Assembly (NCBI RefSeq): GCF_007747995.1
Contig: NZ_CP036276.1
Coordinates: 6,128,001-6,192,000, forward strand
From: Symmachiella dynata
GTDB taxonomy: Bacteria; Planctomycetota; Planctomycetia; Planctomycetales; Planctomycetaceae
Reading direction: 5' to 3'
Length of the DNA: 64,000 nt
The stretch's first letter is position 1; each line of letters begins with the position of its first letter. The notes under the pieces were generated by a model that ran no database searches, was not told the DNA's origin, and saw only the letters and a list, made by a program, of their open reading frames with translations. A program made the translations under genes and the position numbers. Below, piece after piece: positions 1 to 64,000 of this stretch.

Positions 1-819
1 CAATCGTGTGAGGACGTCGGGGATGACTTTTGCCAGACGTTCTCCCCCTTCGCCGGCGACTTTGATGATCGCAGCTATGTCGACCGGTTCCAAGGCATCG
101 GGCAAGCAAACATCGGTCACAATCGAAATCGCCAACACCCGCAATCCGGCGTGAGCGGCGACGATGACTTCGGGAACGGTCGACATGCCCACCAAATCCG
201 CCCCCCAACTCCGCAGCATACGATATTCGGCCCGCGTTTCTAAATTGGGCCCCGCCACAGCCACAAACACGCCCCGATGGGCGCGAATTCCCAATTCCAA
301 GGCAGACGCTTCCGCCAAGTCGATCAATTCCCGGTCGTAGGGAGCACACATATCGGGAAACCGTGGGCCGAGACTCTCGTCGTTGCGGCCGATCAGCGGG
401 TTGTCCCCCATGAAATTAATGTGGTCTTCGATCACCACCAAATCGCCGAGATTGTGCTGTGGATTCATCCCGCCCGCGGCATTGGTGACCAATAAAATCT
501 CCACGCCGAGTTCCTGCATCACCCGCACGGGAAACGTCACTTCCCGCATGGAATACCCTTCGTAGAAATGAAACCGTCCCTCCATAGCCACGATCGGCAG
601 GCCGCTCAGGGTGCCGCAGACCAGTTGCCCGGTGTGCGACTCGACCGTCGATTCGGGAAAGTGCGGAATTTCGTGATAAGGAATCGTGGCGTGCTCGTCG
701 ATTTCCGCCGCCAATCCCCCCAGTCCCGTACCCAAAATCAATCCGACCCGCGGTTTGGTGGCGAATCGCTCACGCACAGCCTTGGTGGCCTGTTGAATCT
801 GCTCCAGCTGCTCGCTCAC
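1..819 (-). CDS. Purine nucleoside phosphorylase (3' end cut by window)
   Basis: Phosphorolysis of purine (deoxy)nucleosides to free base and (deoxy)ribose-1-phosphate in purine salvage, a cytosolic reaction. Reading from a GTG start, the 273 visible residues show the trimeric PNP pattern: [12 protein letters not shown] near the N-terminus (phosphate loop), a middle segment [12 protein letters not shown], then NAAGGMNP, and [16 protein letters not shown] near the C-terminus. Family members are about 270-280 residues, so only a few residues are missing beyond position 1. The start GTG (complement of 817-819) is inferred; no strong ribosome site decides it. The substrate type (inosine/guanosine class) is inferred from the motif set. 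Confidence 0.92.
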
Positions 820-1051
820 GATGGTTCACCCTTTGTTGCTCGTCTCTCCGAAATCGGCCAAACATCTGCGACCGGAATGCCCCGATTGTACAGTCCTCGG
901 CAGGAGGCGAAAGGGACAGTCACTGCAGAAATCGTCACAATTCGGCAGAGAAAAGGGCAGCAGCAAACCCTGGCAGAGTTGCCCAGCGAACAGGATCGGG
1001 CAAAGATTGAAATCTTCCCGAAACGGATGGCAGCGAAGAGCGACTCTGCTC

Positions 1052-1498
1052 TCAATCCTCGAGAAGTTCAAAATCAAGATCCGACAGCAAATCTTGAAAC
1101 TCCGGGACGCTGTGCAGACCGGTCAAATCGGGGTCCATCAGCAGATGATCGATATCCCAATACCCGAGCTGAATCGCGCGGCGTAGCGCGTCGAGTGCTT
1201 CATGGGTCCGCCCCAACAACGAGTAACTGCACGCCAAATTGTAAGCGACTTGAGGCACCTGCGGCCGTAATTTGGCAAGTCGCCGATCAATATCCAGCGC
1301 CTCGTCATGCCGCCCCTTGAGCGTCAGCAATTGACCGAGCTGTACTAAAATATCAGCGTAGCACGGAGATTGAGCGGCAATGCGACTGAAAAAGTCCAAT
1401 TCAAAATCCGATTGCGAACGGCCAATGATATCCGCCAGAGACATTTCTGTCTGCGGTTCCTCTTGTCGCGTTGCCTTCGAGTTATGCATGTTGGACAT
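1052..1498 (-). CDS. Small TPR-repeat protein
   Basis: A 148-residue protein with about two tetratricopeptide-like helical hairpins between residues 45 and 115 (ILVQLGQLLTLKGRHDEAL, then VAYNLACSYSLLGRTHEAL). The C-terminal part (LMDPDLTGLHSVPEFQDLL) resembles the tail of planctomycete TPR proteins in which the last repeat is followed by a D-P-D-L segment. TPRs mediate protein-protein contacts; no enzymatic motif is visible. The start is supported by AGGAGG nine bases upstream of the ATG. No signal peptide is seen, so a cytoplasmic location is likely. It lies downstream of the Asp-rich gene on the same strand but about 450 bases away, so it is probably a separate unit. Confidence 0.8.
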   Translation of the reverse strand: MSNMHNSKATRQEEPQTEMSLADIIGRSQSDFELDFFSRIAAQSPCYADILVQLGQLLTLKGRHDEALDIDRRLAKLRPQVPQVAYNLACSYSLLGRTHEALDALRRAIQLGYWDIDHLLMDPDLTGLHSVPEFQDLLSDLDFELLED

Positions 1499-1762
1499 GA
1501 TGAGCAGCCTCCTAGGCTTTATTTCAGTTGTCGGGTCCGCATCATTGCGCCGCGGAAAATAGCGAGCAGTCGCCTTGGATTGGTCTTAAAACCCAGAGAT
1601 GGCCAAGCGCTGATGCGTTATCGCCATCGATACATTTTGCCTCGCTGATTGAATTATAGCGCACCGCCGCAGCAGAGCAACGGGCGCAAACCGGTCCTCC
1701 CCCTGACCAATGACTTTTGGCGGCGTATCTGCATAAAGTCGGGGCAATATGGCCAATTGTCA

Positions 1763-1812
1763 GTTCGCGTACCGCGAACACAACTTGGCCATGCTCGCCT
1801 GCTGGCGAGCAT
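1763..1812. repeat. Two adjacent perfect hairpins in a gene-free gap
   Basis: The gap 1499-1947 holds no convincing gene. It contains two perfect inverted repeats close together: GTTCGCG/CGCGAAC (1763-1779, three-base loop) and ATGCTCGCC/GGCGAGCAT (1791-1812, four-base loop). Neither has a T-run, so they are not obvious intrinsic terminators. They could be REP-like elements or act at the 3' end of the upstream minus-strand gene that stops at 1948. Confidence 0.5.
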
Positions 1813-1947
1813 TAGACACTTGGGCTGAGGGAAATGACTTGCTTGGGGGGGGGGAGGGAGTGACGTGAGCGACATTCCGACGGGTAGGTTACCCGCCGCA
1901 ATCGTCGCTTGATTGGCCAACGTCAAGAACGTGATCGGGCAACGGTA

Positions 1948-2307
1948 TTAAAAGTCGTCGTCGAGATCGTCGCCGTAGTCGTCGAGATCATCGTCGTCCA
2001 GATCATCATCGTCTTCTTCGTCATCTTCGTCTTCGAACTCGTCGTCTAATTCGTCGTCGTCGAGGTCGTCAAGATCATCGTCCAGATCTTCCTCTTCCAC
2101 TTCACTCTCGTCGAACTCATCGAGCTCATCGTCGAATTCGTCGTCGTCATCGTCGTCATCGAATTCGTCATCATCCAGTTCTTCGTCATCCTCGAGAAGA
2201 ACATCGGGCGGAAACGGCCGATCGGCGGCCGCCCAGAATTCGGGCGCTTCGCCGCTCTCTAAAAGTGGCCAAGCCGTCAAACCAAAGTCAGGGCTCACAA
2301 CTTGCAT
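1948..2307 (-). CDS. Asp/Glu-rich acidic low-complexity protein
   Basis: A 119-residue protein. The first roughly 35 residues are ordinary (start MQVVSPDFGLTAWPLLE), followed by about 80 residues made almost only of D, E, L, F and Y in a DD(D/E)L(D/E) pattern. An upstream in-frame ATG exists at 2421, but the ATG at 2307 has GAGGA eight bases upstream and is preferred. Such tails can bind divalent cations or basic proteins, but no family was recognised and no function is claimed. The biased codons (GAC/GAT/GAA) make the DNA a GTC/ATC-rich simple sequence on the plus strand, prone to slippage. No signal peptide is visible. Confidence 0.6.
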   Translation of the reverse strand: MQVVSPDFGLTAWPLLESGEAPEFWAAADRPFPPDVLLEDDEELDDDEFDDDDDDDEFDDELDEFDESEVEEEDLDDDLDDLDDDELDDEFEDEDDEEDDDDLDDDDLDDYGDDLDDDF

Positions 2308-2966
2308 AGTGTTCGTCCTCGAAAGCATCCTTCTTGCGTAATCCTCAGATGAGCCGCACGAATCACTCCGATCCGAACGCCAGCCCCGTGATGTTACGGG
2401 AAATCTGAATCTGTTGTACATTGACTTCTAGAATATCAAAAACAAATCCGCTTGCGACCGACAATCCGAATTCTTTGAAACGTCGTCAATCGCACACCCC
2501 GCCGTAGTTGTCGTGCCCAATTCACTACTTGTGAGATGGAAACATCTGAGACGGAAAACTGGACGATCCTACCGAAGTGGCGCTGTCGCAGTTGATTTTT
2601 AGTTGAGCAAATCCAACCCGGCGCTGCAAGCCGAACCGGACAGTCTGATTGCCCTGATTATTAAAGTTTCCGCCCTTTGTCAAGCGTTTCCGCGACATGC
2701 ATTGTCGACAATTTTTATCCATTTCCGAAGATACAAAATCAGATAGCAGCCACCAACACAGCGAGACAATTGTCTCAATCACACTCCCGATTCTGCCCTG
2801 GCTGTTTAGACTTAGCAGGATCGTCGAATCCAATGCCCCACATAATGCAATTCGTTTGTAATCACACCGTAATCGACGAGGGGATTTGGCGATTTATTTC
2901 GTGCAGGGAATCAATGCCAAACAGAGCAAATCGCCACTCAGGACAACGCTCTATTCGCAAAGTTGG
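2308..2966. other. Gene-free stretch, somewhat AT-richer
   Basis: About 660 bases between the acidic-protein gene and dus, both on the minus strand. ORFs here are short and have no recognisable protein features or ribosome sites. The promoter of the acidic-protein gene should lie in the first 150 bases, but I could not pick a convincing -35/-10 pair. Confidence 0.5.
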
Positions 2967-4088
2967 CTACCATCGCTCCACGGGTCCATTGGGAACGCGG
3001 ACTTCGGCCGTGGGGCGCGGGTTTTTGCGTTCGCCGTGTCGCTGACGAATCTGCTCCACAATCTCGCCAAACTCGGCCTCCGACTCAAACCGTCGCAGAC
3101 GGTCTTCCAAGTCTTCGGGAATTCCCAGACGGGCACCATTCCAAGCGGCAAACTTGCGAAACATCAAACAGCTCATCGCCTCACCATGCTGCTGCAACAT
3201 CAGCCGAAAATGCCGTTCCAGGAATTCGATCTGCGCTTCGGCCGGTGGTTCCCAGACACTTGAGTCTCCCATGTTGACTCGCTGGAGTCGATGAAATATC
3301 CAAGGATCCATGAGCGCACCACGGCCGATCGCCACAGCAGCGCATCCGGTGATTCGCCGCATAGCAATCGCATCGGCGACGGTCCGCACGTCGCCGTTGC
3401 CGATCACCGGAATCCGCTGGACCGCCGCCACCGTTTCGCGAATCCCCTCCAGCTGCACATTCCCGTGAAACCCTTGCTGTCGCGTACGGCCATGAATGGT
3501 GATCGCCGCCACGCCCAATTGTTCAAACGCCCGTGCCAACATCGGTGCGGTGATGTGCTCCCGATCCCAGCCGAGTCGCATTTTCACCGTCACGGGAATC
3601 GCGACCGCTTCGATCACGGCCGACACCGCACGACTGGCGTTGTCGACGTCGCACATCAACCGTGCACCGCCGCCATTGCCGGTGATCTTGGCCATGGGAC
3701 ACCCCATGTTGAGGTCGATTCCCTCGTAACCTTGATCTTCTAACCACCGCGCTGCCCGGACAAGTTCTTCGTTCACACCACCGTAAATCTGCACCGACAA
3801 CGGACGGTCCGCAGCGTTGGTGGCAATCAGTTCCATCGACTTACGGCTTTTGTGGCTGAGTTGATTGGCGAGTACCAAATCGGTCGTCGCTAAACCCAAC
3901 CCGCCCAGTTCGCGTACGACTTGCCGAAAGGCCAGATGCGTATAACCCGCCAGCGGCGACAGAAAATACCGCGATTCCATCGTCCGTCCGCCAATGCAAA
4001 TCCGCGGATCTTCATCGCCGAACGGTCGCGAGTCGGATGAAACCGTCGCTGGTTGCGCATTGAGTGGATGTTGGTCTGCCGTTTTCAT
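2967..4088 (-). CDS. tRNA-dihydrouridine synthase (Dus family)
   Basis: A flavin-dependent enzyme reducing specific uridines in the tRNA D-loop to dihydrouridine. The 373-residue product shows the FMN TIM-barrel landmarks: SPLAGYTHLAFR, then SVQIYGG, the catalytic-cysteine motif NMGCPMAKITGNGGGARLM, VTVKMRLGWD, ITIHGRTRQQGF, VIGNGDVRT and AAVAIGRGALMDPWIF. The DusB-like order is complete. No good ribosome site precedes the ATG at 4088; an ATG at 3980 is an alternative but would cut into the first barrel strand. It is last in the run carB-maf-dus, 35 bases after the maf stop, and so probably co-transcribed. The Dus subclass is not assigned. Confidence 0.93.
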   Translation of the reverse strand: MKTADQHPLNAQPATVSSDSRPFGDEDPRICIGGRTMESRYFLSPLAGYTHLAFRQVVRELGGLGLATTDLVLANQLSHKSRKSMELIATNAADRPLSVQIYGGVNEELVRAARWLEDQGYEGIDLNMGCPMAKITGNGGGARLMCDVDNASRAVSAVIEAVAIPVTVKMRLGWDREHITAPMLARAFEQLGVAAITIHGRTRQQGFHGNVQLEGIRETVAAVQRIPVIGNGDVRTVADAIAMRRITGCAAVAIGRGALMDPWIFHRLQRVNMGDSSVWEPPAEAQIEFLERHFRLMLQQHGEAMSCLMFRKFAAWNGARLGIPEDLEDRLRRFESEAEFGEIVEQIRQRHGERKNPRPTAEVRVPNGPVERW

Positions 4089-4123
4089 GACGTATTTTTA
4101 TAAACGGGAAACGGGCGGACGAC

Positions 4124-4753
4124 TTAGCGGTTTTGTTCGTTCAAAATTTCCCGCAACACTTCCAACGGCAAACCGATAACATTGCTCAGGCTGCCGGAAA
4201 TGGATTCCACGAACATGCTGCCGGCCCCTTGAATGGCATACCCACCTGCTTTGCCGTGCGGTTCATCGGTGGTGAGATACCAGTTTAACAGTTCGTCATC
4301 TTCTGCGACCATAGCGACCTGTGTCGCGGCGATCCGTTCGACTCGCGCGCCGCTGGCATCTGCCACGCACAACCCTGTGAGCACCGTATGTTCGCGGCCG
4401 AAATAATAATCGCGAAACCACCCGGCGACCGTCTCCTGCCAACGCGAATCCTGCGGTGGCTGGCCGAGCACCACAAGGTCTCCGTCTTCACCGCCGCAAA
4501 CTCCAACCGTATCGGCCGCCACGACCAGATCATAAGCTGCGCCGGAATCGGCTAATTGCCCGCAAACGTCGTCACATTTCTCGCGGGCGATATTGAGCAA
4601 CTGAGATTCGATCGACGCCCAATCCCGCAACCCTTCAAACCCAGCTTCATCGGCGCTGCTCGGCGGCAGAACCTGAATGGACTCTTCCGCAACGAGATGC
4701 GCCAACAGTTCTCGACGGCGTGGGGAACGGGACGCGAGAATCACACGTTTCAT
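4124..4753 (-). CDS. maf: Maf-like nucleoside triphosphate pyrophosphatase
   Basis: A Maf/HAM1-fold house-cleaning nucleotide pyrophosphatase that hydrolyses non-canonical or modified NTPs to NMP and PPi; historically called septum formation inhibitor. The 209 residues begin [17 protein letters not shown], the family N-terminal signature, and carry VVAADTVGV (catalytic aspartate region) and the C-terminal [16 protein letters not shown] and [12 protein letters not shown]. The insert around residues 90-115 ([20 protein letters not shown]) follows the usual layout. The ATG at 4753 overlaps the carB stop by four bases (ATGA), so translation is probably coupled. Longer upstream ORF extension would overlap carB and was rejected. 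Confidence 0.93.
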
Positions 4754-7700
4754 GAATTCGTTGATGTCGATGAGGGACTCGTCGTCGACGCCCAGTCCTG
4801 CAATGCACGGACACGCGGCTTGGGATCCTCGGCCATCGCTTCCATCGCCCGCGCCACGGCCTGACAACCGCTCAAGGTCGTAATGCACGGAACGCCGTGT
4901 GCGACGGCGGCAGCGCGAATTTTGCCTTCGTCAGTCCGCGCCCCTTTGCCGTTGGGCGTGTTGAGGATCAAATGAATGTCACCGTTGGCCAAGAAATCCA
5001 ACAGGTTCGGTCGGCCTTCTTGAATCTTGCGAACCGTTTCGACTTCGATCCCCGCTTCCCGCAAGACCGCAGCCGTACCGGCCGTTCCCACCAGCTTAAA
5101 GCCGCGGCGATACAACACGCGCGCCGGACCAATGATCGCCTGCTTGTGCGGCGCGGCCACACTGACGAAGACTTTGCATGGTTCGCGCGGCAATTGTGAC
5201 CCTGCAGCCAATTGGCTTTTCGCAAAGGCCAATGAAAACCGCTCATCGATCCCCATTACTTCGCCAGTGGAACGCATTTCCGGACCGAGAATGATATCCA
5301 CACCCGCAAACCGCTGAAACGGGAACACGCTTTCCTTGACCGAGTAATACTCCGGCCACGGTTCGGTCGTGATCCCCTGCTCTTCCAAGGAGACTCCCAC
5401 CATGATCTTGGCCGCCATCCGCGGCAGCGAAATGCCGGTTGCCTTGGAGACGAAGGGACTCGTCCGACTCGCCCGAGGATTCACTTCCAGAATGTACACC
5501 AGATGGTCGCCGTTGACTTCTTTGACGGCGAATTGAATGTTCATCAACCCGCGGACTTTGAGCGCCCCCGCTAAGGCATAGGTCGCTTCTTTGATCTCCG
5601 TAATCACTTCATCGGAAAGTGAAAACGGTGGCAATGCGCAAGCGGAGTCGCCCGAATGCACACCCGCTTCTTCAATGTGTTCCATCACTCCGCCGACCAG
5701 CGTCAGCTTGCCGTCGGAGATCGCGTCGACATCGACTTCGGTCGCATCTTCCAGAAATTGATCGATTAACACCGGATGGTCCGGCGAAGCATCAACCGCC
5801 TCGGTCATGTATTTCACCAGCGACGGCTCGTCGTAACAGATCTCCATCGCTCGCCCGCCCAGCACGTAACTGGGACGGACAAGAATCGGATAGCCGATGC
5901 GCTCCGCCGCTTGCCGCGCACCTTCGACATTGGTGGCGATGCCGTTGGGGGGTTGTCGCAAACCGAGTTGCTCCAGAATCCCCTGAAATTTTTCGCGATC
6001 CTCCGCGGCATCGATCATGACCGGGCTGGTACCGATGATTGTCACACCGGCTGCTTCCAGACCGCGCGCCAGATTCAGCGGCGTTTGCCCGCCGAACTGC
6101 ACGATCACACCATCAGGCTGCATGCGGTCGCAGATATTGAGCACATCTTCGGTCGTCAGCGGTTCGAAGAACAAGATGTCCGATGTGTCGTAGTCGGTCG
6201 AAACCGTTTCCGGATTCGAGTTGACCATGATGCTTTCGATGCCCAACTCCCGCAGCGCAAAGGAGGCTTGGCAACAGCAATAGTCGAATTCAATCCCCTG
6301 CCCGATCCGATTCGGGCCACCGCCTAGAATCATCACCCGCTTTTTGTCCGACTGTTTGGCGGGCGTTTCGTCTTCCGATTCGTACGTCGAATAGTAATAG
6401 GGTGTGTACGCTTCAAACTCCGCCGCACAGGTGTCGACCTGTTTGAACGTCGCCACCACGCCCCGCTCCTTGCGGTGCTGACGAATGTCCATTTCCGACG
6501 CGGCCCACCAAAAAGACAACTGCCGGTCAGAGAAGCCATGCCGTTTGGCTTTAAGCAACAGACTGTCGTCGACATCCTCGAGCCGCGTGACTTGGCGGAG
6601 TTCCGCTTCGATTTCGGTCAACTCCAGGATGTTGTCCAAAAACCAAGGATCAATTCGCGTCAGTTCATGCACATGTTCTAACGACATTCCGGCTTTGAAG
6701 GCGTAGCGGATATAGTACAACCGCTCATCGTTGGGAGTCGCCAATTTGCGTTGGATCTCATCATCGGCCGGTTGCTCGCTCGTACCCCACAGGTCGTTCT
6801 TGCCGCCACCCAGGCCGAAATGCCCCGTTTCCAGTCCGCGAACGGCTTTTTGTAGTGACTCCTTAAAGGTACGGCCGATGGCCATTGTTTCGCCGACCGA
6901 TTTCATTTGCGTCGTCAGCACCGCATCGGCTTCGGGGAATTTCTCAAAAGTCCACCGAGGGATTTTTGTGACGACGTAATCGATTGTCGGTTCGAAACAG
7001 GCCAATGTTTCGCGTGTGATGTCGTTGGGGATTTCGTCCAACGTGTAACCGACCGCCAATTTGGCGGCGATCTTAGCAATGGGAAATCCGGTCGCTTTGG
7101 AGGCCAGTGCGCTGGAACGGCTGACGCGGGGGTTCATCTCGATCACGATCATACGACCGTTTTCGGGATTGATGGCGAACTGCACATTCGAGCCACCCGT
7201 TTCGACTCCAATCTCACGCATAATGGAGATCGTGGCATCCCGCATCCGTTGATATTCTTTGTCGGTCAGCGTCTGCGCCGGAGCCACGGTGATTGAATCG
7301 CCCGTGTGCACGCCCATCGCGTCGAAATTTTCGATCGCACAGATGATCACGACGTTGTCGTTTTTGTCGCGCATCACCTCCATCTCGTACTCTTTCCAGC
7401 CGATGATCGACTCTTCCAAGAGCACTTCGCCGACCGGTGACAGGTCGATCCCCTTTTGGACCATCGCGTCGAATTCGTCGCGGTTGTAGGCGATTCCGCC
7501 GCCCACGCCGCCGAGCGTGTAACTCGGACGAATGACCGTCGGCAGCCCGACCACTTTCAAAGCGGCGCGGGCCTCCTCCATGTTGTGCACGGTTTCGCTG
7601 ATCGGCACGTCCAGGCCGATTTCGACCATCGCATCTTTGAAAGTCTGCCGCCCTTCGGCTTTAGCGATGACATCTTCTTTGGCGCCGATCAATTGACAGC

Positions 7701-8034
7701 CCAGCTGTTCCAAAATCCCCCGCCGCGCAAGGTCCATCGCCGTATTCAACCCGGTTTGCCCGCCCAGTGTGGGCAACAGAGCATCGGGCCGCTCGACTTC
7801 GATGATCTTTTGGACATATTCCCAGGTGATTGGCTCGACGTAAGTCCGATGGGCGGTATCGGGGTCGGTCATGATCGTGGCTGGATTGGAGTTGACCAAT
7901 ACAACCTCATAACCCTCTTCCCGCAACGCCTTGCACGCCTGAGTTCCGGAATAGTCAAATTCGCAGGCCTGACCGATCACGATCGGACCGGAGCCAATAA
8001 TCAGAATCTTGTGAATGTCGTCACGACGAGGCAC
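4750..8034 (-). CDS. carB: Carbamoyl-phosphate synthase large subunit
   Basis: Makes carbamoyl phosphate from bicarbonate, ammonia (from CarA) and two ATP, feeding pyrimidine and arginine synthesis. About 1094 residues, close to the family's 1070-1100. Two homologous synthetase halves are visible: the first starts [20 protein letters not shown], the second [18 protein letters not shown], each with a following NSNPAT/NSNPET and an ATP-grasp core ([20 protein letters not shown]). The C-terminal 140 residues form the MGS-like allosteric domain ([11 protein letters not shown] ... LILNTPNGK). I chose the GTG at 8034, with GAGGG ten bases upstream; an ATG at 8091 would add 19 unconserved residues. 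carA is not in this window. It heads the run carB-maf-dus. Confidence 0.97.
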
Positions 8035-8094
8035 GTCGGTAGTTCCCTCTAATCTGGCAGGATTGCAGTCGGAATCCACAACCATCACCATCGG

Positions 8095-8138
8095 GGGATG
8101 CCACTAGCGGCGTGTCCGCCAGTGCGCGCAGGCATCCC
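8095..8138. repeat. Hairpin related to the dispersed TGCCACT palindromes, in the carB leader
   Basis: Outer arms GGGATGCC (8095-8102) and GGCATCCC (8131-8138) enclose a second stem, GCGG/CCGC, around a short loop. The sequence TGCCACT...GCGG...CCGCCAGT resembles the arms of the palindromic elements at 15870, 17970, 32007 and 44898. It sits about 60 bases upstream of the carB start on the template side, so it could end up in the carB leader RNA. Confidence 0.5.
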
Positions 8139-8342
8139 ACAAGGCTGTTTTTCGTGGAAATCTGCGTAGAAAACCCCAGTTTCAGGATTTTCGGCGCAAA
8201 GTTGGTCCAGGATAGCAAGATGGCCGGGAGAATCAAATCCAGGCGAGGGGGAATTTGGTGGAGGGAGACGAGATGTCGCCGGGAACAGGTGGAGCCGAAC
8301 ACCAAAACGCACTGTTCAGACTGGGCGATGTTTTGCCGCGGT

Positions 8343-9083
8343 TCAACGGACAAAGGTCAACTCGTCGTCGCCGTATTGCCGACAATCCATGCCATAGAAA
8401 ACGATGTATTCATCATCCATGTGATCGTCGCCAAGTGTTGCAAATGGCGCCGCTTGGTCAAGGAGAAACTCTCGCAACGTATAATTGTCCAGTTGCTTTA
8501 CGCATTCCTTGAGATCGACGTGGGTGTCAGACGGGAGAAAAAAGGGTGCGTCTCCAAACACAGCGCAATGATCGAAATATTTGTCGTAGTCGAGTACATT
8601 GCAGATATAGTAGTCATGATATTTTTCGTGCACGCGGAATAACCCGTTGTCCGGCAACTCGTCATCGTCGTTCCGAAAACATACGAGGTCGCTAATTACG
8701 ATTGTCGTTTCATCAAATGCTGCCTTTAATGGCGTTTCATTGCTGACACCATATCCACGCACGTATGGTGCCTCTAAAAAACTGGCGAGAGAGTCATATT
8801 CCAGCGGAGCCAGCAGATCAGATGTCTCACACTCACCAACAATTAAAATTGCGGAATGCTCGACAACATTCGACAAGTAAACGATAGCAGGACGTGAATC
8901 ATTTAAGTGAGCGATTCGATCAAGCTGAGACTTCCCGGATATCGCGTACGAGAAGATCGGGTCGTCGATGATTTCTGGAGTCGTGTCGAATTGAGTTGCT
9001 AATTGCGCTGCCATTTTTTTGAAATGGCGACGACCGCCACGAGGCAAGTGAAAGTCAAAAGGAGGGACAAAGGTTCGGAGCAT
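8343..9083 (-). CDS. Hypothetical protein, family not recognised
   Basis: A 246-residue acidic protein without recognised motifs, signal peptide or membrane segment. It starts MLRTFVPPFDFHLPRGGRR, with AGGTGA five bases before the ATG, which supports this start over the internal Met 24. The C-terminal half is rich in D, Y and aromatic residues (VHEKYHDYYICNVLDYDKYFDHC). Base composition is more AT-rich than carB or rtcB on either side, which may point to recent acquisition or to weak selection. No neighbours share an operon with it: carB lies about 300 bases downstream in the same direction, and rtcB about 120 bases upstream. Confidence 0.65.
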   Translation of the reverse strand: MLRTFVPPFDFHLPRGGRRHFKKMAAQLATQFDTTPEIIDDPIFSYAISGKSQLDRIAHLNDSRPAIVYLSNVVEHSAILIVGECETSDLLAPLEYDSLASFLEAPYVRGYGVSNETPLKAAFDETTIVISDLVCFRNDDDELPDNGLFRVHEKYHDYYICNVLDYDKYFDHCAVFGDAPFFLPSDTHVDLKECVKQLDNYTLREFLLDQAAPFATLGDDHMDDEYIVFYGMDCRQYGDDELTFVR

Positions 9084-9203
9084 GTTTCACCTATTCGCAT
9101 AAAGTAGCACTGTCTAACAATGCCATTCTGGGGTATCACTGGCACGACCAGCGCTGCCGTAGGCTCACGGAATTCGACAGACCTTCCGAGATTCACCGGC
9201 AAT

Positions 9204-10349
9204 TCAAGTCCCTTTGTAGCACAGCACGGGTCTCAGCTCGCGTTCGATTCGCGTCAGGGCGCGCTGTGCCCGCATGACCCGCCCAATCTCCTTATAGGCC
9301 GACGGGGCTTCTTCGCGGAATTTTTCCATACGCCGCCGATCAATCCAGACATCCTGCATCTCGCGTTCAAGTTTTTTCTGGCCGATGACCCGCCGTGCGT
9401 CGTGGCGGCTGAGTGCGCGGCCGGCGCCGTGGGAACTGGATTGGAGAGCCTCTGCACAACCCCGTCCCACGACGTGAAAACTGCGTGTGCCCATCGAACC
9501 GGGAATCACCCCCTGCTCTCCCGCAGTCGCCGGCAATGCCCCCTTGCGATGCACCCAAAGCTCGCGGCCGAAATGTGTTTCCTGTCGGACATGATTATGA
9601 TCGCAATGAATCAGGGTCTCTCGTTGCAGATCGATGGCGAATTCTTGTTGGAGTAGTCGACCGATCGCCGTCATCATGGCCAGTCGATTTTGCCATGCAT
9701 AGGCGATGGCCCATCGCATGTCGGTGAGATAGGCGGCGCCGTTGCGAGATTCGGCATCCCATGCGACTGTTTTGTTTGGCGAACACGCGTCGACCGCCAA
9801 ATGATGCGCCGTGATCGCCTGTCCCATTCCTCGTGAACCACTGTGCAGCATCAACCACAGCCGGTTCTCTGGATCGGCCTGGAACTCCACGAAATGATTT
9901 CCGCGGCCGAGTGTGCCCAATTGCACCCGACCATCTCGACGACTAAATGTTTCTAGTCGCGGATGGCTCAGCGGCAAATTGTTCAGTTCCTCCGGGAGCG
10001 CCGCAACCGTGTGAGAGCGACGATGCCGGCCGGCGGGAACACATTCATACAGCCCGGAGAGGATCTTTGCCGCAGCCACAGGGTTGTTGATGCGGTCTGC
10101 GTCCGCGGTTAAGGCGACGGCAAGCATGCCGCAACCAATGTCGCCTCCAATCGCTGCTGGAAAAATCTGCGTCGCGGTCGCGATAACGGTTCCCACACAG
10201 ACATGGCGAGCCAAATGTACATCCGGCATGACGGCCATGTGCCCTACATCGTCGTGCGCCGCTAAACGATTGAGCGACGCACGAACCTCGCCAGGCATTG
10301 GCTCGCTGAGCCATGCCTGGATTTTCTCATGTAGACCTGAGTCCTTCAT
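9204..10349 (-). CDS. rtcB: RtcB family RNA ligase
   Basis: A GTP- and Mn2+-dependent ligase that joins RNA 2',3'-cyclic phosphate or 3'-phosphate ends to 5'-OH ends (tRNA splicing or RNA repair). The 381 residues carry the family signatures in order: MPDVHLARH, AAIGGDIGCGM (metal cysteine), GTLGRGNHFVEF, MLHSGSRGMG, CDHNHVRQE, HRKGALPA, GSMGTRSFHVVG and SSSHGAGRALSR, the last expected to hold the guanylylated histidine. It is slightly shorter than E. coli RtcB. The start ATG overlaps the stop of the upstream rbfA-like gene by four bases (ATGA), indicating coupling. No RtcA or RtcR partner is present. Confidence 0.94.
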   Translation of the reverse strand: MKDSGLHEKIQAWLSEPMPGEVRASLNRLAAHDDVGHMAVMPDVHLARHVCVGTVIATATQIFPAAIGGDIGCGMLAVALTADADRINNPVAAAKILSGLYECVPAGRHRRSHTVAALPEELNNLPLSHPRLETFSRRDGRVQLGTLGRGNHFVEFQADPENRLWLMLHSGSRGMGQAITAHHLAVDACSPNKTVAWDAESRNGAAYLTDMRWAIAYAWQNRLAMMTAIGRLLQQEFAIDLQRETLIHCDHNHVRQETHFGRELWVHRKGALPATAGEQGVIPGSMGTRSFHVVGRGCAEALQSSSHGAGRALSRHDARRVIGQKKLEREMQDVWIDRRRMEKFREEAPSAYKEIGRVMRAQRALTRIERELRPVLCYKGT

Positions 10350-10789
10350 TGTTGGTCCTCCTGTTGCGAAGGAGTCTCCGCCGGAGAAGCCAGGACCTGA
10401 AACATCAACTCGGGGGTGCGACGTCGATTGATCGCGGCGGCAACTTCACTGCGAAGTTTACCCGCCACATGACCAAGCCGCTCGAGCACCTGGACCGGTT
10501 GGAAAACCGTGTCCGTAAAATAAGGGCAGAGTGTCACCAGCAATCGCGACGCATCGGGTGCCGGTACGACGCTGCTGACGTAAAAATCGCGCAGAACATC
10601 ATCGTCGCATTCGCCAGAAAGTACGTAGCCAAGAACCTCGTCGACCTGCTTACATAGTTGATACGTTTTGCGAAGCGACTTATCGCGTCCGCGCTGTTTA
10701 TGAAATTCGCGGGGATCCGAGCCATCTTCGGCTCCTGGAGATCCGCACAAAGACTTGAGAATTTCCTGCAACTGTCGTTCAGATTTCAT
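10346..10789 (-). CDS. RbfA-like ribosome-binding factor
   Basis: A 147-residue protein with a C-terminal segment matching the RbfA KH-like fold: strands around FYVSSVVPAPDASRLLVTL, then helix LERLGHVAGKLRSEVAAAI and the ending NRRRTPELMFQVL, which is close to the family's R-x-x-P-E-L-x-F. RbfA assists 16S rRNA 5'-end processing and 30S maturation. The N-terminal 50 residues are basic and not typical. The ATG at 10789, preceded by GGGGAG, is chosen; the frame stays open to an ATG at 10894 without conserved sequence. The four-base overlap with rtcB suggests a two-gene RNA-metabolism operon. The assignment is by pattern and moderately sure. Confidence 0.7.
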   Translation of the reverse strand: MKSERQLQEILKSLCGSPGAEDGSDPREFHKQRGRDKSLRKTYQLCKQVDEVLGYVLSGECDDDVLRDFYVSSVVPAPDASRLLVTLCPYFTDTVFQPVQVLERLGHVAGKLRSEVAAAINRRRTPELMFQVLASPAETPSQQEDQQ

Positions 10790-11355
10790 ACCGCTCCCCA
10801 ATGCCTGTCGACATTCGGCCGTGGCGCGAATCAGACGGGCATCTAGATTTTTTGAAGAGATTTGGCGCGCAGAACGAGTACGGCACAGCCGCAACTCGGC
10901 GCGAACGGTTCACTCAGAATCGTTGCTCGATCGGGGAGGAGCCTAGCTCGGCAACCGGGGAGGAATGAGCGCAGCGGTAGCCCGGCAACTCAGGTTGCCG
11001 GCAAAGCGTCTTATCTCCGTGCCATGCACAGGCTCGACGGAACAGTAAAGCGGTATGAAATACGCATCGTCGGCCTCCGGGAAATAAGAAGTGGGCGGTC
11101 ATTAAAAAATCGAAGCTTTGGGGGGACACCACTGCAGCCTTTCAGGTTCGCTTGGCCGACAAGTTTTTCCCAAGTTCAAGCAATGCTCTCTGGCCGCGAC
11201 GTCTTTCAGCTCGATTCCGATCAACACTGGCATTGCAACATTTGCGTCGGTACGATTCGAGAATCGGTGCTAATAAAACATCGCGACGGACGAATTGCCC
11301 GTTTTCGGCGTCAGGGCAACCATTGAAATGGACTTTTAAAATCAGGGAGTTGGAA
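10790..11355. other. Divergent intergenic region with one strong hairpin
   Basis: It separates the rbfA-like/rtcB unit (minus) from the plus-strand gene at 11356, so it should hold both promoters. A perfect hairpin CCGGCAAC/GTTGCCGG with four-base loop lies at 10982-11001, and a half-copy of the same arm (CTCGGCAACCGGGG) lies about 40 bases earlier. No coding gene is supported. Confidence 0.45.
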
Positions 11356-13257
11356 ATGAGCGGGGTGGGAATGGGATTCGCTGAAATATTGTTGATTTTG
11401 TTGACAGGCGGTGGGCTGGGGCCGTTGTTGGGGATGCCGCCGGGACCGCGTGACGAAGCGCTGCTGCGTTTACCACCGACCAATGCGATTGTTTACACCG
11501 AATGGGCGGCGCGCGGAGCGGGCAAAGCAGGAGCGCCGGGCGTCGAAGGGATGATCGCCGATCAGGAAGTCGCACAATTTCTCGAAAAAGTCCATTCCGC
11601 CATCGTCGACGGTGTCATTGCCGAAACCGAAAACCGCTCTCCTGAAGAACAAGTGCTCGGCGAAGTCCTGCCCCGCTTGGGCTTTGAACTACTCAAACAT
11701 CCCGGCTGCTTGTACCTCAGTTACGAGGAAGACCACATCATCAACGGCGACACGCCGCCGGCGATGATGATGTCGGTCGCTCAAGGGGTGCGGTTTGCTT
11801 TGGTCATCAACGGCGAAAAACAGGCGGACCAAATTGCCGCCGACTTTCTGGAATTGACGCAATTTCTTCCCGGGGGGGAACGCCGCGAATCATTGGACCG
11901 TTTGCAACTCCCCGTACCGCTGCCGGGGATTCCTGTCACCGTTCACCGCCACAACGACTACTTCATTCTGGCTCTGGGCGATGGCACGTTGGATGCGGCG
12001 ATTGCCGGTCTCGACGGTAAATCAAACGGTCTGGCCGATGACGAGCGTTTCCAAGCGGGAGTCAAGCGGGTCAGCTTCGAACGCGCTGGCGGAGTTACTT
12101 GGGTCGATACACGGCAATTGCTCAAGGTCGTCACCTCGATCCTGGAACCGGCCGGCATCGATGCGGCGGGCACTGCCCAGATGCTGGGGCTGGATTCATT
12201 GGACTACTTTGTCTCGTCCAGTGGGATTGAAACCAATGGCCAAATCAGTTGCCGCAATTTCATCGCCACCGGCGGCAAGACCAACGGCATTCTCAAGTTG
12301 GCAGCTGCTCGGGGCATCAAAACCGAGGACGTGCAGCACATCCCAGCGGATGTCGACTTTGCATATGCTTTGAGCATTGATGTGACGAAAATTCTGGAGG
12401 AAGTCCGTCAGATCCTCTCAGCCGTCGGACCAGGCCCGGCGCAGGCTTTGGAGGACGCGATCCAAGAAATCGATAACGAAACCGGCCTGTCGGTCGAAAA
12501 CGACGTGCTCACCGCCGTGGGTGACGTTTGGACTTTGCACAATAGCCCCTCAAGTGGCGGACTGTTGTTCTCTGGAATCGTGTTGACCGTCGACATCCGT
12601 GATGCGGAACAGGCGCAAGCGACCTACGATAAAGTCTTGGAACTGATCAAACTCAACCTGCCGGGCATCATCAACAACGGCATGAGCGCACGGGGCGCCG
12701 AGATGAAAAACCGGGAATTCCTGGGGCAAGATATCGACTACCTGAATGTCGTGGACGATGACGACGTCCCGCTGGCACCGGCGCTCTGTTTGACCAAGGA
12801 GCGATTGTACTTGGCGCTGCACCCACAAAGCATCAAGTCGCAATTGCGATTCCTCAAGTCGAAAGAGAAATCGTTTGCCGATCAAATGGCGGACGATTTC
12901 AAGCTCCCCGACGGCGACCTGCTGTCGCTGACCTATTGGGATGCGGAGGCGACCACCAAGCTGCTCTATTCGCTGGTCCCCTATTTCGGTCAAATAATCA
13001 TGACCGAGGTGCAATCCAATGCGGCGGTGACGATCGACATCTTCGACATCCCGTCGGCCCGCGCGATCCTACCTTACATTGGCCCGTATACGTCGTCGAC
13101 TGTCCGGACTCCTGAGGGGATCATGACGACCTCGACCAGCACGCTGCCGCTGCCTGTTGGATCGGCCATGAGCACGATCATCCCAATGTTTAGTGCTCGC
13201 CGCGTTCAGCACTTCGCCCCAGTGCAAGAGGCCGTTCCGGCTGACGCAGATTTTTAG
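11356..13257 (+). CDS. Large hypothetical protein with N-terminal hydrophobic segment
   Basis: A 633-residue protein. The start ATG at 11356 has GGGAG seven bases upstream; the frame is open further upstream, but that part lacks protein-like character. Residues 8-25 (FAEILLILLTGGGLGPLL) form a hydrophobic segment that may anchor or export it. The rest looks like an alternation of alpha/beta segments opening with LPPTNAIVYTEWAARG and containing repeated FALVINGEKQ-like and LTYWDAEATTK segments, faintly like DUF3352-type proteins of planctomycetes. No catalytic motif was found. The gene is followed by a strong terminator and converges with the dsbD-like gene. Confidence 0.75.
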   Translation: MSGVGMGFAEILLILLTGGGLGPLLGMPPGPRDEALLRLPPTNAIVYTEWAARGAGKAGAPGVEGMIADQEVAQFLEKVHSAIVDGVIAETENRSPEEQVLGEVLPRLGFELLKHPGCLYLSYEEDHIINGDTPPAMMMSVAQGVRFALVINGEKQADQIAADFLELTQFLPGGERRESLDRLQLPVPLPGIPVTVHRHNDYFILALGDGTLDAAIAGLDGKSNGLADDERFQAGVKRVSFERAGGVTWVDTRQLLKVVTSILEPAGIDAAGTAQMLGLDSLDYFVSSSGIETNGQISCRNFIATGGKTNGILKLAAARGIKTEDVQHIPADVDFAYALSIDVTKILEEVRQILSAVGPGPAQALEDAIQEIDNETGLSVENDVLTAVGDVWTLHNSPSSGGLLFSGIVLTVDIRDAEQAQATYDKVLELIKLNLPGIINNGMSARGAEMKNREFLGQDIDYLNVVDDDDVPLAPALCLTKERLYLALHPQSIKSQLRFLKSKEKSFADQMADDFKLPDGDLLSLTYWDAEATTKLLYSLVPYFGQIIMTEVQSNAAVTIDIFDIPSARAILPYIGPYTSSTVRTPEGIMTTSTSTLPLPVGSAMSTIIPMFSARRVQHFAPVQEAVPADADF

Positions 13258-13285
13258 GCCCGCATATTTCAACAGGTCTCTACGC

Positions 13286-13318
13286 AAAGTGGCCGGCGCA
13301 TTGCGCCGGCCACTTTTT
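13286..13318. terminator. Bidirectional intrinsic terminator between convergent genes
   Basis: A perfect 14-base-pair stem, AAAGTGGCCGGCGC / GCGCCGGCCACTTT, with loop ATT, flanked by an A-run on the left and T-run on the right. It serves the plus-strand gene ending at 13257 and the minus-strand gene ending at 13345. Confidence 0.9.
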
Positions 13319-13344
13319 ACGTTCTTAGCACCATAAATAATCCG

Positions 13345-15786
13345 TTATCGACGAACCTCGTCCACCGCTACAGCGTTCGCGGTTGTTTTCTTGCCGCTGA
13401 CTGCCTTCTCTAGATTTTCCAGCAGCATGGCCTCGGTGTACAAGTCGCGCAGGACGATCGCCTTATCGGGCTGACCGGCGGGAAAGATCACCGTGAGCGG
13501 TACGCTGATGCTTTCGAAGTTATCCAGCCAGCGTTTGATCTCCTCAGACTCGCCGGTGTAGTCAGCATAGAGCGTGACGACATCATGGTCTTGGACCAAA
13601 TCCAAAGTCTTTTTGGTGTTCAATGCAAACTTTTCGTTCCGTTTGCAGGTCAAACACCAGTCGGCAGAGAAATCGACCAGGACCGTTTTATTCTCGGCCA
13701 ACGATGCATTCAACGTGGCTTCCGTGAAAGGCTTCCAAGGCAGTTCCGTTTCGGATTTGAGCGTCAGATTGAACCCAAACAGACAAATAACGCCGGTCAG
13801 TACGATGGCAGAGACCCGCACGGTCGTTTTGTGACGGATGTGCGAGTTGATGTCGTACAAGTTGCCGATCATCCACAAACCGAGTGCAATGCCGAGCAGC
13901 ATGACCAACGCCGGGATGGTGTAGTCATCCTGCAGAATGTGCACGATGAAAATCACGGTTCCCATCAACACGAAACCGGCGAATTCCTTCAACCGCACCA
14001 TCCAGTTCCCCGGCTTGGGCAGCCATTTGACCGTCGAGGGAAATGCGCCGATCATCAGATACGGAAACGCCATCCCTAAGCCCATCATGCCCCACACGAG
14101 GTAAACAATCAGCGTCGGTTGTGTAATCGACCAACCCAGCGTCGCTCCTAAAAACGGCCCGCTACAGGGGGTCGCCAAGAGTGTGGCCAGAATACCTGTG
14201 GAGAAGGCCCCCACCAGTCCTTCTTGATGTTGATTGCCGGCTGCCGCGCCGACCATACCCGGCATGGGAATTTCAAACACGCCCAACAGGCTCAGTCCCA
14301 TAGCAAACACGACGCACGCCATGATCAGATTGAAATTCGCATTTTGAAACAGCCCGCCCCAACCGTAACCCAAAAAGACCGCCAAGGTTGCCAAAACCAT
14401 AAACACGGCAAGTACACCCAGCGAATACACAACATTGAGCTGAAAGATCCGTGCACGGCTTTCACCCGCTTGTTGTGCGAAACTCATCACTTTGATCGCA
14501 ATCACCGGCAACACACAGGGCATGACATTCAAAATCATGCCGCCAATGAAGGCGAACAGTAGATACATCGCCAATCCATAGTCGGAGTTCTCTTCTCCGA
14601 TGACGGTATAATTCGCGTCCCCACCATTGGCTTGCCGCTCCAACCGCATCTCGGCCCGCTGTGCCATGACCTCTTCGATAAACCCAGCCGCCATACCGCC
14701 CTTGATGGGTGCGGAAACACCAAACACCACGGGAGAAACTGCCGGTGTGGGGGTGACCGTCAGATTCCCCTCAAAATTGAACGCGACAGGCGAAACGCAT
14801 TTCACGCCGGTGCATGACTGAAAAGCGACCTCGCCGCCAATGGGGTAATCGCCGGGCGACGCATCGGCAGGAACCGTAATCGAACGGGTCCACACGACAC
14901 GCCCAGAATGTTCTAAAACTTCAATGCCGCCGAACAACGGTTCGTTCGCAGCGTGCGGAGCCGGTTCGACCGTCCAATCTCCATCGAGTTTTAACTCACC
15001 ATATTTTTGAATCTGTAACGCCGTCGCATACGGTCCCAATCCCTCAGGACGGGTTTGGTCCAAACCGTACGTATGCCAATCGTTTTTGATATTCGCTTCG
15101 ACGCGCAGTTCAACCGTCTCTCCCGGAGCTGCTTCGCCCGAGGAAAGCGAGACGAGCCACACGCTCGAATCATGTTCGAATTTCGTTTCACCGGTGGCCG
15201 CGAGGTTCGCTGACGATTTGCCTTCGCCGATCTTCACCGTGGCCTGAAAGGCTGACTTGCCGGGAACACAAAGCCCTTCGCTGCAGACCTGATGTGTGAT
15301 CTGCCCGGAAACGGTGACTTCTCCCGGACTGGCATCGGCGGGAATTTGAAATCGCCGGGAAAACGTGACCTGACCGTAGTATTCCTCCAGCCGCATTTGC
15401 GTCTCGCCCAGTTTCTCTTCATGAATCTGTGGCGCTCGAGAGGCGGTAAATGTTTTGCCCAATGGTTTCAACGGGCCATGGTCGTCCAGCGCAATCACCG
15501 TCGGTGATCCGCCAAACCCGGTTTGGGTCAGAGAAAAGGTATGCCAACCCTCAGCAACCGTGGCGGTCAACTGCAAAGTGACTTCGTCCCCCGGCGCAGC
15601 ATCAGCGGGCACGATTTTCGCGTCATATTTGATCGCGTTTTTCGCATCGTTGACCGGCGGCTTGCTGCCGAAGAGATCCGTCTGGAAAAGATCGTCCTGC
15701 GCCGCCGCAGTCTGTGGGGCGAGTCCCACCACGGCAACCAGCAGCAATGCAAATAGCGAACCGAAACCATTTCGGGACATTCTCAT
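13345..15786 (-). CDS. DsbD-type thiol:disulfide interchange protein
   Basis: Moves reducing equivalents from cytoplasmic thioredoxin across the inner membrane to periplasmic thiol proteins. In 813 residues: a signal peptide (FALLLVAVVGLAPQTAAAQ), two successive DsbD-alpha-like beta domains, each with a cysteine pair (CSEGLC near residue 180; CTGVKC near 325), a polytopic membrane domain of about eight helices with MPCVLP and TPCSGP cysteines, and a C-terminal thioredoxin-like domain with DWCLTCK near 710. Classical DsbD has one alpha domain; here there are two. The ATG at 15786 begins MRMSRNGFG; Met 3 is an alternative. No cytochrome c maturation genes are nearby. Confidence 0.92.
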   Translation of the reverse strand: MRMSRNGFGSLFALLLVAVVGLAPQTAAAQDDLFQTDLFGSKPPVNDAKNAIKYDAKIVPADAAPGDEVTLQLTATVAEGWHTFSLTQTGFGGSPTVIALDDHGPLKPLGKTFTASRAPQIHEEKLGETQMRLEEYYGQVTFSRRFQIPADASPGEVTVSGQITHQVCSEGLCVPGKSAFQATVKIGEGKSSANLAATGETKFEHDSSVWLVSLSSGEAAPGETVELRVEANIKNDWHTYGLDQTRPEGLGPYATALQIQKYGELKLDGDWTVEPAPHAANEPLFGGIEVLEHSGRVVWTRSITVPADASPGDYPIGGEVAFQSCTGVKCVSPVAFNFEGNLTVTPTPAVSPVVFGVSAPIKGGMAAGFIEEVMAQRAEMRLERQANGGDANYTVIGEENSDYGLAMYLLFAFIGGMILNVMPCVLPVIAIKVMSFAQQAGESRARIFQLNVVYSLGVLAVFMVLATLAVFLGYGWGGLFQNANFNLIMACVVFAMGLSLLGVFEIPMPGMVGAAAGNQHQEGLVGAFSTGILATLLATPCSGPFLGATLGWSITQPTLIVYLVWGMMGLGMAFPYLMIGAFPSTVKWLPKPGNWMVRLKEFAGFVLMGTVIFIVHILQDDYTIPALVMLLGIALGLWMIGNLYDINSHIRHKTTVRVSAIVLTGVICLFGFNLTLKSETELPWKPFTEATLNASLAENKTVLVDFSADWCLTCKRNEKFALNTKKTLDLVQDHDVVTLYADYTGESEEIKRWLDNFESISVPLTVIFPAGQPDKAIVLRDLYTEAMLLENLEKAVSGKKTTANAVAVDEVRR

Positions 15787-15869
15787 GGGGGTTTCCTGGG
15801 CAACTAAGAGCGATAAAGGGGAGTTTGAGATGCCAACTAGCAGTTTGTCATGACATTATTATTTGTGTT

Positions 15870-15945
15870 GGGTGCCACTGGCTTTGCCAGTGCAACACGA
15901 AATGGGGGCAAAACTTGTAAAACACTGGCAGAGCCAGTGGCACCC
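15870..15945. repeat. Dispersed palindromic element, copy 1
   Basis: Arms GGGTGCCACTG (15870-15880) and CAGTGGCACCC (15935-15945). Each arm is itself part of a small hairpin: CACTGGC-TTT-GCCAGTG on the left and a CACTGGC...GCCAGTG copy on the right. About 76 bases, no coding potential; similar elements occur at 17970, 32007 and 44898. Confidence 0.8.
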
Positions 15946-16570
15946 ACGTTTTTCAATTCGACGAAACGCTGGGGAGCGACAGCCAGACATTCACCGACAT
16001 TTCTTGGCGCCGGTAGAGACATCGTGACAGAGTATTATCGGAAGGCAATCCCGTGGCGGTCTGTGCCGTGGATTACAGTTCATGTTGTTGACAGTATTCG
16101 CACACGCCCAACTGAGAGCGCGGCGCACCAATCGCCGTATCATACATTAAATTGCAAAATCGCGGCAATCGGACTTGTTGAAGAATCGCCATCTCATTGC
16201 CCAGTTTTCTCACGTTGTCGCCCTCCAGCGTGCGGGGAATTCGTCGCCGTTAGAACCGTGGAATTAACGGTTTAATCGCGCTAACCGGCATGGGCTCAAC
16301 GGCATGCTGTGAGCGGGGCCTATCTCAAAACAGGCGAAAAACAGCGGATTCCAGCAGTAAATCTCAGGGGTTCCCATTTCCGCTACCTGGTCGACACTTC
16401 GTACGATTGATCCGGCACGCTGCGTGCAATACCATAATTAAGAAGAGAGAACCCGCATTTAACCGTGATTGAGCGTACTCTCCTTGTCACCACTTAAAAT
16501 TGTTGCCGTGAATTGTCGCAGCGAATACCTTGGTTGCATCAGCTAACGTTCCTATCTGGAGAGAACTCGA
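15946..16570. other. Divergent intergenic region upstream of the oxidoreductase gene
   Basis: About 620 bases between the palindromic element and the Gfo/Idh/MocA gene. No supported ORF. A TTGACA lies at about 16088 without a convincing -10. I see no riboswitch-like or operator-like structure. Confidence 0.4.
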
Positions 16571-17953
16571 ATGACCTCAACACGACGTGACTTTCTCAAA
16601 AAATCGGCCGCGACCGGTGCACTGGTTTCGGCCCCGTTGATCTGGACGCCTGACACGGCTTTTGGTCGTAATCTCAACAGCAAGCCGACCGTCGCCTCCA
16701 TCGGTGTCGGCGGCAGCCGGGGACGTTACAATCAAGGTGGACACATCGCGCGCAAGGCCTCGAAACTGGGAAAGACGATCGCCGTTTGCGATGTCGACTC
16801 CGTGCATACAGCTGAATTCAACAAGGATTTCGGAGGTAAGCTCAACGAGTACACCGACTACCGCGTTTTGCTTGAAAAAGAAAAACCGGACGTCGTCACC
16901 ATCGGCACCCCCGATCATTGGCACGTGCCGATCGCCATCGCCGCCCTCCGCGCTGGCTGTGACGTCTACTGCGAAAAGCCGCTCACGCTGACCATTCAAG
17001 AAGGTATCGACGTCCGCAACGTCGTCAAAGAGACCGGCCGCGTGTTTCAGGTCGGGACACAACAGCGTAGTGAAAACGAGAACCGGTTCCTCAAAGCGGT
17101 CGCCATCGTGCAAAGCGGTCGTCTGGGGAAAAACGTCAACGCCTACGTCGCCATCGGCGGTGCCCCCAGTGAAGGCCCCTTCGAATCGACTGCTGTCCCC
17201 GAAGGTCTCGATTGGGATTTCTGGGTCGGCCCCGCACCGAAGGCCGATTACTCCGAAGAACGCCGCAAGCAATTCCGCTGGTGGTTTGAGTATTCCGGCG
17301 GCAAAATGACCGACTGGGGCGCGCACCACATCGACATCGCCCAATGGGCGCTCGGCTACGACAAGAGCGGCCCGGTCGAAGTCGTGGGCAAGGGAACCTT
17401 CCCGCCGATCGTCCCCGACGATTTCAACTGGGATGCGTTCCTCAATGGCGACGCCAAACTTCCCAGCGGGTTCAATACCGCTGTGACGTTTGACATCGAT
17501 TTGAAATTCAAGAACGGCTCGGTGATGAACGTCAACGACGTTTACAAACGCCCGGACTCGAACATCGAATTCGGGAACGGCATCTTGTTCGAAGGTGAGA
17601 ACGGTCGCATCTTCGTCAACCGTGGCAAACTGGAAGGCAAACTCATCGATGAGTTGAGCGAATCCGACCACGAAGAAATCAATGCCTTGGTGGCCGAGTT
17701 GTACAAAGGCAAAACGCCTGGCAACCACATGCAGAACTTCTTCGAATGTCTGGAGGATCGCCAGCAACCGATTTCCGACGTCAGCACACATCACCGCACA
17801 ATGACTTCTTGCCATCTGTGCAACATTTCCGTGATGTTGGGCCGCGACCTGAAATGGGATCCCAAAGCCGAAAAATTCGTCGGCGACGAGCAGGCTCAAG
17901 CGTTAACCTCACGCCGCAGCCGCGATTCGTATTTGGTCGCCAGCGGAACGTAG
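16571..17953 (+). CDS. Tat-exported Gfo/Idh/MocA family oxidoreductase
   Basis: An NAD(P)-dependent sugar or polyol dehydrogenase-like protein. The N-terminus (TSTRRDFLKKSAATGALVSAP) is a twin-arginine signal, so the folded enzyme is predicted to leave the cytoplasm. The Rossmann domain shows SIGVGGSRGRYNQGG, the family lysine motif CEKPLTLTI near residue 140, and a WGAHHIDIAQWAL active-site histidine region near 255. At 460 residues it is typical of the large planctomycete set of exported Gfo/Idh/MocA proteins, whose substrates are mostly unknown. GGAG nine bases upstream supports the start. It is monocistronic: a palindromic element follows and the next gene is 240 bases away. Confidence 0.93.
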   Translation: MTSTRRDFLKKSAATGALVSAPLIWTPDTAFGRNLNSKPTVASIGVGGSRGRYNQGGHIARKASKLGKTIAVCDVDSVHTAEFNKDFGGKLNEYTDYRVLLEKEKPDVVTIGTPDHWHVPIAIAALRAGCDVYCEKPLTLTIQEGIDVRNVVKETGRVFQVGTQQRSENENRFLKAVAIVQSGRLGKNVNAYVAIGGAPSEGPFESTAVPEGLDWDFWVGPAPKADYSEERRKQFRWWFEYSGGKMTDWGAHHIDIAQWALGYDKSGPVEVVGKGTFPPIVPDDFNWDAFLNGDAKLPSGFNTAVTFDIDLKFKNGSVMNVNDVYKRPDSNIEFGNGILFEGENGRIFVNRGKLEGKLIDELSESDHEEINALVAELYKGKTPGNHMQNFFECLEDRQQPISDVSTHHRTMTSCHLCNISVMLGRDLKWDPKAEKFVGDEQAQALTSRRSRDSYLVASGT

Positions 17954-17967
17954 TCGATCATTGATTA

Positions 17968-18049
<82 letters not shown>

Positions 18050-18197
18050 GATGTTGAGTTGTTTAGTTGAGTTTTTTAAGCGGACGATGCATTAGCTTTG
18101 ATCACGGTGCGCCCCCATTACCGGGGCGCGCCGCATTTCCACTCGGCCTATACGGGCAGTACATTTCACCCAATTTGCGTTCACCAAGGAGATGGCC

Positions 18198-19304
18198 ATG
18201 GGATTGCTTGATAAACTGCGCGGCGAATTGGTTGATATTGTCGAATGGATTGACGACACCAACCACACACTCGTCTGGCGGTTCCCGCGGTACCACAACC
18301 AAATTAAAAACGGCGCGCAATTGATCGTGCGTCCCGGACAAACCGCTGTCTTCGTGCATCGTGGCGAATTGGCCGACGTCTTCGAGCCGGGACATTACGA
18401 ACTCACCACCGATAACCTGCCAATCCTGGGCACACTGCAAGGCTGGAAGCACGGCTTCGAAAGTCCGTTCAAATCCGAAGTCTATTTTGTCCGCACCACG
18501 CAGATCACCGATCTAAAGTGGGGCACCCCCAACCCGATCATGCTCCGCGACCCCGACTTCGGTCCCATCCGCCTCCGCGCGTTCGGCACCTACACCCTCA
18601 AAGCGGTCGAGCCGAAATCGCTGCTCAAAGAATTGGTCGGGACCGACAGCGATTTCTCGTCGGATGAAATCAACGAGTTGATGCGTTCAATCATCAGCGA
18701 AGCCTTTGCCACCATGCTGGGCAAATCGCAAATCGCCGCATTGGACCTCGCCGCCAACTACCGCGCCCTCTCAGGCGACCTGCGCGAGGCAGCCGTCGAA
18801 CGGGTCGACGATGAATACGGACTCGATATTCCGCAGTTATTCATCGTCAATATTTCACTCCCCGAAGAAGTCGAAAAGGCGCTCGACACCCGCAGCAGCA
18901 TGGGAGTCATCGGCGACATGAGCCGCTACCAACAGTTCCAAATGGGCAAAGCCATGACCGCCGCCGCGGAAAACCCGGCCGGTGGCGGCGCGTCCGAAGG
19001 GATGGGACTGGGGATGGGATTTGCCATGGCCAATCAAATGTTCCGCGGCGCGGGGCAAGCAGGACCCGGCATGCCCGCACCTCCGCCTCCCCCCGGCGCC
19101 GTCGCTTGGCACATTGCTGTGGGGGGCGAAACACAAGGCCCCTTCACTGCACAACAACTGTCGCAAGGCATCGCTGCTGGACAAGTCACAGCCGATTCGA
19201 TGGTCTGGTCCGCCGGCATGCCCGCCTGGACAACCGCCGGACAAGTCCCCGCACTCGCCTCGCAATTCGCCGCGACTCCGCCGCCACCGCCGCCGGCGAA
19301 GTAG
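18198..19304 (+). CDS. SPFH (band 7) domain protein with C-terminal GYF-like domain
   Basis: A 368-residue protein. The first 220 residues are SPFH/band-7-like (LVWRFPRYHNQIKNGAQLIV, then GQTAVFVHRGELADVFEPG) of the soluble virion-core/YdjI-related type, without a membrane anchor at the N-terminus. A Gly/Met-rich linker and a Pro-rich stretch (APPPPPG) lead to a C-terminal GYF_2-type domain (GETQGPFTAQQLSQGIAAG ... WSAGMPAWTTAGQVP). GYF_2 domains bind proline-rich partners, so scaffold or membrane-stress roles are possible; this is inference. The second ATG is chosen because GGAG sits six bases before it, while the ATG at 18192 directly abuts the site. Confidence 0.88.
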   Translation: MGLLDKLRGELVDIVEWIDDTNHTLVWRFPRYHNQIKNGAQLIVRPGQTAVFVHRGELADVFEPGHYELTTDNLPILGTLQGWKHGFESPFKSEVYFVRTTQITDLKWGTPNPIMLRDPDFGPIRLRAFGTYTLKAVEPKSLLKELVGTDSDFSSDEINELMRSIISEAFATMLGKSQIAALDLAANYRALSGDLREAAVERVDDEYGLDIPQLFIVNISLPEEVEKALDTRSSMGVIGDMSRYQQFQMGKAMTAAAENPAGGGASEGMGLGMGFAMANQMFRGAGQAGPGMPAPPPPPGAVAWHIAVGGETQGPFTAQQLSQGIAAGQVTADSMVWSAGMPAWTTAGQVPALASQFAATPPPPPPAK

Positions 19305-19347
19305 GCTTGAGGCGTGAGGGGACAGGCTTGAGGAAGGTACTTGCCGA

Positions 19348-20892
19348 TTACGGTTCGTTGGGCAACGCTGTCATTAACTGCGCGGCGGCAGTTTGGCTGT
19401 TTTCCATTGAGCAGACGGCGCTGCTGACGGCGACTCGCGTGGCGCCGGCTTCTGTGACCTGGGCGATGTTGTCCGCTGTGATGCCGCCGATGGCGTACCA
19501 GGGCAGGGTGATCTCCGCGGCAACTTGGCGGACGAATTCCAGCCCCGCCAGATCCGTGAACTGTTTCGTCGTGCTGGAAAAGACCGGACCGACGCCGATG
19601 TAATCGGCGCCCTCCATTACGGCTTGCCGCGCTTGTTCGATGGTGTGCGTGGAGACGCCGACTAATTTTTCCGTCCCCACGATCCGCCGGGCATCTTTGA
19701 CCGACAGTTCCTCTTGGCCGACATGCACGCCATCGGCATCGGTCAGCACGGCTAAATCGGGACGGTCGTTCATGATGAACAATGCTCCCGTTTCGCGGGT
19801 CCACTGCCGGACGCGGCGGCCGAATTCGACCAATTCTCGATCGGGCATTTCCTTTTCGCGTAGCTGCACAATGCTCACGCCCCCGGCAAGCGCCTCGCGA
19901 ATCGCCGGTCCGCTGCCGTGATGACACAGCGCTTCGCTGACCAGCAAATACAAATTGCGTCCAGCCAGCCGTGATTGATTGTGCAGCGTCGACAGGATCG
20001 ATTTTTCCAGCGTATAAAACCGATAGCGGAGTTGTTCGAATTGTCCGCCCAGGTCCGCAGCGAGGACTTTGCCGTACTCCTCCAACGTCCGCACCGCTTC
20101 CTGCACGCGTTTCAAATTCGCCTGTAGTACCTCTGCGGTGGAATCACGCTGCGCTTCGGCGGTTGTGGAAATCGTCGTCCCCACATCCGACAGGGTATCC
20201 CGCGCCGCTGCCAAGTCGTGCGGCGCGATTGTGGAGATTGCCGCAGTGAAATCGTGCCGCCAACTTTTGAGCAGCGTAGACAAATGCGCATCGTCGCTGA
20301 TGAAACGGACGTAATCCTCGACGACACGCACCCCTTCGCGAGCGCGGTTGGCAGCAGCGTCGATGATCCGCAGCGCATTGTGCCGTTGCGAAACACTGGG
20401 TTGTGAGAATTCGATCCTGACGTCGGTGACCAGCGGCTCAGCGGAGAATCCTGTTTTCTCATCCACAAGTTGCGTGAGCTGTTCGCGCTGCACGCCTTGT
20501 TCGTGGAGCCACGTCGAAACATCGGAGTCGACGACCAGCAGTCCCCAGAGCAGATGTTCGGTCCCGACCTCACTGTGCCGTCCTTGAATACCCGCTAAGT
20601 GCCGAGCTTCCTGAACGGCCAAAGCGGCCTGTTCATCCATCGGGACCAGCTTAGACTGTTCCGATTCAGCGGTCGTCTCAGCAGTCGGCACGCTCTTCTC
20701 ATCAGGGAAAACCGTCTCCACTGTGGAAATCGCCACATCAAATCCGCCCAGAATCTCGCTCGCACGCGATTCTTCCAGCAAAAGGCTACGCAATAGATGC
20801 AGCGGAGCCACGGTTGCCGATTGGCCGGCTGTGGCAATTTCGGTCGCCCGGTCTAGAACTCTTTGGGCAGCGGGAGTCAACGGTTGTTGCAT
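19348..20892 (-). CDS. Clp-N / ThiD2 / ThiE fusion: thiamine phosphate synthase
   Basis: Predicted to condense HMP-pyrophosphate and the thiazole phosphate into thiamine phosphate. Three parts in 514 residues. Residues 1-150: two ClpA/ClpC N-terminal repeats (LTPAAQRVLDRATEIA ... LHLLRSLLLEE; then EQAALAVQEARHLAG ... GTEHLLWGLLV). Residues 170-305: a ThiD2-like helical domain (RIIDAAANRAREGVRVVEDY). Residues 312-510: the ThiE barrel with VQLREKE, MNDRPDLAV, DGVHVGQEELS, GVGPVFSSTTK and AIGGITADN. ThiD2-ThiE pairs are known; a Clp-N domain in front is unusual. It is transcribed away from clpC, whose own N-domain has the same repeats. The start ATG at 20892 is the first in frame. Confidence 0.9.
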   Translation of the reverse strand: MQQPLTPAAQRVLDRATEIATAGQSATVAPLHLLRSLLLEESRASEILGGFDVAISTVETVFPDEKSVPTAETTAESEQSKLVPMDEQAALAVQEARHLAGIQGRHSEVGTEHLLWGLLVVDSDVSTWLHEQGVQREQLTQLVDEKTGFSAEPLVTDVRIEFSQPSVSQRHNALRIIDAAANRAREGVRVVEDYVRFISDDAHLSTLLKSWRHDFTAAISTIAPHDLAAARDTLSDVGTTISTTAEAQRDSTAEVLQANLKRVQEAVRTLEEYGKVLAADLGGQFEQLRYRFYTLEKSILSTLHNQSRLAGRNLYLLVSEALCHHGSGPAIREALAGGVSIVQLREKEMPDRELVEFGRRVRQWTRETGALFIMNDRPDLAVLTDADGVHVGQEELSVKDARRIVGTEKLVGVSTHTIEQARQAVMEGADYIGVGPVFSSTTKQFTDLAGLEFVRQVAAEITLPWYAIGGITADNIAQVTEAGATRVAVSSAVCSMENSQTAAAQLMTALPNEP

Positions 20893-21634
20893 TTTGGATG
20901 TGCGGCTTTGGGGCCAAATCGGCGAAGTTCAATGAAATTGGTTTATTGTCGAGACAGTCAGAGCCGGTTTACGACTTTCATGCACAGCAAAGGTGTCTTC
21001 CAATGCAGGGCAATCTTTGCAAGTCATGCACTCGCCGCCGCTTAACAGGCTCCGCCTATCGGAACGTCTTGCCATTGGCGCGAACGGTTACTAGAATTCG
21101 CGGTATATCCTGATAATTTCAATGGATGAGGAAGACTTTGCAGTTGGGCGAGTTTGGGTTTGTTCGACCAGCAGCCTCGGAACTTGCATTGTACCGAAAA
21201 GGGAATCGAATTGTGAAGTTGCTGCTTTCACAAGGATCGTGAAAGTTGGCTCTGCCGCTTCTGTTGATCTTTCCGGTTCTATGGAGACGAGAACACCGTC
21301 TCCACGAGTCAGAATATAACGGATGACTGTGGAAACCCAATCAACTTTCCCGGTAGTAACGTCTGCGATTCCCGCAGCCTCAGGAACTTTGATGTTGCGG
21401 AAAGGAAACCCCGTTCACACATCGAAACGTGAAGTATTGTTAAGTGACCGTCATCCCGCGGAAGGCACGGATCGTAGAATCATTGTTACGAGCGTTGCGA
21501 TCGGCATCTGTGACGTGTGATGGCGGATTAAAAAAGAAGACTGAAACATAGGTTTTGAAATAATAAAACAAGCGCCGATAGTCAGCGTTTGAGAAATTGT
21601 CTTGCACCCTCGCAAGATTTAGGGAGAACCTCGC
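20893..21634. other. Divergent promoter region between the thiE fusion and clpC
   Basis: About 740 bases without a supported gene. It must carry the promoters of both genes. I searched by eye for a CIRCE element (TTAGCACTC-N9-GAGTGCTAA) and a CtsR-type heptad repeat and saw neither. The 60 bases before clpC are AT-rich, consistent with a promoter, but no clear hexamer pair can be chosen. Confidence 0.45.
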
Positions 21635-24172
21635 ATGTACGAGCGATTTACCGACCGAGCCCGAAAAGTGATGCAACTCGCCAACCAGGAGGCGCAGCGG
21701 TTCAATCACGAATATATCGGCACGGAACACATTCTGTTGGGACTGGTCAAGGAAGGCTCCGGCGTTGCCGCCAATGTCCTGAAAAACCTGGACGTCGACC
21801 TGAGAAAGATCCGTTTGGAGGTCGAAAAGATCGTCCAATCCGGTCCCGATATGGTGACGATGGGCAAATTGCCGCAAACGCCGCGGGCTAAAAAAGTCAT
21901 CGAATACTCGATGGAAGAAGCCCGGAACCTGAATCACAACTACGTCGGCACCGAACACATTCTGTTGGGCTTGCTGCGAGAACAAGAAGGTGTGGCCGCC
22001 CAGGTGTTGATGAACCTCGGCCTGAAACTGGAAGACGTTCGTGAGGAAGTGTTGAACTTGCTCGGCCATGGACTGGAAGGCGCCGAATCGGGCGAACGCA
22101 GCCCCGCCGCCGGAAGTCCCAAAGCGGGCAAAAGCAAAACTCCCGCCCTGGACAGCTTCGGTCGCGATCTGACCGAATTGGCCAAGCAGGGCAAACTCGA
22201 TCCGGTGATCGGTCGTACCGATGAAATCGAACGGGTCATCCAAATCCTCTGCCGACGTCAAAAGAACAACCCGGTCTTGCTGGGTGAAGCGGGCGTGGGC
22301 AAGACGGCCATCGTCGAGGGCTTTGCCCAAATGGTCATCGATAATAACGTTCCGGACTTGCTGCGGGACCGCCGGATTGTCGTGTTGGACTTGGCGATGA
22401 TGGTCGCTGGAACCAAATATCGTGGTCAATTCGAAGAACGCATCAAAGCGGTTATGAACGAAGTGCGTCGTGCCAAGAACACGATCTTGTTCATCGACGA
22501 ACTGCACACTCTGGTCGGTGCCGGTGGCGCGGAAGGGGCGATCGATGCCTCCAACGTGCTCAAACCTGCTTTGAGCCGGGGCGAATTGCAGTGCATCGGA
22601 GCCACCACGCTCGACGAGTACCGCAAATACATCGAAAAAGATGGCGCCCTGGAACGCCGGTTCCAGACCGTGATGGTCGAACCGCCCAGTGCGACCGAGA
22701 CTGTGGAAATCCTCCGCGGCTTGCGGGATCGGTACGAATCGCACCATCGCGTGCAAATCACCGATGACTCGTTGGAAGCGGCTGTGGAATTGTCCAACCG
22801 TTACATCACCGGCCGTTGCCTGCCGGACAAGGCGATCGACGTTATCGACGAAGCGGGTGCTCGTATCCGCCTCAAATCGATGGTCCGCCCGCCCGATTTG
22901 AAGGAACTTGATGAAGAAATCGAAGGCCTGAATCAAGCCAAAGAAGAAGCGGTCGCCAATCAAGACTTCGAAAAAGCGGCCAGCTTGCGTGATCAAGCTG
23001 ACAAGCTGAAGAAGAAGAAAGAATCGTTGACCCGCGATTGGCGTGAGAAATCCCGCGAAACCGACGGTGTCGTCGACAACGATGTGATCGCCGAAGTCGT
23101 CGCCAAGATGACCGGCATCCCGCTGACACGCTTGTCGAGCGAAGATGCGGTGCGGTTGCTGCAAATGGAAGATGAACTACACAAAAAGGTCATCAGCCAG
23201 GAAGAAGCAATTAAACAGGTCGCCAAGGCGGTCCGTCGTAGTCGTAGCGGGTTGAAAGATCCGCGGCGTCCCACGGGTGTCTTCCTGTTCGCCGGTCCGA
23301 CCGGTGTCGGGAAAACATTACTGGCCAAAACGTTGGCGGAATTCATGTTCGGCGATGCCGAATCGCTCATTCAAATCGACATGAGCGAATACATGGAGAA
23401 ACACAACGTCAGCCGTTTGATCGGTGCCCCTCCTGGTTATGTCGGTTACGAAGAAGGGGGCCAACTGACGGAAAAAATCCGCCGCCGTCCCTATGCCGTG
23501 GTGCTGTTGGACGAAATCGAAAAAGCGCACCCCGACGTGTTCAATATGCTGCTGCAAATTATGGAAGAGGGACACCTCACCGATAGTTTCGGCCGCAAAG
23601 TCGATTTCAAAAACGTGATCTTGATCATGACCACCAACGCCGGTGCCAAGGTGATTCAATCCGGTAGCGAATTTGGTTTCGTCAAGAAAGACCTCGATCA
23701 CAGCTACGATGGCATGAAACGCCGTCTGATGCACGAAATCGAAGACGAATTCAAGCCGGAGTTCTTAGGCCGTGTGGATGACGTCATCGTGTTCAAGCAT
23801 CTCGACCGCGAGAACTTGAAGCTGATCATCGACATCGAGTTGGAGAAGGTCTACGAACGTCTTGGAGAACGAGGCCTGAATCTGGTCCTGACCGACGAAA
23901 GCAAAGAACTGATCATCGACAAGGGTGCATCGGACATCGATTACGGTGCCCGCCCACTGCGTCGCTGCATCGAAACCTTTATCGAAGATCCGCTTTCCGA
24001 AGAGTTGCTCCGCGACGCCTTCGAAGGCAAAAACACAATCACCGTTCGCGTCAAAGAAGTCGGCGATACCAAGCAACTCGACTTCGATGCCACGTTCGAA
24101 GAATCAGCTGAGCCCGAAATGGCTGCGGTTGGTTCCGAGGACGAAAATAGCGGCGAATCCGAAGAATCGTAA
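21635..24172 (+). CDS. clpC: ATP-dependent Clp protease ATPase subunit ClpC
   Basis: An AAA+ unfoldase that feeds ClpP and disaggregates proteins. The 845 residues are the normal ClpC length and order: N-domain with two repeats ([36 protein letters not shown]), D1 with Walker [14 protein letters not shown] near residue 215 and Walker [12 protein letters not shown], a middle coiled coil with a UVR-like segment ([18 protein letters not shown]), and D2 with [16 protein letters not shown] near 553. The C-terminal acidic tail is short. ATG at 21635 is preceded by GGGAG. A strong terminator follows. No clpP or McsA/McsB partners are in the window. Confidence 0.98.
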
Positions 24173-24201
24173 AACGCGAGTCCAATCGCGAAAAAACAAG
24201 A

Positions 24202-24235
24202 AACGCTCCGGTTCTTACAACCGGGGCGTTTTTTT
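24202..24235 (+). terminator. Intrinsic terminator after clpC
   Basis: A 12-base-pair stem AACGCTCCGGTT / AACCGGGGCGTT with one G-T pair and loop CTTAC, followed by seven T. It sits 30 bases after the clpC stop and separates clpC from the methyltransferase gene. Confidence 0.9.
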
Positions 24236-24282
24236 AATTCCCCTTAGTTCCCAACTCCACTTTTTGCCAGAAGGACCCGGCG

Positions 24283-24966
24283 ATGCCGCTGCAACGCATT
24301 CTCGAACCGGAAGTCATGGACTCCGCCCAGGAAGCGATCGACTACGACACGATGGACCATTCGAACGTCAATCGCGTCTTCGTTGATGACCTATTGGCAT
24401 TCTCGCAGTTTGAAAAGCCGTCCGTCACTGAGATGCGCGTATTGGATGTTGGCACCGGGACCGCACAGATTCCAGTGGAATTATGTGGGCGGCAACTCCC
24501 GCTGCACGTCACCGGGGTCGACCTCGCTGAAGAAATGCTCAAAGTCGGCAACCAAAACGTCGCCGCCGCCGGTTTCGCGCAGAACATCACGCTCGAACGC
24601 GTCGACGCGAAGCAACTTCCCTACGCGGCGGGAACATTCGACGCTGTGATATCCAACAGCATCGTGCACCACATTCCCGACCCCTTGCAGGTGATCGCTG
24701 AAATGGCCCGCGTGGTGCGCGCGGGCGGAGTGCTCTTCGTCCGCGATCTGCTGCGTCCCGATGACGAAGCGGAACTGGAGCAGTTAGTCAGCACCTATGC
24801 GGCAGACACCAACAACGAGCAACGACAACTCTTTCGACAATCGTTGTATGCGGCGCTGACGGTCGCAGAGGTCAAATCGCTGCTAACGACTGCGGGTCTA
24901 CCAGCACAGTGGTGTGCGCAAACGACCGATCGCCACTGGACCATCGCCGGGCGATGCGGAGTGTAA
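24283..24966 (+). CDS. Class I SAM-dependent methyltransferase
   Basis: A 227-residue Rossmann-type methyltransferase. Motif I is RVLDVGTGTAQIPVELC near residue 48, the acidic post-I residue is in VTGVDLAEEML, and the segment NSIVHHIPDPLQVIAEMARV near 127 matches motifs II-III of the UbiE/type 11 group. The acceptor substrate cannot be told. AAGGA seven bases upstream of the ATG supports the start. It lies downstream of the clpC terminator, so it is likely a separate unit. Confidence 0.88.
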   Translation: MPLQRILEPEVMDSAQEAIDYDTMDHSNVNRVFVDDLLAFSQFEKPSVTEMRVLDVGTGTAQIPVELCGRQLPLHVTGVDLAEEMLKVGNQNVAAAGFAQNITLERVDAKQLPYAAGTFDAVISNSIVHHIPDPLQVIAEMARVVRAGGVLFVRDLLRPDDEAELEQLVSTYAADTNNEQRQLFRQSLYAALTVAEVKSLLTTAGLPAQWCAQTTDRHWTIAGRCGV

Positions 24967-25290
24967 CGGTTGTAAGCAATCGAAGGCGCCCGCACTCGTT
25001 GCGCCGTGCGCAATTCTTGTGCAGGCTGTGTGGATTGTGAAGAGTCCTTCATAGTCAACACCGAGATTTTATCTCCAAACTACTCAAGCCTCTCAAAACG
25101 CAATGTCGATGGTGGTGTTGGGATGCAGCAATGTCCCCACGCAATCGAAGGGGCTGTTAGGATTCGGTCCTCGCAGTCGGGAGCAAGGCAGCGGCAGAGA
25201 GAGCGATTGAGGGAGCCGGAGAGTGTCCGGTCGTAGCCACGGAGGCGATGCTGATTTGATTGACGCGAAATCATCATGTTGGAGTATTGA
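24967..25290. other. Gap with no supported gene
   Basis: About 320 bases between the methyltransferase and a small ORF. No supported ORF or clear hairpin terminator. Confidence 0.4.
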
Positions 25291-25560
25291 ATGACCCATC
25301 ACGCCGATGTGGATACTGGACATCGTAAAGTTGTCAATTCTTGTTTGGGACAGTCGTTACACCGTTTGCAGCACAACATGAATCATGTCCGACAAAGCCA
25401 ATCGCGGGACGAAGGGGAATTTCTGTCCTGGTTGAAGCAATGGTCCAAGCGCAGCGATCAAATCGCCATGCGGTTGGAGCTGATCGACATGCAACTCGAC
25501 CGCATGTTCCCCGCCCCCGAACCGGAGGTGCAGTTGCGGGTCATCGACGCCGACCGCTGA
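25291..25560 (+). CDS. Small hypothetical protein
   Basis: An 89-residue, Gln/His/Arg-rich protein that is probably helical (VNSCLGQSLHRLQHNMNHV; then FLSWLKQWSKRSDQIAMRLEL, and a C-terminus with MQLDRMFPAPEPE). GGAG seven bases before the ATG supports translation. No signal peptide or membrane segment. It converges with the YdjM-like gene 33 bases away. No family recognised; it could be a planctomycete-specific helical adaptor, but no function is claimed. Confidence 0.55.
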   Translation: MTHHADVDTGHRKVVNSCLGQSLHRLQHNMNHVRQSQSRDEGEFLSWLKQWSKRSDQIAMRLELIDMQLDRMFPAPEPEVQLRVIDADR

Positions 25561-25592
25561 GCAACGGGCCGCGGTATAGCCCAGCGCGCCGT

Positions 25593-26243
25593 TTATCCTA
25601 GCGCGCCGCAGACAACGATATACGCGGCCACGCCCAGCAGCGTGGCCGCCGCGATCACTTGCAACCGATTGCGCCACCGGTACATCGCCAGCATCCCCAT
25701 GACAAAAATAATCGTCATGCCTGGATCGCCCCAGTGGACGTGCGGATAAATCCACCCCTCTGTGGAAAACGGCCACAGCAACTGCAATTTCCAGTCGCCC
25801 AACGTTGCCGTCCCGGACACCACCAAATCGGCGGCAAGATGGCTCAGCGCAGCCGCCAGTGCCACAAGCGTCCACACGGCATATCCGGCAACTGTTCGCT
25901 CCCGGCGTAGCGGCAGCGATCCCAGTCCTTGCTCGGCAGGGAGTACCAGCCCACAGCGCCGCAGTCCCCGTGCACTGACATTGGCCAGTCGCGTGACGAC
26001 ATCGAATCGATAATCGAGGACGCCGATCAGGATCCCCAGCAGGCCGCACGTCAAGAAACTATGCCCCCAGACTCTGTGAGCCTGATCAAACAGCACTGGA
26101 CCTAGCACCAACGTCAGGCCGTCCCAATCCGGGCTGATTGCCACCAACCCCGCCAGGGCGACCACCTGCCAGCCATAGCGGCGGTGTAAACCCGTAGCCA
26201 ATGCTCCGTTGATGCCCAGCAACGCATGTTCAATTGTTGTCAT
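25593..26243 (-). CDS. YdjM-like membrane-bound metal-dependent hydrolase
   Basis: A 216-residue polytopic protein of the LexA-binding inner-membrane hydrolase family (YdjM type). It shows TTIEHALLGINGALATG with the early histidine, then AISPDWDGL, HRVWGHSFLTCGLLGI, ALSHLAADLVV and WPHVHWGDPG-like segments that place His/Asp residues as predicted metal ligands, separated by four or five membrane helices. The family's biochemical role is poorly known. The start ATG at 26243 is the first of the frame. It points away from the kinase gene, leaving a 320-base divergent region (26244-26562) in which I see no gene. Confidence 0.85.
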   Translation of the reverse strand: MTTIEHALLGINGALATGLHRRYGWQVVALAGLVAISPDWDGLTLVLGPVLFDQAHRVWGHSFLTCGLLGILIGVLDYRFDVVTRLANVSARGLRRCGLVLPAEQGLGSLPLRRERTVAGYAVWTLVALAAALSHLAADLVVSGTATLGDWKLQLLWPFSTEGWIYPHVHWGDPGMTIIFVMGMLAMYRWRNRLQVIAAATLLGVAAYIVVCGALG

Positions 26244-26562
26244 AGACGCCAGTGCTTCAAACTGTTCGGAAGATTACTACAACCAGTATGACCGGACCGC
26301 CGCCCGATTGCCAATTGGGGCATCCTGCATCCACAACCGCCAAGAAACAATGCAGCAGTTCGGCGAAAAAAACAAAAGTCGTTGTCCTTCGCTGTGGCTG
26401 CTATGATAAACTGGATGAGGCGCTCTACGAAGTTCTCTACGCGGATTTCTACAAGTACCGGCGGATCACCCGTCGGACGAATCGTCAGTGGACGAAGATG
26501 AATGTGTGCAGTGCGATCCGATCATGCGATCGTTCCACACATTTGCGGCAAGCAGGCATTTC

Positions 26563-29500
26563 ATGAGTAGCGTCGATCCCTTGGAAACATCCAGCCCAGT
26601 TGAACCGGCACCGCGGGTTCCTGAGGGAGCATGCGCCCAGCTGATGTTTCGCGGACCGGACGGGCAAACCATCGAGAAGAGCGTCCTCCGCTATACGACG
26701 TTGATCGGTTCCGGCCCCCGCTGCAACGTGCAACTGCTCGATCCGGAAATCGCCGAAGCGCACTGTATCGTGACCGTCGAATCGGGCGTGCTCCGCGTCC
26801 GCGACCTCCGCAGCGCCGCGGGCACACGCGTGAACGGCCAGTCCATCCAAGTCGCCACCCTGGCCGAAGGGGACACGATCGAGGTGGGCCGCTTTTCGTT
26901 TTTAGTGGCGACAGATCTCCAAGGCGCTCCCCCCATCCCCGATGTGCCCACAGCCACTGAGGGTGAAGAGCCGCCCTTTGCTGAACTCACATTCGTTGGG
27001 CCCGATGGCGCGCCGCTGAAAAAGAATATCCTCCGGCCATCAACGTTGATCGGATCGGCCCCCGGCTGCAATATGCAACTGGTCGCCAGCGCTATCAGCC
27101 ATGCGCATTGTGTGCTGACGATGGAGTACGGCAGCCTACGTGTGCGAGACTTGCGGAGCGAAACAGGAACCAAGGTCAATGGCGTCTCCGTCGAAATCGC
27201 CGCTCTGACAGATGGCGATAAGCTGGAGATCGGCTCCTTCGCATTTTTGGTGAAGACCAACCTTGCCCCACGTCCTCTACTGAGCGGACTACCATCACAG
27301 CCTCTCCCCGTCGAGACAACCACAGCTTCAGCCCGTGAGGAATTGGCGGCCCTCCAGTCCGAACTGGCGGCTGCGCAGGCTGAATTGGCCGAGGCACAAA
27401 AGGAACTGGCCCAAACACAAGCCCAGCAGTCTGCGGCTCAAGCAAGTTTGACCGAAGCGACGGAGAAACTCGAACTTCAACAGCAAAAATTCCAACAACA
27501 GCTCACGGAGTTCGAAACCAGGCAGGCGGAATTTCAAAACGCACAACAAGAACTCGAGCGTGGGCAACAGGAACTCGAGCGCGATCGCGAGCAGCTGGAA
27601 ACGAAACAGCAAGCCGCTGATGAGGCAGCAGCGCAATTTCAGCAGCAGCAGAAAGATCTACAGGCTGAACAATCACAGTTCGCCGAACGGCAGCGGGAAT
27701 GGGACACCAAAATCCAGGAGCACCAGGATCACGTCCAACACTCAGAAGCCGCGCTGGTCGCGCTCGAGTCCAACCGCAAGCAACTCGAACAACAGGACGC
27801 GGAACTCACCGCTGCCCGCGCGGAATTGGGCGAACGCGAACAACTCCTAGCTGACCGTGAATCCGCAACGGCCGCACGGCAGTCGACGTTGGATTCTCGA
27901 CAAACCGAGTTGGAAAGCCGACAGAGCGCGTTGGATGAGTTGCGTCAAACATTAAATCAGCGCGACGCCGAGTCGCTGTCTACACTCGACCGTATTACGC
28001 AACAGCAAAAAGCCTTGGAAACGGAACAGGGCCAATTGACTGCGCAGCAGAAGGCGGCCGAGGATCAGCGTCGCGTCTTGGATCAATTGCGTGAGGAGCT
28101 AGACCAGCGCGATACAAAATCACAGTCGCAGCTCGATCGCCTGGCGCAGCAACAAGAGTCGTTGGAAGCGGAACGCGTTAAGTTTACCGCCAAACAACAA
28201 GACTTGGCTGCGGAAAAACAGCGGCATCAAGAGGAGGTCGCCAAGTTCGAGACAGAATGGATGCGCGTCGAAGAGCAAAAAGACCGGGACCAAGCCAACG
28301 GCGAAATGCTGCGGATGCGTTTTGACGAACTCGAAGCGAAACGTGCCAAATTCTTATCAGAGCAAGAAACCTTCAGCGCAGCCAGTGTCGCATTCGAAGC
28401 CGCACAAGCTGCCGCTCAAAAAACGCAGGATGAAGAAAAACTCAAACTGCAGGAACAACAAACGCTCATAGAGTCGCGTGAAGCCCAGGTTGCTCGCCGC
28501 GAACAAGCAGCCGAAGAAGCACAAGCCGCGCATGATTCAGCAGTCGCCGCGCTGCAACAGGATCAAGAAAACCTGGAAACGGCAAAACATGAGTTGGCGC
28601 AGCAACAAGAATCGCTCGACGAACTTCGCCGCCAACTGGACGACGAAACCCGCAAACTCGCCGAGCAAGAACAAGCACACGACGCACGTCACGGCGAACT
28701 ACAGCAAGAATCGGAATCCTTGCGTGAGCAGCAACAAGCGCTCAAGGAACAACAAACCTCCCTCGCGCAGCAAGCCACTGAACAGGACCATCAACGGGAA
28801 GAATTGGAACAACAGCGGCAAGAAATCCTCGCCAGCGAGCAACGTCTGCGGGAAGAACAGGATGCCCACGCCCGCGAAGCCGCCGAGACCAGCGCTGCGA
28901 GGTTGGCGTTTGAGACCGCTCAGTCGACAGCAAAAACGGCTACCCTCGAAATCGAGGAACAAAACCGCGAAACCGCCCAGCGACTTGAGCAGGAACAGGA
29001 GCGTTTGACCGCGGACCAACAAAAGTTAGCCGACCAGCAAGCGGAGCTGGAGCAACAAACCCGGCAGTTCGAAATCGAGCGGCGGGAATTGAGCGAACTC
29101 AAAATCGAACTGGAAGAACAACAGGCGACGCTCAAGCAGAAGACAGACTTATTGGAACAATCCGCTGCCGCCCACGAAACCACCGTGCAAACCTTCGCTG
29201 CGCAAACGGCCGAACACGACACCGCGCAGCAAACGCTCCACGAAGAGCGGGCGCAGTTGGAAACAGCGCAAATGGAATTCCTCCAGGCGCTGGCGGTCTT
29301 GAAAGCGGACCAGAATGAACTCCAGCAGCAGCGCGAAGCGGCCGTGCGGGCCGAAGAGGTTATAACGCGTGAACGGGAAACACTACAGCAAGTCCGTGCT
29401 GCGCTCGATGTAGAGTTAGAGACACTGAGTCAGCAACAGGCCGAACATGCCCAACAGGCGGCCCGGCTGACTGACGAAGCGGCGGCTGTCGAAAAAGCTC

Positions 29501-30972
29501 AACAGCAACTACGTGAGGAAGAGGCGCAACTCGCCCAACAGCGCGACAGCCAAGCGGACAAACAACACCAACTGGAAGTGATGGCCAGCGAAATCGAATT
29601 GCAGAAATCCACCCTCGAAAACAACGAAGGCGAATTGGCCGAAGCCCGCGCCGCTTTCGAAGCCGACGTAGCTGCGTTCCAAAATGACGTCGCAGAACTC
29701 GAGACACAAAAAGCAGATTTCGCCCAGCAACAATTAGAAGCGACCTCGAATCTGATCGACGAGTTTCACAACGTCTCGGCCGAGATGGACGAATTTCAGT
29801 TGGAGATTTCCAACCCGCCCGCCAACGGCAATGGCCACAATGATCAACGGCCTGCCGAATCGGGCAATGCTTCCTCGGTCGTCGCCGTCTCCGCCACCTC
29901 ACTCGCGGGCGGCGGCATGGGACGCACGCATATCGATTGGTTGCTGGACGGTCGCCGTTACCGCGGATTTTTCATCGGACATTTCCGGATTCTCGAACTG
30001 CTCGGCACCGGCAGCACGGGTTGGCTGTATGAAGCTGAGGATACCCGCGACGGCAGCACGGTCGTCCTCAAAGTGCTCTCCGCCCAGCATCTCGCCAATG
30101 CCGGTATGCGGGCACGGTTTGATTTGGAATCCCGCGCGGCGCTGGAGTTCGATCACCCCAACATCATTCGCGCGATCGAGTCGGGCAGCGCCGACGACGC
30201 CCAGTACCTCGTGATGGAGGTCGCCTACGGGGCGACGCTGCAGGAACTGATCGAACTCAACGGGCCGGTTCCCTGCGCGCAGGCTTGCGACATCATCGCC
30301 CAAGCAGCACGAGGGCTGCAGCACATTCACGAAGCGGGTATCATCCATCGCGACATCAAGCCGGCCAACTTATTACTACTGCACGACGGCGAATTGAAGA
30401 TCATCGATTTCGGGCTGGCGCTGATTCGCGGCGACGCTGATGAGCTAAGCTTGAAAGTCGACCACGGGCACGACTGCATGGGCACGCCGGACTACATTCC
30501 GCCCGAACAAGCCCGCGACAGCTTCTCCGTCGACGCCACCGCCGACATCTACAGCCTGGGCTGCACGCTATATTTCGCACTCACCGGCGAAGTTCCCTTC
30601 CCGCACAACGCCGTCAACGACAAGCTCAAGGCACATCGAGAAGATGCTCCGCGGCAAGTCAGTGAGTTAGTCTCCGACGTTCCGCAGGAAGTCTCCGACA
30701 TTGTCAGCTTGATGATGGCCAAGGACTGTAACCAGCGCTACCAAACGGCCGCAGAAGTCGCGCAAGCACTCAAGCCGTTTGCGCAACGCGGCCCGGTTTA
30801 CTTCGACTTTCACAAACTCCTGGCCGACCGCGCCGTCACGGCAAAAAAACGTATGTTCCTGCTCGCCAACCACGACATCAGCCGCCCGGTGACGAACACC
30901 AACGTCAAAAGCAAAACCGCCGCTGCCAAGAAGTCGACCCCCGCCATCGAACCGGAACTCGCCGGCTCGTGA
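26563..30972 (+). CDS. FHA-FHA-coiled-coil-Ser/Thr protein kinase
   Basis: A 1469-residue signalling protein. Residues 22-120 and 140-235 are two FHA domains (TLIGSGPRCNVQLLDPEIAE ... RDLRSAAGTRVNG; TLIGSAPGCNMQLVASAIS ... RDLRSETGTKVNG), which bind phosphothreonine. Residues 255-1080 are a Gln/Glu-rich heptad coiled coil. The last 300 residues form a Hanks-type kinase: G-loop GTGSTGWLYEA, VVLKVL lysine, HRDIKPANLL catalytic loop, IIDFGLA, and MGTPDYIPPEQ activation segment. No membrane segment is visible. A GTG at 26488 could extend it by 25 residues; the ATG with AGG upstream is preferred. The layout suggests a cytoskeletal or scaffold kinase that recruits phosphorylated partners; this is inference. 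Confidence 0.9.
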   Translation: MSSVDPLETSSPVEPAPRVPEGACAQLMFRGPDGQTIEKSVLRYTTLIGSGPRCNVQLLDPEIAEAHCIVTVESGVLRVRDLRSAAGTRVNGQSIQVATLAEGDTIEVGRFSFLVATDLQGAPPIPDVPTATEGEEPPFAELTFVGPDGAPLKKNILRPSTLIGSAPGCNMQLVASAISHAHCVLTMEYGSLRVRDLRSETGTKVNGVSVEIAALTDGDKLEIGSFAFLVKTNLAPRPLLSGLPSQPLPVETTTASAREELAALQSELAAAQAELAEAQKELAQTQAQQSAAQASLTEATEKLELQQQKFQQQLTEFETRQAEFQNAQQELERGQQELERDREQLETKQQAADEAAAQFQQQQKDLQAEQSQFAERQREWDTKIQEHQDHVQHSEAALVALESNRKQLEQQDAELTAARAELGEREQLLADRESATAARQSTLDSRQTELESRQSALDELRQTLNQRDAESLSTLDRITQQQKALETEQGQLTAQQKAAEDQRRVLDQLREELDQRDTKSQSQLDRLAQQQESLEAERVKFTAKQQDLAAEKQRHQEEVAKFETEWMRVEEQKDRDQANGEMLRMRFDELEAKRAKFLSEQETFSAASVAFEAAQAAAQKTQDEEKLKLQEQQTLIESREAQVARREQAAEEAQAAHDSAVAALQQDQENLETAKHELAQQQESLDELRRQLDDETRKLAEQEQAHDARHGELQQESESLREQQQALKEQQTSLAQQATEQDHQREELEQQRQEILASEQRLREEQDAHAREAAETSAARLAFETAQSTAKTATLEIEEQNRETAQRLEQEQERLTADQQKLADQQAELEQQTRQFEIERRELSELKIELEEQQATLKQKTDLLEQSAAAHETTVQTFAAQTAEHDTAQQTLHEERAQLETAQMEFLQALAVLKADQNELQQQREAAVRAEEVITRERETLQQVRAALDVELETLSQQQAEHAQQAARLTDEAAAVEKAQQQLREEEAQLAQQRDSQADKQHQLEVMASEIELQKSTLENNEGELAEARAAFEADVAAFQNDVAELETQKADFAQQQLEATSNLIDEFHNVSAEMDEFQLEISNPPANGNGHNDQRPAESGNASSVVAVSATSLAGGGMGRTHIDWLLDGRRYRGFFIGHFRILELLGTGSTGWLYEAEDTRDGSTVVLKVLSAQHLANAGMRARFDLESRAALEFDHPNIIRAIESGSADDAQYLVMEVAYGATLQELIELNGPVPCAQACDIIAQAARGLQHIHEAGIIHRDIKPANLLLLHDGELKIIDFGLALIRGDADELSLKVDHGHDCMGTPDYIPPEQARDSFSVDATADIYSLGCTLYFALTGEVPFPHNAVNDKLKAHREDAPRQVSELVSDVPQEVSDIVSLMMAKDCNQRYQTAAEVAQALKPFAQRGPVYFDFHKLLADRAVTAKKRMFLLANHDISRPVTNTNVKSKTAAAKKSTPAIEPELAGS

Positions 30973-30999
30973 GGGGCCGTAGCTCAATCGCTCGCCAAC

Positions 31000-31902
31000 T
31001 CATTGCTTCTTGACCAACTGCGATTCCAGCCAATCGGCCAGCACGGCGACCTCTTCGGGGATCGTTGGCCAGGGATGTCCGCCGCCCGGTTTGACGATCA
31101 ATTTGACTTCGACCCCGGCGTTTTTCAGGGCTTCGACCATCACCTCGGATTGTTGCAACGGGACCGCCGGGTCGGCGTCGCCATGAATGAACAAAAACGC
31201 CGGCGCCTGTTTGTGGACCAGCTTCGCCGGTGATATCGCCTCGATTTTCTTGGTGATTTCCTCATCGCTCAGGCCGTCGATGCCGTCACGAAATGCCAAG
31301 GCGCGCACAATTTGACCAAACCGGTCGTCCCCCTTGGGATCGACGGCTGTGGTGCCGTACATTGTAAAATCGGTCGGCGGAAAGAAGATCGCCGTCGCTT
31401 TAACATCTGTGCCGTCGGACTTCTCCCCTTTGTGGGCGGTCACTGAGGCCAAACAGGCCAAGTGCCCGCCGGCCGAAGCGCCGGTCATTCCCAAATTATT
31501 CGGATCGACGCCATACTCTTCCGCGTGCGCCTTCACCCAGCGGACGCCCTGCTTGATGTTTTGCAGCATTTCCCCGGCAGAAAATTTGGTAATCGATCCG
31601 GGCCGCACGGCGAAGACCGTGAATCCCTTCTTGGTGAAGATGTCGTACATCTGCGCCATTTTGTGCTGTCTGATCTTACCCCGGTCGGAATGCCAAGCGC
31701 CGCTCACAACATCGACAATTCCCACACCGTTTTTCTCACCGGTCGGCACAAAAATATCCATCACCAGCGCCACACCGTACTCTTGGCCATACACCACATC
31801 TTCGTGCTGGACGTACGGTCCTTTTTCTGCTGCGCTCGCCGAAGTAGCGGCCACAGCCAACACGAACATCAACGCCATTGCCAACATGCGATTTTGAATC
31901 AT
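31000..31902 (-). CDS. Exported alpha/beta hydrolase (esterase-like)
   Basis: About 300 residues with a signal peptide (MLAMALMFVLAVAATSASA). The fold is alpha/beta hydrolase: a GMTGASAGGHLACLAS nucleophile elbow (G-A-S-A-G) near residue 150, a HGDADPAVPLQQSE acid loop, and GGGHPWP with the catalytic histidine near the end. It resembles the BD-FAE/LipN type esterases that planctomycetes encode in large numbers. Several in-frame starts exist (31941, 31911, 31902); the ATG at 31902 has AGGGG nine bases upstream. Convergent with the kinase gene, 27 bases apart. Substrate unknown. Confidence 0.88.
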   Translation of the reverse strand: MIQNRMLAMALMFVLAVAATSASAAEKGPYVQHEDVVYGQEYGVALVMDIFVPTGEKNGVGIVDVVSGAWHSDRGKIRQHKMAQMYDIFTKKGFTVFAVRPGSITKFSAGEMLQNIKQGVRWVKAHAEEYGVDPNNLGMTGASAGGHLACLASVTAHKGEKSDGTDVKATAIFFPPTDFTMYGTTAVDPKGDDRFGQIVRALAFRDGIDGLSDEEITKKIEAISPAKLVHKQAPAFLFIHGDADPAVPLQQSEVMVEALKNAGVEVKLIVKPGGGHPWPTIPEEVAVLADWLESQLVKKQ

Positions 31903-32006
31903 CAATCCCATCCCCTGTCTATCGAGGTCACTCGTTTCCAAAGACCGTCACGGTTAGTTATTAAGCAGAATTAAGTATCGATGCCAATGAGCCCGCTTCA
32001 CAAAAA

Positions 32007-32085
32007 GGGTGCCACTTGCGGCTTATCCACCAGTGTAAACTGTGTGACCATAAAGCCACTGCTGGACAAGCCAGTATTGGCACTC
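32007..32085. repeat. Dispersed palindromic element, copy 3 (degenerate)
   Basis: Left arm GGGTGCCACTT, right arm CAGTATTGGCACTC, with GCCACTGCTGGACAAGCCAG inside. It is the least conserved of the four long copies and sits between two minus-strand genes. Confidence 0.65.
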
Positions 32086-32142
32086 GACTCTCGTATGTTT
32101 TGGTTTTTCAGCGAACTGCAAAGCGTTTTTATGTGCATCCAG

Positions 32143-33039
32143 TCATGCCTCGACCGGCGATGAACTCCAACCGCGCAGCGCGTTTTTCCCCGCTGTGCGC
32201 CCTGTGTCGATCAATTCCTGCGGCGTGGAAAAATCAAACCACTGAATGCCCGAGACGTCTGGACGGATCACCAGATCCGCTGCGTCGCGCACCTGTTTGC
32301 GAAACAGACTCTCGCCGATTTCGTCCATCCGCATCAACACGTCGAGTGCCGTCCCGCATTCCTGAATCCGCTGCATATCGGAACTGACGTCGACCGCAAT
32401 CACCTGATGCATGCCGTAAGAGCGGGCCACCGTTGTGGGCAAGGAATAAAACACTCCTACGTCGCTGAGCAACATCCCCTCGAATTCCACCGGTGGAAAA
32501 ATCCCCGGCAACGATGACGAAGCTCGCACTGCTTCGCGCACCGACCCCCGCTCCAGAATTACCTTGTGACCGCTCCGCAAATCGACAGCAACAATACTCA
32601 AGGGAATCACCGCATCGGCGATGTCGGCATCGGGGAGTAGATTGTCAACCACATCCCGCAACACCAGTCCCGGCAGAAGGGAAGGGTGGCTAATCACGCG
32701 GTGAAAAATACGATTCGCGCGGAGGTAATCCTTGGCCCGGCTATACCAGGCAAAAACACCGCCGGTCGTCTCCGCCGCACCGTCGGAGCCCTGCGTGCCG
32801 AACATGATTTTTTGATGCCGCTGAAATTCCTCAGACAGCAAATACTCCAGCCCCGACTTTTGAGCATAGTGAATGTCCGGGTTAAACGCATACATGGCGC
32901 CGGCCAAACTGCCGATGCTCACGCCCACAATGCGATTCAGCGAGATCTCCGCCTCCAACAACGACTCGATCACGCCGAGATGCGCCAAACCGCGGGCACC
33001 ACCGCCGCCTAGTGCCAAAGCTGTGCTGCACGAATCCAT
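32143..33039 (-). CDS. Patatin-like phospholipase
   Basis: A serine lipid acyl hydrolase of the patatin/RssA type, 298 residues. Visible: oxyanion loop LALGGGGARGLAHLG at residues 8-22, nucleophile elbow GVSIGSLAG near 40, and the catalytic aspartate in LLSDVGVFYSLPTTVA near 200, where the common D-G-G/A reads D-V-G. The C-terminal end (QELIDTGRTAGKNALRG) fits RssA-like proteins. No signal peptide, so probably cytosolic. ATG at 33039 is the first start. A single transcription unit is likely. Confidence 0.92.
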   Translation of the reverse strand: MDSCSTALALGGGGARGLAHLGVIESLLEAEISLNRIVGVSIGSLAGAMYAFNPDIHYAQKSGLEYLLSEEFQRHQKIMFGTQGSDGAAETTGGVFAWYSRAKDYLRANRIFHRVISHPSLLPGLVLRDVVDNLLPDADIADAVIPLSIVAVDLRSGHKVILERGSVREAVRASSSLPGIFPPVEFEGMLLSDVGVFYSLPTTVARSYGMHQVIAVDVSSDMQRIQECGTALDVLMRMDEIGESLFRKQVRDAADLVIRPDVSGIQWFDFSTPQELIDTGRTAGKNALRGWSSSPVEA

Positions 33040-33203
33040 GTTCCCTGTCCCAACACCTCACACCCGAATCAATCCAGTAGGTTCACGATGTTGTTTATAA
33101 TGACCGATGCCGGGCGTGCGCGTCCACCGAAAGACCTGCGAGCAACCGACGAATCTAATACTCCTCCGGCGTATGTCGCCCGAGGCCGCCAAAGAATAAG
33201 AAA

Positions 33204-33240
33204 GGCCGCGTGGCAGAAGTTGAGTTTCTACCACGCGGCC
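33204..33240 (-). terminator. Hairpin after the acyl-CoA dehydrogenase gene
   Basis: Perfect arms GGCCGCGTGG (33204-33213) and CCACGCGGCC (33231-33240), 11 bases beyond the stop codon at 33251 in the minus direction. The tract after it is pyrimidine-rich (CTTTCTTATTCTTT) rather than a pure U-run, so it is a probable but weaker terminator. Confidence 0.65.
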
Positions 33241-33250
33241 CAGGTTCGTA

Positions 33251-35194
33251 TTATTTGTAAGGCATCATGATTTCATCAGGCTCCAAGCCAGAGATCGACT
33301 TGAATCCGCCATCGACGATCGCCTCGCCCACAGCAGTCACGCTGCGGAAATAACGGTCGCTGGGGCGCTGACCCAACAGCTTGGCTGTCAGATGCTGACA
33401 GAAGCAATCGGCCGCATCCTGCACCAAAGTGTCGGTTTGCCGGGCGGCGTACAAGGCTGTGCACAACATCGTAGTGGCATCTTGAACCCGCTGCGACAAT
33501 TCGGACATGCGGCATTGACGGTCCGCCAATTTCAATTGGAACTTCCGCATCGTGCCGGTGATTTCCAAACTGGAACGTTGCAGCCAATCGGCGGCGAACT
33601 CCGCATGGGCTTTGAGATTCTTCGGCATCCGTGGCCAATCGGGCGTTTGGCTCCGCTGCAATTTGCGAGCAGTCAGCCATTTGCCGTACTCCATCATCGG
33701 CCCCGAGAGCGCCATCAAGTGCGACGGGTTCATCATGTTCGGCTGCTTGATACCCGCTTTTTGCAGAGCAAAACCGATCGGCTCGAAGAACTGCTTGCCG
33801 TGTTGCTTAACCAACGATTTGAAGTAGGCCATGCCGAGCATTTCCCCTTCGCCTTCGTAGATACACGGCGCCAAAAACTCGTGGATGTTGTCGCCCAGAA
33901 TATGCCCTTCCAGGAACGAACGTCCGCCGTGCGTCTTCATGAACAACTCAATCGCCGCATCCTTCTGGGCTTCGCTGCCGAAGATCTTGGCGATAATACA
34001 TTCCATTTCGCCGCGATATCCTTGGTCGATCAAATTCGCGCACCATTCCGACAGTCCGTCGGCGGCACCGATGTAGCCGGCCAAATGCCCCAGACGGCGC
34101 TGCACCAATTCCCGCGTGGAAATGGTCGCACCATAAGTCTTGCGGTACTTGGCCCAAGGAATCATGCTGGCCATCATATTCCGCATGTTGCCCGAAGCTG
34201 CCGCACACAAAGCGACGCGGCCCAGGTTCAGACCATGATAGGCAATCGTCAAACCATCGCCACGGCCCGGCTTGAGCAAGTTCTCGGCCGGCACGCGCAG
34301 GTTGTTGAACTTGATCCCCATGTTATACGTGTGCTTCATCGCATAAATGCCGTAGGGGACGAGTTGGAAGTTCTCGTTTTCCTCATCCGGCAAGTCGACA
34401 ATCAACACAGCAGGTTTGTCTTCGATCAGGCAAACCAACCCGATCGTCCGTCCCGGCTGCACGTTGGTGATGAACAATTTTTCGCCGTTAACGACATATT
34501 CATCGCCTTGCAATTCCGCAACGGTACTCAGCGCCGTCAGGTCCGAACCGGCACCTGGTTCGGTCAGGGCGAATGCGGAAAGGCGTTCGCCCGAGGCGAG
34601 TCGCGGGAGAAAGCGTTCTTTTTGTTCGGCGTTGCCGAAGGTCCGCACCGGATCGACCGCGCCGATACAACCATGCACCGACGCCAATCCGCTAATCGTG
34701 GGATCCAGCATCGCCATTTGTGTCAGGAACTGCGCGAAGTTCGCGAACTTCGCACCCGATCCGCCATATTCTTTGTCGACCAGCAAGCCCCAATAGCCAA
34801 CGCCGCCCAACTCCTGCAATATTTCGGGGCGGATCTTTTTCTTCTCGTTGAGAATGTTGCCCGCTTCGCGATGCTTACGCACGATGGCCAGGGAATCGTC
34901 CATGACCTTCGCCACGCCCGCTTCGGGAGAGCTGGTCGTGAAGTCGAACAAATCGACCGGGACCTTACGATCCCAAACCGCCCGGTGCGCTGGACTGTTG
35001 GCCGTTTGATACTTTGGCTCAAACATCTTTTCGACTTGATCGTCGGCGCTATCCACAGCCCCGGTGCGACGCGCTTCATCGTCGCTCTTGCCGGCCAGCT
35101 TGAAGGCGGTTTCGGCGAAGGAAACTTCCTCGCGTTCTGTTTCATCGGATGGCGAAACCGGTTTAGTCTCCGCTTTGGGGGTTTCGGTGCTCAT
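33251..35194 (-). CDS. Acyl-CoA dehydrogenase
   Basis: A FAD-dependent alpha,beta-dehydrogenation enzyme of fatty-acid or branched-chain degradation. 647 residues, longer than the usual 380-400 and more like VLCAD/ACAD9 with N- and C-terminal extensions. Visible: [35 protein letters not shown] (substrate/FAD loop), [26 protein letters not shown], and [14 protein letters not shown] with the glutamate of the Y-E-G motif. The N-terminus ([17 protein letters not shown]) is charged and low-complexity. The gene is preceded by a candidate TetR operator and promoter and followed by a hairpin, so it looks monocistronic. Confidence 0.94.
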
Positions 35195-35369
35195 GTTCTA
35201 CTCCAGTCTCCTGGTTCCATGCCCAAGTCTGCTGGGCCGATAATGATGGTGTCAGATTCCCGGCGATCAAACATCGCACAGGGCGAATTACGTCCGCGCC
35301 AAGTTGTACCCAAGAACGTTGAAAGAAGCCGCAGGGAATCCCGGCCGATCCAGTCACCTAGAAAACCGA

Positions 35370-35385
35370 CCGACCGTTCGGTCGG
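35370..35385. promoter_or_regulatory. Candidate TetR-family operator upstream of the acyl-CoA dehydrogenase
   Basis: A perfect inverted repeat CCGACCG-TT-CGGTCGG. This ACCGACCG/CGGTCGGT type of site is commonly bound by TetR-family repressors of fatty-acid and amino-acid degradation. It lies about 175 bases upstream of the dehydrogenase start and some 20 bases downstream of a TATAAT box on the same strand, a repressive position. No TetR gene is in this window. Confidence 0.6.
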
Positions 35386-35405
35386 GGTCGATGATAAGAC
35401 TGTGT

Positions 35406-35411
35406 ATTATA
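35406..35411 (-). promoter_or_regulatory. Candidate -10 box (minus strand) for the dehydrogenase
   Basis: TATAAT read on the minus strand, within the palindrome GTGTAT-T-ATACAC (35402-35414). A weak -35 (TTGCTG) lies 16 bases upstream. The palindrome could itself be an operator. The rest of 35195-35841 holds no supported gene. Confidence 0.45.
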
Positions 35412-35841
35412 CACGATCATCTTATTACAGCAATAATGGTTTTACAGTTTTTGCTAGGGCTGTTTCCTAGACCAGCCCTGGGTGAGGCAGACCGCAAGCC
35501 TTCCTTGAAGCACATTCGTCCGACAGACCGGACGCAAATCGGGAGCTTGTGAAGGATCGCGTGTGTCAACAAGTCGTCGAGCGTAACACTTTCCACAACA
35601 CCGCCTTATTACGACACTGCTCAGCAAGTGCTGTCAAACGTGCCTCGCGACCAATTCGACACATTGGATGCAATGCGACAAGGTCCACGAGGGATCGGGA
35701 TGCACCACTGAGTCGATCCTGCTCGCGTCTCTGAATTGGAGGACTTGCAGCGTCCATCGTGGCAGAAAACCCCGCGACTCAGTACGATTCTGTCTGATAT
35801 TCGCCACCTTGAGGCGAGCGAATCAACGCGAGGAACCTGGC

Positions 35842-36717
35842 ATGTCCAAACTCACGACCGTCAGCCATAAGGACGACACACGCTCTTGGCGCGAACGGTG
35901 GTACGAGATCATCTTCGAAGCTGACACACCCGCCGGCAAGCTTTTCGATGTACTGCTGCTAATAGCCATTCTCCTCAGTGTGTTAGTTGTGATGTGCGAG
36001 AGTGTCGAAGCAATTCGCGAAGAATACCCCAAGCTGCTGGTCAGGGCGGAGTGGTTTTTTACGCTTCTATTCACTTGTGAGTATGCGATGCGGATCGTTT
36101 GTGCCCGCCGTCCAATGCGCTATATTTTCAGCTTCTACGGCATTGTCGACCTTTTAGCGATCTTGCCGACGTATATCATCGCCCTGCCCTTTTTCGAGGG
36201 GGGACGAAGTGCACAGCGTCTGGCAGTCATCAGGGCAATCCGTCTGTTACGTGCCTTTCGAATTTTTAAGCTGGCCCACATGCTGTCAGAAGCGACAGCA
36301 CTGCGACAGGCGATTTGGTCGGCTCGTGCCAAGATCGCTGTCTTTTTGTCATCCGTGCTGATTGCCGTCGTCATTGTTGGGTCGGCCATGCATTTGATCG
36401 AAGGTGGACGCGAAAATTCCGAAGGCCAACCGATCCACGGATTCGACTCGATCCCGGAGAGCATGTACTGGGCTATTGTCACAATGACGACCGTTGGTTA
36501 CGGCGATGTCTCACCGACAACGGCACTCGGAAAGGCTTTGGCGGCTTGCATGATGATCCTAGGTTACTGCATGATCATTGTGCCGACGGGTATCGTATCG
36601 GCCGAGCTGGCTCACGCGGGGCGTAAAGGCCTGACCACACAAGTCTGCCCCGAATGCATGGCGGAAGGGCATGACAGCGACGCCACCCACTGCAAGTATT
36701 GTGGGGGGAAATTGTAG
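35842..36717 (+). CDS. Voltage-gated potassium channel-like ion transporter with zinc-ribbon tail
   Basis: A 291-residue inner-membrane protein with the six-helix Kv layout: S1 (VLLLIAILLSVLVVMCESV), S2-S3, an arginine-bearing S4 (QRLAVIRAIRLLRAFRIFKLA), S5, pore helix and selectivity filter TMTTVGYGDVSP, then S6. The C-terminal 25 residues form a C-x2-C...C-x2-C zinc ribbon (CPEC ... CKYC). AGGA seven bases before the ATG at 35842 decides the start; the frame is open upstream to 35668 but without protein character. K+ selectivity is inferred from the GYGD filter. The gating sensor may be the S4 charge, the ribbon, or both. Confidence 0.92.
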   Translation: MSKLTTVSHKDDTRSWRERWYEIIFEADTPAGKLFDVLLLIAILLSVLVVMCESVEAIREEYPKLLVRAEWFFTLLFTCEYAMRIVCARRPMRYIFSFYGIVDLLAILPTYIIALPFFEGGRSAQRLAVIRAIRLLRAFRIFKLAHMLSEATALRQAIWSARAKIAVFLSSVLIAVVIVGSAMHLIEGGRENSEGQPIHGFDSIPESMYWAIVTMTTVGYGDVSPTTALGKALAACMMILGYCMIIVPTGIVSAELAHAGRKGLTTQVCPECMAEGHDSDATHCKYCGGKL

Positions 36718-36989
36718 AGGTTGCAGGATTCAAAGCGACAACCGGACTCCCTTGGCGATTCGATTGGCGACGCTTTGTTCTCGCGAGCGCATTTTCCACG
36801 CGTATGTTGTTTGTGAGTCCGAACAAACAACTAATTTTTAAGTCCTCGATGGCCGCTGTGTGGTCGAGGGACTTGACAAGGCGGCCAAACTATGGGATCA
36901 GGGGCGTCTCACGGTTCAAAGGAGAGTATGGATTTTCTGAATCAGAGAGTCTGGTCATCGAGCTGAAAGCTAACGACAAGGAACGATAG

Positions 36990-37364
36990 ATGAGTCAAAT
37001 AGGCCCCGTTGATAATGATGCTCCGGAAGAATTCACAGAGACCGATTCGGGACTCAAGTATCGCATTCTGCGAAAATCTGACGGCAAAAAAGCTACTGCC
37101 AACGATTCGGTTACTGTCAACTACCGGGGGTGGCTCGATGATCAGACGGAGTTCGACAGCTCCTACGAACGTGGCGAACCGATTTCGTTCCCGCTGAGGG
37201 GGGTGATTCCAGGCTGGACTGAAGGGATGCAGCTTGTTGGTACCGGCGGGATGATTGAACTGACGATTCCCGCTGAGTTGGGCTACGGACAACGAGGTGC
37301 CGGTGCCGCGGTTCCACCGAACGCTACACTGCATTTCATCGTCGAGTTGATCAGCGTGAACTGA
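36990..37364 (+). CDS. FKBP-type peptidyl-prolyl cis-trans isomerase
   Basis: A 124-residue single FKBP domain: VTVNYRGWLDDQTEFDSSY, PISFPLRGVIPGWTEGMQL, MIELTIPAELGYGQRGAG and VPPNATLHFIVELI, the full set of active-site segments. No signal peptide, so it acts in the cytoplasm. AAGGA is seven bases before the ATG. It lies 270 bases after the channel gene and 80 before the next, so it may be co-transcribed with the esterase gene downstream. Confidence 0.94.
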   Translation: MSQIGPVDNDAPEEFTETDSGLKYRILRKSDGKKATANDSVTVNYRGWLDDQTEFDSSYERGEPISFPLRGVIPGWTEGMQLVGTGGMIELTIPAELGYGQRGAGAAVPPNATLHFIVELISVN

Positions 37365-37445
37365 TCGCGGGGCCAACGCGTCCATCTGATTGATTTCAGG
37401 GACCCGCCACGGGGGAATTCGAATGATCGAAAGTGAGGTTCCCTT

Positions 37446-38336
37446 TTGCAATCTCTTCTGCGTTCAGGTTGTGTTCTAGCTTTGCCAATTCTTGCGGTGA
37501 CGCTTGCGAGCGTTGGCTATTCCGATGAACTGCAGCGACCTGACTCTGGTAAGAAGATAAAAGTCGTTCTCTTCGCTGGGCAGTCCAACATGGAGGGCCG
37601 GGCCAATGGACGCAAAATCACACGAGAGGACCAAGCACGTTTAAAGAATGTGCAAAAGCGCATTCAATTGGCTTTCAACCACGAGCCCATTGGTCCACTC
37701 GACGTGGTCTCCCCGTCGAAAGAGATTCGTAAGAGTTACCGCCGCGACCGAATATTCGGCCCCGAACTGTTTTTCGGGATCTCTCTGGCCGAAGCCATGC
37801 CAAACGAGAAATTCCTGTTCATCAAACGCACAAGGGGTTCCTCGTCACTTCACGGCTGCTGGAATCCGGAATGGAGCGAGGACAAGGCTGTCCTCATGGG
37901 CGAGGCGAAGCACCCCAAACTCTACCGCGAATACGTCGATTACGTGCGGCGGGTACTCGATGGTTATTCGCCTGAAGACTATGAGCTTTGCGCCATGCTC
38001 TGGGTGCAGGGTGAATCGGACGACAAAGCGCCCGAAGCTGAGGCTGCGTATGGGGCCACACTGCGGATGCTCATTGAACACGTCCGGTTGGACACCAAGG
38101 ACAAAACTCTACCTTTCATCCTATTCCAAGTGGGCTCCCCGCAAGTCGTCGACGGGATGAGGCAAACTGCAGCCAAGGTTCCGAACGTCACACTCATCCC
38201 CCAAAGCCAGAACCCTGATTCGCCGGACTTCTACGAGAAAATGGAAAATGGTCACTACAACGATAAGGGCATGAAGAAGCTTGGCACACGTTTTGCCGAA
38301 GTCTTCTTGCGCACCTACGCGTCACCGCAGCAATAG
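37446..38336 (+). CDS. SASA-family carbohydrate esterase (sialate O-acetylesterase-like)
   Basis: 296 residues, likely exported (signal-like LRSGCVLALPILAVTLASVG). Motifs of the SASA/DUF303 group: VVLFAGQSNMEGRANG with the catalytic serine, MLWVQGESDD, and a C-terminal HYNDKGMKKLG with the histidine. It removes O-acetyl groups from sugars; the exact polysaccharide is unknown. A TTG start at 37446 preceded by GTGAGG is the likely start. Confidence 0.88.
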   Translation: MQSLLRSGCVLALPILAVTLASVGYSDELQRPDSGKKIKVVLFAGQSNMEGRANGRKITREDQARLKNVQKRIQLAFNHEPIGPLDVVSPSKEIRKSYRRDRIFGPELFFGISLAEAMPNEKFLFIKRTRGSSSLHGCWNPEWSEDKAVLMGEAKHPKLYREYVDYVRRVLDGYSPEDYELCAMLWVQGESDDKAPEAEAAYGATLRMLIEHVRLDTKDKTLPFILFQVGSPQVVDGMRQTAAKVPNVTLIPQSQNPDSPDFYEKMENGHYNDKGMKKLGTRFAEVFLRTYASPQQ

Positions 38337-38339
38337 TCG

Positions 38340-38770
38340 CTCCGGGGATCTTTCAACGGGCTACAATAAGATCGGCATCGCCAATCAAACGTACTACCGC
38401 TGGCGTAAGGAATACGGGGGCATACGTACCGATCAGGCGAAGCGTCTGAAGGAGCTTGAGTAAGAGAACGCGCGACTCAAGCGATTGCTCGCCAATGCGG
38501 AACTCGACATGGCGATCTTGCCCGAGGCGGCTTGGGGAAACTTCTAAGCCCGGCACAACGTCGACGGGCCTTCGAATGGGTGCGTGAGATGATCGCACTG
38601 GCAGAGCAGTCCGGTCGTTGTGATTTTCGCCGGGTGAGTGAGCTACTCAGACGGAAAGGCTGGAATGCGAATCACAGGCGGATCAAACGACTGTGGCGCC
38701 GAGAAGCATTCACAGTCCCGGAATTCCCAGCCGGGAGGGTCCGGGCTTGGCTCAGAAAAGTAGAGCTGGT
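38340..38770 (+). pseudogene. Decayed IS3-family transposase remnant
   Basis: Pieces of the two IS3 transposase frames survive. An OrfA-like part in one frame reads IGIANQTYYRWRKEYGG and AKRLKELE, then a stop, then ENARLKRLLANAELDMAIL in the same frame. An OrfB-like part in another frame (from 38532) reads LLSPAQRRRAFEWVREMI and then RRVSELLRRKGWNANHRRI, skipping the segment normally between them. The D-D-E catalytic core is absent, so it cannot be active. No terminal inverted repeats could be delimited. It sits 100 bases from a tRNA gene. Confidence 0.75.
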
Positions 38771-38870
38771 CAAAAAGCGGTATGCTGTACCGCCATCCAG
38801 GCTTCACTGCCGCGCTGCCGGAATGTCCGAAAGGTGGCTAAATCCAAGCTTGGCAACAAATTGTAAAAAG

Positions 38871-38943
38871 TGGAGCGGAGGGGACTCGAACCCCCGACCT
38901 CTGCATTGCGAACGCAGCGCTCTCCCAGCTGAGCTACCGCCCC
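38871..38943 (-). tRNA. tRNA-Ala (anticodon CGC)
   Basis: Folds into a complete cloverleaf of 73 bases without encoded CCA: acceptor GGGGCGG/CCGCTCC containing the G3-U70 pair that is the alanine identity element, D-arm GCTC-AGCTGGGA-GAGC, anticodon stem CTGCG/TGCAG with loop TTCGCAA (anticodon CGC), variable AGGTC, and T-arm with loop TTCGAGT. It is not part of an rRNA operon here. A T-rich run follows the 3' end. Confidence 0.95.
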
Positions 38944-39249
38944 CTGTTCTCTCTTCGTCTTTCAACCGCGTCTTTCAACCGCATCTCTCCATCCGCTTTC
39001 GTCCAGCCAAGGTCGCAACGATACTGTCACGGCCATAAGCGAACAACAAGCTGATGGATGTCGTTTGTCGTCCTCGCAAGCGTTGACATTGCCGAGGCGT
39101 TGTCTCGCTGGACGGAGGGCGAAAGCGGCACTCATTATAGAGACCGATCAGGGGCTGGCAAGCCTGTCGTGGCGGCAACCTTCGCCCAAAATCCACAAAT
39201 CGCGTTTATAACAAGATTTGCAGAATGTCAATTATCGCCAAAGGAGTGC

Positions 39250-39288
39250 TTGACACCTATTTCTGGTACAATCAGAATCAGTAGGTGT
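39250..39288 (+). promoter_or_regulatory. Candidate promoter overlapping an inverted repeat
   Basis: TTGACA at 39250-39255 and CAGAAT at 39273-39278 with 17 bases between. The same stretch holds an inverted repeat ACACCTA (39253-39259) / TAGGTGT (39282-39288). It lies about 320 bases upstream of the first pilB-like gene and may drive it. The rest of 38944-39606 has no supported gene. Confidence 0.4.
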
Positions 39289-39606
39289 AGACAAATTTAT
39301 TTCGCAGGTTGTGACTGCCACGGCGAAGACCAACGCAGACGCAAGCCTAATGAAATCCGAGGATAAGGTAGAGCGGCTGGTTCTCAGCTCCGTTTCCTCT
39401 CCTCAATACTATCGTGAAATCACCGTGACGAGTTGCCTCTTCCCCCCAAAGGCCCGCCACCGGCAGGTCTTTTGAGTGGGTGACATCCCGTTGCTGGTTT
39501 TCGTTTAAGAGTTTGTTGGTCTCTTTGAGACCGTGCCTGTCGATGCATGGTTCGCATCTGCCGGCCGGCAAAGGGGGACCGGTTTTTGGCCGTGGCGGGA
39601 GAATCA

Positions 39607-41286
39607 ATGCAACAGTTAGTCGATTCGGGCAAAATCTCAGCGGACCAGCTTGCCGAGGCGCAGGGCATGGCGGCCAGTATGGGAATTAGCGCCGACGAGG
39701 CATTGGTCTCGTTGGGGTATGTGACCGCTGAAGACATCGGTCAGGCCCAAGCATCAGAACATGGTTATGAGTGGGTGGACATCGAGGGCCGGCAAATTCC
39801 CATGCAGGTGATCGAATTGGTCCCTGAATCGGTCGCCCGGGAAAACACCGTAATTCCCCTGGCACTGGAGTCAGAAGCGCTGATTGTCGCCATCCACGAC
39901 CCGATGGCCTATGAGGTGCTGGACAAACTGCGCTTCATCCTCGACCGAGATGTCGACGTGGTTCTCGCCTCGAAAGAAGCGATCCAGGCCGCCATCAACC
40001 GTCACTACGGCCAAAGCGAAACAGAGTCGGTCGACTCCATGCTCGCGGAATTCACCGAAACGGCGATCGATTTCACCGAAACGGACTACGGCGACGGCAT
40101 CGACTCCGACGAGGACTCAGAAGCCCCGATCATCAAACTGGCCAACCTGATCATCCACGAAGCGGTCAGCATGCGAGCCAGCGACATCCATATCGAGCCG
40201 TTCGATGACCGCATCCGTATTCGCTACCGGATCGACGGAGTACTGGTGGAACGGGATAGCCCGCCCCGCCGCCTGCTCGGTCCGTTGATTTCCCGTATTA
40301 AAATTATGGCGACGATGGACATCTCCGAGAAACGGCGTTGTCAGGACGGGCGGATCAAGACGCGTGTTGCCGGGCGAGATTTCGACCTGCGGGTCAGCAT
40401 TTTGCCCTCCAACCATGGCCAAGCCATCGTGATGCGGATTCTAGACCGAGACAACATCAAAGTCGGTATCCGGAATCTGGGATTCGGCGAAGACAACTAC
40501 CGTCGTTTTCAAAATATCATCCGTCGCCCCAACGGAATTTTCCTGGTCACCGGTCCCACGGGAAGTGGGAAAACCACCACCTTGTACAGTGCATTAGGTG
40601 AACTAAACCGACCAGACCGCAAGATCATCACCGCCGAGGACCCGGTCGAATATTACCTGCCGGGGATCAATCAGGTCGAGGTGAAGAGCAAAATCGGCCT
40701 CGATTTCGGCCGCATTATTCGCGCCATGTTGCGGCAAGCCCCGAATGTGATCCTTGTTGGAGAAATCCGCGATACAGAGACTGCCGACATGGCAATCCAG
40801 GCTTCACTGACTGGACACTTGGTATTCAGTACGTTACATACGAACGATGCGCCGGGATCTGTGACACGCCTAATCGACATGGGAGTGCAGCCATTCCTGG
40901 TCGCTTCGAGCTTAATGGCGGTTATGGCTCAGCGGTTGGTGAGGGTCAATTGCGTGAAATGCAAAGTCCCCTATGAGCCCGACCCGGGCGAATTGCAACA
41001 CTTAGGAATTACCCCCGAAGAGGCGGCGAACGCCAACTGGATGAAGGGGAAAGGATGTTCACACTGTCAACACACGGGCTATCGAGGCCGCTTGGGTGTG
41101 TTTGAATTGATGTTCATGAATTCAGTTTTGCGAGACATGACCTTCCGCCGCGAGCCGACACAAAACATCCGCCGCCAGGCACGCCTGTTCGGCATGGAGA
41201 CGTTAGTGCAAGACGCGACAAAGAAGGCTGTTGAAGGACTTACGACGCTGAATGAGGTTTTCCGACTCCATTCGGGGGGCCATTGA
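39607..41286 (+). CDS. PilB/GspE-type assembly ATPase (copy 1)
   Basis: Powers addition of pilin or pseudopilin subunits. 559 residues from the ATG at 39607, with GGGAG upstream; the frame continues upstream without conservation. N-terminal MshEN-like domain (residues 1-140), then the ATPase: Walker A GPTGSGKTTTLY near 315, Asp box ITAEDPVEYYLPGINQ, Walker B NVILVGEIRDTETA near 380, His box STLHTNDAPGSVTRL. A tetra-cysteine zinc site is present (CVKC near 449, CSHC near 483). It leads the pilus/secretion block but is separated from pilT by 670 bases. Confidence 0.94.
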   Translation: MQQLVDSGKISADQLAEAQGMAASMGISADEALVSLGYVTAEDIGQAQASEHGYEWVDIEGRQIPMQVIELVPESVARENTVIPLALESEALIVAIHDPMAYEVLDKLRFILDRDVDVVLASKEAIQAAINRHYGQSETESVDSMLAEFTETAIDFTETDYGDGIDSDEDSEAPIIKLANLIIHEAVSMRASDIHIEPFDDRIRIRYRIDGVLVERDSPPRRLLGPLISRIKIMATMDISEKRRCQDGRIKTRVAGRDFDLRVSILPSNHGQAIVMRILDRDNIKVGIRNLGFGEDNYRRFQNIIRRPNGIFLVTGPTGSGKTTTLYSALGELNRPDRKIITAEDPVEYYLPGINQVEVKSKIGLDFGRIIRAMLRQAPNVILVGEIRDTETADMAIQASLTGHLVFSTLHTNDAPGSVTRLIDMGVQPFLVASSLMAVMAQRLVRVNCVKCKVPYEPDPGELQHLGITPEEAANANWMKGKGCSHCQHTGYRGRLGVFELMFMNSVLRDMTFRREPTQNIRRQARLFGMETLVQDATKKAVEGLTTLNEVFRLHSGGH

Positions 41287-41955
41287 TCCCCAGCGACACC
41301 GAGCGGCAACACCTGGGACCGGCAGGTCGCTGCAGCAGGGAAAACAACACGGAATCGCGTTCCTGGCTGAATCACAAACAGCCTGGGATTCAAAGGGAAC
41401 TTCGGAGACAGAAAATGGGCCCCAGCAAGCCAGACGTGGCTCGCCAACTCAGGCGAAGCTGGGGAGAAGTGGTGAAAAATGCTGCATCGCATGTCGAACG
41501 AGCCAGAGAGCTTCGATTTGCAGGGTTTCACTCAAAATCGAGTTCGTCCCTCGCAAATCGACTGATTTAGTGATTTGGCGTTTTAGGATAGAAAAGCCGG
41601 CAATTCGCCGGATTTCTTGAGTGAGGTGAAATTTCTGCTTAAAGTTCAAAACCTGTCCGAAAGCAGAGGCGGCCACAACGGCCAATTTGCTAAGAGACAA
41701 AACTGATACAAATCGAAACCCTGGATCGGCCCAGGACATTGATTGACATACCGTAATGAATTTCGAGGTCACGATTTTCTAAGTAGCAATTTTGACGCAA
41801 ACGGTATGAGAGGATTGATAGAATGAATTGCGGGGACGGGCAGAATAAGTTGGCCCTCTGAAGTTGTGGGGCCTTGCCCGCGCCGGTTGGTGGTTGCATC
41901 GACTGGATTGATTTTCGCGTTCAAGCGTTTTAGCGAGTTGAGGAGCAATCGCCAT
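41287..41955. other. Gene-free gap inside the pilus block
   Basis: About 670 bases between the first ATPase gene and pilT. ORFs are short and atypical, and the region is more AT-rich. It probably holds the promoter for the pilT-to-gspK unit, but I cannot pick hexamers with confidence. A TTGACA near 41743 lacks a good -10. Confidence 0.4.
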
Positions 41956-43071
41956 ATGGCGACGATTCAAATTGATAAATTGCTGCAAACGGTCGTCAAC
42001 CAAAAGGCGAGTGATTTGCACATCACGGTCGGCCAGCCTCCGGTGTTACGGATGGGTGGACGGATGGTGCGTCTGGACACGAAAGTGTTAGAGGCGGACG
42101 ATTGCATGTCACTGATGAAGAGTGTGACGCCGGAGCGGAATCAGCAGGAACTGCAAGAGGTCGGGGGGACGGACTTCGGTTTTGCCTTTGGCAAACTGGC
42201 TCGTTTCCGTGTGGCGGTCTTCAAGCAGCGCGGCAACATCGGCATGGTGTTGCGGCGAATTCCGAACGAGTTTTTAACCTTTGAACAATTGGGACTGCCG
42301 CCGATTGTGCGGGATCTGATCATGCGTCCGCGGGGGTTGTTCTTAGTGACCGGCCCGACGGGAAGCGGTAAGACAACCAGCTTGGCGAGCATGATCAACT
42401 ATCTGAACGATACGGTCGACCATCACATCATTACGATGGAAGACCCGATCGAGTATTACCACGAGCACAAGAAAAGCACGATCAATCAACGGGAAATTGG
42501 TGTTGATGTGCCGGACTTTCCTGAAGCCTTGCGGCGTGCGTTGCGGATGGATCCCGATGTGATGCTCGTCGGCGAAATGCGGGACTTAGATACGATTCAA
42601 GCGGCGATCACCGCTGCTGAAACCGGACACGTGGTATTTGGTACGTTGCACACGACCGGGGCGGAGGGGACGATCAACCGGATCATCGACGTGTTCCCCA
42701 CAAGCCAACAAGAACAGATTCGTACACAGTTGTCGGTGGCCATTATTGGGATTTTGAGTCAGGCCTTGTTGCCGCGCAAGCCCAAGGGATTGGTGGCCGC
42801 CTACGAGATGCTGGTCGTGACACCGGCGATCGCCAACTTGATTCGTGAAAACAAAACCTATCGTGTGCCATCGAGTATTCAGACCGGTAAAAAATACGGC
42901 ATGCAATTGCTCGACGACAACCTGTTCGACCTGTGGAAAAAGGGCATGGTCGAAGAGCACGATGTGGTGAATCGCTCGAATCAACCGGGCGAGATCAAGG
43001 CCAAGATTGCGATGGCCAAAAAGGGATTGCTCTCTGAAGATGAGGAAGAGGACGAATTCGATTTTGAGTAG
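41956..43071 (+). CDS. pilT: PilT-type pilus retraction ATPase
   Basis: Depolymerises type IV pili for retraction. 371 residues: start MATIQIDKLLQTVVNQKASDLHITVGQPP (the PilT-specific opening, cited from 41956), PAS-like N-domain, Walker A GPTGSGKTTSLASMI near 133, Asp box IITMEDPIEYYHEHK, Walker B DVMLVGEMRDLDTI, and His box GTLHTTGAEGTINRIID. It lacks the tetra-cysteine site of the PilB copies on either side, which fits PilT. A longer C-terminal tail is acidic (EDEEEDEFDFE). GAGGAG precedes the ATG at longer than usual spacing. Confidence 0.93.
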   Translation: MATIQIDKLLQTVVNQKASDLHITVGQPPVLRMGGRMVRLDTKVLEADDCMSLMKSVTPERNQQELQEVGGTDFGFAFGKLARFRVAVFKQRGNIGMVLRRIPNEFLTFEQLGLPPIVRDLIMRPRGLFLVTGPTGSGKTTSLASMINYLNDTVDHHIITMEDPIEYYHEHKKSTINQREIGVDVPDFPEALRRALRMDPDVMLVGEMRDLDTIQAAITAAETGHVVFGTLHTTGAEGTINRIIDVFPTSQQEQIRTQLSVAIIGILSQALLPRKPKGLVAAYEMLVVTPAIANLIRENKTYRVPSSIQTGKKYGMQLLDDNLFDLWKKGMVEEHDVVNRSNQPGEIKAKIAMAKKGLLSEDEEEDEFDFE

Positions 43072-43167
43072 CGTATTCTCACCGGATTTGGACACTTCTC
43101 GTGTTCCCGGTTGTGCCTTGGACCGTGTGGAATTGTCCACACGCATGACTCTAACGAAAGATTGACA

Positions 43168-44880
43168 ATGGCTGCCCGACGACTGGGACAGATTCTGGTT
43201 GACCTGGGGTATCTCACCGAGGACCAATTGTGGGATGTCCTTGAGGAGCAAAAACAAAGCCCGGGTGAAATCATCGGCCGTGTCGCGGTCCGTATGGGCT
43301 TGGTCACCGAAGATCAAATCAGCGAAGCCTTGGCCGAGCAGTGGGGCATGCAGGTCATCAACCTGCCGGAAACCAACATTCCCGCTAAGGTGCTGGAATT
43401 GGTCCCTGAGACGATGGCCAGTATCTACAAAATCCTGCCGGTCGCGCTGGTAGACAACACCCTGACAGTGGCGATGGCGGATCCACAAAATGTGGGCGCG
43501 CTGGACGACTTGCGAAACTTTCTGGGATACGACGTGCGGGGAGCTGTCTCCTCTGTCGAGCATGTCGAAGAAGCGATCAACCGATATTATGCCGACAAAC
43601 AAGACAGCATCGAAGATGTCATCGGTGAGTTGGAGGGGGGAGAGCTCAGCGATGCCAAGATGTCCGATCAGGTCTTTGACTTGGCATCGGTCGAAGAATT
43701 GCAGGACGCGGCACCGATCCGCAAGCTGATCAACATGGTTTTGCTGCTGGCCATTAAAGACCAGGCCAGCGACATCCATTTCGAGCCTTTCGAAGATGAA
43801 TTCAAAGTGCGTGTGCGGGCCGACGGCGTGTTGTACGAAATGGTTCCGCCGCCGCGGCATTTGGCCAGCGCAATTGTTTCGCGGATTAAGGTGATGGCGG
43901 AACTCGACATCACTGAACGGCGGATGCCGCAGGATGGCCGGATTGAATTGAACGTAGGGGGCAACTCGGTCGACCTGCGGGTGAGTGTCTTGCCGACGAT
44001 GTTCGGTGAGTCGGTCGTCATGCGGGTCTTGGACCGTACCGTGGTGCAGTTGGACCTCAACAAGATCGGTATGGATGCGGGAATTCTCACCAAATTCCGT
44101 GAGGTGATCCGGCGTCCCAACGGGATTGTGCTCGTGACAGGGCCGACAGGAAGCGGAAAAACAACAACGCTGTATTCGGCGCTCAACGAACTCAACGACA
44201 TCGGCACCAAGATCATCACGACCGAAGATCCGATTGAATACGACATCGATGGTCTGGTTCAGATTCCAATTAATCCGGACATCGATGTAACGTTCGCCAC
44301 CGTGCTGCGAGCGATTTTACGACATGATCCCGACTTGATTCTGGTTGGCGAAATTCGTGACTACGAAACAGGCGAAATCGCTGTACAAAGCGCGCTGACC
44401 GGTCACTTGGTCTTTAGCACATTACACACCAACGATGCTCCCACCGCGATCACACGTCTGCGCGACATGGGGGTTCCTCCGTTCTTGATCACGGCGACCG
44501 TCGAAGCGGTTCTCGCTCAGCGGCTCGTGCGGCGGATTTGCACCGAATGTCGCACGCAATTCGAGCCGAGTGACGAGTTGCTGATGGAATTGCAGATCCC
44601 GATCGAGACAGCGCGGAAGTACAACTTTTATTACGGCAAAGGCTGCGCTCGTTGTAACAACACCGGCTACAAGGGCCGCGTGGGTCTGTATGAATTGATG
44701 GATATCAACGACGATATGCGGGATTTGATCGTGGCAGATGCCTCGATCGATGATTTGCGAATTCTGGCCCGCAGCCAAGGCATGACAACCTTGCGCGAAG
44801 CCGGTTTGAAATTGATTTTTGACGGGCTCACCACGATTGATGAAGTTGTGCGTGAAACCGTGATGGAGAATTTGGATTAA
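43168..44880 (+). CDS. PilB/GspE-type assembly ATPase (copy 2)
   Basis: Second assembly motor, 570 residues. Opens MAARRLGQILVDLGYLTEDQ, the MshEN domain, followed by the ATPase: Walker A GPTGSGKTTTLYSAL near 324, Asp box ITTEDPIEYDIDGLVQ, Walker B DLILVGEIRDYETGE, and His box STLHTNDAPTAITRL. The zinc cysteines are CTEC and CARC. It differs from copy 1 in the N-domain and in surface loops, so the two motors may drive different filaments. Only about 100 bases separate it from pilT, and it is followed at 200 bases by the platform gene. Confidence 0.94.
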   Translation: MAARRLGQILVDLGYLTEDQLWDVLEEQKQSPGEIIGRVAVRMGLVTEDQISEALAEQWGMQVINLPETNIPAKVLELVPETMASIYKILPVALVDNTLTVAMADPQNVGALDDLRNFLGYDVRGAVSSVEHVEEAINRYYADKQDSIEDVIGELEGGELSDAKMSDQVFDLASVEELQDAAPIRKLINMVLLLAIKDQASDIHFEPFEDEFKVRVRADGVLYEMVPPPRHLASAIVSRIKVMAELDITERRMPQDGRIELNVGGNSVDLRVSVLPTMFGESVVMRVLDRTVVQLDLNKIGMDAGILTKFREVIRRPNGIVLVTGPTGSGKTTTLYSALNELNDIGTKIITTEDPIEYDIDGLVQIPINPDIDVTFATVLRAILRHDPDLILVGEIRDYETGEIAVQSALTGHLVFSTLHTNDAPTAITRLRDMGVPPFLITATVEAVLAQRLVRRICTECRTQFEPSDELLMELQIPIETARKYNFYYGKGCARCNNTGYKGRVGLYELMDINDDMRDLIVADASIDDLRILARSQGMTTLREAGLKLIFDGLTTIDEVVRETVMENLD

Positions 44881-44897
44881 TACGGCCCGCTGAATCA

Positions 44898-44976
44898 GGG
44901 TGCCCTGGGCGGCTTGCCCGCCATTGTGAAGGGCGAGACCGGCAAAACAGTGCTGGTCAAGCCAGCAGTGGCACCC
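44898..44976. repeat. Dispersed palindromic element, copy 4
   Basis: Left arm GGGTGCCCTGG, right arm CAGTGGCACCC, with internal stems GGGCGGCTTGCCCGCC-like and CTGGTCAAGCCAG. It lies between the second ATPase and the platform gene in an otherwise compact operon. Confidence 0.75.
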
Positions 44977-45080
44977 GACGTGGGGCGTTTTTGGCGAGTA
45001 GTCCGGCGTACGGCGCGGTGGACCGAATGACGATTTCGTGATTAAGCCGCTTGTCTCAAGACAGAGTGGAGAAACTTCTG

Positions 45081-46325
45081 ATGCCAAAATTTCAGTTTGA
45101 GGCGATGGACCACAAGACGGGTGCCGAAGTTACGGACACCATTGATGCTCCCTCAGAGGCTGAAGCGCAAAGCCTGATCCGGGAAAAAGGTCTGCTCGTC
45201 ACCAAGATCACAGAAACGGGCCGTAAAAAAGCGACCAAAACGGCGACCAAACGTCGCGGTGACGGCAAGAAGCGGGCCTTCACGCTTGGGAAAATCAAAG
45301 CCAAAAGACTTTGCACTTTCACCCGTCAACTCTCGACACTGCAAGATGCCGGCTTGCCGATTTTGCGGAGCTTGAGAATTTTGGAAGGGCAATCCAAACC
45401 GGGCGTCTTAAAAAACACGTTGATGAACGTGATTGAGGATGTCGAGTCGGGAAACACGCTGTCCGAGGCGATGTCCAAAAACCCCAAAGCCTTCGACAAC
45501 CTGTACGTCAACATGGTTAAGGCGGGTGAAGCGTCGGGTGCCTTGGAAATTATCCTGCAACGCTTGGCCGACTTTAAGGAACGTGCTCAAAGCCTGAAGC
45601 GGACCGTCCAAGGGGCCATGATTTATCCGGTGATGGTGATCTTGGTCGCCACCTTGATCGTCGGCTTCATCATGTATTGGATCATTCCGAAGTTCGCAAA
45701 AATCTTTGAGGACTTCGACACGGAACTCCCCGGCATCACGATTTTGTTGATCACCATGAGCGAATTCGTGGTGAACTATTTTTATCTATTCCCAGCAGTC
45801 CCATTCGCGCTTTGGCTGATGAATAAAATCATCAGAAAGAACAAGACGGGCGAGTATATCTTGGACTATATGCTGCTCAAGATTCCTGTACTCGGAAAAA
45901 TTATTTCTAAGTCGACCACCGGACGGACTTGCCGAACCTTGGGGACGCTGATCGCTTCGGGGGTGCCGATTCTCGAAGCCTTGATCATTGCCCGCGATAC
46001 ATCGGGCAATGCGGTCTTCGTCAAAGCGTTTCAAAACATCTATGTGGCGATTCGCGAAGGGGAATCGATGGCGGTGCCGCTCAAGGAGGCCCGCATCGTC
46101 GATGACATGGTGGTGAACATGGTCGACGTCGGTGAAGAAACCGGTGCGTTGGACGTCATGCTTTACAAAATCGCCGACACCTACGATGAGGAAGTCAAGA
46201 TTTTGGTCGACGGTATGATCAGTTTGCTCGAACCGTTAATGGTCGTCGTACTGGGTTTCATCGTCGGATTTATTGTCATCGCCTTGTTCATGCCGTTAAT
46301 CAAACTGCTGAACGATCTGGCATGA
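45081..46325 (+). CDS. PilC/GspF inner-membrane platform protein
   Basis: The membrane platform that couples the ATPase to filament assembly. 414 residues with two T2SF domains (RQLSTLQDAGLPILRSLRIL ... LYVNMVKAGEASGALE; and CRTLGTLIASGVPILEALI ... DMVVNMVDVGEETGALDVML). About three membrane helices are visible: two central (MIYPVMVILVATLIVGFIMY and FLFPAVPFALWLM-like) and one terminal (MVVVLGFIVGFIVIALFM). The N-terminal 60 residues are basic. GGAG eight bases upstream of ATG 45081 sets the start. Confidence 0.95.
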   Translation: MPKFQFEAMDHKTGAEVTDTIDAPSEAEAQSLIREKGLLVTKITETGRKKATKTATKRRGDGKKRAFTLGKIKAKRLCTFTRQLSTLQDAGLPILRSLRILEGQSKPGVLKNTLMNVIEDVESGNTLSEAMSKNPKAFDNLYVNMVKAGEASGALEIILQRLADFKERAQSLKRTVQGAMIYPVMVILVATLIVGFIMYWIIPKFAKIFEDFDTELPGITILLITMSEFVVNYFYLFPAVPFALWLMNKIIRKNKTGEYILDYMLLKIPVLGKIISKSTTGRTCRTLGTLIASGVPILEALIIARDTSGNAVFVKAFQNIYVAIREGESMAVPLKEARIVDDMVVNMVDVGEETGALDVMLYKIADTYDEEVKILVDGMISLLEPLMVVVLGFIVGFIVIALFMPLIKLLNDLA

Positions 46326-46541
46326 TTCTTCATGCCGGTGGCACGGACGCGCAACTTTAACACCTCAACAATTGAATGTTTATCCAGCGGGCCTGCTCAT
46401 CCCCACGCGGCTACGGCGGAGACTCCTCACCCCCATAACGGCGAGGTTTTCGTAGCCCGACCGGGAGTGGCGGCAATTTTTCAAACCGCGATTTTCTGAA
46501 CACATCAGCCTTATCCAGCACTAGCTTGGAGCCAGAACGCC

Positions 46542-47507
46542 ATGCACTATCCCCTTCGCCGACGGAACTCGCCGCAACAGGCTCGCCGCGGCTTTACGCT
46601 TGTGGAACTGTTGATTGTGATTGTGATCATCGCCATCCTCGTCGGACTCTTGGTACCGGTGGTGATGGGCGTCATGCAAAACGCACGCATCGCTCAGGTG
46701 CGGCAGGAAATCTCGCAGTTGGAAAATGCGATCACGGCTTTTAAAACCACGTATGGCGTCGAACCGCCGAGTCAATTCAGACTGTACGACGATTTTAATT
46801 TGTACCTGTCTGTGGATGCAGCCGGCGCAGGCACAATCGAAGACACTGCGAGGATAAAGAGTGCCGCACTAATCCGGCGCATGTGGCCACAGTTCGATTT
46901 CACGGCAAATCGAGACTGGGATGGTGATAGTGATATCTCGGCGACTGAAGCTTACATCCTGTCCGGTCCGGAATGCCTGGTCTTTTTCTTGGGAGGTATC
47001 ATTCCAGCTGGACCAGGATTGCCCAACTTGAATGGTTTCTCAAAAGATCCGCAGCATCCTTTTAACGACGTGGGGTCATCTCGCGAGGGACCGTTTTTAG
47101 AATTCGCAGCGTCACGTGTTCGGGATAATTCTGGAAACCCTGGCTTCTTTGAATATTATGACCCGCTGGCCGGTCAAACAAATCCCTACGCGTATATCCA
47201 CAGTGATGATTACGAATTCTTCGATCCTCCCACGAATATCGGTACGTTGGCCACTTACAAACAAAGTGAGGCGACTGGAAGCTACTACAAGAAGAATACC
47301 TATCAAATCGTTTCACCAGGCTTTGACGGACTCTATGGCTACGGTGGGGTCTACGAAGAAGACGATGCTGGCCACGACGGGTCGATCGGGCACATCAACT
47401 TCCAATATACGAGTTATTCTCCATCACCTGGAACCGGTGCATCGGATCCAAACCGGCCCGACAATGACAACATCACCAATTTCGCACCGGCTGAACTGCG
47501 GCCGTAA
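46542..47507 (+). CDS. Type II secretion/pilus prepilin-like protein (GspG-like)
   Basis: 321 residues. Class III leader ending RRGFTLVELLIVIVIIAIL, cleaved G/F with Glu at +5, then a helix and an extended globular domain (RQEISQLENAITAFKTTYGV) typical of GspG, but roughly twice as long as the usual 140-150. Tyrosine- and Pro-rich central part (YEFFDPPTNIGTLATY). The prepilin peptidase is not in the window. It is the first of six consecutive pseudopilin genes. Confidence 0.9.
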   Translation: MHYPLRRRNSPQQARRGFTLVELLIVIVIIAILVGLLVPVVMGVMQNARIAQVRQEISQLENAITAFKTTYGVEPPSQFRLYDDFNLYLSVDAAGAGTIEDTARIKSAALIRRMWPQFDFTANRDWDGDSDISATEAYILSGPECLVFFLGGIIPAGPGLPNLNGFSKDPQHPFNDVGSSREGPFLEFAASRVRDNSGNPGFFEYYDPLAGQTNPYAYIHSDDYEFFDPPTNIGTLATYKQSEATGSYYKKNTYQIVSPGFDGLYGYGGVYEEDDAGHDGSIGHINFQYTSYSPSPGTGASDPNRPDNDNITNFAPAELRP

Positions 47508-47548
47508 GTGTACTTTTTGTAACGAGACCCTGGGAGCAATTGGGACTC

Positions 47549-48517
47549 ATGACAAGCGATATTCCTCATAAGCGACGGCGCGGATTTACGCTCATTGAGC
47601 TGTTGGTCGTGCTGGTGATTATTTCACTCTTAGCTGCGCTGGCGATCGGGGTGATCGGCGCCGTGATGGTCAATGCACGGACCGCTGCCACGTCGGCGAC
47701 GTTGAGCAAAATCCAAGGACGTATGAAGGACCGCATTCAGACGCTCGCCGAATTGGATTATGAGCAATATGAACTCCTGGCGGAAAACGAAGGCTTTCAA
47801 CGCAGCAACGAGAAGAAAGTCGTCGCCCGTAAAATCGCCATGCTGGAAGCCTTTCCGCAGACTTGGAGTGAGTTTGACACTCTGTTTCCAGAATTAGCCA
47901 CCGAAATCACGAGCAAGTATGGATCGAACACATTCACCCCCGCCACCGAAAGTGCGGAGGTGCTGTACTACATTCTCACCGAAGGGCCGATTCCCGGCCG
48001 GGGTCGACGCAAAGTCATCTCCGGTGTCGGGCAAGTCCAAGCGGATGAATTCAATAGCTCTGACACCGCCGACATCGATGGCGACGGATTGTTGGAATTC
48101 GTCGACGGTTGGGGAAATCCATTGCGGTTTTATCGCTGGCCGACGCGGCTGGTTCGACCGGATGGAGCAGGGGCGACCATTACCGCCGCTCAGCTGGCCA
48201 ATGCCCAGGTGCTGATTCCGTCACTGACGGCCGCCAATGCGGTCAAAGATGCCGACGACCCGTACGATGCGATGGCCGATTCGAATGATCCGGACCAGTT
48301 CGAAAGCGCCTACTTAACACCCAGCACCTACAACGTGCCGTTGGTGATCTCTGTTGGCGAGGACGGTTTTCTGGGCCTCTACGAACCGACTGACACGTCG
48401 AATTTTGGAAACCTGGCAAATTACGAGCAGACACCCGGCAATGCAATCGATCCGGCAAATTTCGAAAACATGTACGACAACATCAGCAATTTGAATAACT
48501 CCGCCGCCGGTAACTAA
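47549..48517 (+). CDS. Prepilin-like protein 2
   Basis: 322 residues from the ATG; a TTG nine bases earlier is an alternative. Short basic leader and [19 protein letters not shown] cleavage-helix signature. The body is acidic and has no recognised subtype; a VEFVDGWGNPLRFYRWP-like segment (DGWGNPLRF) is shared with planctomycete pseudopilins. It follows the GspG-like gene by 40 bases, in the same unit. Confidence 0.87.
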   Translation: MTSDIPHKRRRGFTLIELLVVLVIISLLAALAIGVIGAVMVNARTAATSATLSKIQGRMKDRIQTLAELDYEQYELLAENEGFQRSNEKKVVARKIAMLEAFPQTWSEFDTLFPELATEITSKYGSNTFTPATESAEVLYYILTEGPIPGRGRRKVISGVGQVQADEFNSSDTADIDGDGLLEFVDGWGNPLRFYRWPTRLVRPDGAGATITAAQLANAQVLIPSLTAANAVKDADDPYDAMADSNDPDQFESAYLTPSTYNVPLVISVGEDGFLGLYEPTDTSNFGNLANYEQTPGNAIDPANFENMYDNISNLNNSAAGN

Positions 48518-48563
48518 ACCGTCGCATTGGCGGCAGAGCGTTTGAAACAAGGTAGATCAAACT

Positions 48564-49631
48564 ATGCGTAACAAACATCAGACCAACAACGGCGACCGCC
48601 GCGGCGGGTTTACGCTGGTTGAAATGCTGATCGTGATTGCGATCATCGCCATCTTGGCGGCGATCACGGTGACGGCGATCTACGCCACCGCCAACAGCGA
48701 CCGCATCCGCGGCGCCGCCCGGCAAATGCAATCAGCGATGCAAGGCGCCATGGCCAAAGCGGCCCGCGCCAAAAAACCGATCGGCGTGCGACTCGTACGT
48801 GATCCGTTGGACCCAACCGGGACCGCCAGCCAGACCATCAGCAGCATGATTTTCATCGAACAGTTGGATGACTTTGATGAAGGGCAAATTCTATTCGAAG
48901 AGGTTTCCGGGGTATTACGCTACATCCATCACGTCAATGCCGAGCCCAGTTGGGAAGAGCTACGTAACCGCGGCCTGCTGCCTGACATTACACGAATCAA
49001 AGTCACCGTTGCGGGAACCGAACAAATCTACATCGTCAATACCACGGAAACGGGTACCGGCGATGACAACGCAGACCGACTCATACTCGTTTCACCCGAA
49101 ACGTTTACGACGGCTATTCCCGCAGGCAGGATTGTTCCCGACCCAGGAAACGCAAACTTTTCTTTCCCATATTCAGAGTACAAGCTTGAAATGGGGAACG
49201 GTCCGCTGGCAAATCAAGAGCCGTTGGAGATGCCCAATGGGAATGTGATTGATCTTTCCTACAGCCAAGTTCCGGCTGCCTGGTTGGAACAACAAACCGT
49301 TCCGGACACGACCGACCCCATTCCCGGGGGCTGGGTGAAGGTCGCCGATTTGCCGGCTTCCAATGAATTCATCCTTCAACGACAGATCGACATCATGTTC
49401 TCCCCGCAAGGCGTTGTGACAGGGCCGCTCGCGGCAGCGGGGAAGATTCATCTGCTGTTGGCTGAGATCGAAGATACCTTGGTCAATCGAGCGCCGGAGT
49501 TGGCCGAAGGGGAGAACATCATCACCTCGATCTATACCAATACAGGCAATATCGCGGCAGCACCAGTGGATAAAACAAATCCGCCGGCGTACTACAACTT
49601 TGCGGAATCTGGAGAGGTGGCCGGACGATGA
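48564..49631 (+). CDS. Prepilin-like protein 3 (GspH-like)
   Basis: 355 residues. The leader has RRGGFTLVEMLIVIAIIAIL with Glu at +5. The first globular part (RGAARQMQSAMQGAMAKAA) matches GspH-type pseudopilins, in which a helix is followed by an Arg/Lys-rich strand and KKPIGVRLV. Its stop overlaps the start of the next gene by four bases (ATGA), so the pair is translationally coupled. Confidence 0.87.
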   Translation: MRNKHQTNNGDRRGGFTLVEMLIVIAIIAILAAITVTAIYATANSDRIRGAARQMQSAMQGAMAKAARAKKPIGVRLVRDPLDPTGTASQTISSMIFIEQLDDFDEGQILFEEVSGVLRYIHHVNAEPSWEELRNRGLLPDITRIKVTVAGTEQIYIVNTTETGTGDDNADRLILVSPETFTTAIPAGRIVPDPGNANFSFPYSEYKLEMGNGPLANQEPLEMPNGNVIDLSYSQVPAAWLEQQTVPDTTDPIPGGWVKVADLPASNEFILQRQIDIMFSPQGVVTGPLAAAGKIHLLLAEIEDTLVNRAPELAEGENIITSIYTNTGNIAAAPVDKTNPPAYYNFAESGEVAGR

Positions 49632-51004
49632 ATAGACGTACGAACCGACCCATCCGCTCGGCCACTTCGCCCTCCGCCCCTCGTGGCGGTGTGACGCTGG
49701 TCGAGGTCTTGATGTCCTTGCTGGTCGTGGGTGTTGGCCTGGTGAGTGTGGCGGTCTTGTTTCCGCTCTCAATCCTGCGAACCATCGAAGCGACACAACT
49801 GACCTCGGCGACGATGGTGCGGTACAACGCCGAGGAATTGATCGACGCGTTTCCGGGTATCATTTTTGATCCCGAAGGAGACGGAGACGCCGCCGAACAC
49901 GCAAACACAAATTACATCGTCGATCCGTTCGGGTTCGACGTGCTGACGACGCTTTCCGGAGCAGCGGTGCCCGCCACGGGCGCATCACCGGTCCCCTTTG
50001 GTGGGGTCCCGGGTGCGTCAGGAGATCCGGGAGTTTTAGAGCGTTTTCCCGGCTCAATTTCCACGGGCACAATCATCCCCGATTTGACTACCCCCAATCC
50101 CTCAAGATCGGTCAATTTTGTAACGCAGCCCGATAGTTGGGACACGCTGCTGGATGAAACCAGTTCCATTCCTGCAAACTATCTCCCGGGAACTCCGTCG
50201 ATCGAATTGCCCGGCGCTGCGGCGGCGATCGGCCTGACGGCGGACTACGACGGGACGGTACTGGGCGTGCCTGTGTACCGCGCGATCTTTTTCGATGCAA
50301 CGGGCGATCGAAGCCACACGCGGGTGTTAACCGGTATTACGAATATCGCCAACAGCGTCCTGACCTGGGCTGACCCGTTGCCAAACGGTTTCGTCCCCGC
50401 AACCGCTTGGTTGCAGGTGCAGGAACGGCATTACTCCTGGTTTCTAACAGTGCGGCGGGGCACCCCCTCTCCCAACGGACTCTTCGATCCGGGCCTGGAT
50501 GGCCAACCAGGCATCGCGACTGTTGATGATAACGGCGATACCGTAGTTGATGACGCTGGGGAATTAGGCTGGGCCGGGTCGGACGACGTCGCTCGATTGA
50601 GCGAAAACGCGCAAATTGAAGTGGTCGTCTTTTTCAACCGCACCGCAGAAAACGGCGACCCGATGTCCGATCCCCCGACCGGGGCCAATGCATTGGCGGA
50701 AAGCGCCTATCCATTGCTCGCACCAGGTTTCCAACGGGGAGTCGCTACCGTTTCGCTGGATTGGGGCACGAATCCTGAACCATTCCTCAAGGAAGGGAAA
50801 TTTATATTTGATCCCGAAGGGGCGCGGTGGTATCGCATTTTGAAGATCACCAGCACCGGCGCCACGAGCGCGCGACTCGACCTGGACCGCGGAGCTGAAA
50901 CGAACAGTGTGTTCAGCGAGGACGCAGCGGAACAAGGATTGGGCGTCTTTTTGCCCGGTATCGTGGATGTCTATCCGATTGCCACGAAAGCGGCTGAGTT
51001 TTAA
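49628..51004 (+). CDS. Prepilin-like protein 4 (GspI/PilV-like)
   Basis: 458 residues. The N-terminus reads RGGVTLVEVLMSLLVVGVGL, where the residue after the cleavage glycine is Val rather than Phe/Met, an accepted variant of GspI/PilV. Long globular domain with an Asp-rich, collagen-like segment at 50488-50590 (DDAGELGWAGSDD) that recurs in the next gene. Start overlaps the previous stop. Confidence 0.85.
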   Translation: MNRRTNRPIRSATSPSAPRGGVTLVEVLMSLLVVGVGLVSVAVLFPLSILRTIEATQLTSATMVRYNAEELIDAFPGIIFDPEGDGDAAEHANTNYIVDPFGFDVLTTLSGAAVPATGASPVPFGGVPGASGDPGVLERFPGSISTGTIIPDLTTPNPSRSVNFVTQPDSWDTLLDETSSIPANYLPGTPSIELPGAAAAIGLTADYDGTVLGVPVYRAIFFDATGDRSHTRVLTGITNIANSVLTWADPLPNGFVPATAWLQVQERHYSWFLTVRRGTPSPNGLFDPGLDGQPGIATVDDNGDTVVDDAGELGWAGSDDVARLSENAQIEVVVFFNRTAENGDPMSDPPTGANALAESAYPLLAPGFQRGVATVSLDWGTNPEPFLKEGKFIFDPEGARWYRILKITSTGATSARLDLDRGAETNSVFSEDAAEQGLGVFLPGIVDVYPIATKAAEF

Positions 51005-51091
51005 TGCTGCGTAGATTCTCTATCGATGGATTGGCCGAAACGTGCCTCTCTCGCGAGTTGCATTTTGAACACGAATAAAGTCAAACAAATC

Positions 51092-52723
51092 ATGAATCCG
51101 ATCTCCCGCACACCCCGAGCCGTCACGCGACCTCGACGTGGTTTTACGCTCGTCGAATTGCTTGTGGCGGTGGCGTTGGTCTTGTTGTTGATGACGCTGT
51201 TCGCGCAAATTTTTGCAACGGCGACCGGTGCGCTGAGCACCCAACGTGGGCTTGCTGAAAACGACCAACGCGCTCGGCGACTGCAAACAACACTGGCCAG
51301 CGACTTAAGCCGCATGACGTATCGCGCGCTGGAAGGCACCGACGGGATCGTCCCCATTCTCGATGACTTTACGTCTCCCATTGCCTGGGAACCGGTGGCT
51401 GGAATGCAAAACGGATATTTTTACCTGGCAGAAAATGATCCCAACAACGATACCGACGACGTACTGCAATTCACGATGCAGGCGTACGGTTCCCAGGTCT
51501 GGGCCGATGCCGATATTCCCCCATTCGTCGGCCGGGCGTTGTTCTTTCCCAATGGCGATGCTGCCACGGAACTCGATCAACCGGAAGCGGACGACGGAGA
51601 CCTGAGCTGGAACGACTTGGCCGGTACGCTAGAGATTGACACCGTTAACGAAAACGATCGGGGTGCATCCCAGTTTGCGGAGGTGGTGTACTTCCTGCGG
51701 CATGGGAATCTGTACCGGCGAACATTATTGATTCGTCAAGGCTTCGCTCCTCCCGCATCGCCGGGCCTGCCGGAATTGAACGGCGGGAACTACGGCGGGA
51801 CGAACACCTTCTGGAACGACTTTGATTATTCGGCATTCTTCGACAATGACGCAGTCACACCCGCTATGGTGATGCTGGATGAAAACGCATTGAATAACCA
51901 AACGGGCACCACCATTTCGCTGGGCATGCCTAAGTTCCGGTTTGGTTTTTGGGGCGACTTTACCAACGCCGAATCGGGAATGCCTCGGGAATTCACGGAT
52001 GTCGCCGAAACGAATTTCATTGGTCGCTTCACGCACGAAGAGACTTCGAATCCAAACTTTCTGTATCCCGGCCAGGATGTGTCTGGGGGAAATCCTCACA
52101 TGGATCGGCTGACCGCACTGAACTACGATGCCGCTCGCGGTATCGTGACCGACGGGACCGCAACAGTGGCGGGAACGGCGCCATGGGACCTTGCCAACGG
52201 TACACGCCGGTCGGAGGACATTGTACTGAGCAATGTGCACTCGTTTGATGTGCAAGTCTATGACCCCGCCGTGGGAGACTTCGTCAATCTCGGCCATTCG
52301 ATACCGGGTGGAGATTTCAACCGGGAAAATAATCGAAACGTGGGAGCCGACGGCGCCCCCGGTGAAGCCGGGACGGACGACGACGGCATCAACGGAACCG
52401 ACGATGATGGCGAACGGGGTTGGCCGGGTACCGATGATTACGGCAACCGCTACGACACTTGGCATCGGGATGCGGCACTCATCGGAAATCAAGGATCCCC
52501 CTATGCCTTTATGACAGCGGGACCAGATGGAGCTCCCGGTGATCCTGGAGTCGATGACAATCAAAATGGAATCGATGACGATGCCGGCGAACTGGGGTGG
52601 ACCGGTACAGATGACGTGGCTCTCCGCGCAATCAAAATCACGATTCGTTACCTCGATACGACCAGCAATCAGATGCGGGACTTGACGATCGTGCATTCGT
52701 TCGCCGATCGCGACAGTAATTAA
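51092..52723 (+). CDS. Prepilin-like protein 5 (GspJ/PilW-like)
   Basis: 543 residues from the ATG at 51092; the frame extends to 51026 but the extension has no features. Leader RPRRGFTLVELLVAVALVLLL, Glu at +5. The body is typical of GspJ (LQTTLASDLSRMTYRALEG) with an Asp/Gly/Pro-rich segment near residues 410-510 (TDDDGINGTDDDGERGWPG; DDAGELGWTGTDD). The segments look like calcium-binding or collagen-like spacers. Confidence 0.85.
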   Translation: MNPISRTPRAVTRPRRGFTLVELLVAVALVLLLMTLFAQIFATATGALSTQRGLAENDQRARRLQTTLASDLSRMTYRALEGTDGIVPILDDFTSPIAWEPVAGMQNGYFYLAENDPNNDTDDVLQFTMQAYGSQVWADADIPPFVGRALFFPNGDAATELDQPEADDGDLSWNDLAGTLEIDTVNENDRGASQFAEVVYFLRHGNLYRRTLLIRQGFAPPASPGLPELNGGNYGGTNTFWNDFDYSAFFDNDAVTPAMVMLDENALNNQTGTTISLGMPKFRFGFWGDFTNAESGMPREFTDVAETNFIGRFTHEETSNPNFLYPGQDVSGGNPHMDRLTALNYDAARGIVTDGTATVAGTAPWDLANGTRRSEDIVLSNVHSFDVQVYDPAVGDFVNLGHSIPGGDFNRENNRNVGADGAPGEAGTDDDGINGTDDDGERGWPGTDDYGNRYDTWHRDAALIGNQGSPYAFMTAGPDGAPGDPGVDDNQNGIDDDAGELGWTGTDDVALRAIKITIRYLDTTSNQMRDLTIVHSFADRDSN

Positions 52724-52854
52724 CGCCGCACGAATAAAATAACAGCAGTCCAGGGCAAACCGACGCGGCAAAACGCGTAATAAGAAGTACAGCAGTCAAA
52801 CAAGCCGGGCCTTTTCAGGTCTGCGGACGTTACAGCAAACGCAGGAGTGATTCG

Positions 52855-55800
52855 ATGCGATCCAAACTCGCGAACAACCCAACCGGCCGCCGGGGCATAT
52901 TAAGCGGCCGACGTATACCGCAAGTCGCTGCCGACCGTGGCGGATCGGTGTTGATTGCCGTGCTGTGGCTGATGGCCCTGTTGTGGGTCTTGGGAATCTT
53001 CTTTTTCCTGTTCGCCAACACCGAACAAAACGCCGCGCAGCACTACTCCGATGCGGCCAAGGTCGACAACCGTTGCGGCGTCGATCCCGACGTGCTGTGG
53101 GACTGGGCACTGCGGCAGTTGATTGTCGGCGCGAATTTCGACGACGACGGCGACTTCGACGTGATCGATGCGACAACGGGCGGATATGACCAGGAAAGCG
53201 AGAGCGCTCTGTATGTCTTCGACAACCGCAACCGGTTCAACGTGACGCGGAATTCGATCTTGGGGCATGTACTGGGCAACGACCTGCATGCCTACAACGG
53301 TGAAGGGATCAACCTGATCACCGACAACAGTGGCAACCCCGCCGTCGATCAGGACCGCGACGGCGTAGCCGATGCGGATCAGTCGTTGCTGGAGACCAAC
53401 TACTCGGCCGTGACCAATGGCGGAATCCCGCAGGACGTGTCACTGTTTGCAACCACGCCGCCGACATTGGACGCCGGTTACACATCACCGGACATCAACG
53501 CACCGTTCTTAGCGTACCTCGGCACGACGCCCGATAGCACGCAGGTATTGATTCCCTCGTTTCATCGCCCGCAGTATTTACGTGACGGCGGAGCTGCAGT
53601 CACGGACTGGGACACGACAAATACAATCGACTTCAGTGCCCGCGTTTTTCGCCCACATCGTTCGCATGAATCACACGACGGCACGAATTCATACCAACGA
53701 TACCTGACATCCCAGTTCACCAAACCGGATGGGTCCGTGGTCGAACCGTTTCCGTTTACGAACAACGCCACGAATATTTTTAACCTGAACGAAGGGGTCT
53801 GGACCGGCGCCGGAACAATTGAATATGACGCAGACCCGGATGGCGATGGGGTCAAAGAAGCGATCTGGATGGATTTAGGATTTCCATTACAAGAGTGCGA
53901 CGGCAAGCTCTTCAAAACGTTGTTCTCCTATACAGTGTTGGATGCGGATGGTTTATTGAATCTGAATGTGGCGGGCAACACGACAGGGACGCGGTTTATT
54001 CCGTCGGGTGATTTTGATCCCGCGGCGGGTTTTCGCTTCAATCAGTCCAACCAAGCCTTGTCCCCTTCGGAATTGAACCTGCACTATGCGTTCTCGGCGG
54101 CGCCCTCAAGCGTTGTGGACACCGACCCGTCGTGGATTTCATACCGGGCAATGTTCGGCATCAACCCGGCGGCCATCGACCGCGACACGTTGGCCAACAT
54201 GGAGACCTTTAAGTTGCTGCACGGCAGCGCGACTTATACCGAGCCGACTCCCGGCACGTATGTTTTTGATTCAGCACTGGCGGGACGTTACGGCGACATC
54301 GATTTGTTAAACGACCCGAGCAACGGTGTGCTGTTAAACGTTCCGCCGAATCCCAACCCCAACTTGTACCCACAGCCGGGAAACCCCGGGGTTGATGATG
54401 ACAGCGACGAGAATCAGGTCGCATCCAACGATCCGTACAATCCGTTCACACTGGCGCAGCCGCTGGACATCTCCGGCGGGGGGCTGACGATCGACATCTC
54501 CAGTGGTTTCGGCACACAACCAATTCGCCCCACAGGCATTGCCGATCCATTTCGCTGGCTACAGTACAACGACTATGCGATTAACCCCGCTGCAATTAGC
54601 TACGAGGACATCTTTGCAAATCTAGCAATCTGGACAGCACCCAACATGGCACCCGCCACCTTCCAGCGGGACGAAGCGGACGAGATGTTTGTGTTGCCGG
54701 GAAATGAAGACACCCTCGGACTGGCCAGTCGCGACGCCGCATTTTCGGTGGAGGAGATGGCCGGGTTGCATAAGAGCGACAACGACCCAGATGCCAATTT
54801 GGTGAATTCACGATTAAAAGAATTGCTGCCGATTACACTAGGGGCAACGGTCAACGCCGACTTGCGTAAGCAATTTACCACGTCGAGCTGGGACATGCGC
54901 CGCTTCGGCCGGACGATCGGCGACCCAACGGCAGCACCGGCAGTGGCTCGGCCTTGGGAATTTAACGACGTCGACATGGTGAGCGCTTCGGATACGTTCC
55001 GTAAGTTCCCCCCAGCGTTCGGTCCGGCATTGACTCCGATTCTGCCGTCGCGGCATGAAGAGGGAACGGCCAGTGCATTGGATCCTTTCCGACCGGAAGT
55101 GCGGCGACTGCTGACGATCGAGATCCCTGATTCTGGAAACTTGAATGTCAGCTCCCGCGACGATTGGCGGCAAGGCCGGTTGAGCCTGAACCAAATCTTG
55201 GTTGGTTTTGACTTAGATGGCGCCCCCATTTATCGGGATTTGACGCCGCATCCAACCAACCCCACCGCGGGTGGCTCGCAGATTCAACCGATGGTGCACC
55301 AGAACTTAGCACCGATGACACAAAGTAATATCTCCAGCGGCGACTACAATCCAGCGCTGCCCTATCCGTATGGGACCTTCCCGGCAGACGGAGTGGCTCA
55401 GGAATGGTGGGCGCGTTACGACCGGCAGCGTCTTGCTCGGGATATTTATGTTTTGCTGTACACGTTGGGCGGCGGAACCGATTTCGATGTCACTGCTGGT
55501 CCCCCTCAGTATTCTGCCGAGCAGTTAGAAGAGATGGCGCAGTTTGCTGTGAATTACGTAGATGCCATGGATGCGGATAACGTGATCACGAGATTTGAAT
55601 ACGACGGCGATCTTTCCGATGGTTGGAGCCCAGGGGCCGGTCTGCAGGTCTATGGCGTCGAAGCCCAACAATTGACGTTTAGCGAAGTCTTGGGTATCCG
55701 GCAGCCACAGATTCTGTCCAACCATAACGCCACGCTGCATGACGAATTGAATAAGGATCACTACTCCCTGCATATCGAATTGCGAAATGCCAGCCAGTAT

Positions 55801-57639
55801 CCGGTCGACTTGAACGACGGGACTTGGCGGATTCGCCGCAATGACGAAGGCAGTCTCGACAATGGCATCATCGATGTGGGAGCAACGAATGAAAACGCCT
55901 TGATTTTTGGGTCCGGTGCGGGAACCGTTTCGGCGGGTGGGCAGTATACGATCGCCATCAATGACGGCGATAACCCATTCCCCATTCCCAACCAACTCGA
56001 TCAACACCCGGCCGATTTTCGCGTCGATTTCGATCAAGATGGTGATTACGATTTGATCTGCCCCAACGTTGCGGATCCTGGAATTGCCAATGCCACTTCC
56101 GTTGCCGACCCCACGATGTTTCCTGGACCGCTCTCCAATCTCGACACGTCACATAGCACACACGATGACGGCCGGTTTAGCTTGGCATGGGAGGCTCCCA
56201 ACCCGGCGACACCGGATCCGAATTTCCGCGGCGATTTTCTCAACCCGCAGCAGACGGGTCTGGACACACTAAACATCAGCCAGTTTGAGTTGGTCTTGGA
56301 ACGTCGCCAAAATTTGGATCCTCCCACCGGTTTGGCGGATACGGGACCGAATCCTAATCCGGACGATTCCCGAAACAAGTGGGTCGAAGTGGACCGCATC
56401 GTTGTTGAGTTCAAGCTATTTGGACTCGAACAAGGCGACACCGCACCACAGATCCCCGGTCGGTTGGAAACATTGAAGAGCAGCGAACGGGTCGAGCCTT
56501 TCGCTCAAGATAATCCGCTCCCCACCAACACAACCGTAGCGCCGTCGGCGAACAACCGCTACAACTCGGTTGGACTTGCCATGAATTCGGTCTCGCCCGC
56601 GAACTTCGAAATGTGGCAGCCGCATTTTGATCGCTATTATTCATCGGCCATGGAATTGCTGTCGGTGCCGTTGTACGGTCCGGACCAAGTGATTAAAAAA
56701 CTCGCGCAGCCGATGACACTGCCATTGCGTCTGGGATTCAACCCCACCGGATTGGGCGACCCGGTCAATGCACGGCGACGTATTGCCCAAGAAAAATTCC
56801 TGTTCCCGGAATTGGACAACAATCCCAGCAACGCGCCGGTTGTCGGCGACAATCGTTGGTACCGGTTGTTTGAGTTTGTGGAAGTCCCCACGCGGATGCA
56901 CGAGGTGCTCGGCGATCCGGGGCGCGTGCCTGGAAAAATCAACCTGAACACGATTCGGCACATGGGGCCACTGGGCGCCATGATCGACGGCCCGCGCGTG
57001 CATGGTCTTGATTTACTCTCATTAGATCCGACAGATAGCACGAGCACGGTTATTCCCGGACAACGCGATTGGTGGCGGGAGTTTCTCGCCGCTCGTGATG
57101 CCGTGCTGTTGCCCGATGGTACGCCTGTTGGTGCCGATGGACGCGACCCGGTTACGGGTAAGTACCTGCCGGGGCTGGCCGGATCGCGGCCGTTCCGTGA
57201 TTTTGCACACTTAGGGGCTGGGGATGGCCTGGCAATCAATGACACATTATTGCGGTCGCTGCCTGGTGACGATTTTGGCGTCGATCAGACCGGCCGGCGT
57301 TTGTTCGAGGTGGGCTCAAAAGCTCAGCACGATGGCAGTGCCAGCCCGTCTACGGACTATTACATGCGACACCGTTTGCTGTCCAAGGTGGCCAACCATG
57401 CCACGACCCGCAGCCACGTGTATATCGTGTTTGTGGAGGTCGGTTTCTTCGAGGTCGTGGAACCGGTTGCTGGACAGCCTCAAATTAGCGGAACGACGAC
57501 TTCTACCGGTCATCGCGGATTTTTTATTGTTGACGTTTCCGATCCGCTGGGAAATGACGCGTATTCACCGGGGACTTCAGGATCGCGTGGTCGGTTCGAT
57601 TTCCGGAAATTCGTGAAATACCGCCGGACGATTGAGTAG
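52855..57639 (+). CDS. Giant GspK-like minor pseudopilin
   Basis: 1594 residues, against about 300-350 for GspK. The N-terminal DRGGSVLIAVLWLMALLWVL is the GspK-type leader-helix, which lacks the +5 Glu of other pseudopilins. The rest has several DxDxDG-like calcium loops (FDDDGDFDVID, DQDRDGVAD, DPDGDGVKEAIWMDLG, DQDGDYDLI) and ends RFDFRKFVKYRRTIE. GspK caps the pseudopilus tip in type II secretion, so this would be a very large tip. The GspJ-like gene lies 130 bases upstream. Confidence 0.88.
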   Translation: MRSKLANNPTGRRGILSGRRIPQVAADRGGSVLIAVLWLMALLWVLGIFFFLFANTEQNAAQHYSDAAKVDNRCGVDPDVLWDWALRQLIVGANFDDDGDFDVIDATTGGYDQESESALYVFDNRNRFNVTRNSILGHVLGNDLHAYNGEGINLITDNSGNPAVDQDRDGVADADQSLLETNYSAVTNGGIPQDVSLFATTPPTLDAGYTSPDINAPFLAYLGTTPDSTQVLIPSFHRPQYLRDGGAAVTDWDTTNTIDFSARVFRPHRSHESHDGTNSYQRYLTSQFTKPDGSVVEPFPFTNNATNIFNLNEGVWTGAGTIEYDADPDGDGVKEAIWMDLGFPLQECDGKLFKTLFSYTVLDADGLLNLNVAGNTTGTRFIPSGDFDPAAGFRFNQSNQALSPSELNLHYAFSAAPSSVVDTDPSWISYRAMFGINPAAIDRDTLANMETFKLLHGSATYTEPTPGTYVFDSALAGRYGDIDLLNDPSNGVLLNVPPNPNPNLYPQPGNPGVDDDSDENQVASNDPYNPFTLAQPLDISGGGLTIDISSGFGTQPIRPTGIADPFRWLQYNDYAINPAAISYEDIFANLAIWTAPNMAPATFQRDEADEMFVLPGNEDTLGLASRDAAFSVEEMAGLHKSDNDPDANLVNSRLKELLPITLGATVNADLRKQFTTSSWDMRRFGRTIGDPTAAPAVARPWEFNDVDMVSASDTFRKFPPAFGPALTPILPSRHEEGTASALDPFRPEVRRLLTIEIPDSGNLNVSSRDDWRQGRLSLNQILVGFDLDGAPIYRDLTPHPTNPTAGGSQIQPMVHQNLAPMTQSNISSGDYNPALPYPYGTFPADGVAQEWWARYDRQRLARDIYVLLYTLGGGTDFDVTAGPPQYSAEQLEEMAQFAVNYVDAMDADNVITRFEYDGDLSDGWSPGAGLQVYGVEAQQLTFSEVLGIRQPQILSNHNATLHDELNKDHYSLHIELRNASQYPVDLNDGTWRIRRNDEGSLDNGIIDVGATNENALIFGSGAGTVSAGGQYTIAINDGDNPFPIPNQLDQHPADFRVDFDQDGDYDLICPNVADPGIANATSVADPTMFPGPLSNLDTSHSTHDDGRFSLAWEAPNPATPDPNFRGDFLNPQQTGLDTLNISQFELVLERRQNLDPPTGLADTGPNPNPDDSRNKWVEVDRIVVEFKLFGLEQGDTAPQIPGRLETLKSSERVEPFAQDNPLPTNTTVAPSANNRYNSVGLAMNSVSPANFEMWQPHFDRYYSSAMELLSVPLYGPDQVIKKLAQPMTLPLRLGFNPTGLGDPVNARRRIAQEKFLFPELDNNPSNAPVVGDNRWYRLFEFVEVPTRMHEVLGDPGRVPGKINLNTIRHMGPLGAMIDGPRVHGLDLLSLDPTDSTSTVIPGQRDWWREFLAARDAVLLPDGTPVGADGRDPVTGKYLPGLAGSRPFRDFAHLGAGDGLAINDTLLRSLPGDDFGVDQTGRRLFEVGSKAQHDGSASPSTDYYMRHRLLSKVANHATTRSHVYIVFVEVGFFEVVEPVAGQPQISGTTTSTGHRGFFIVDVSDPLGNDAYSPGTSGSRGRFDFRKFVKYRRTIE

Positions 57640-57670
57640 CAGAATTGCAATTTTTTGGGAATTCCGTGTC

Positions 57671-57687
57671 TGGTATGACAATTGCAT
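57671..57687 (+). promoter_or_regulatory. Candidate sigma-54 promoter upstream of the DUF1559 gene
   Basis: TGGTATGACAATTGCAT carries GG at 57672-57673 and GC at 57684-57685, exactly ten bases apart, as in the -24/-12 promoter. The leader to the start codon would be about 360 bases. The remainder of 57640-58058 has no supported gene. Confidence 0.4.
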
Positions 57688-58058
57688 TGTGAATAACTGA
57701 AAAATTACGCGTTTTTAGACTATGACAGGCTACTGCATCATGGCAATAATGGAAGGGGCGTGCCTATTGTCGAGTTTCAACTGAGAATAGCAGCTCATCG
57801 CGGGGAAATTCCTCGACTACCGGCAGCTATTGTGTACCAATGTGCGGGACGATCCATTGCCGATTCCTAACCCCGCATGAATGTCCAAGTCCTTGACCTT
57901 TAAGGATGTTACGACAAACGCGACCAGGAAATCGCAATCGGTTCAAGACGTTAAACATCGAGTGATTCGAAACGGAAACGGCTTCGCTAGCGTATTTAGG
58001 CGGGCCAAACGGGATTCAGCTTCACACACCACCAGTTCATTCAAACGGAGAAGTTCAC

Positions 58059-59216
58059 ATGAAACGAAGTAGCCAACGTAATGTAGCAAAATGCCGCAAA
58101 GGTTTTACATTGATCGAATTACTTGTGGTAATTGCGATCATTGCCATGCTGGTCGCCTTGATCAGCCCGGCCGTTCAAAACGCTCGTGAAGCGGCCCGCC
58201 GCACACAATGCATCAACCGCCTGAAAAACTTGGGCTTGGCAATGCACAACTTTGCCAATGGCCGGAACGGAGCCTTCCCGGATCTGCACAGCACCTTGTC
58301 GTACAACGATGGTGGGGCTTCGGATGTGACCCGGGATGTCGCCTGGACGTATGCCCTGTTGGGTTATGTTGATCAACGCCCGATCGCGGACAACTTCCAA
58401 GGTTTCTATGACGGATCCAGTGGTGTGTTGACGGACCATCCGGGTAGGGCACAGTTGACCATTTTCACCTGCCCGGATGACTTGAACAATTCCAGCGCGC
58501 CGGGTGGTTTGTCCTATGTCGTGAACGGCGGAATTGGCTCGTTTCCTCTGGATGGAGTCAACCCTGGCTATCTAGAAGCCGGTGCGACGTACCCGAGTTC
58601 CGGTTCAGCGACCGGACTTGCCGATCCAAACATTCCTCTTGCTGGCCCAACGTACGGACATGATCCGGCTTCCTCGAATAACGTCGACTGGAACGGCGAC
58701 GCCTCCTTCGACTCGCTTGATCAAACGATTGCCTTCAGAACAGGTGTCTTCTTTCGTCCGAACAATTTGGTCAAGATGACGGTCGACCGGATTTCGCGTG
58801 GTGACGGTCTGCAAAACACGATACTGATTACGGAAAACGTGAACGCCGGTGCTGATGGCGATTGGTCCAGCCCCCGCTTTGCCAACATGGCCTTCTCAGT
58901 CAACGCTAACGTGGATGGTAGCGGCGTTCCGCAGAACTTTGGTAACGCTGTTCCTCCTCGCGGACCGCTAGACATGTCGGATACTATCGCGGTGCCCTGG
59001 GATGGTTCGCAACTGAACGATGCGAATGAAGGAATCTTGCCGGGAGCCAGTTTCGCCCCGAGTTCAGGACACCCCGGTATCGTCGTGGTGTGTTGGGCGG
59101 ATGGTCGTGTCAAAGCTCTGAACGATACCATCGACCAGCGCGTTTACGTTCGTCTTGTCACGCCGGACGGAACCCGTGGCGGTCAGTTGGTCCAAGACGA
59201 CAGCGCCACGGAATAA
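58059..59216 (+). CDS. DUF1559 pilin-like protein
   Basis: 385 residues, of the planctomycete family with a class III prepilin leader and a C-terminal H-X9-DG motif. Leader [20 protein letters not shown], then [20 protein letters not shown], a segment strongly typical of DUF1559. The tail [19 protein letters not shown] contains the H-X9-DG signature. Family members are very numerous in planctomycetes and probably build surface filaments; the exact role is not proved. A strong terminator follows and a possible sigma-54 promoter precedes, so it is likely a separate unit from the pseudopilin operon. Confidence 0.93.
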
Positions 59217-59259
59217 GTAATAACTGTTCCCGTTTGAATGCGGGTGCTGTGAAAATCCG

Positions 59260-59299
59260 ATCCCATGGTTTCCTTTGCCGGAAACCATGGGATTTTTTT
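59260..59299 (+). terminator. Intrinsic terminator after the DUF1559 gene
   Basis: A perfect 14-base-pair stem ATCCCATGGTTTCC / GGAAACCATGGGAT with six-base loop and a run of T. It ends the pilus block. Confidence 0.92.
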
Positions 59300-59429
59300 G
59301 TTGGCTGACTCTGGATCTGACCTACGGCACCGAACGACCCGTTGGCCGATGGCCATATTTAACGCGCAATGCTTAAACCAGCGGGTGATGTTGGCCGCCA
59401 GCCAACCATGGAATTCGCGGTTTCCGATT

Positions 59430-59448
59430 CCAGGGGCGTTGCCCCTGG
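59430..59448. repeat. Short palindrome CCAGGGGC-GTT-GCCCCTGG
   Basis: A perfect eight-base-pair hairpin in the gap 59300-59579, which has no supported gene. It is similar in design to other small palindromes of the window. Confidence 0.5.
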
Positions 59449-59579
59449 TTCAGGTGCCAACAGGCCTTCGGCCATGTATGTACACTACGCGCTCGGTCAG
59501 ATGTCTACCGTGCTACGTGTGTCCCGCCGGTCGCTGCTGGAAGGTAAGTCCTCTGCCAGGCGCAATGCCGACTCGGCGA

Positions 59580-61298
59580 TTAACAGCGGCGGTGACGTCC
59601 CCAACGATGGTGCGACCAAGTCCAGCGCCGGTGGCAGTGGTGATGGGGTTTTGGCGGCGGGTTCTCCGCTAGCCCGTCGATCACTTGATGGGTTTGACTC
59701 ACCAGCGCTGCATGGTCCGCTTCGCTGATCTGTCCCCGTGCCTCGGCCCAATCCAAATGCCGAATGTATTTGGTCAGCAAGAACGTCACGGCTTTCGTAT
59801 GGCCGCTGCCGTGCTCGGATAACCTCAAAGCCATATTCAGCGTGCAAGAGAGCCGGAACTGCAACCGGCGAGACAGGTTGAGTTGAGCTGTAGAATCCTT
59901 CAGATCCTGGATCGTTGGCGCGTCAGTATCCACATCAACCGTACGATCGAAGTCGGCAAAATGATCTCCGTTGGCAAGATGATTACCGGCGAGATCGGTC
60001 ACACCACCGGCACCGGCTCCATCACCGTCGATGACCAAGCGGAAATTGTCGTTGTACAGCTGATCCAATGCATTCACAACGATTTGGTCCGTCTCGGCAT
60101 TGTATTGTACGGAGGCGATGGCGACTTGGGTCTCATCCCCATCGTTGAATGGATCGCCGTCGCCGTTGGCATCGCCATTGGCCTGCAGGATTGTGTAATT
60201 GGCGACATTTTCGGCAGCGATCGCGTCGAGATCGTCGTCATTCATTTGTATGACAAACGAACGACCATCATCGCTGAGATCGACTGATTCAACCACCGGC
60301 GGATCGGTATCAATCTCGACCGGCACTTGTGAGTAGCTCAATTCCAGCGTCGTGCTTGTCGGGCCATCATTATTCACCAATGCAGATGGGGTCAAGGTAA
60401 AGCTAATCGTGCCATCGGTCGCCAATGTTTCCAAAAACGATTGGGGAAGAATGAGTGTTACGGTCGATTCAGCCTGATCGACACCTCCGACCAAAAACAA
60501 TTGGTCGACATATTGACCGTCGGCGCGGAGGACAAGGTTTTCTAAAAAGAAGTTCAGGTCACCAGTAGCGCGAATCGTCAGGGTCGCATCGCTGTTGGGA
60601 GCCGGCAGGTCACTGAAATCAAACGTCAAAACATTGGGGAAAAAGAGGTTGTTTGTCTGAGTCTGACTGGCTGTGAACAGTTCCCCTTCACTGGCGTCCA
60701 GCGACCGCACCTCGACGTCGTCGACGAACCAATCATCGGTATCAATCGCCGTGCTTCCGCCGGTCATCATGAAGCGGAATTGGAAATTGGCATGTAATGC
60801 GTCGGTCGGCAACGCGACTGTCATGTGCCCGAATTCCTGCATATGGCTGCCGCTGCCGAGCTTGCGATCCATTTCGACCCAATCTCCGGCTGCATTGCGA
60901 TATTGCAGCACGAGATCGTTACCCGCTTCAACAACGTTTCCTCCCCCACCGCGCTGAAAGCGATAGGTCAGCGTCACGTTTGATTCATTGGAGAGATCAA
61001 GGGCGACCGATTCCAGCACATCGCCCGTGCCGGCGGCGCCGTTGATGCGTGCGGCGTACGGGGCCGAGGGTTCGTCGCGACCGACATCGTCAATGGTCGC
61101 ATTTTGAACCGCCGACCAGTTCGCCGCATCAAACTCGGTCGAATCAAACGTGTCGCTGAAGAGCGTCGCGGACATCACGACTCGTTCTTCGAGCGGTTCC
61201 AGCCCGAGCGAGTTCTTCGGCCGTTTGAGCTGCCTGGAAGGGGAGGGGGGACGGTTGGGAAATTGAAAACCATCAAGCAGTTTCGACCAAGGCGACAT
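59580..61298 (-). CDS. Exported surface protein with LEPR-like N-terminal motif
   Basis: 572 residues. Near residue 33 it reads LGLEPLEERVVMSATLF, a form of the planctomycete LEPR-x-LL / LEPRVLMS motif found at the N-terminus of many large surface proteins. The middle has beta-sandwich modules, Asp-rich loops (DANGDGDPFNDGDETQ) that may bind calcium, and a VESVDLSDDGRSFVIQMND Ig/cadherin-like strand. The C-terminus changes character and ends in a His/Arg-rich tail (PHHHCHRRWTWSHHRWGR), which may reflect a frameshift. The ATG at 61298 with GGGG upstream is chosen over the TTG at 61319. Confidence 0.8.
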   Translation of the reverse strand: MSPWSKLLDGFQFPNRPPSPSRQLKRPKNSLGLEPLEERVVMSATLFSDTFDSTEFDAANWSAVQNATIDDVGRDEPSAPYAARINGAAGTGDVLESVALDLSNESNVTLTYRFQRGGGGNVVEAGNDLVLQYRNAAGDWVEMDRKLGSGSHMQEFGHMTVALPTDALHANFQFRFMMTGGSTAIDTDDWFVDDVEVRSLDASEGELFTASQTQTNNLFFPNVLTFDFSDLPAPNSDATLTIRATGDLNFFLENLVLRADGQYVDQLFLVGGVDQAESTVTLILPQSFLETLATDGTISFTLTPSALVNNDGPTSTTLELSYSQVPVEIDTDPPVVESVDLSDDGRSFVIQMNDDDLDAIAAENVANYTILQANGDANGDGDPFNDGDETQVAIASVQYNAETDQIVVNALDQLYNDNFRLVIDGDGAGAGGVTDLAGNHLANGDHFADFDRTVDVDTDAPTIQDLKDSTAQLNLSRRLQFRLSCTLNMALRLSEHGSGHTKAVTFLLTKYIRHLDWAEARGQISEADHAALVSQTHQVIDGLAENPPPKPHHHCHRRWTWSHHRWGRHRRC

Positions 61299-61636
61299 GA
61301 CAAGCCCCGACGTGCGCAAGGCACGGTTGCCGCGCTACATGGTCCCTCGAACAGGTTTTCCAGCCGCTGATTGAAACCGAACCGAGGGTGCAACGCGTTG
61401 GATCAAATGACCATCCCTGACAATCCTCCACGAGCTCCATAGCGAGGGGCCTGACTGTTGACTTCAATTGTCAATTCAACCGTAGCTCACGGTATTCGGC
61501 GAAGCAAATCGTACTGCCGTTTATTTATTGTCGCAGTCCCAAATTCTTGTTGGGGGAGCGGTTCTTAGTCGTCCATATGTGAGACGCACGGAAGACGCGT
61601 GCGAAGGAGGTTACCCAAAGGCGTTGAACATCATAG

Positions 61637-61848
61637 CCCAGGGTCGCGAACGAAGAGAGCGCACCCTGGGTCGGCGATGGAACATTAATATGCAACCCTG
61701 AAGGGGTTGTTCACGCGTTGCTCACCGGCATCGTTGGGCCAACTATTGAAAAACCCTTTCAGGGGTTGTTTGACGTCGGCTTTCATTCCCAGGGTGGCGC
61801 GGCTTTGCCAATCGTTGTCGGTATGCCACCGGAAAGGCTTTGCCTTTC
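61637..61848. repeat. Cluster of palindromic repeats
   Basis: In the gap 61320-61978: CCCAGGGT...ACCCTGGG (61637-61670), CAACCC-TGAAG-GGGTTG (near 61693), a related AACCC...GGGTT hairpin (near 61751), a CCCAGGGTGGCG half-element (near 61789), and GAAAGGC-TTT-GCCTTTC (61832-61848). These resemble the repetitive sequences seen in planctomycete genomes. No gene is supported in the gap. Confidence 0.65.
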
Positions 61849-61978
61849 TGCTTTGCGTTATGGTACGATCTGGGGCTGAATGGTTGCACTTGCCACCCGG
61901 CGACGATGGTCCAAATGGCCGGCCGCTGCTGTTTCGATATTTCGTAGACAATGTCATTCTATTGATTGCCAAACGCTC

Positions 61979-62779
61979 ATGACTCATTCTCGCCGAAGCT
62001 GTCTGCTGTTTTTGATGTTGGCGGCCCTGGGCTACGCGGGGTGCGGCTCTGCCAAGTATGAAGAACGCCTCGCGGCGACGTCGACGATGTTTCGGCACAA
62101 AGAAAAGCTGAATAAAAATCTACAGGGCATTTTCCACGACGAAGCGACAGGGATTCAGATCCGGCCGCTCGCCGGATTTGACCGCATCCCTGCCCCCGAA
62201 GCGACCGAGGGACCGGATGGAGAAATGATCGTCCCCGAGTTAGACGATCGCCAGCCGCCCTTTTTTCTTGAAGAACTCCCCGGCATGATTGCCGCTTGGA
62301 AGTCCCCAGTGACCGCAGTCGTGGGAGGCGATACCCAAAGCTCCACGGCCTATATGTACGTACTCAGTAGTCTGGGCCCCATGAATCCCGACGCCGATGA
62401 TTCGGGTTTCCGCACTCTCGTACTGGATATACTGAATCGCGAACTGGACACCGACCTCAGTAGCGGGTCACTCCATGAATCGACTTATCCGCAAGACAGT
62501 CAGGAGGGGTTTGTTCCCAAAGTGGCCTACCTCGAACGGTCCGTGGTCCCCGAACGTTTGGTCGATGATTTGTCGATGGAGTTTTCCGTCTACTTCCATG
62601 AATCCGGTGCAGATATCGTCTGCGTGATGTTCATCTTTCCCAAGAACGTCTCCGGGCTGAACGATTATCTGAACAAGATCGAACTCAGCCTCCAGACGTT
62701 GGCGATCAAATCCCGCAAATCAAATTCGGAGAATTCGAGCGGAGACGGATCCAAACCGGCCCGCTCAGGCGGCATGTAA
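61979..62779 (+). CDS. Putative lipoprotein, function unknown
   Basis: 266 residues from the ATG at 61979. Signal peptide with lipobox MLAALGYAGC (cleaved before Cys), so membrane-anchored. The body has no recognised domain; it includes a PFFLEELPGMIAAWKSPVT segment and a C-terminal SLQTLAIKSRKSN stretch, and a Ser/Gly-rich end. The frame is open upstream, but upstream residues are not signal-like. It is convergent with the recombinase gene 39 bases downstream. Confidence 0.78.
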   Translation: MTHSRRSCLLFLMLAALGYAGCGSAKYEERLAATSTMFRHKEKLNKNLQGIFHDEATGIQIRPLAGFDRIPAPEATEGPDGEMIVPELDDRQPPFFLEELPGMIAAWKSPVTAVVGGDTQSSTAYMYVLSSLGPMNPDADDSGFRTLVLDILNRELDTDLSSGSLHESTYPQDSQEGFVPKVAYLERSVVPERLVDDLSMEFSVYFHESGADIVCVMFIFPKNVSGLNDYLNKIELSLQTLAIKSRKSNSENSSGDGSKPARSGGM

Positions 62780-62818
62780 GACGGCGACGGCAATTGAGAA
62801 AAACAAGGCGTCTGCCGG

Positions 62819-63481
62819 TCAAGTCTTGTCGTTGCCCGCGTTTCCTTCGGCCAAGCGCTCGGCCAGTGCGGCGTTGTTTTCCTCGACGAACTGCGCGTAG
62901 ATGCTCGTCACCATCGGATGCGCATGGCCCATTTGCCGTTGCAGAAACAATAGGTTTCCATCGGTTTTTAAGTAGCCCAGATAGCCGTACGTATGTCGCA
63001 GCACCTGCACGCTCGCTTTGGCCCCGAGTCCGGCCGCCGTCAGAATGCGTACCACACGGCGGTACAAGCCGGTCCGCTCATAAGGCCGTCCGCGTTCGTT
63101 AATGATCAGCGGTTGTGAGGCATCGTTGGAGGCGACTTCTCCTTTCAACAACGCCGGTCGGATTTCAGCGATGTATTCTTGAATCCGGCGACTGAGGAAT
63201 TGCGGGATAAAGACCGTGCGGTCTTGCCGGGGCGTGCCAACGACCTCCAACACAGCTTCACCCGGTCCCAGTCGCGCGTCCCGGACGGTCAAGCGACAGA
63301 ACTCGCTGTTGCGCAAACCGGAATAAAGCAGGCCCGTAATGATCACTCGATCCAGGACTGCCGTATTCAGCGCTTTGCCGGTCGCGTCGACGATTTGATC
63401 GTCGAGATAGCGATTCAACTGTTCAATCTCCGGCAGCGAAAAAAAATTCTCGCGTGTCAGTTCCCATGCCGCCCGTTTCAT
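62819..63481 (-). CDS. Tyrosine recombinase/integrase (catalytic domain only)
   Basis: 220 residues. The catalytic fold is present: LLYSGLRNSEFCRLTV with the first Arg, VLRHTYGYLGYL with the second Arg and His, GHAHPMVTSIYAQF with the final Tyr nucleophile. The first His of the usual H-x-L-R box reads Q (VQVLRH). The N-terminal core-binding (SAM-like) domain of phage integrases is absent, so the protein is a short form. XerC/D are longer (about 300). No att sites are visible. It could be an integron-like or chromosomal short recombinase. It is divergent from hpnH. Confidence 0.85.
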   Translation of the reverse strand: MKRAAWELTRENFFSLPEIEQLNRYLDDQIVDATGKALNTAVLDRVIITGLLYSGLRNSEFCRLTVRDARLGPGEAVLEVVGTPRQDRTVFIPQFLSRRIQEYIAEIRPALLKGEVASNDASQPLIINERGRPYERTGLYRRVVRILTAAGLGAKASVQVLRHTYGYLGYLKTDGNLLFLQRQMGHAHPMVTSIYAQFVEENNAALAERLAEGNAGNDKT

Positions 63482-63753
63482 CCAGTCCCTCCTCTGCCCG
63501 GTTCGGGATGCCCCATCATGTCCGAGAAGAGCTTATCGCAACAATTCCGATACGTAAAGTCGCCCAGTTATAGTAAGCGGGGAATGGGTCGCCATTCCGC
63601 AACTCGGTGTATTTCCACAGTTTTAAGGCTGACAGGCAGGCCCAAACGTGATAATACCTGCTAAGACAACAAGTTATCCCAAAAACCGCCGGACCGGAAT
63701 TCATGCTCTGCACCGTATCCGCCGAAAATATTCGATCATGCAAGGAGGCGTGA

Positions 63754-64000
63754 ATGGGTGTTCCCATTTCACAGATGTGGACCGTGGCGTCCTACGTACT
63801 GGGTAAAAAACTACGTGGCGTGCAGCGATATCCCATTGTATTGATGCTGGAACCGCTCTTCCGCTGCAATCTCGCGTGCGCCGGCTGCGGGAAGATTCAA
63901 TACCCCTCTGACATCCTCAAACAGAACATGCCGGTCGACAAAGCGCTGGCAGCTGTCGATGAATGCGGCGCGCCGATTGTCTCAATCCCCGGCGGCGAAC
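63754..64000 (+). CDS. hpnH: Radical SAM adenosyl-hopene transferase HpnH (5' part)
   Basis: Adds an adenosyl group to hopene in hopanoid side-chain synthesis. The visible 82 residues start [18 protein letters not shown] and contain the radical-SAM cluster motif [16 protein letters not shown] (C-x3-C-x2-C) and the [13 protein letters not shown] segment typical of HpnH. AAGGAGG precedes the ATG by five bases. The C-terminus continues beyond the window. Hopanoids are common in planctomycetes. Confidence 0.93.

What the first reader, a model, noticed from the sequence alone, without database searches (positions are those of the whole stretch)
19348..20892. Clp N-terminal repeats fused to ThiD2-ThiE, divergent from clpC
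The N-terminal 150 residues carry two repeats of the ClpC N-domain type, followed by a ThiD2-like domain and a complete ThiE barrel. The clpC gene starts 740 bases away in the opposite direction and has the same repeats. This suggests thiamine phosphate synthase could be a ClpC substrate, adaptor or anti-adaptor, or that the Clp-N came by duplication of clpC next door. ThiD2-ThiE fusions are known; I do not know of a Clp-N addition.
Basis: partly seen in the sequence, partly recalled or inferred. Interest (0 to 1): 0.75.

Follow-up and report, generated by a model that had tools for sequence, protein, structure and literature searches.

The report
Thiamine enzyme with Clp chaperone N-domain
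Across a whole class of planctomycete bacteria, the enzyme that makes vitamin B1 phosphate usually carries an extra front domain of the kind that Clp protein-destroying machines use to recognise their targets, which hints that vitamin B1 synthesis and protein turnover are linked there.

Summary
The 514-aa ORF 19348-20892(-) encodes two Clp_N repeats (residues 5-146), a disordered linker, ThiD2 and ThiE, with no frameshift. Foldseek matches the modelled N-domain to ClpC, ClpC2, ClpT and ClpB N-domains. clpC starts 742 bp away, divergently.

The architecture is old. Of 148 Planctomycetia genomes, 118 carry a Clp_N domain on the ThiE protein, 29 do not, one is undetermined. Absence is concentrated in Pirellulales-type families and fits repeated loss (trees weak at depth). 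The domain is under purifying selection in the close pairs tested.

'Copied from clpC next door' fails for the window: its N-domain is not especially ClpC-like, and many fusions have no clpC nearby. It holds for one other genus, whose fusion carries a fresh ClpC N-domain copy (58% and 50% identical to own ClpC in its two genomes), with clpC as neighbour. So a Clp N-domain was put on this enzyme at least twice.

Best reading: a flexibly tethered interaction module coupling the cell's only detected thiamine-phosphate synthase to the Clp network. Partner and direction are unproven. I found no description in the papers searched. New variant of a known kind.

The parts
19348..20892 (-). whole fusion gene, 514 aa: Clp_N x2 - linker - ThiD2 - ThiE
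20455..20892 (-). Clp N-domain, residues 1-146 (repeat 1 about residues 5-61 = 20710-20880; repeat 2 about residues 85-146 = 20455-20640)
   Evidence: Pfam Clp_N, PDB profile search, AF2 helices, Foldseek
20395..20454 (-). flexible linker, residues 147-166 (pLDDT under 50 at 150-159)
20002..20370 (-). ThiD2 domain, residues 175-297
   Evidence: Pfam PF17792 140.2 bits
19414..19953 (-). ThiE (TMP-TENI) barrel, residues 314-493
   Evidence: Pfam PF02581 206.7 bits; matches solved thiamin phosphate synthases
20893..21634 (.). 742-bp divergent intergenic region between the fusion gene and clpC; no Rfam match inside it at E<=1, no CIRCE-like site in the window at up to 3 mismatches
21635..24172 (+). 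clpC, 845 aa, divergent neighbour with two Clp_N repeats and two AAA modules

Best explanation
The gene encodes the cell's only detected thiamine-phosphate synthase (ThiE) fused to ThiD2 (known elsewhere as an HMP-P kinase; recalled), with a Clp N-domain on a flexible tether at its front. Shown here: domain make-up, predicted fold, class-wide conservation, purifying selection in the pairs tested, and in another genus a domain copied from clpC. Inferred: the Clp N-domain is a protein-protein interaction module. In Clp unfoldases this domain is where adaptors, marked substrates and toxins bind, so on ThiD2-ThiE it most likely lets the enzyme share or compete for partners of the ClpC N-domain (adaptors, McsB/phospho-arginine clients, exposed hydrophobic segments) or dock on the Clp machine, so that enzyme level or activity follows proteostasis. 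Direction (substrate handle versus decoy) is not decided.
For: 118 of 148 Planctomycetia genomes keep the domain on the ThiE protein, including one, G394, whose protein lacks ThiD2. In 10 close pairs chosen by me, N-domain dN/dS is 0.10-0.20 in 8 and 0.43 and 0.57 in 2. In genus g333 the N-domain is a ClpC N-domain copy: in G498 57.7% identical to its own ClpC over 142 aa without gaps, against 26-28% to the nearest other fusions; in G500 50% over 147 aa (7 gap positions) against 27%. Its nearest relative in the tree carries the old type: a Clp N-domain as such seems to be what is kept. The domain is predicted folded and tethered. It sits on the genome's only TMP-TENI match, and the three Phos_pyr_kin (ThiD-type) matches are partial. 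Each of 59 class genomes has an ATP:guanido phosphotransferase domain, which I read as McsB-type. Precedent for a Clp link to the pathway: THIC is listed among proteins enriched with trapped Arabidopsis CLPC1 (PMC8889267, passages).
Against: No interaction was tested. Residues by which S. aureus ClpC's N-domain binds phospho-arginine or anchors on ClpC (PMC12583610, passages) are mostly not kept in the 81 old-type fusion rows (three genomes counted twice): R9 position R in 0, E32 position E in 3; only the E106 position (E in 61, D in 10) and the T7 helix cap (T/S in 81) hold, and these two also match the planctomycete ClpB. N-domain divergence is high and its constraint is weaker than that of ThiD2-ThiE and clpC in the same pairs. 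29 of 148 genomes do without it, so it is dispensable in those lineages. ClpC adjacency is not tied to the fusion. ClpS, a known N-domain partner (recalled), is absent in 15 of 15 genomes of the window's family.
Confidence: 0.4

Rival explanations
1. The Clp N-domain fold has been re-used inside the enzyme: it binds a small molecule or peptide, dimerises, or touches ThiD2/ThiE to tune catalysis, with no link to Clp proteases.
For: Charged residues typical of the fusions and different in the planctomycete ClpC and ClpB used for comparison: R11 in 79 of 81 rows, E41 in 77, R43 in 56; loss of the ClpC anchor residues; presence where clpC is not adjacent; kept on ThiE when ThiD2 is gone.
Against: Disordered linker; replacement by a fresh ClpC N-domain in one genus argues that generic Clp N-domain properties suffice.
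Confidence: 0.28
2. Decoy or sponge, like mycobacterial ClpC2: the N-domain soaks up toxic peptides, phage proteins or adaptors that would otherwise hit ClpC, with the enzyme as carrier.
For: ClpC2 chains are the only Clp chains at E<=0.001 in the single-sequence PDB search (8b9o 1.1e-5, 8ad9 8.8e-4); ClpC2 competes with ClpC1 for cyclomarin (PMC10030653, abstract and Discussion); stand-alone Clp_N proteins occur in some planctomycetes.
Against: Why a vitamin enzyme should be the carrier in 118 of 148 genomes is unexplained; no expression data. With the family profile, ClpB and ClpC chains score above ClpC2.
Confidence: 0.15
3. Evolutionary hitchhiker: a chance inverted copy of a clp 5' end in front of thiDE, kept without function.
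For: clpC is the divergent neighbour in many lineages (50 of 100 loci); Clp_N copies occur; lost repeatedly.
Against: Class-wide retention (118 of 148), purifying selection in the pairs tested, conserved motif columns, second acquisition in G498/G500.
Confidence: 0.1

Closest known systems
ThiD2-ThiE bifunctional thiamine phosphate synthase (NCBIfam NF002727)
   Same: ThiD2 plus ThiE in one chain, full-length match above the curated cut-off; chains matching both parts without the extension also in Cyanobacteria, Phycisphaerae and others
   Different: Those have no Clp N-domain; the extension adds about 165 residues
ClpC / ClpB N-terminal domain (PF02861)
   Same: Two four-helix repeats, fold match TM about 0.7-0.8
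   Different: No AAA modules; most ClpC pocket and anchor residues not kept
Mycobacterial ClpC2 (Clp N-like domain without AAA; PMC10030653)
   Same: Clp N-domain outside an unfoldase; best single-sequence Clp match in PDB
   Different: ClpC2 is a small binder and auto-repressor; here the partner is a metabolic enzyme
Plant ClpT1/ClpT2
   Same: Clp N-domain fold without AAA (fold match)
   Different: ClpT accompanies the ClpPR core (recalled); not fused to an enzyme

Membership tests
ThiD2-ThiE thiamine phosphate synthase (NF002727) | Whole-protein score above curated cut-off 335 | tested here: met
   390.6 bits, residues 167-512
ThiD2-ThiE thiamine phosphate synthase (NF002727) | Catalytic columns of ThiE conserved | tested here: met
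   Q343, R345, N375, D387, T442, K443 invariant and K347, D376, S414 at 90% or more in 55 sequences; that these are the active-site residues is recalled
Clp_N domain (PF02861) | Score above gathering threshold and two-repeat all-helical fold | tested here: met
   39.5 vs 20.7 bits; AF2 and Foldseek
ClpC/ClpB unfoldase | AAA+ modules | tested here: not met
   No AAA match in the fusion
Phospho-arginine reader of the ClpC type | Both pocket glutamates (E32 and E106 of ClpC) | tested here: not met
   Window: L31 and E112; in 81 fusion rows E32 position E in 3, E106 position E in 61 and D in 10
Recent duplicate of neighbouring clpC | N-domain closest to own ClpC | tested here: not met
   Window 42.0 bits ClpB HMM vs 23.0 ClpC HMM; met instead in G498 and G500
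ClpC2-type sponge | Binds ClpC-targeting peptides and competes with ClpC | not testable with these tools
   needs binding assays

The most novel reading that the evidence does not exclude
Planctomycetia control vitamin B1 synthesis after translation: a Clp N-domain built onto their thiamine-phosphate synthase lets the Clp/McsB quality-control network set enzyme abundance (or lets the enzyme report thiamine status to ClpC by competing for its adaptors), in a class where 47 of 59 sampled genomes show no TPP riboswitch; the coupling was strong enough that one genus re-supplied the domain with a fresh copy from clpC.
Probability: 0.15. Interest if true: 0.85.

Novelty: new variant of a known kind. 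Interest (0 to 1): 0.6.

Why it matters
Clp N-domains are drug targets and the entry gate for regulated proteolysis. A class-wide, anciently fixed Clp N-domain on a vitamin-synthesis enzyme would be a natural experiment on what this domain can do away from the AAA motor, and a possible direct link between proteostasis and cofactor supply in organisms where riboswitch control of thiamine was not found in most sampled genomes. It is easy to test: one gene, one removable domain.

Tried and rejected
Frameshift or one-assembly artefact: rejected. TPP riboswitch or other RNA in the intergenic region: none (window 14000-30000 at E<=1; its one match, far below the gathering score, lies elsewhere). CIRCE element: none in the window. 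Separate Clp_N gene upstream in genomes lacking the extension: none over 15 bits; eight f2, f3 and f4 loci have a membrane-protein-like ORF there instead (by eye). ClpS as obligatory partner: not supported (0 of 15 in the window's family, 40 of 44 in the rest). Strict trade-off between Clp_N and TPP riboswitch: not supported (f2 lacks both, f101 has both). Deep origin from ClpB versus ClpC: left open; the N-domain tree has many long branches. Fusions outside the class: 20 phylum loci with long open frames were fetched; none of their 1660 ORFs matches the fusion, ClpB or ClpC N-domain HMMs at E<=0.01; the list of matches was cut, so this is partial. Literature: (listings) gave no description of the architecture; the library is open-licence PMC only. 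PMC10149685 was searched for Clp_N architecture terms without a useful passage.

Limits of my own counts: the N-domain HMM was built from 41 sequences, 30 of them from the loci it was then run on; 41 of the 71 positive loci were not in it (lowest 19.6 bits). Among the 82 N-domain rows three genomes appear twice (L098/L248, L101/L255, L103/L241), and L104's N-domain is a doubtful, very diverged member.

Full report
WHAT IS THERE. The ORF at 19348-20892 on the minus strand starts with ATG and runs 514 codons without interruption. Pfam finds Clp_N (39.5 bits, gathering 20.7), ThiD2 (140.2) and TMP-TENI (206.7); NCBIfam calls residues 167-512 thiamine phosphate synthase, 390.6 bits against a cut-off of 335. 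Repeat 1 of Clp_N is weak by single-sequence search (only repeat 2 was reported for this gene in the six-frame genome scan). An alignment of 30 fusions makes it plain: as a profile it matches solved ClpB (4.5e-15) and ClpC N-domains (1.7e-14) over nearly the whole domain. AlphaFold2 on the full protein (55 sequences, mean pLDDT 91.5, pTM 0.73) gives two four-helix repeats, a linker with pLDDT under 50 at 150-159, an all-helical ThiD2 and a ThiE barrel. The N-domain modelled alone (12 sequences, pLDDT 87.3, pTM 0.83) matches ClpC1, ClpC, ClpC2, ClpT and ClpB N-domains at TM about 0.7-0.8; of the 50 listed matches 46 are titled as Clp/Hsp100 proteins and four are malarial entries. The full-length model's PDB list is led by thiamin phosphate synthases.

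SURROUNDINGS. clpC (21635-24172, plus strand, 845 aa) is divergent, 742 bp away. The gene downstream (18192-19304, plus, Band_7_1 and GYF_2 domains) is convergent, so the fusion gene looks monocistronic (inference). The own genome (7.77 Mb, one contig) has three genes with Clp_N matches: clpC, the fusion, and a third at 5.798 Mb whose reading frame I read as ClpB. It has one TMP-TENI match, the fusion. The three Phos_pyr_kin matches cover only about half of the model, so a separate classical ThiD was not found.

HOW WIDESPREAD. A profile of N-domain plus ThiD2 (A3, 36 sequences) was run on 148 Planctomycetia genomes. In 115 one match spans both parts; 31 match ThiD2 only. Reading the loci raised the first number: G396 and G420 do carry the N-domain (longer spacer), and G394 has Clp_N plus ThiE without ThiD2. 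Total: 118 of 148 with, 29 without, G499 (81% complete) undetermined. The 29 are 16 of 16 in f2, 6 of 6 in f106, 1 of 1 each in f105, f107 and f110, 2 of 3 in f3, and 2 of 37 in f1 (G361, G464, one genus). Family codes are the tool's. Named members from the contig scan include Singulisphaera acidiphila DSM 18658, Planctomycetes bacterium Pan216, Gemmatales and Isosphaeraceae MAGs and three Pirellulales MAGs; a Pirellulaceae MAG lacks the domain. Outside the class, 20 loci with long open frames showed no such domain; the list they were taken from was cut.

HISTORY. A ThiD2-ThiE tree of 120 proteins needs at least 9 changes of N-domain state; inside the class the absences lie in a Pirellulales-type cluster and in one f1 genus. 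A careful tree of 50 also gives 9 (8-10 in 90% of bootstraps). Counts do not tell gain from loss, and the outgroup does not help: the Phycisphaerae rows sit in an open fork among class groups, and the two outgroup rows are not one side of a branch. With 118 of 148 positive across the deep groups of the class I read this as early gain and repeated loss (inference). Gene order: of 100 loci read (100 of the 148 genomes, not a random pick, several cut by contig ends), clpC lies divergent to thi in 50: 27 of 71 with the N-domain and 23 of 29 without (one more, G433, has a clpC cut by the contig end and is not counted). In f5, f101, f102 and f104 it is 0 of 31. So the pairing is not what makes or keeps the fusion.

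WHERE THE DOMAIN CAME FROM. Scored with HMMs of planctomycete ClpB and ClpC N-domains, 79 of 82 fusion N-domains score higher with ClpB (window 42.0 vs 23.0 bits). The ClpC set is nearly invariant (Neff 1.28), which favours ClpB. In reverse, the fusion profile scores ClpC (median 74.2) and ClpB (70.0) alike. I leave the deep origin open but exclude a recent copy of clpC for the window. One genus differs: in G498 the fusion's N-domain is 57.7% identical to its own ClpC over 142 aa without gaps (up to 61% to other ClpCs) and 26-28% to the nearest other fusions; clpC is its divergent neighbour. Its congener G500, cut by a contig end, has the same type: 50% to its own ClpC over 147 aa, 27% to the nearest other fusion, Pfam Clp_N 93.3 bits. 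The sister of G498 in the tree, a Pirellulales MAG (L102), has the old type (95/86 support). A 397-genome search with the G498 domain listed no other protein spanning the query, but its list is cut and filled with clpC genes and did not even show G500, so it says little. Copies of the clpC 5' end as separate genes also occur: three repeats beside clpC in G257 and others.

CONSTRAINT. In 10 close pairs that I chose, N-domain dN/dS is 0.10-0.20 in eight and 0.43 and 0.57 in two f5 pairs; ThiD2-ThiE 0.03-0.15; clpC 0.004-0.017 in the six pairs that had it. Some dS values exceed 1 and are rough. Conserved in the 81 old-type rows: T/S at position 6 (81), R11 (79), E41 (77), A96 (74), L37 (74), E112 (61, D in 10), R43 (56). 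Of ClpC sites that bind phospho-arginine or anchor the N-domain (PMC12583610, passages read), R9 is kept in 0 of 81 and E32 in 3; E106 and the T7 cap are kept, as in ClpB. So a phospho-arginine reader of the ClpC type is not supported for the window protein.

MECHANISM. I commit to a tethered interaction module that links the enzyme to the Clp network, at 0.4. For it: what this domain does elsewhere (adaptors, marked substrates and toxic peptides act through the N-domain, PMC12583610; ClpC2 works as a free N-domain sponge, PMC10030653, abstract and Discussion read), retention on a flexible linker, and replacement by a real ClpC N-domain in one genus. An ATP:guanido phosphotransferase domain, read as McsB-type, is present in 59 of 59 class genomes; ClpS is absent in 15 of 15 of the window's family. 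THIC, another thiamine enzyme, is listed among proteins enriched with trapped plant CLPC1 (PMC8889267, passages). Against it: no binding data, anchor residues lost, weaker constraint than the enzyme part, dispensable in 29 genomes. Substrate handle, adaptor competition and sponge cannot be told apart here; an intramolecular role is the main rival (0.28).

REGULATION CONTEXT. The TPP riboswitch model finds 0 of 39 genomes in the window's family and 12 of 59 in the class, 11 of 13 f101 and 1 of 1 f104 (stricter filters; 5 of the 12 over the gathering score), while ringing in 10 of 14 control genomes. This leaves room for other control of thiamine synthesis, but the pattern does not complement the Clp_N pattern: f2 lacks both, f101 has both.

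NOVELTY. Both halves are known; the combination was not described in any paper found (open-licence PMC only). New variant of a known kind, class-wide and old.

Noticed in passing
L048 (G257) frame 6408-7298 minus: Stand-alone protein of three Clp_N-like repeats (by eye) between the thi fusion and clpC; its front matches clpC's first repeat. A 5' duplication of clpC at this very locus.
   Followed up: partly
L324 1260-2675 plus (G400); L322 992-1438 plus (G069); L323 1102-1626 minus (G396): Other Clp_N-only frames: a 472-residue array about 400 bp upstream of clpC, and frames of 149 and 175 residues.
   Followed up: partly
L326 1057-2481 minus (G402); L325 1822-3405 plus (G400): ClpC-type N-domains followed by what look by eye like degenerate AAA parts: possible decoy or pseudo-unfoldase genes.
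   Followed up: no
window's family, whole genomes: No TPP riboswitch match in 39 of 39 genomes of the window's family; in the class 12 of 59, 11 of them in family code f101.
   Followed up: partly
L063 8661-9356 plus and like loci in f2, f3, f4: A membrane-protein-like ORF (by eye: motif CLWPGL, hydrophobic segments, tail) lies between thi and clpC, co-directional with clpC; a similar one is seen in G500 (L301); not seen in the window.
   Followed up: no
L272 (G394) 7848-9101 plus: Clp_N fused straight to ThiE with no ThiD2 match, divergent from clpC.
   Followed up: partly
window 26488-30972 plus: 1494-aa protein with two FHA stretches and a C-terminal protein kinase domain, and between them a long Q/E-rich stretch that looks like coiled coil by eye.
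   Followed up: no
G000:C1:982503-983102: ATP:guanido phosphotransferase (McsB-type by my reading) domain; present in 59 of 59 Planctomycetia genomes sampled.
   Followed up: partly
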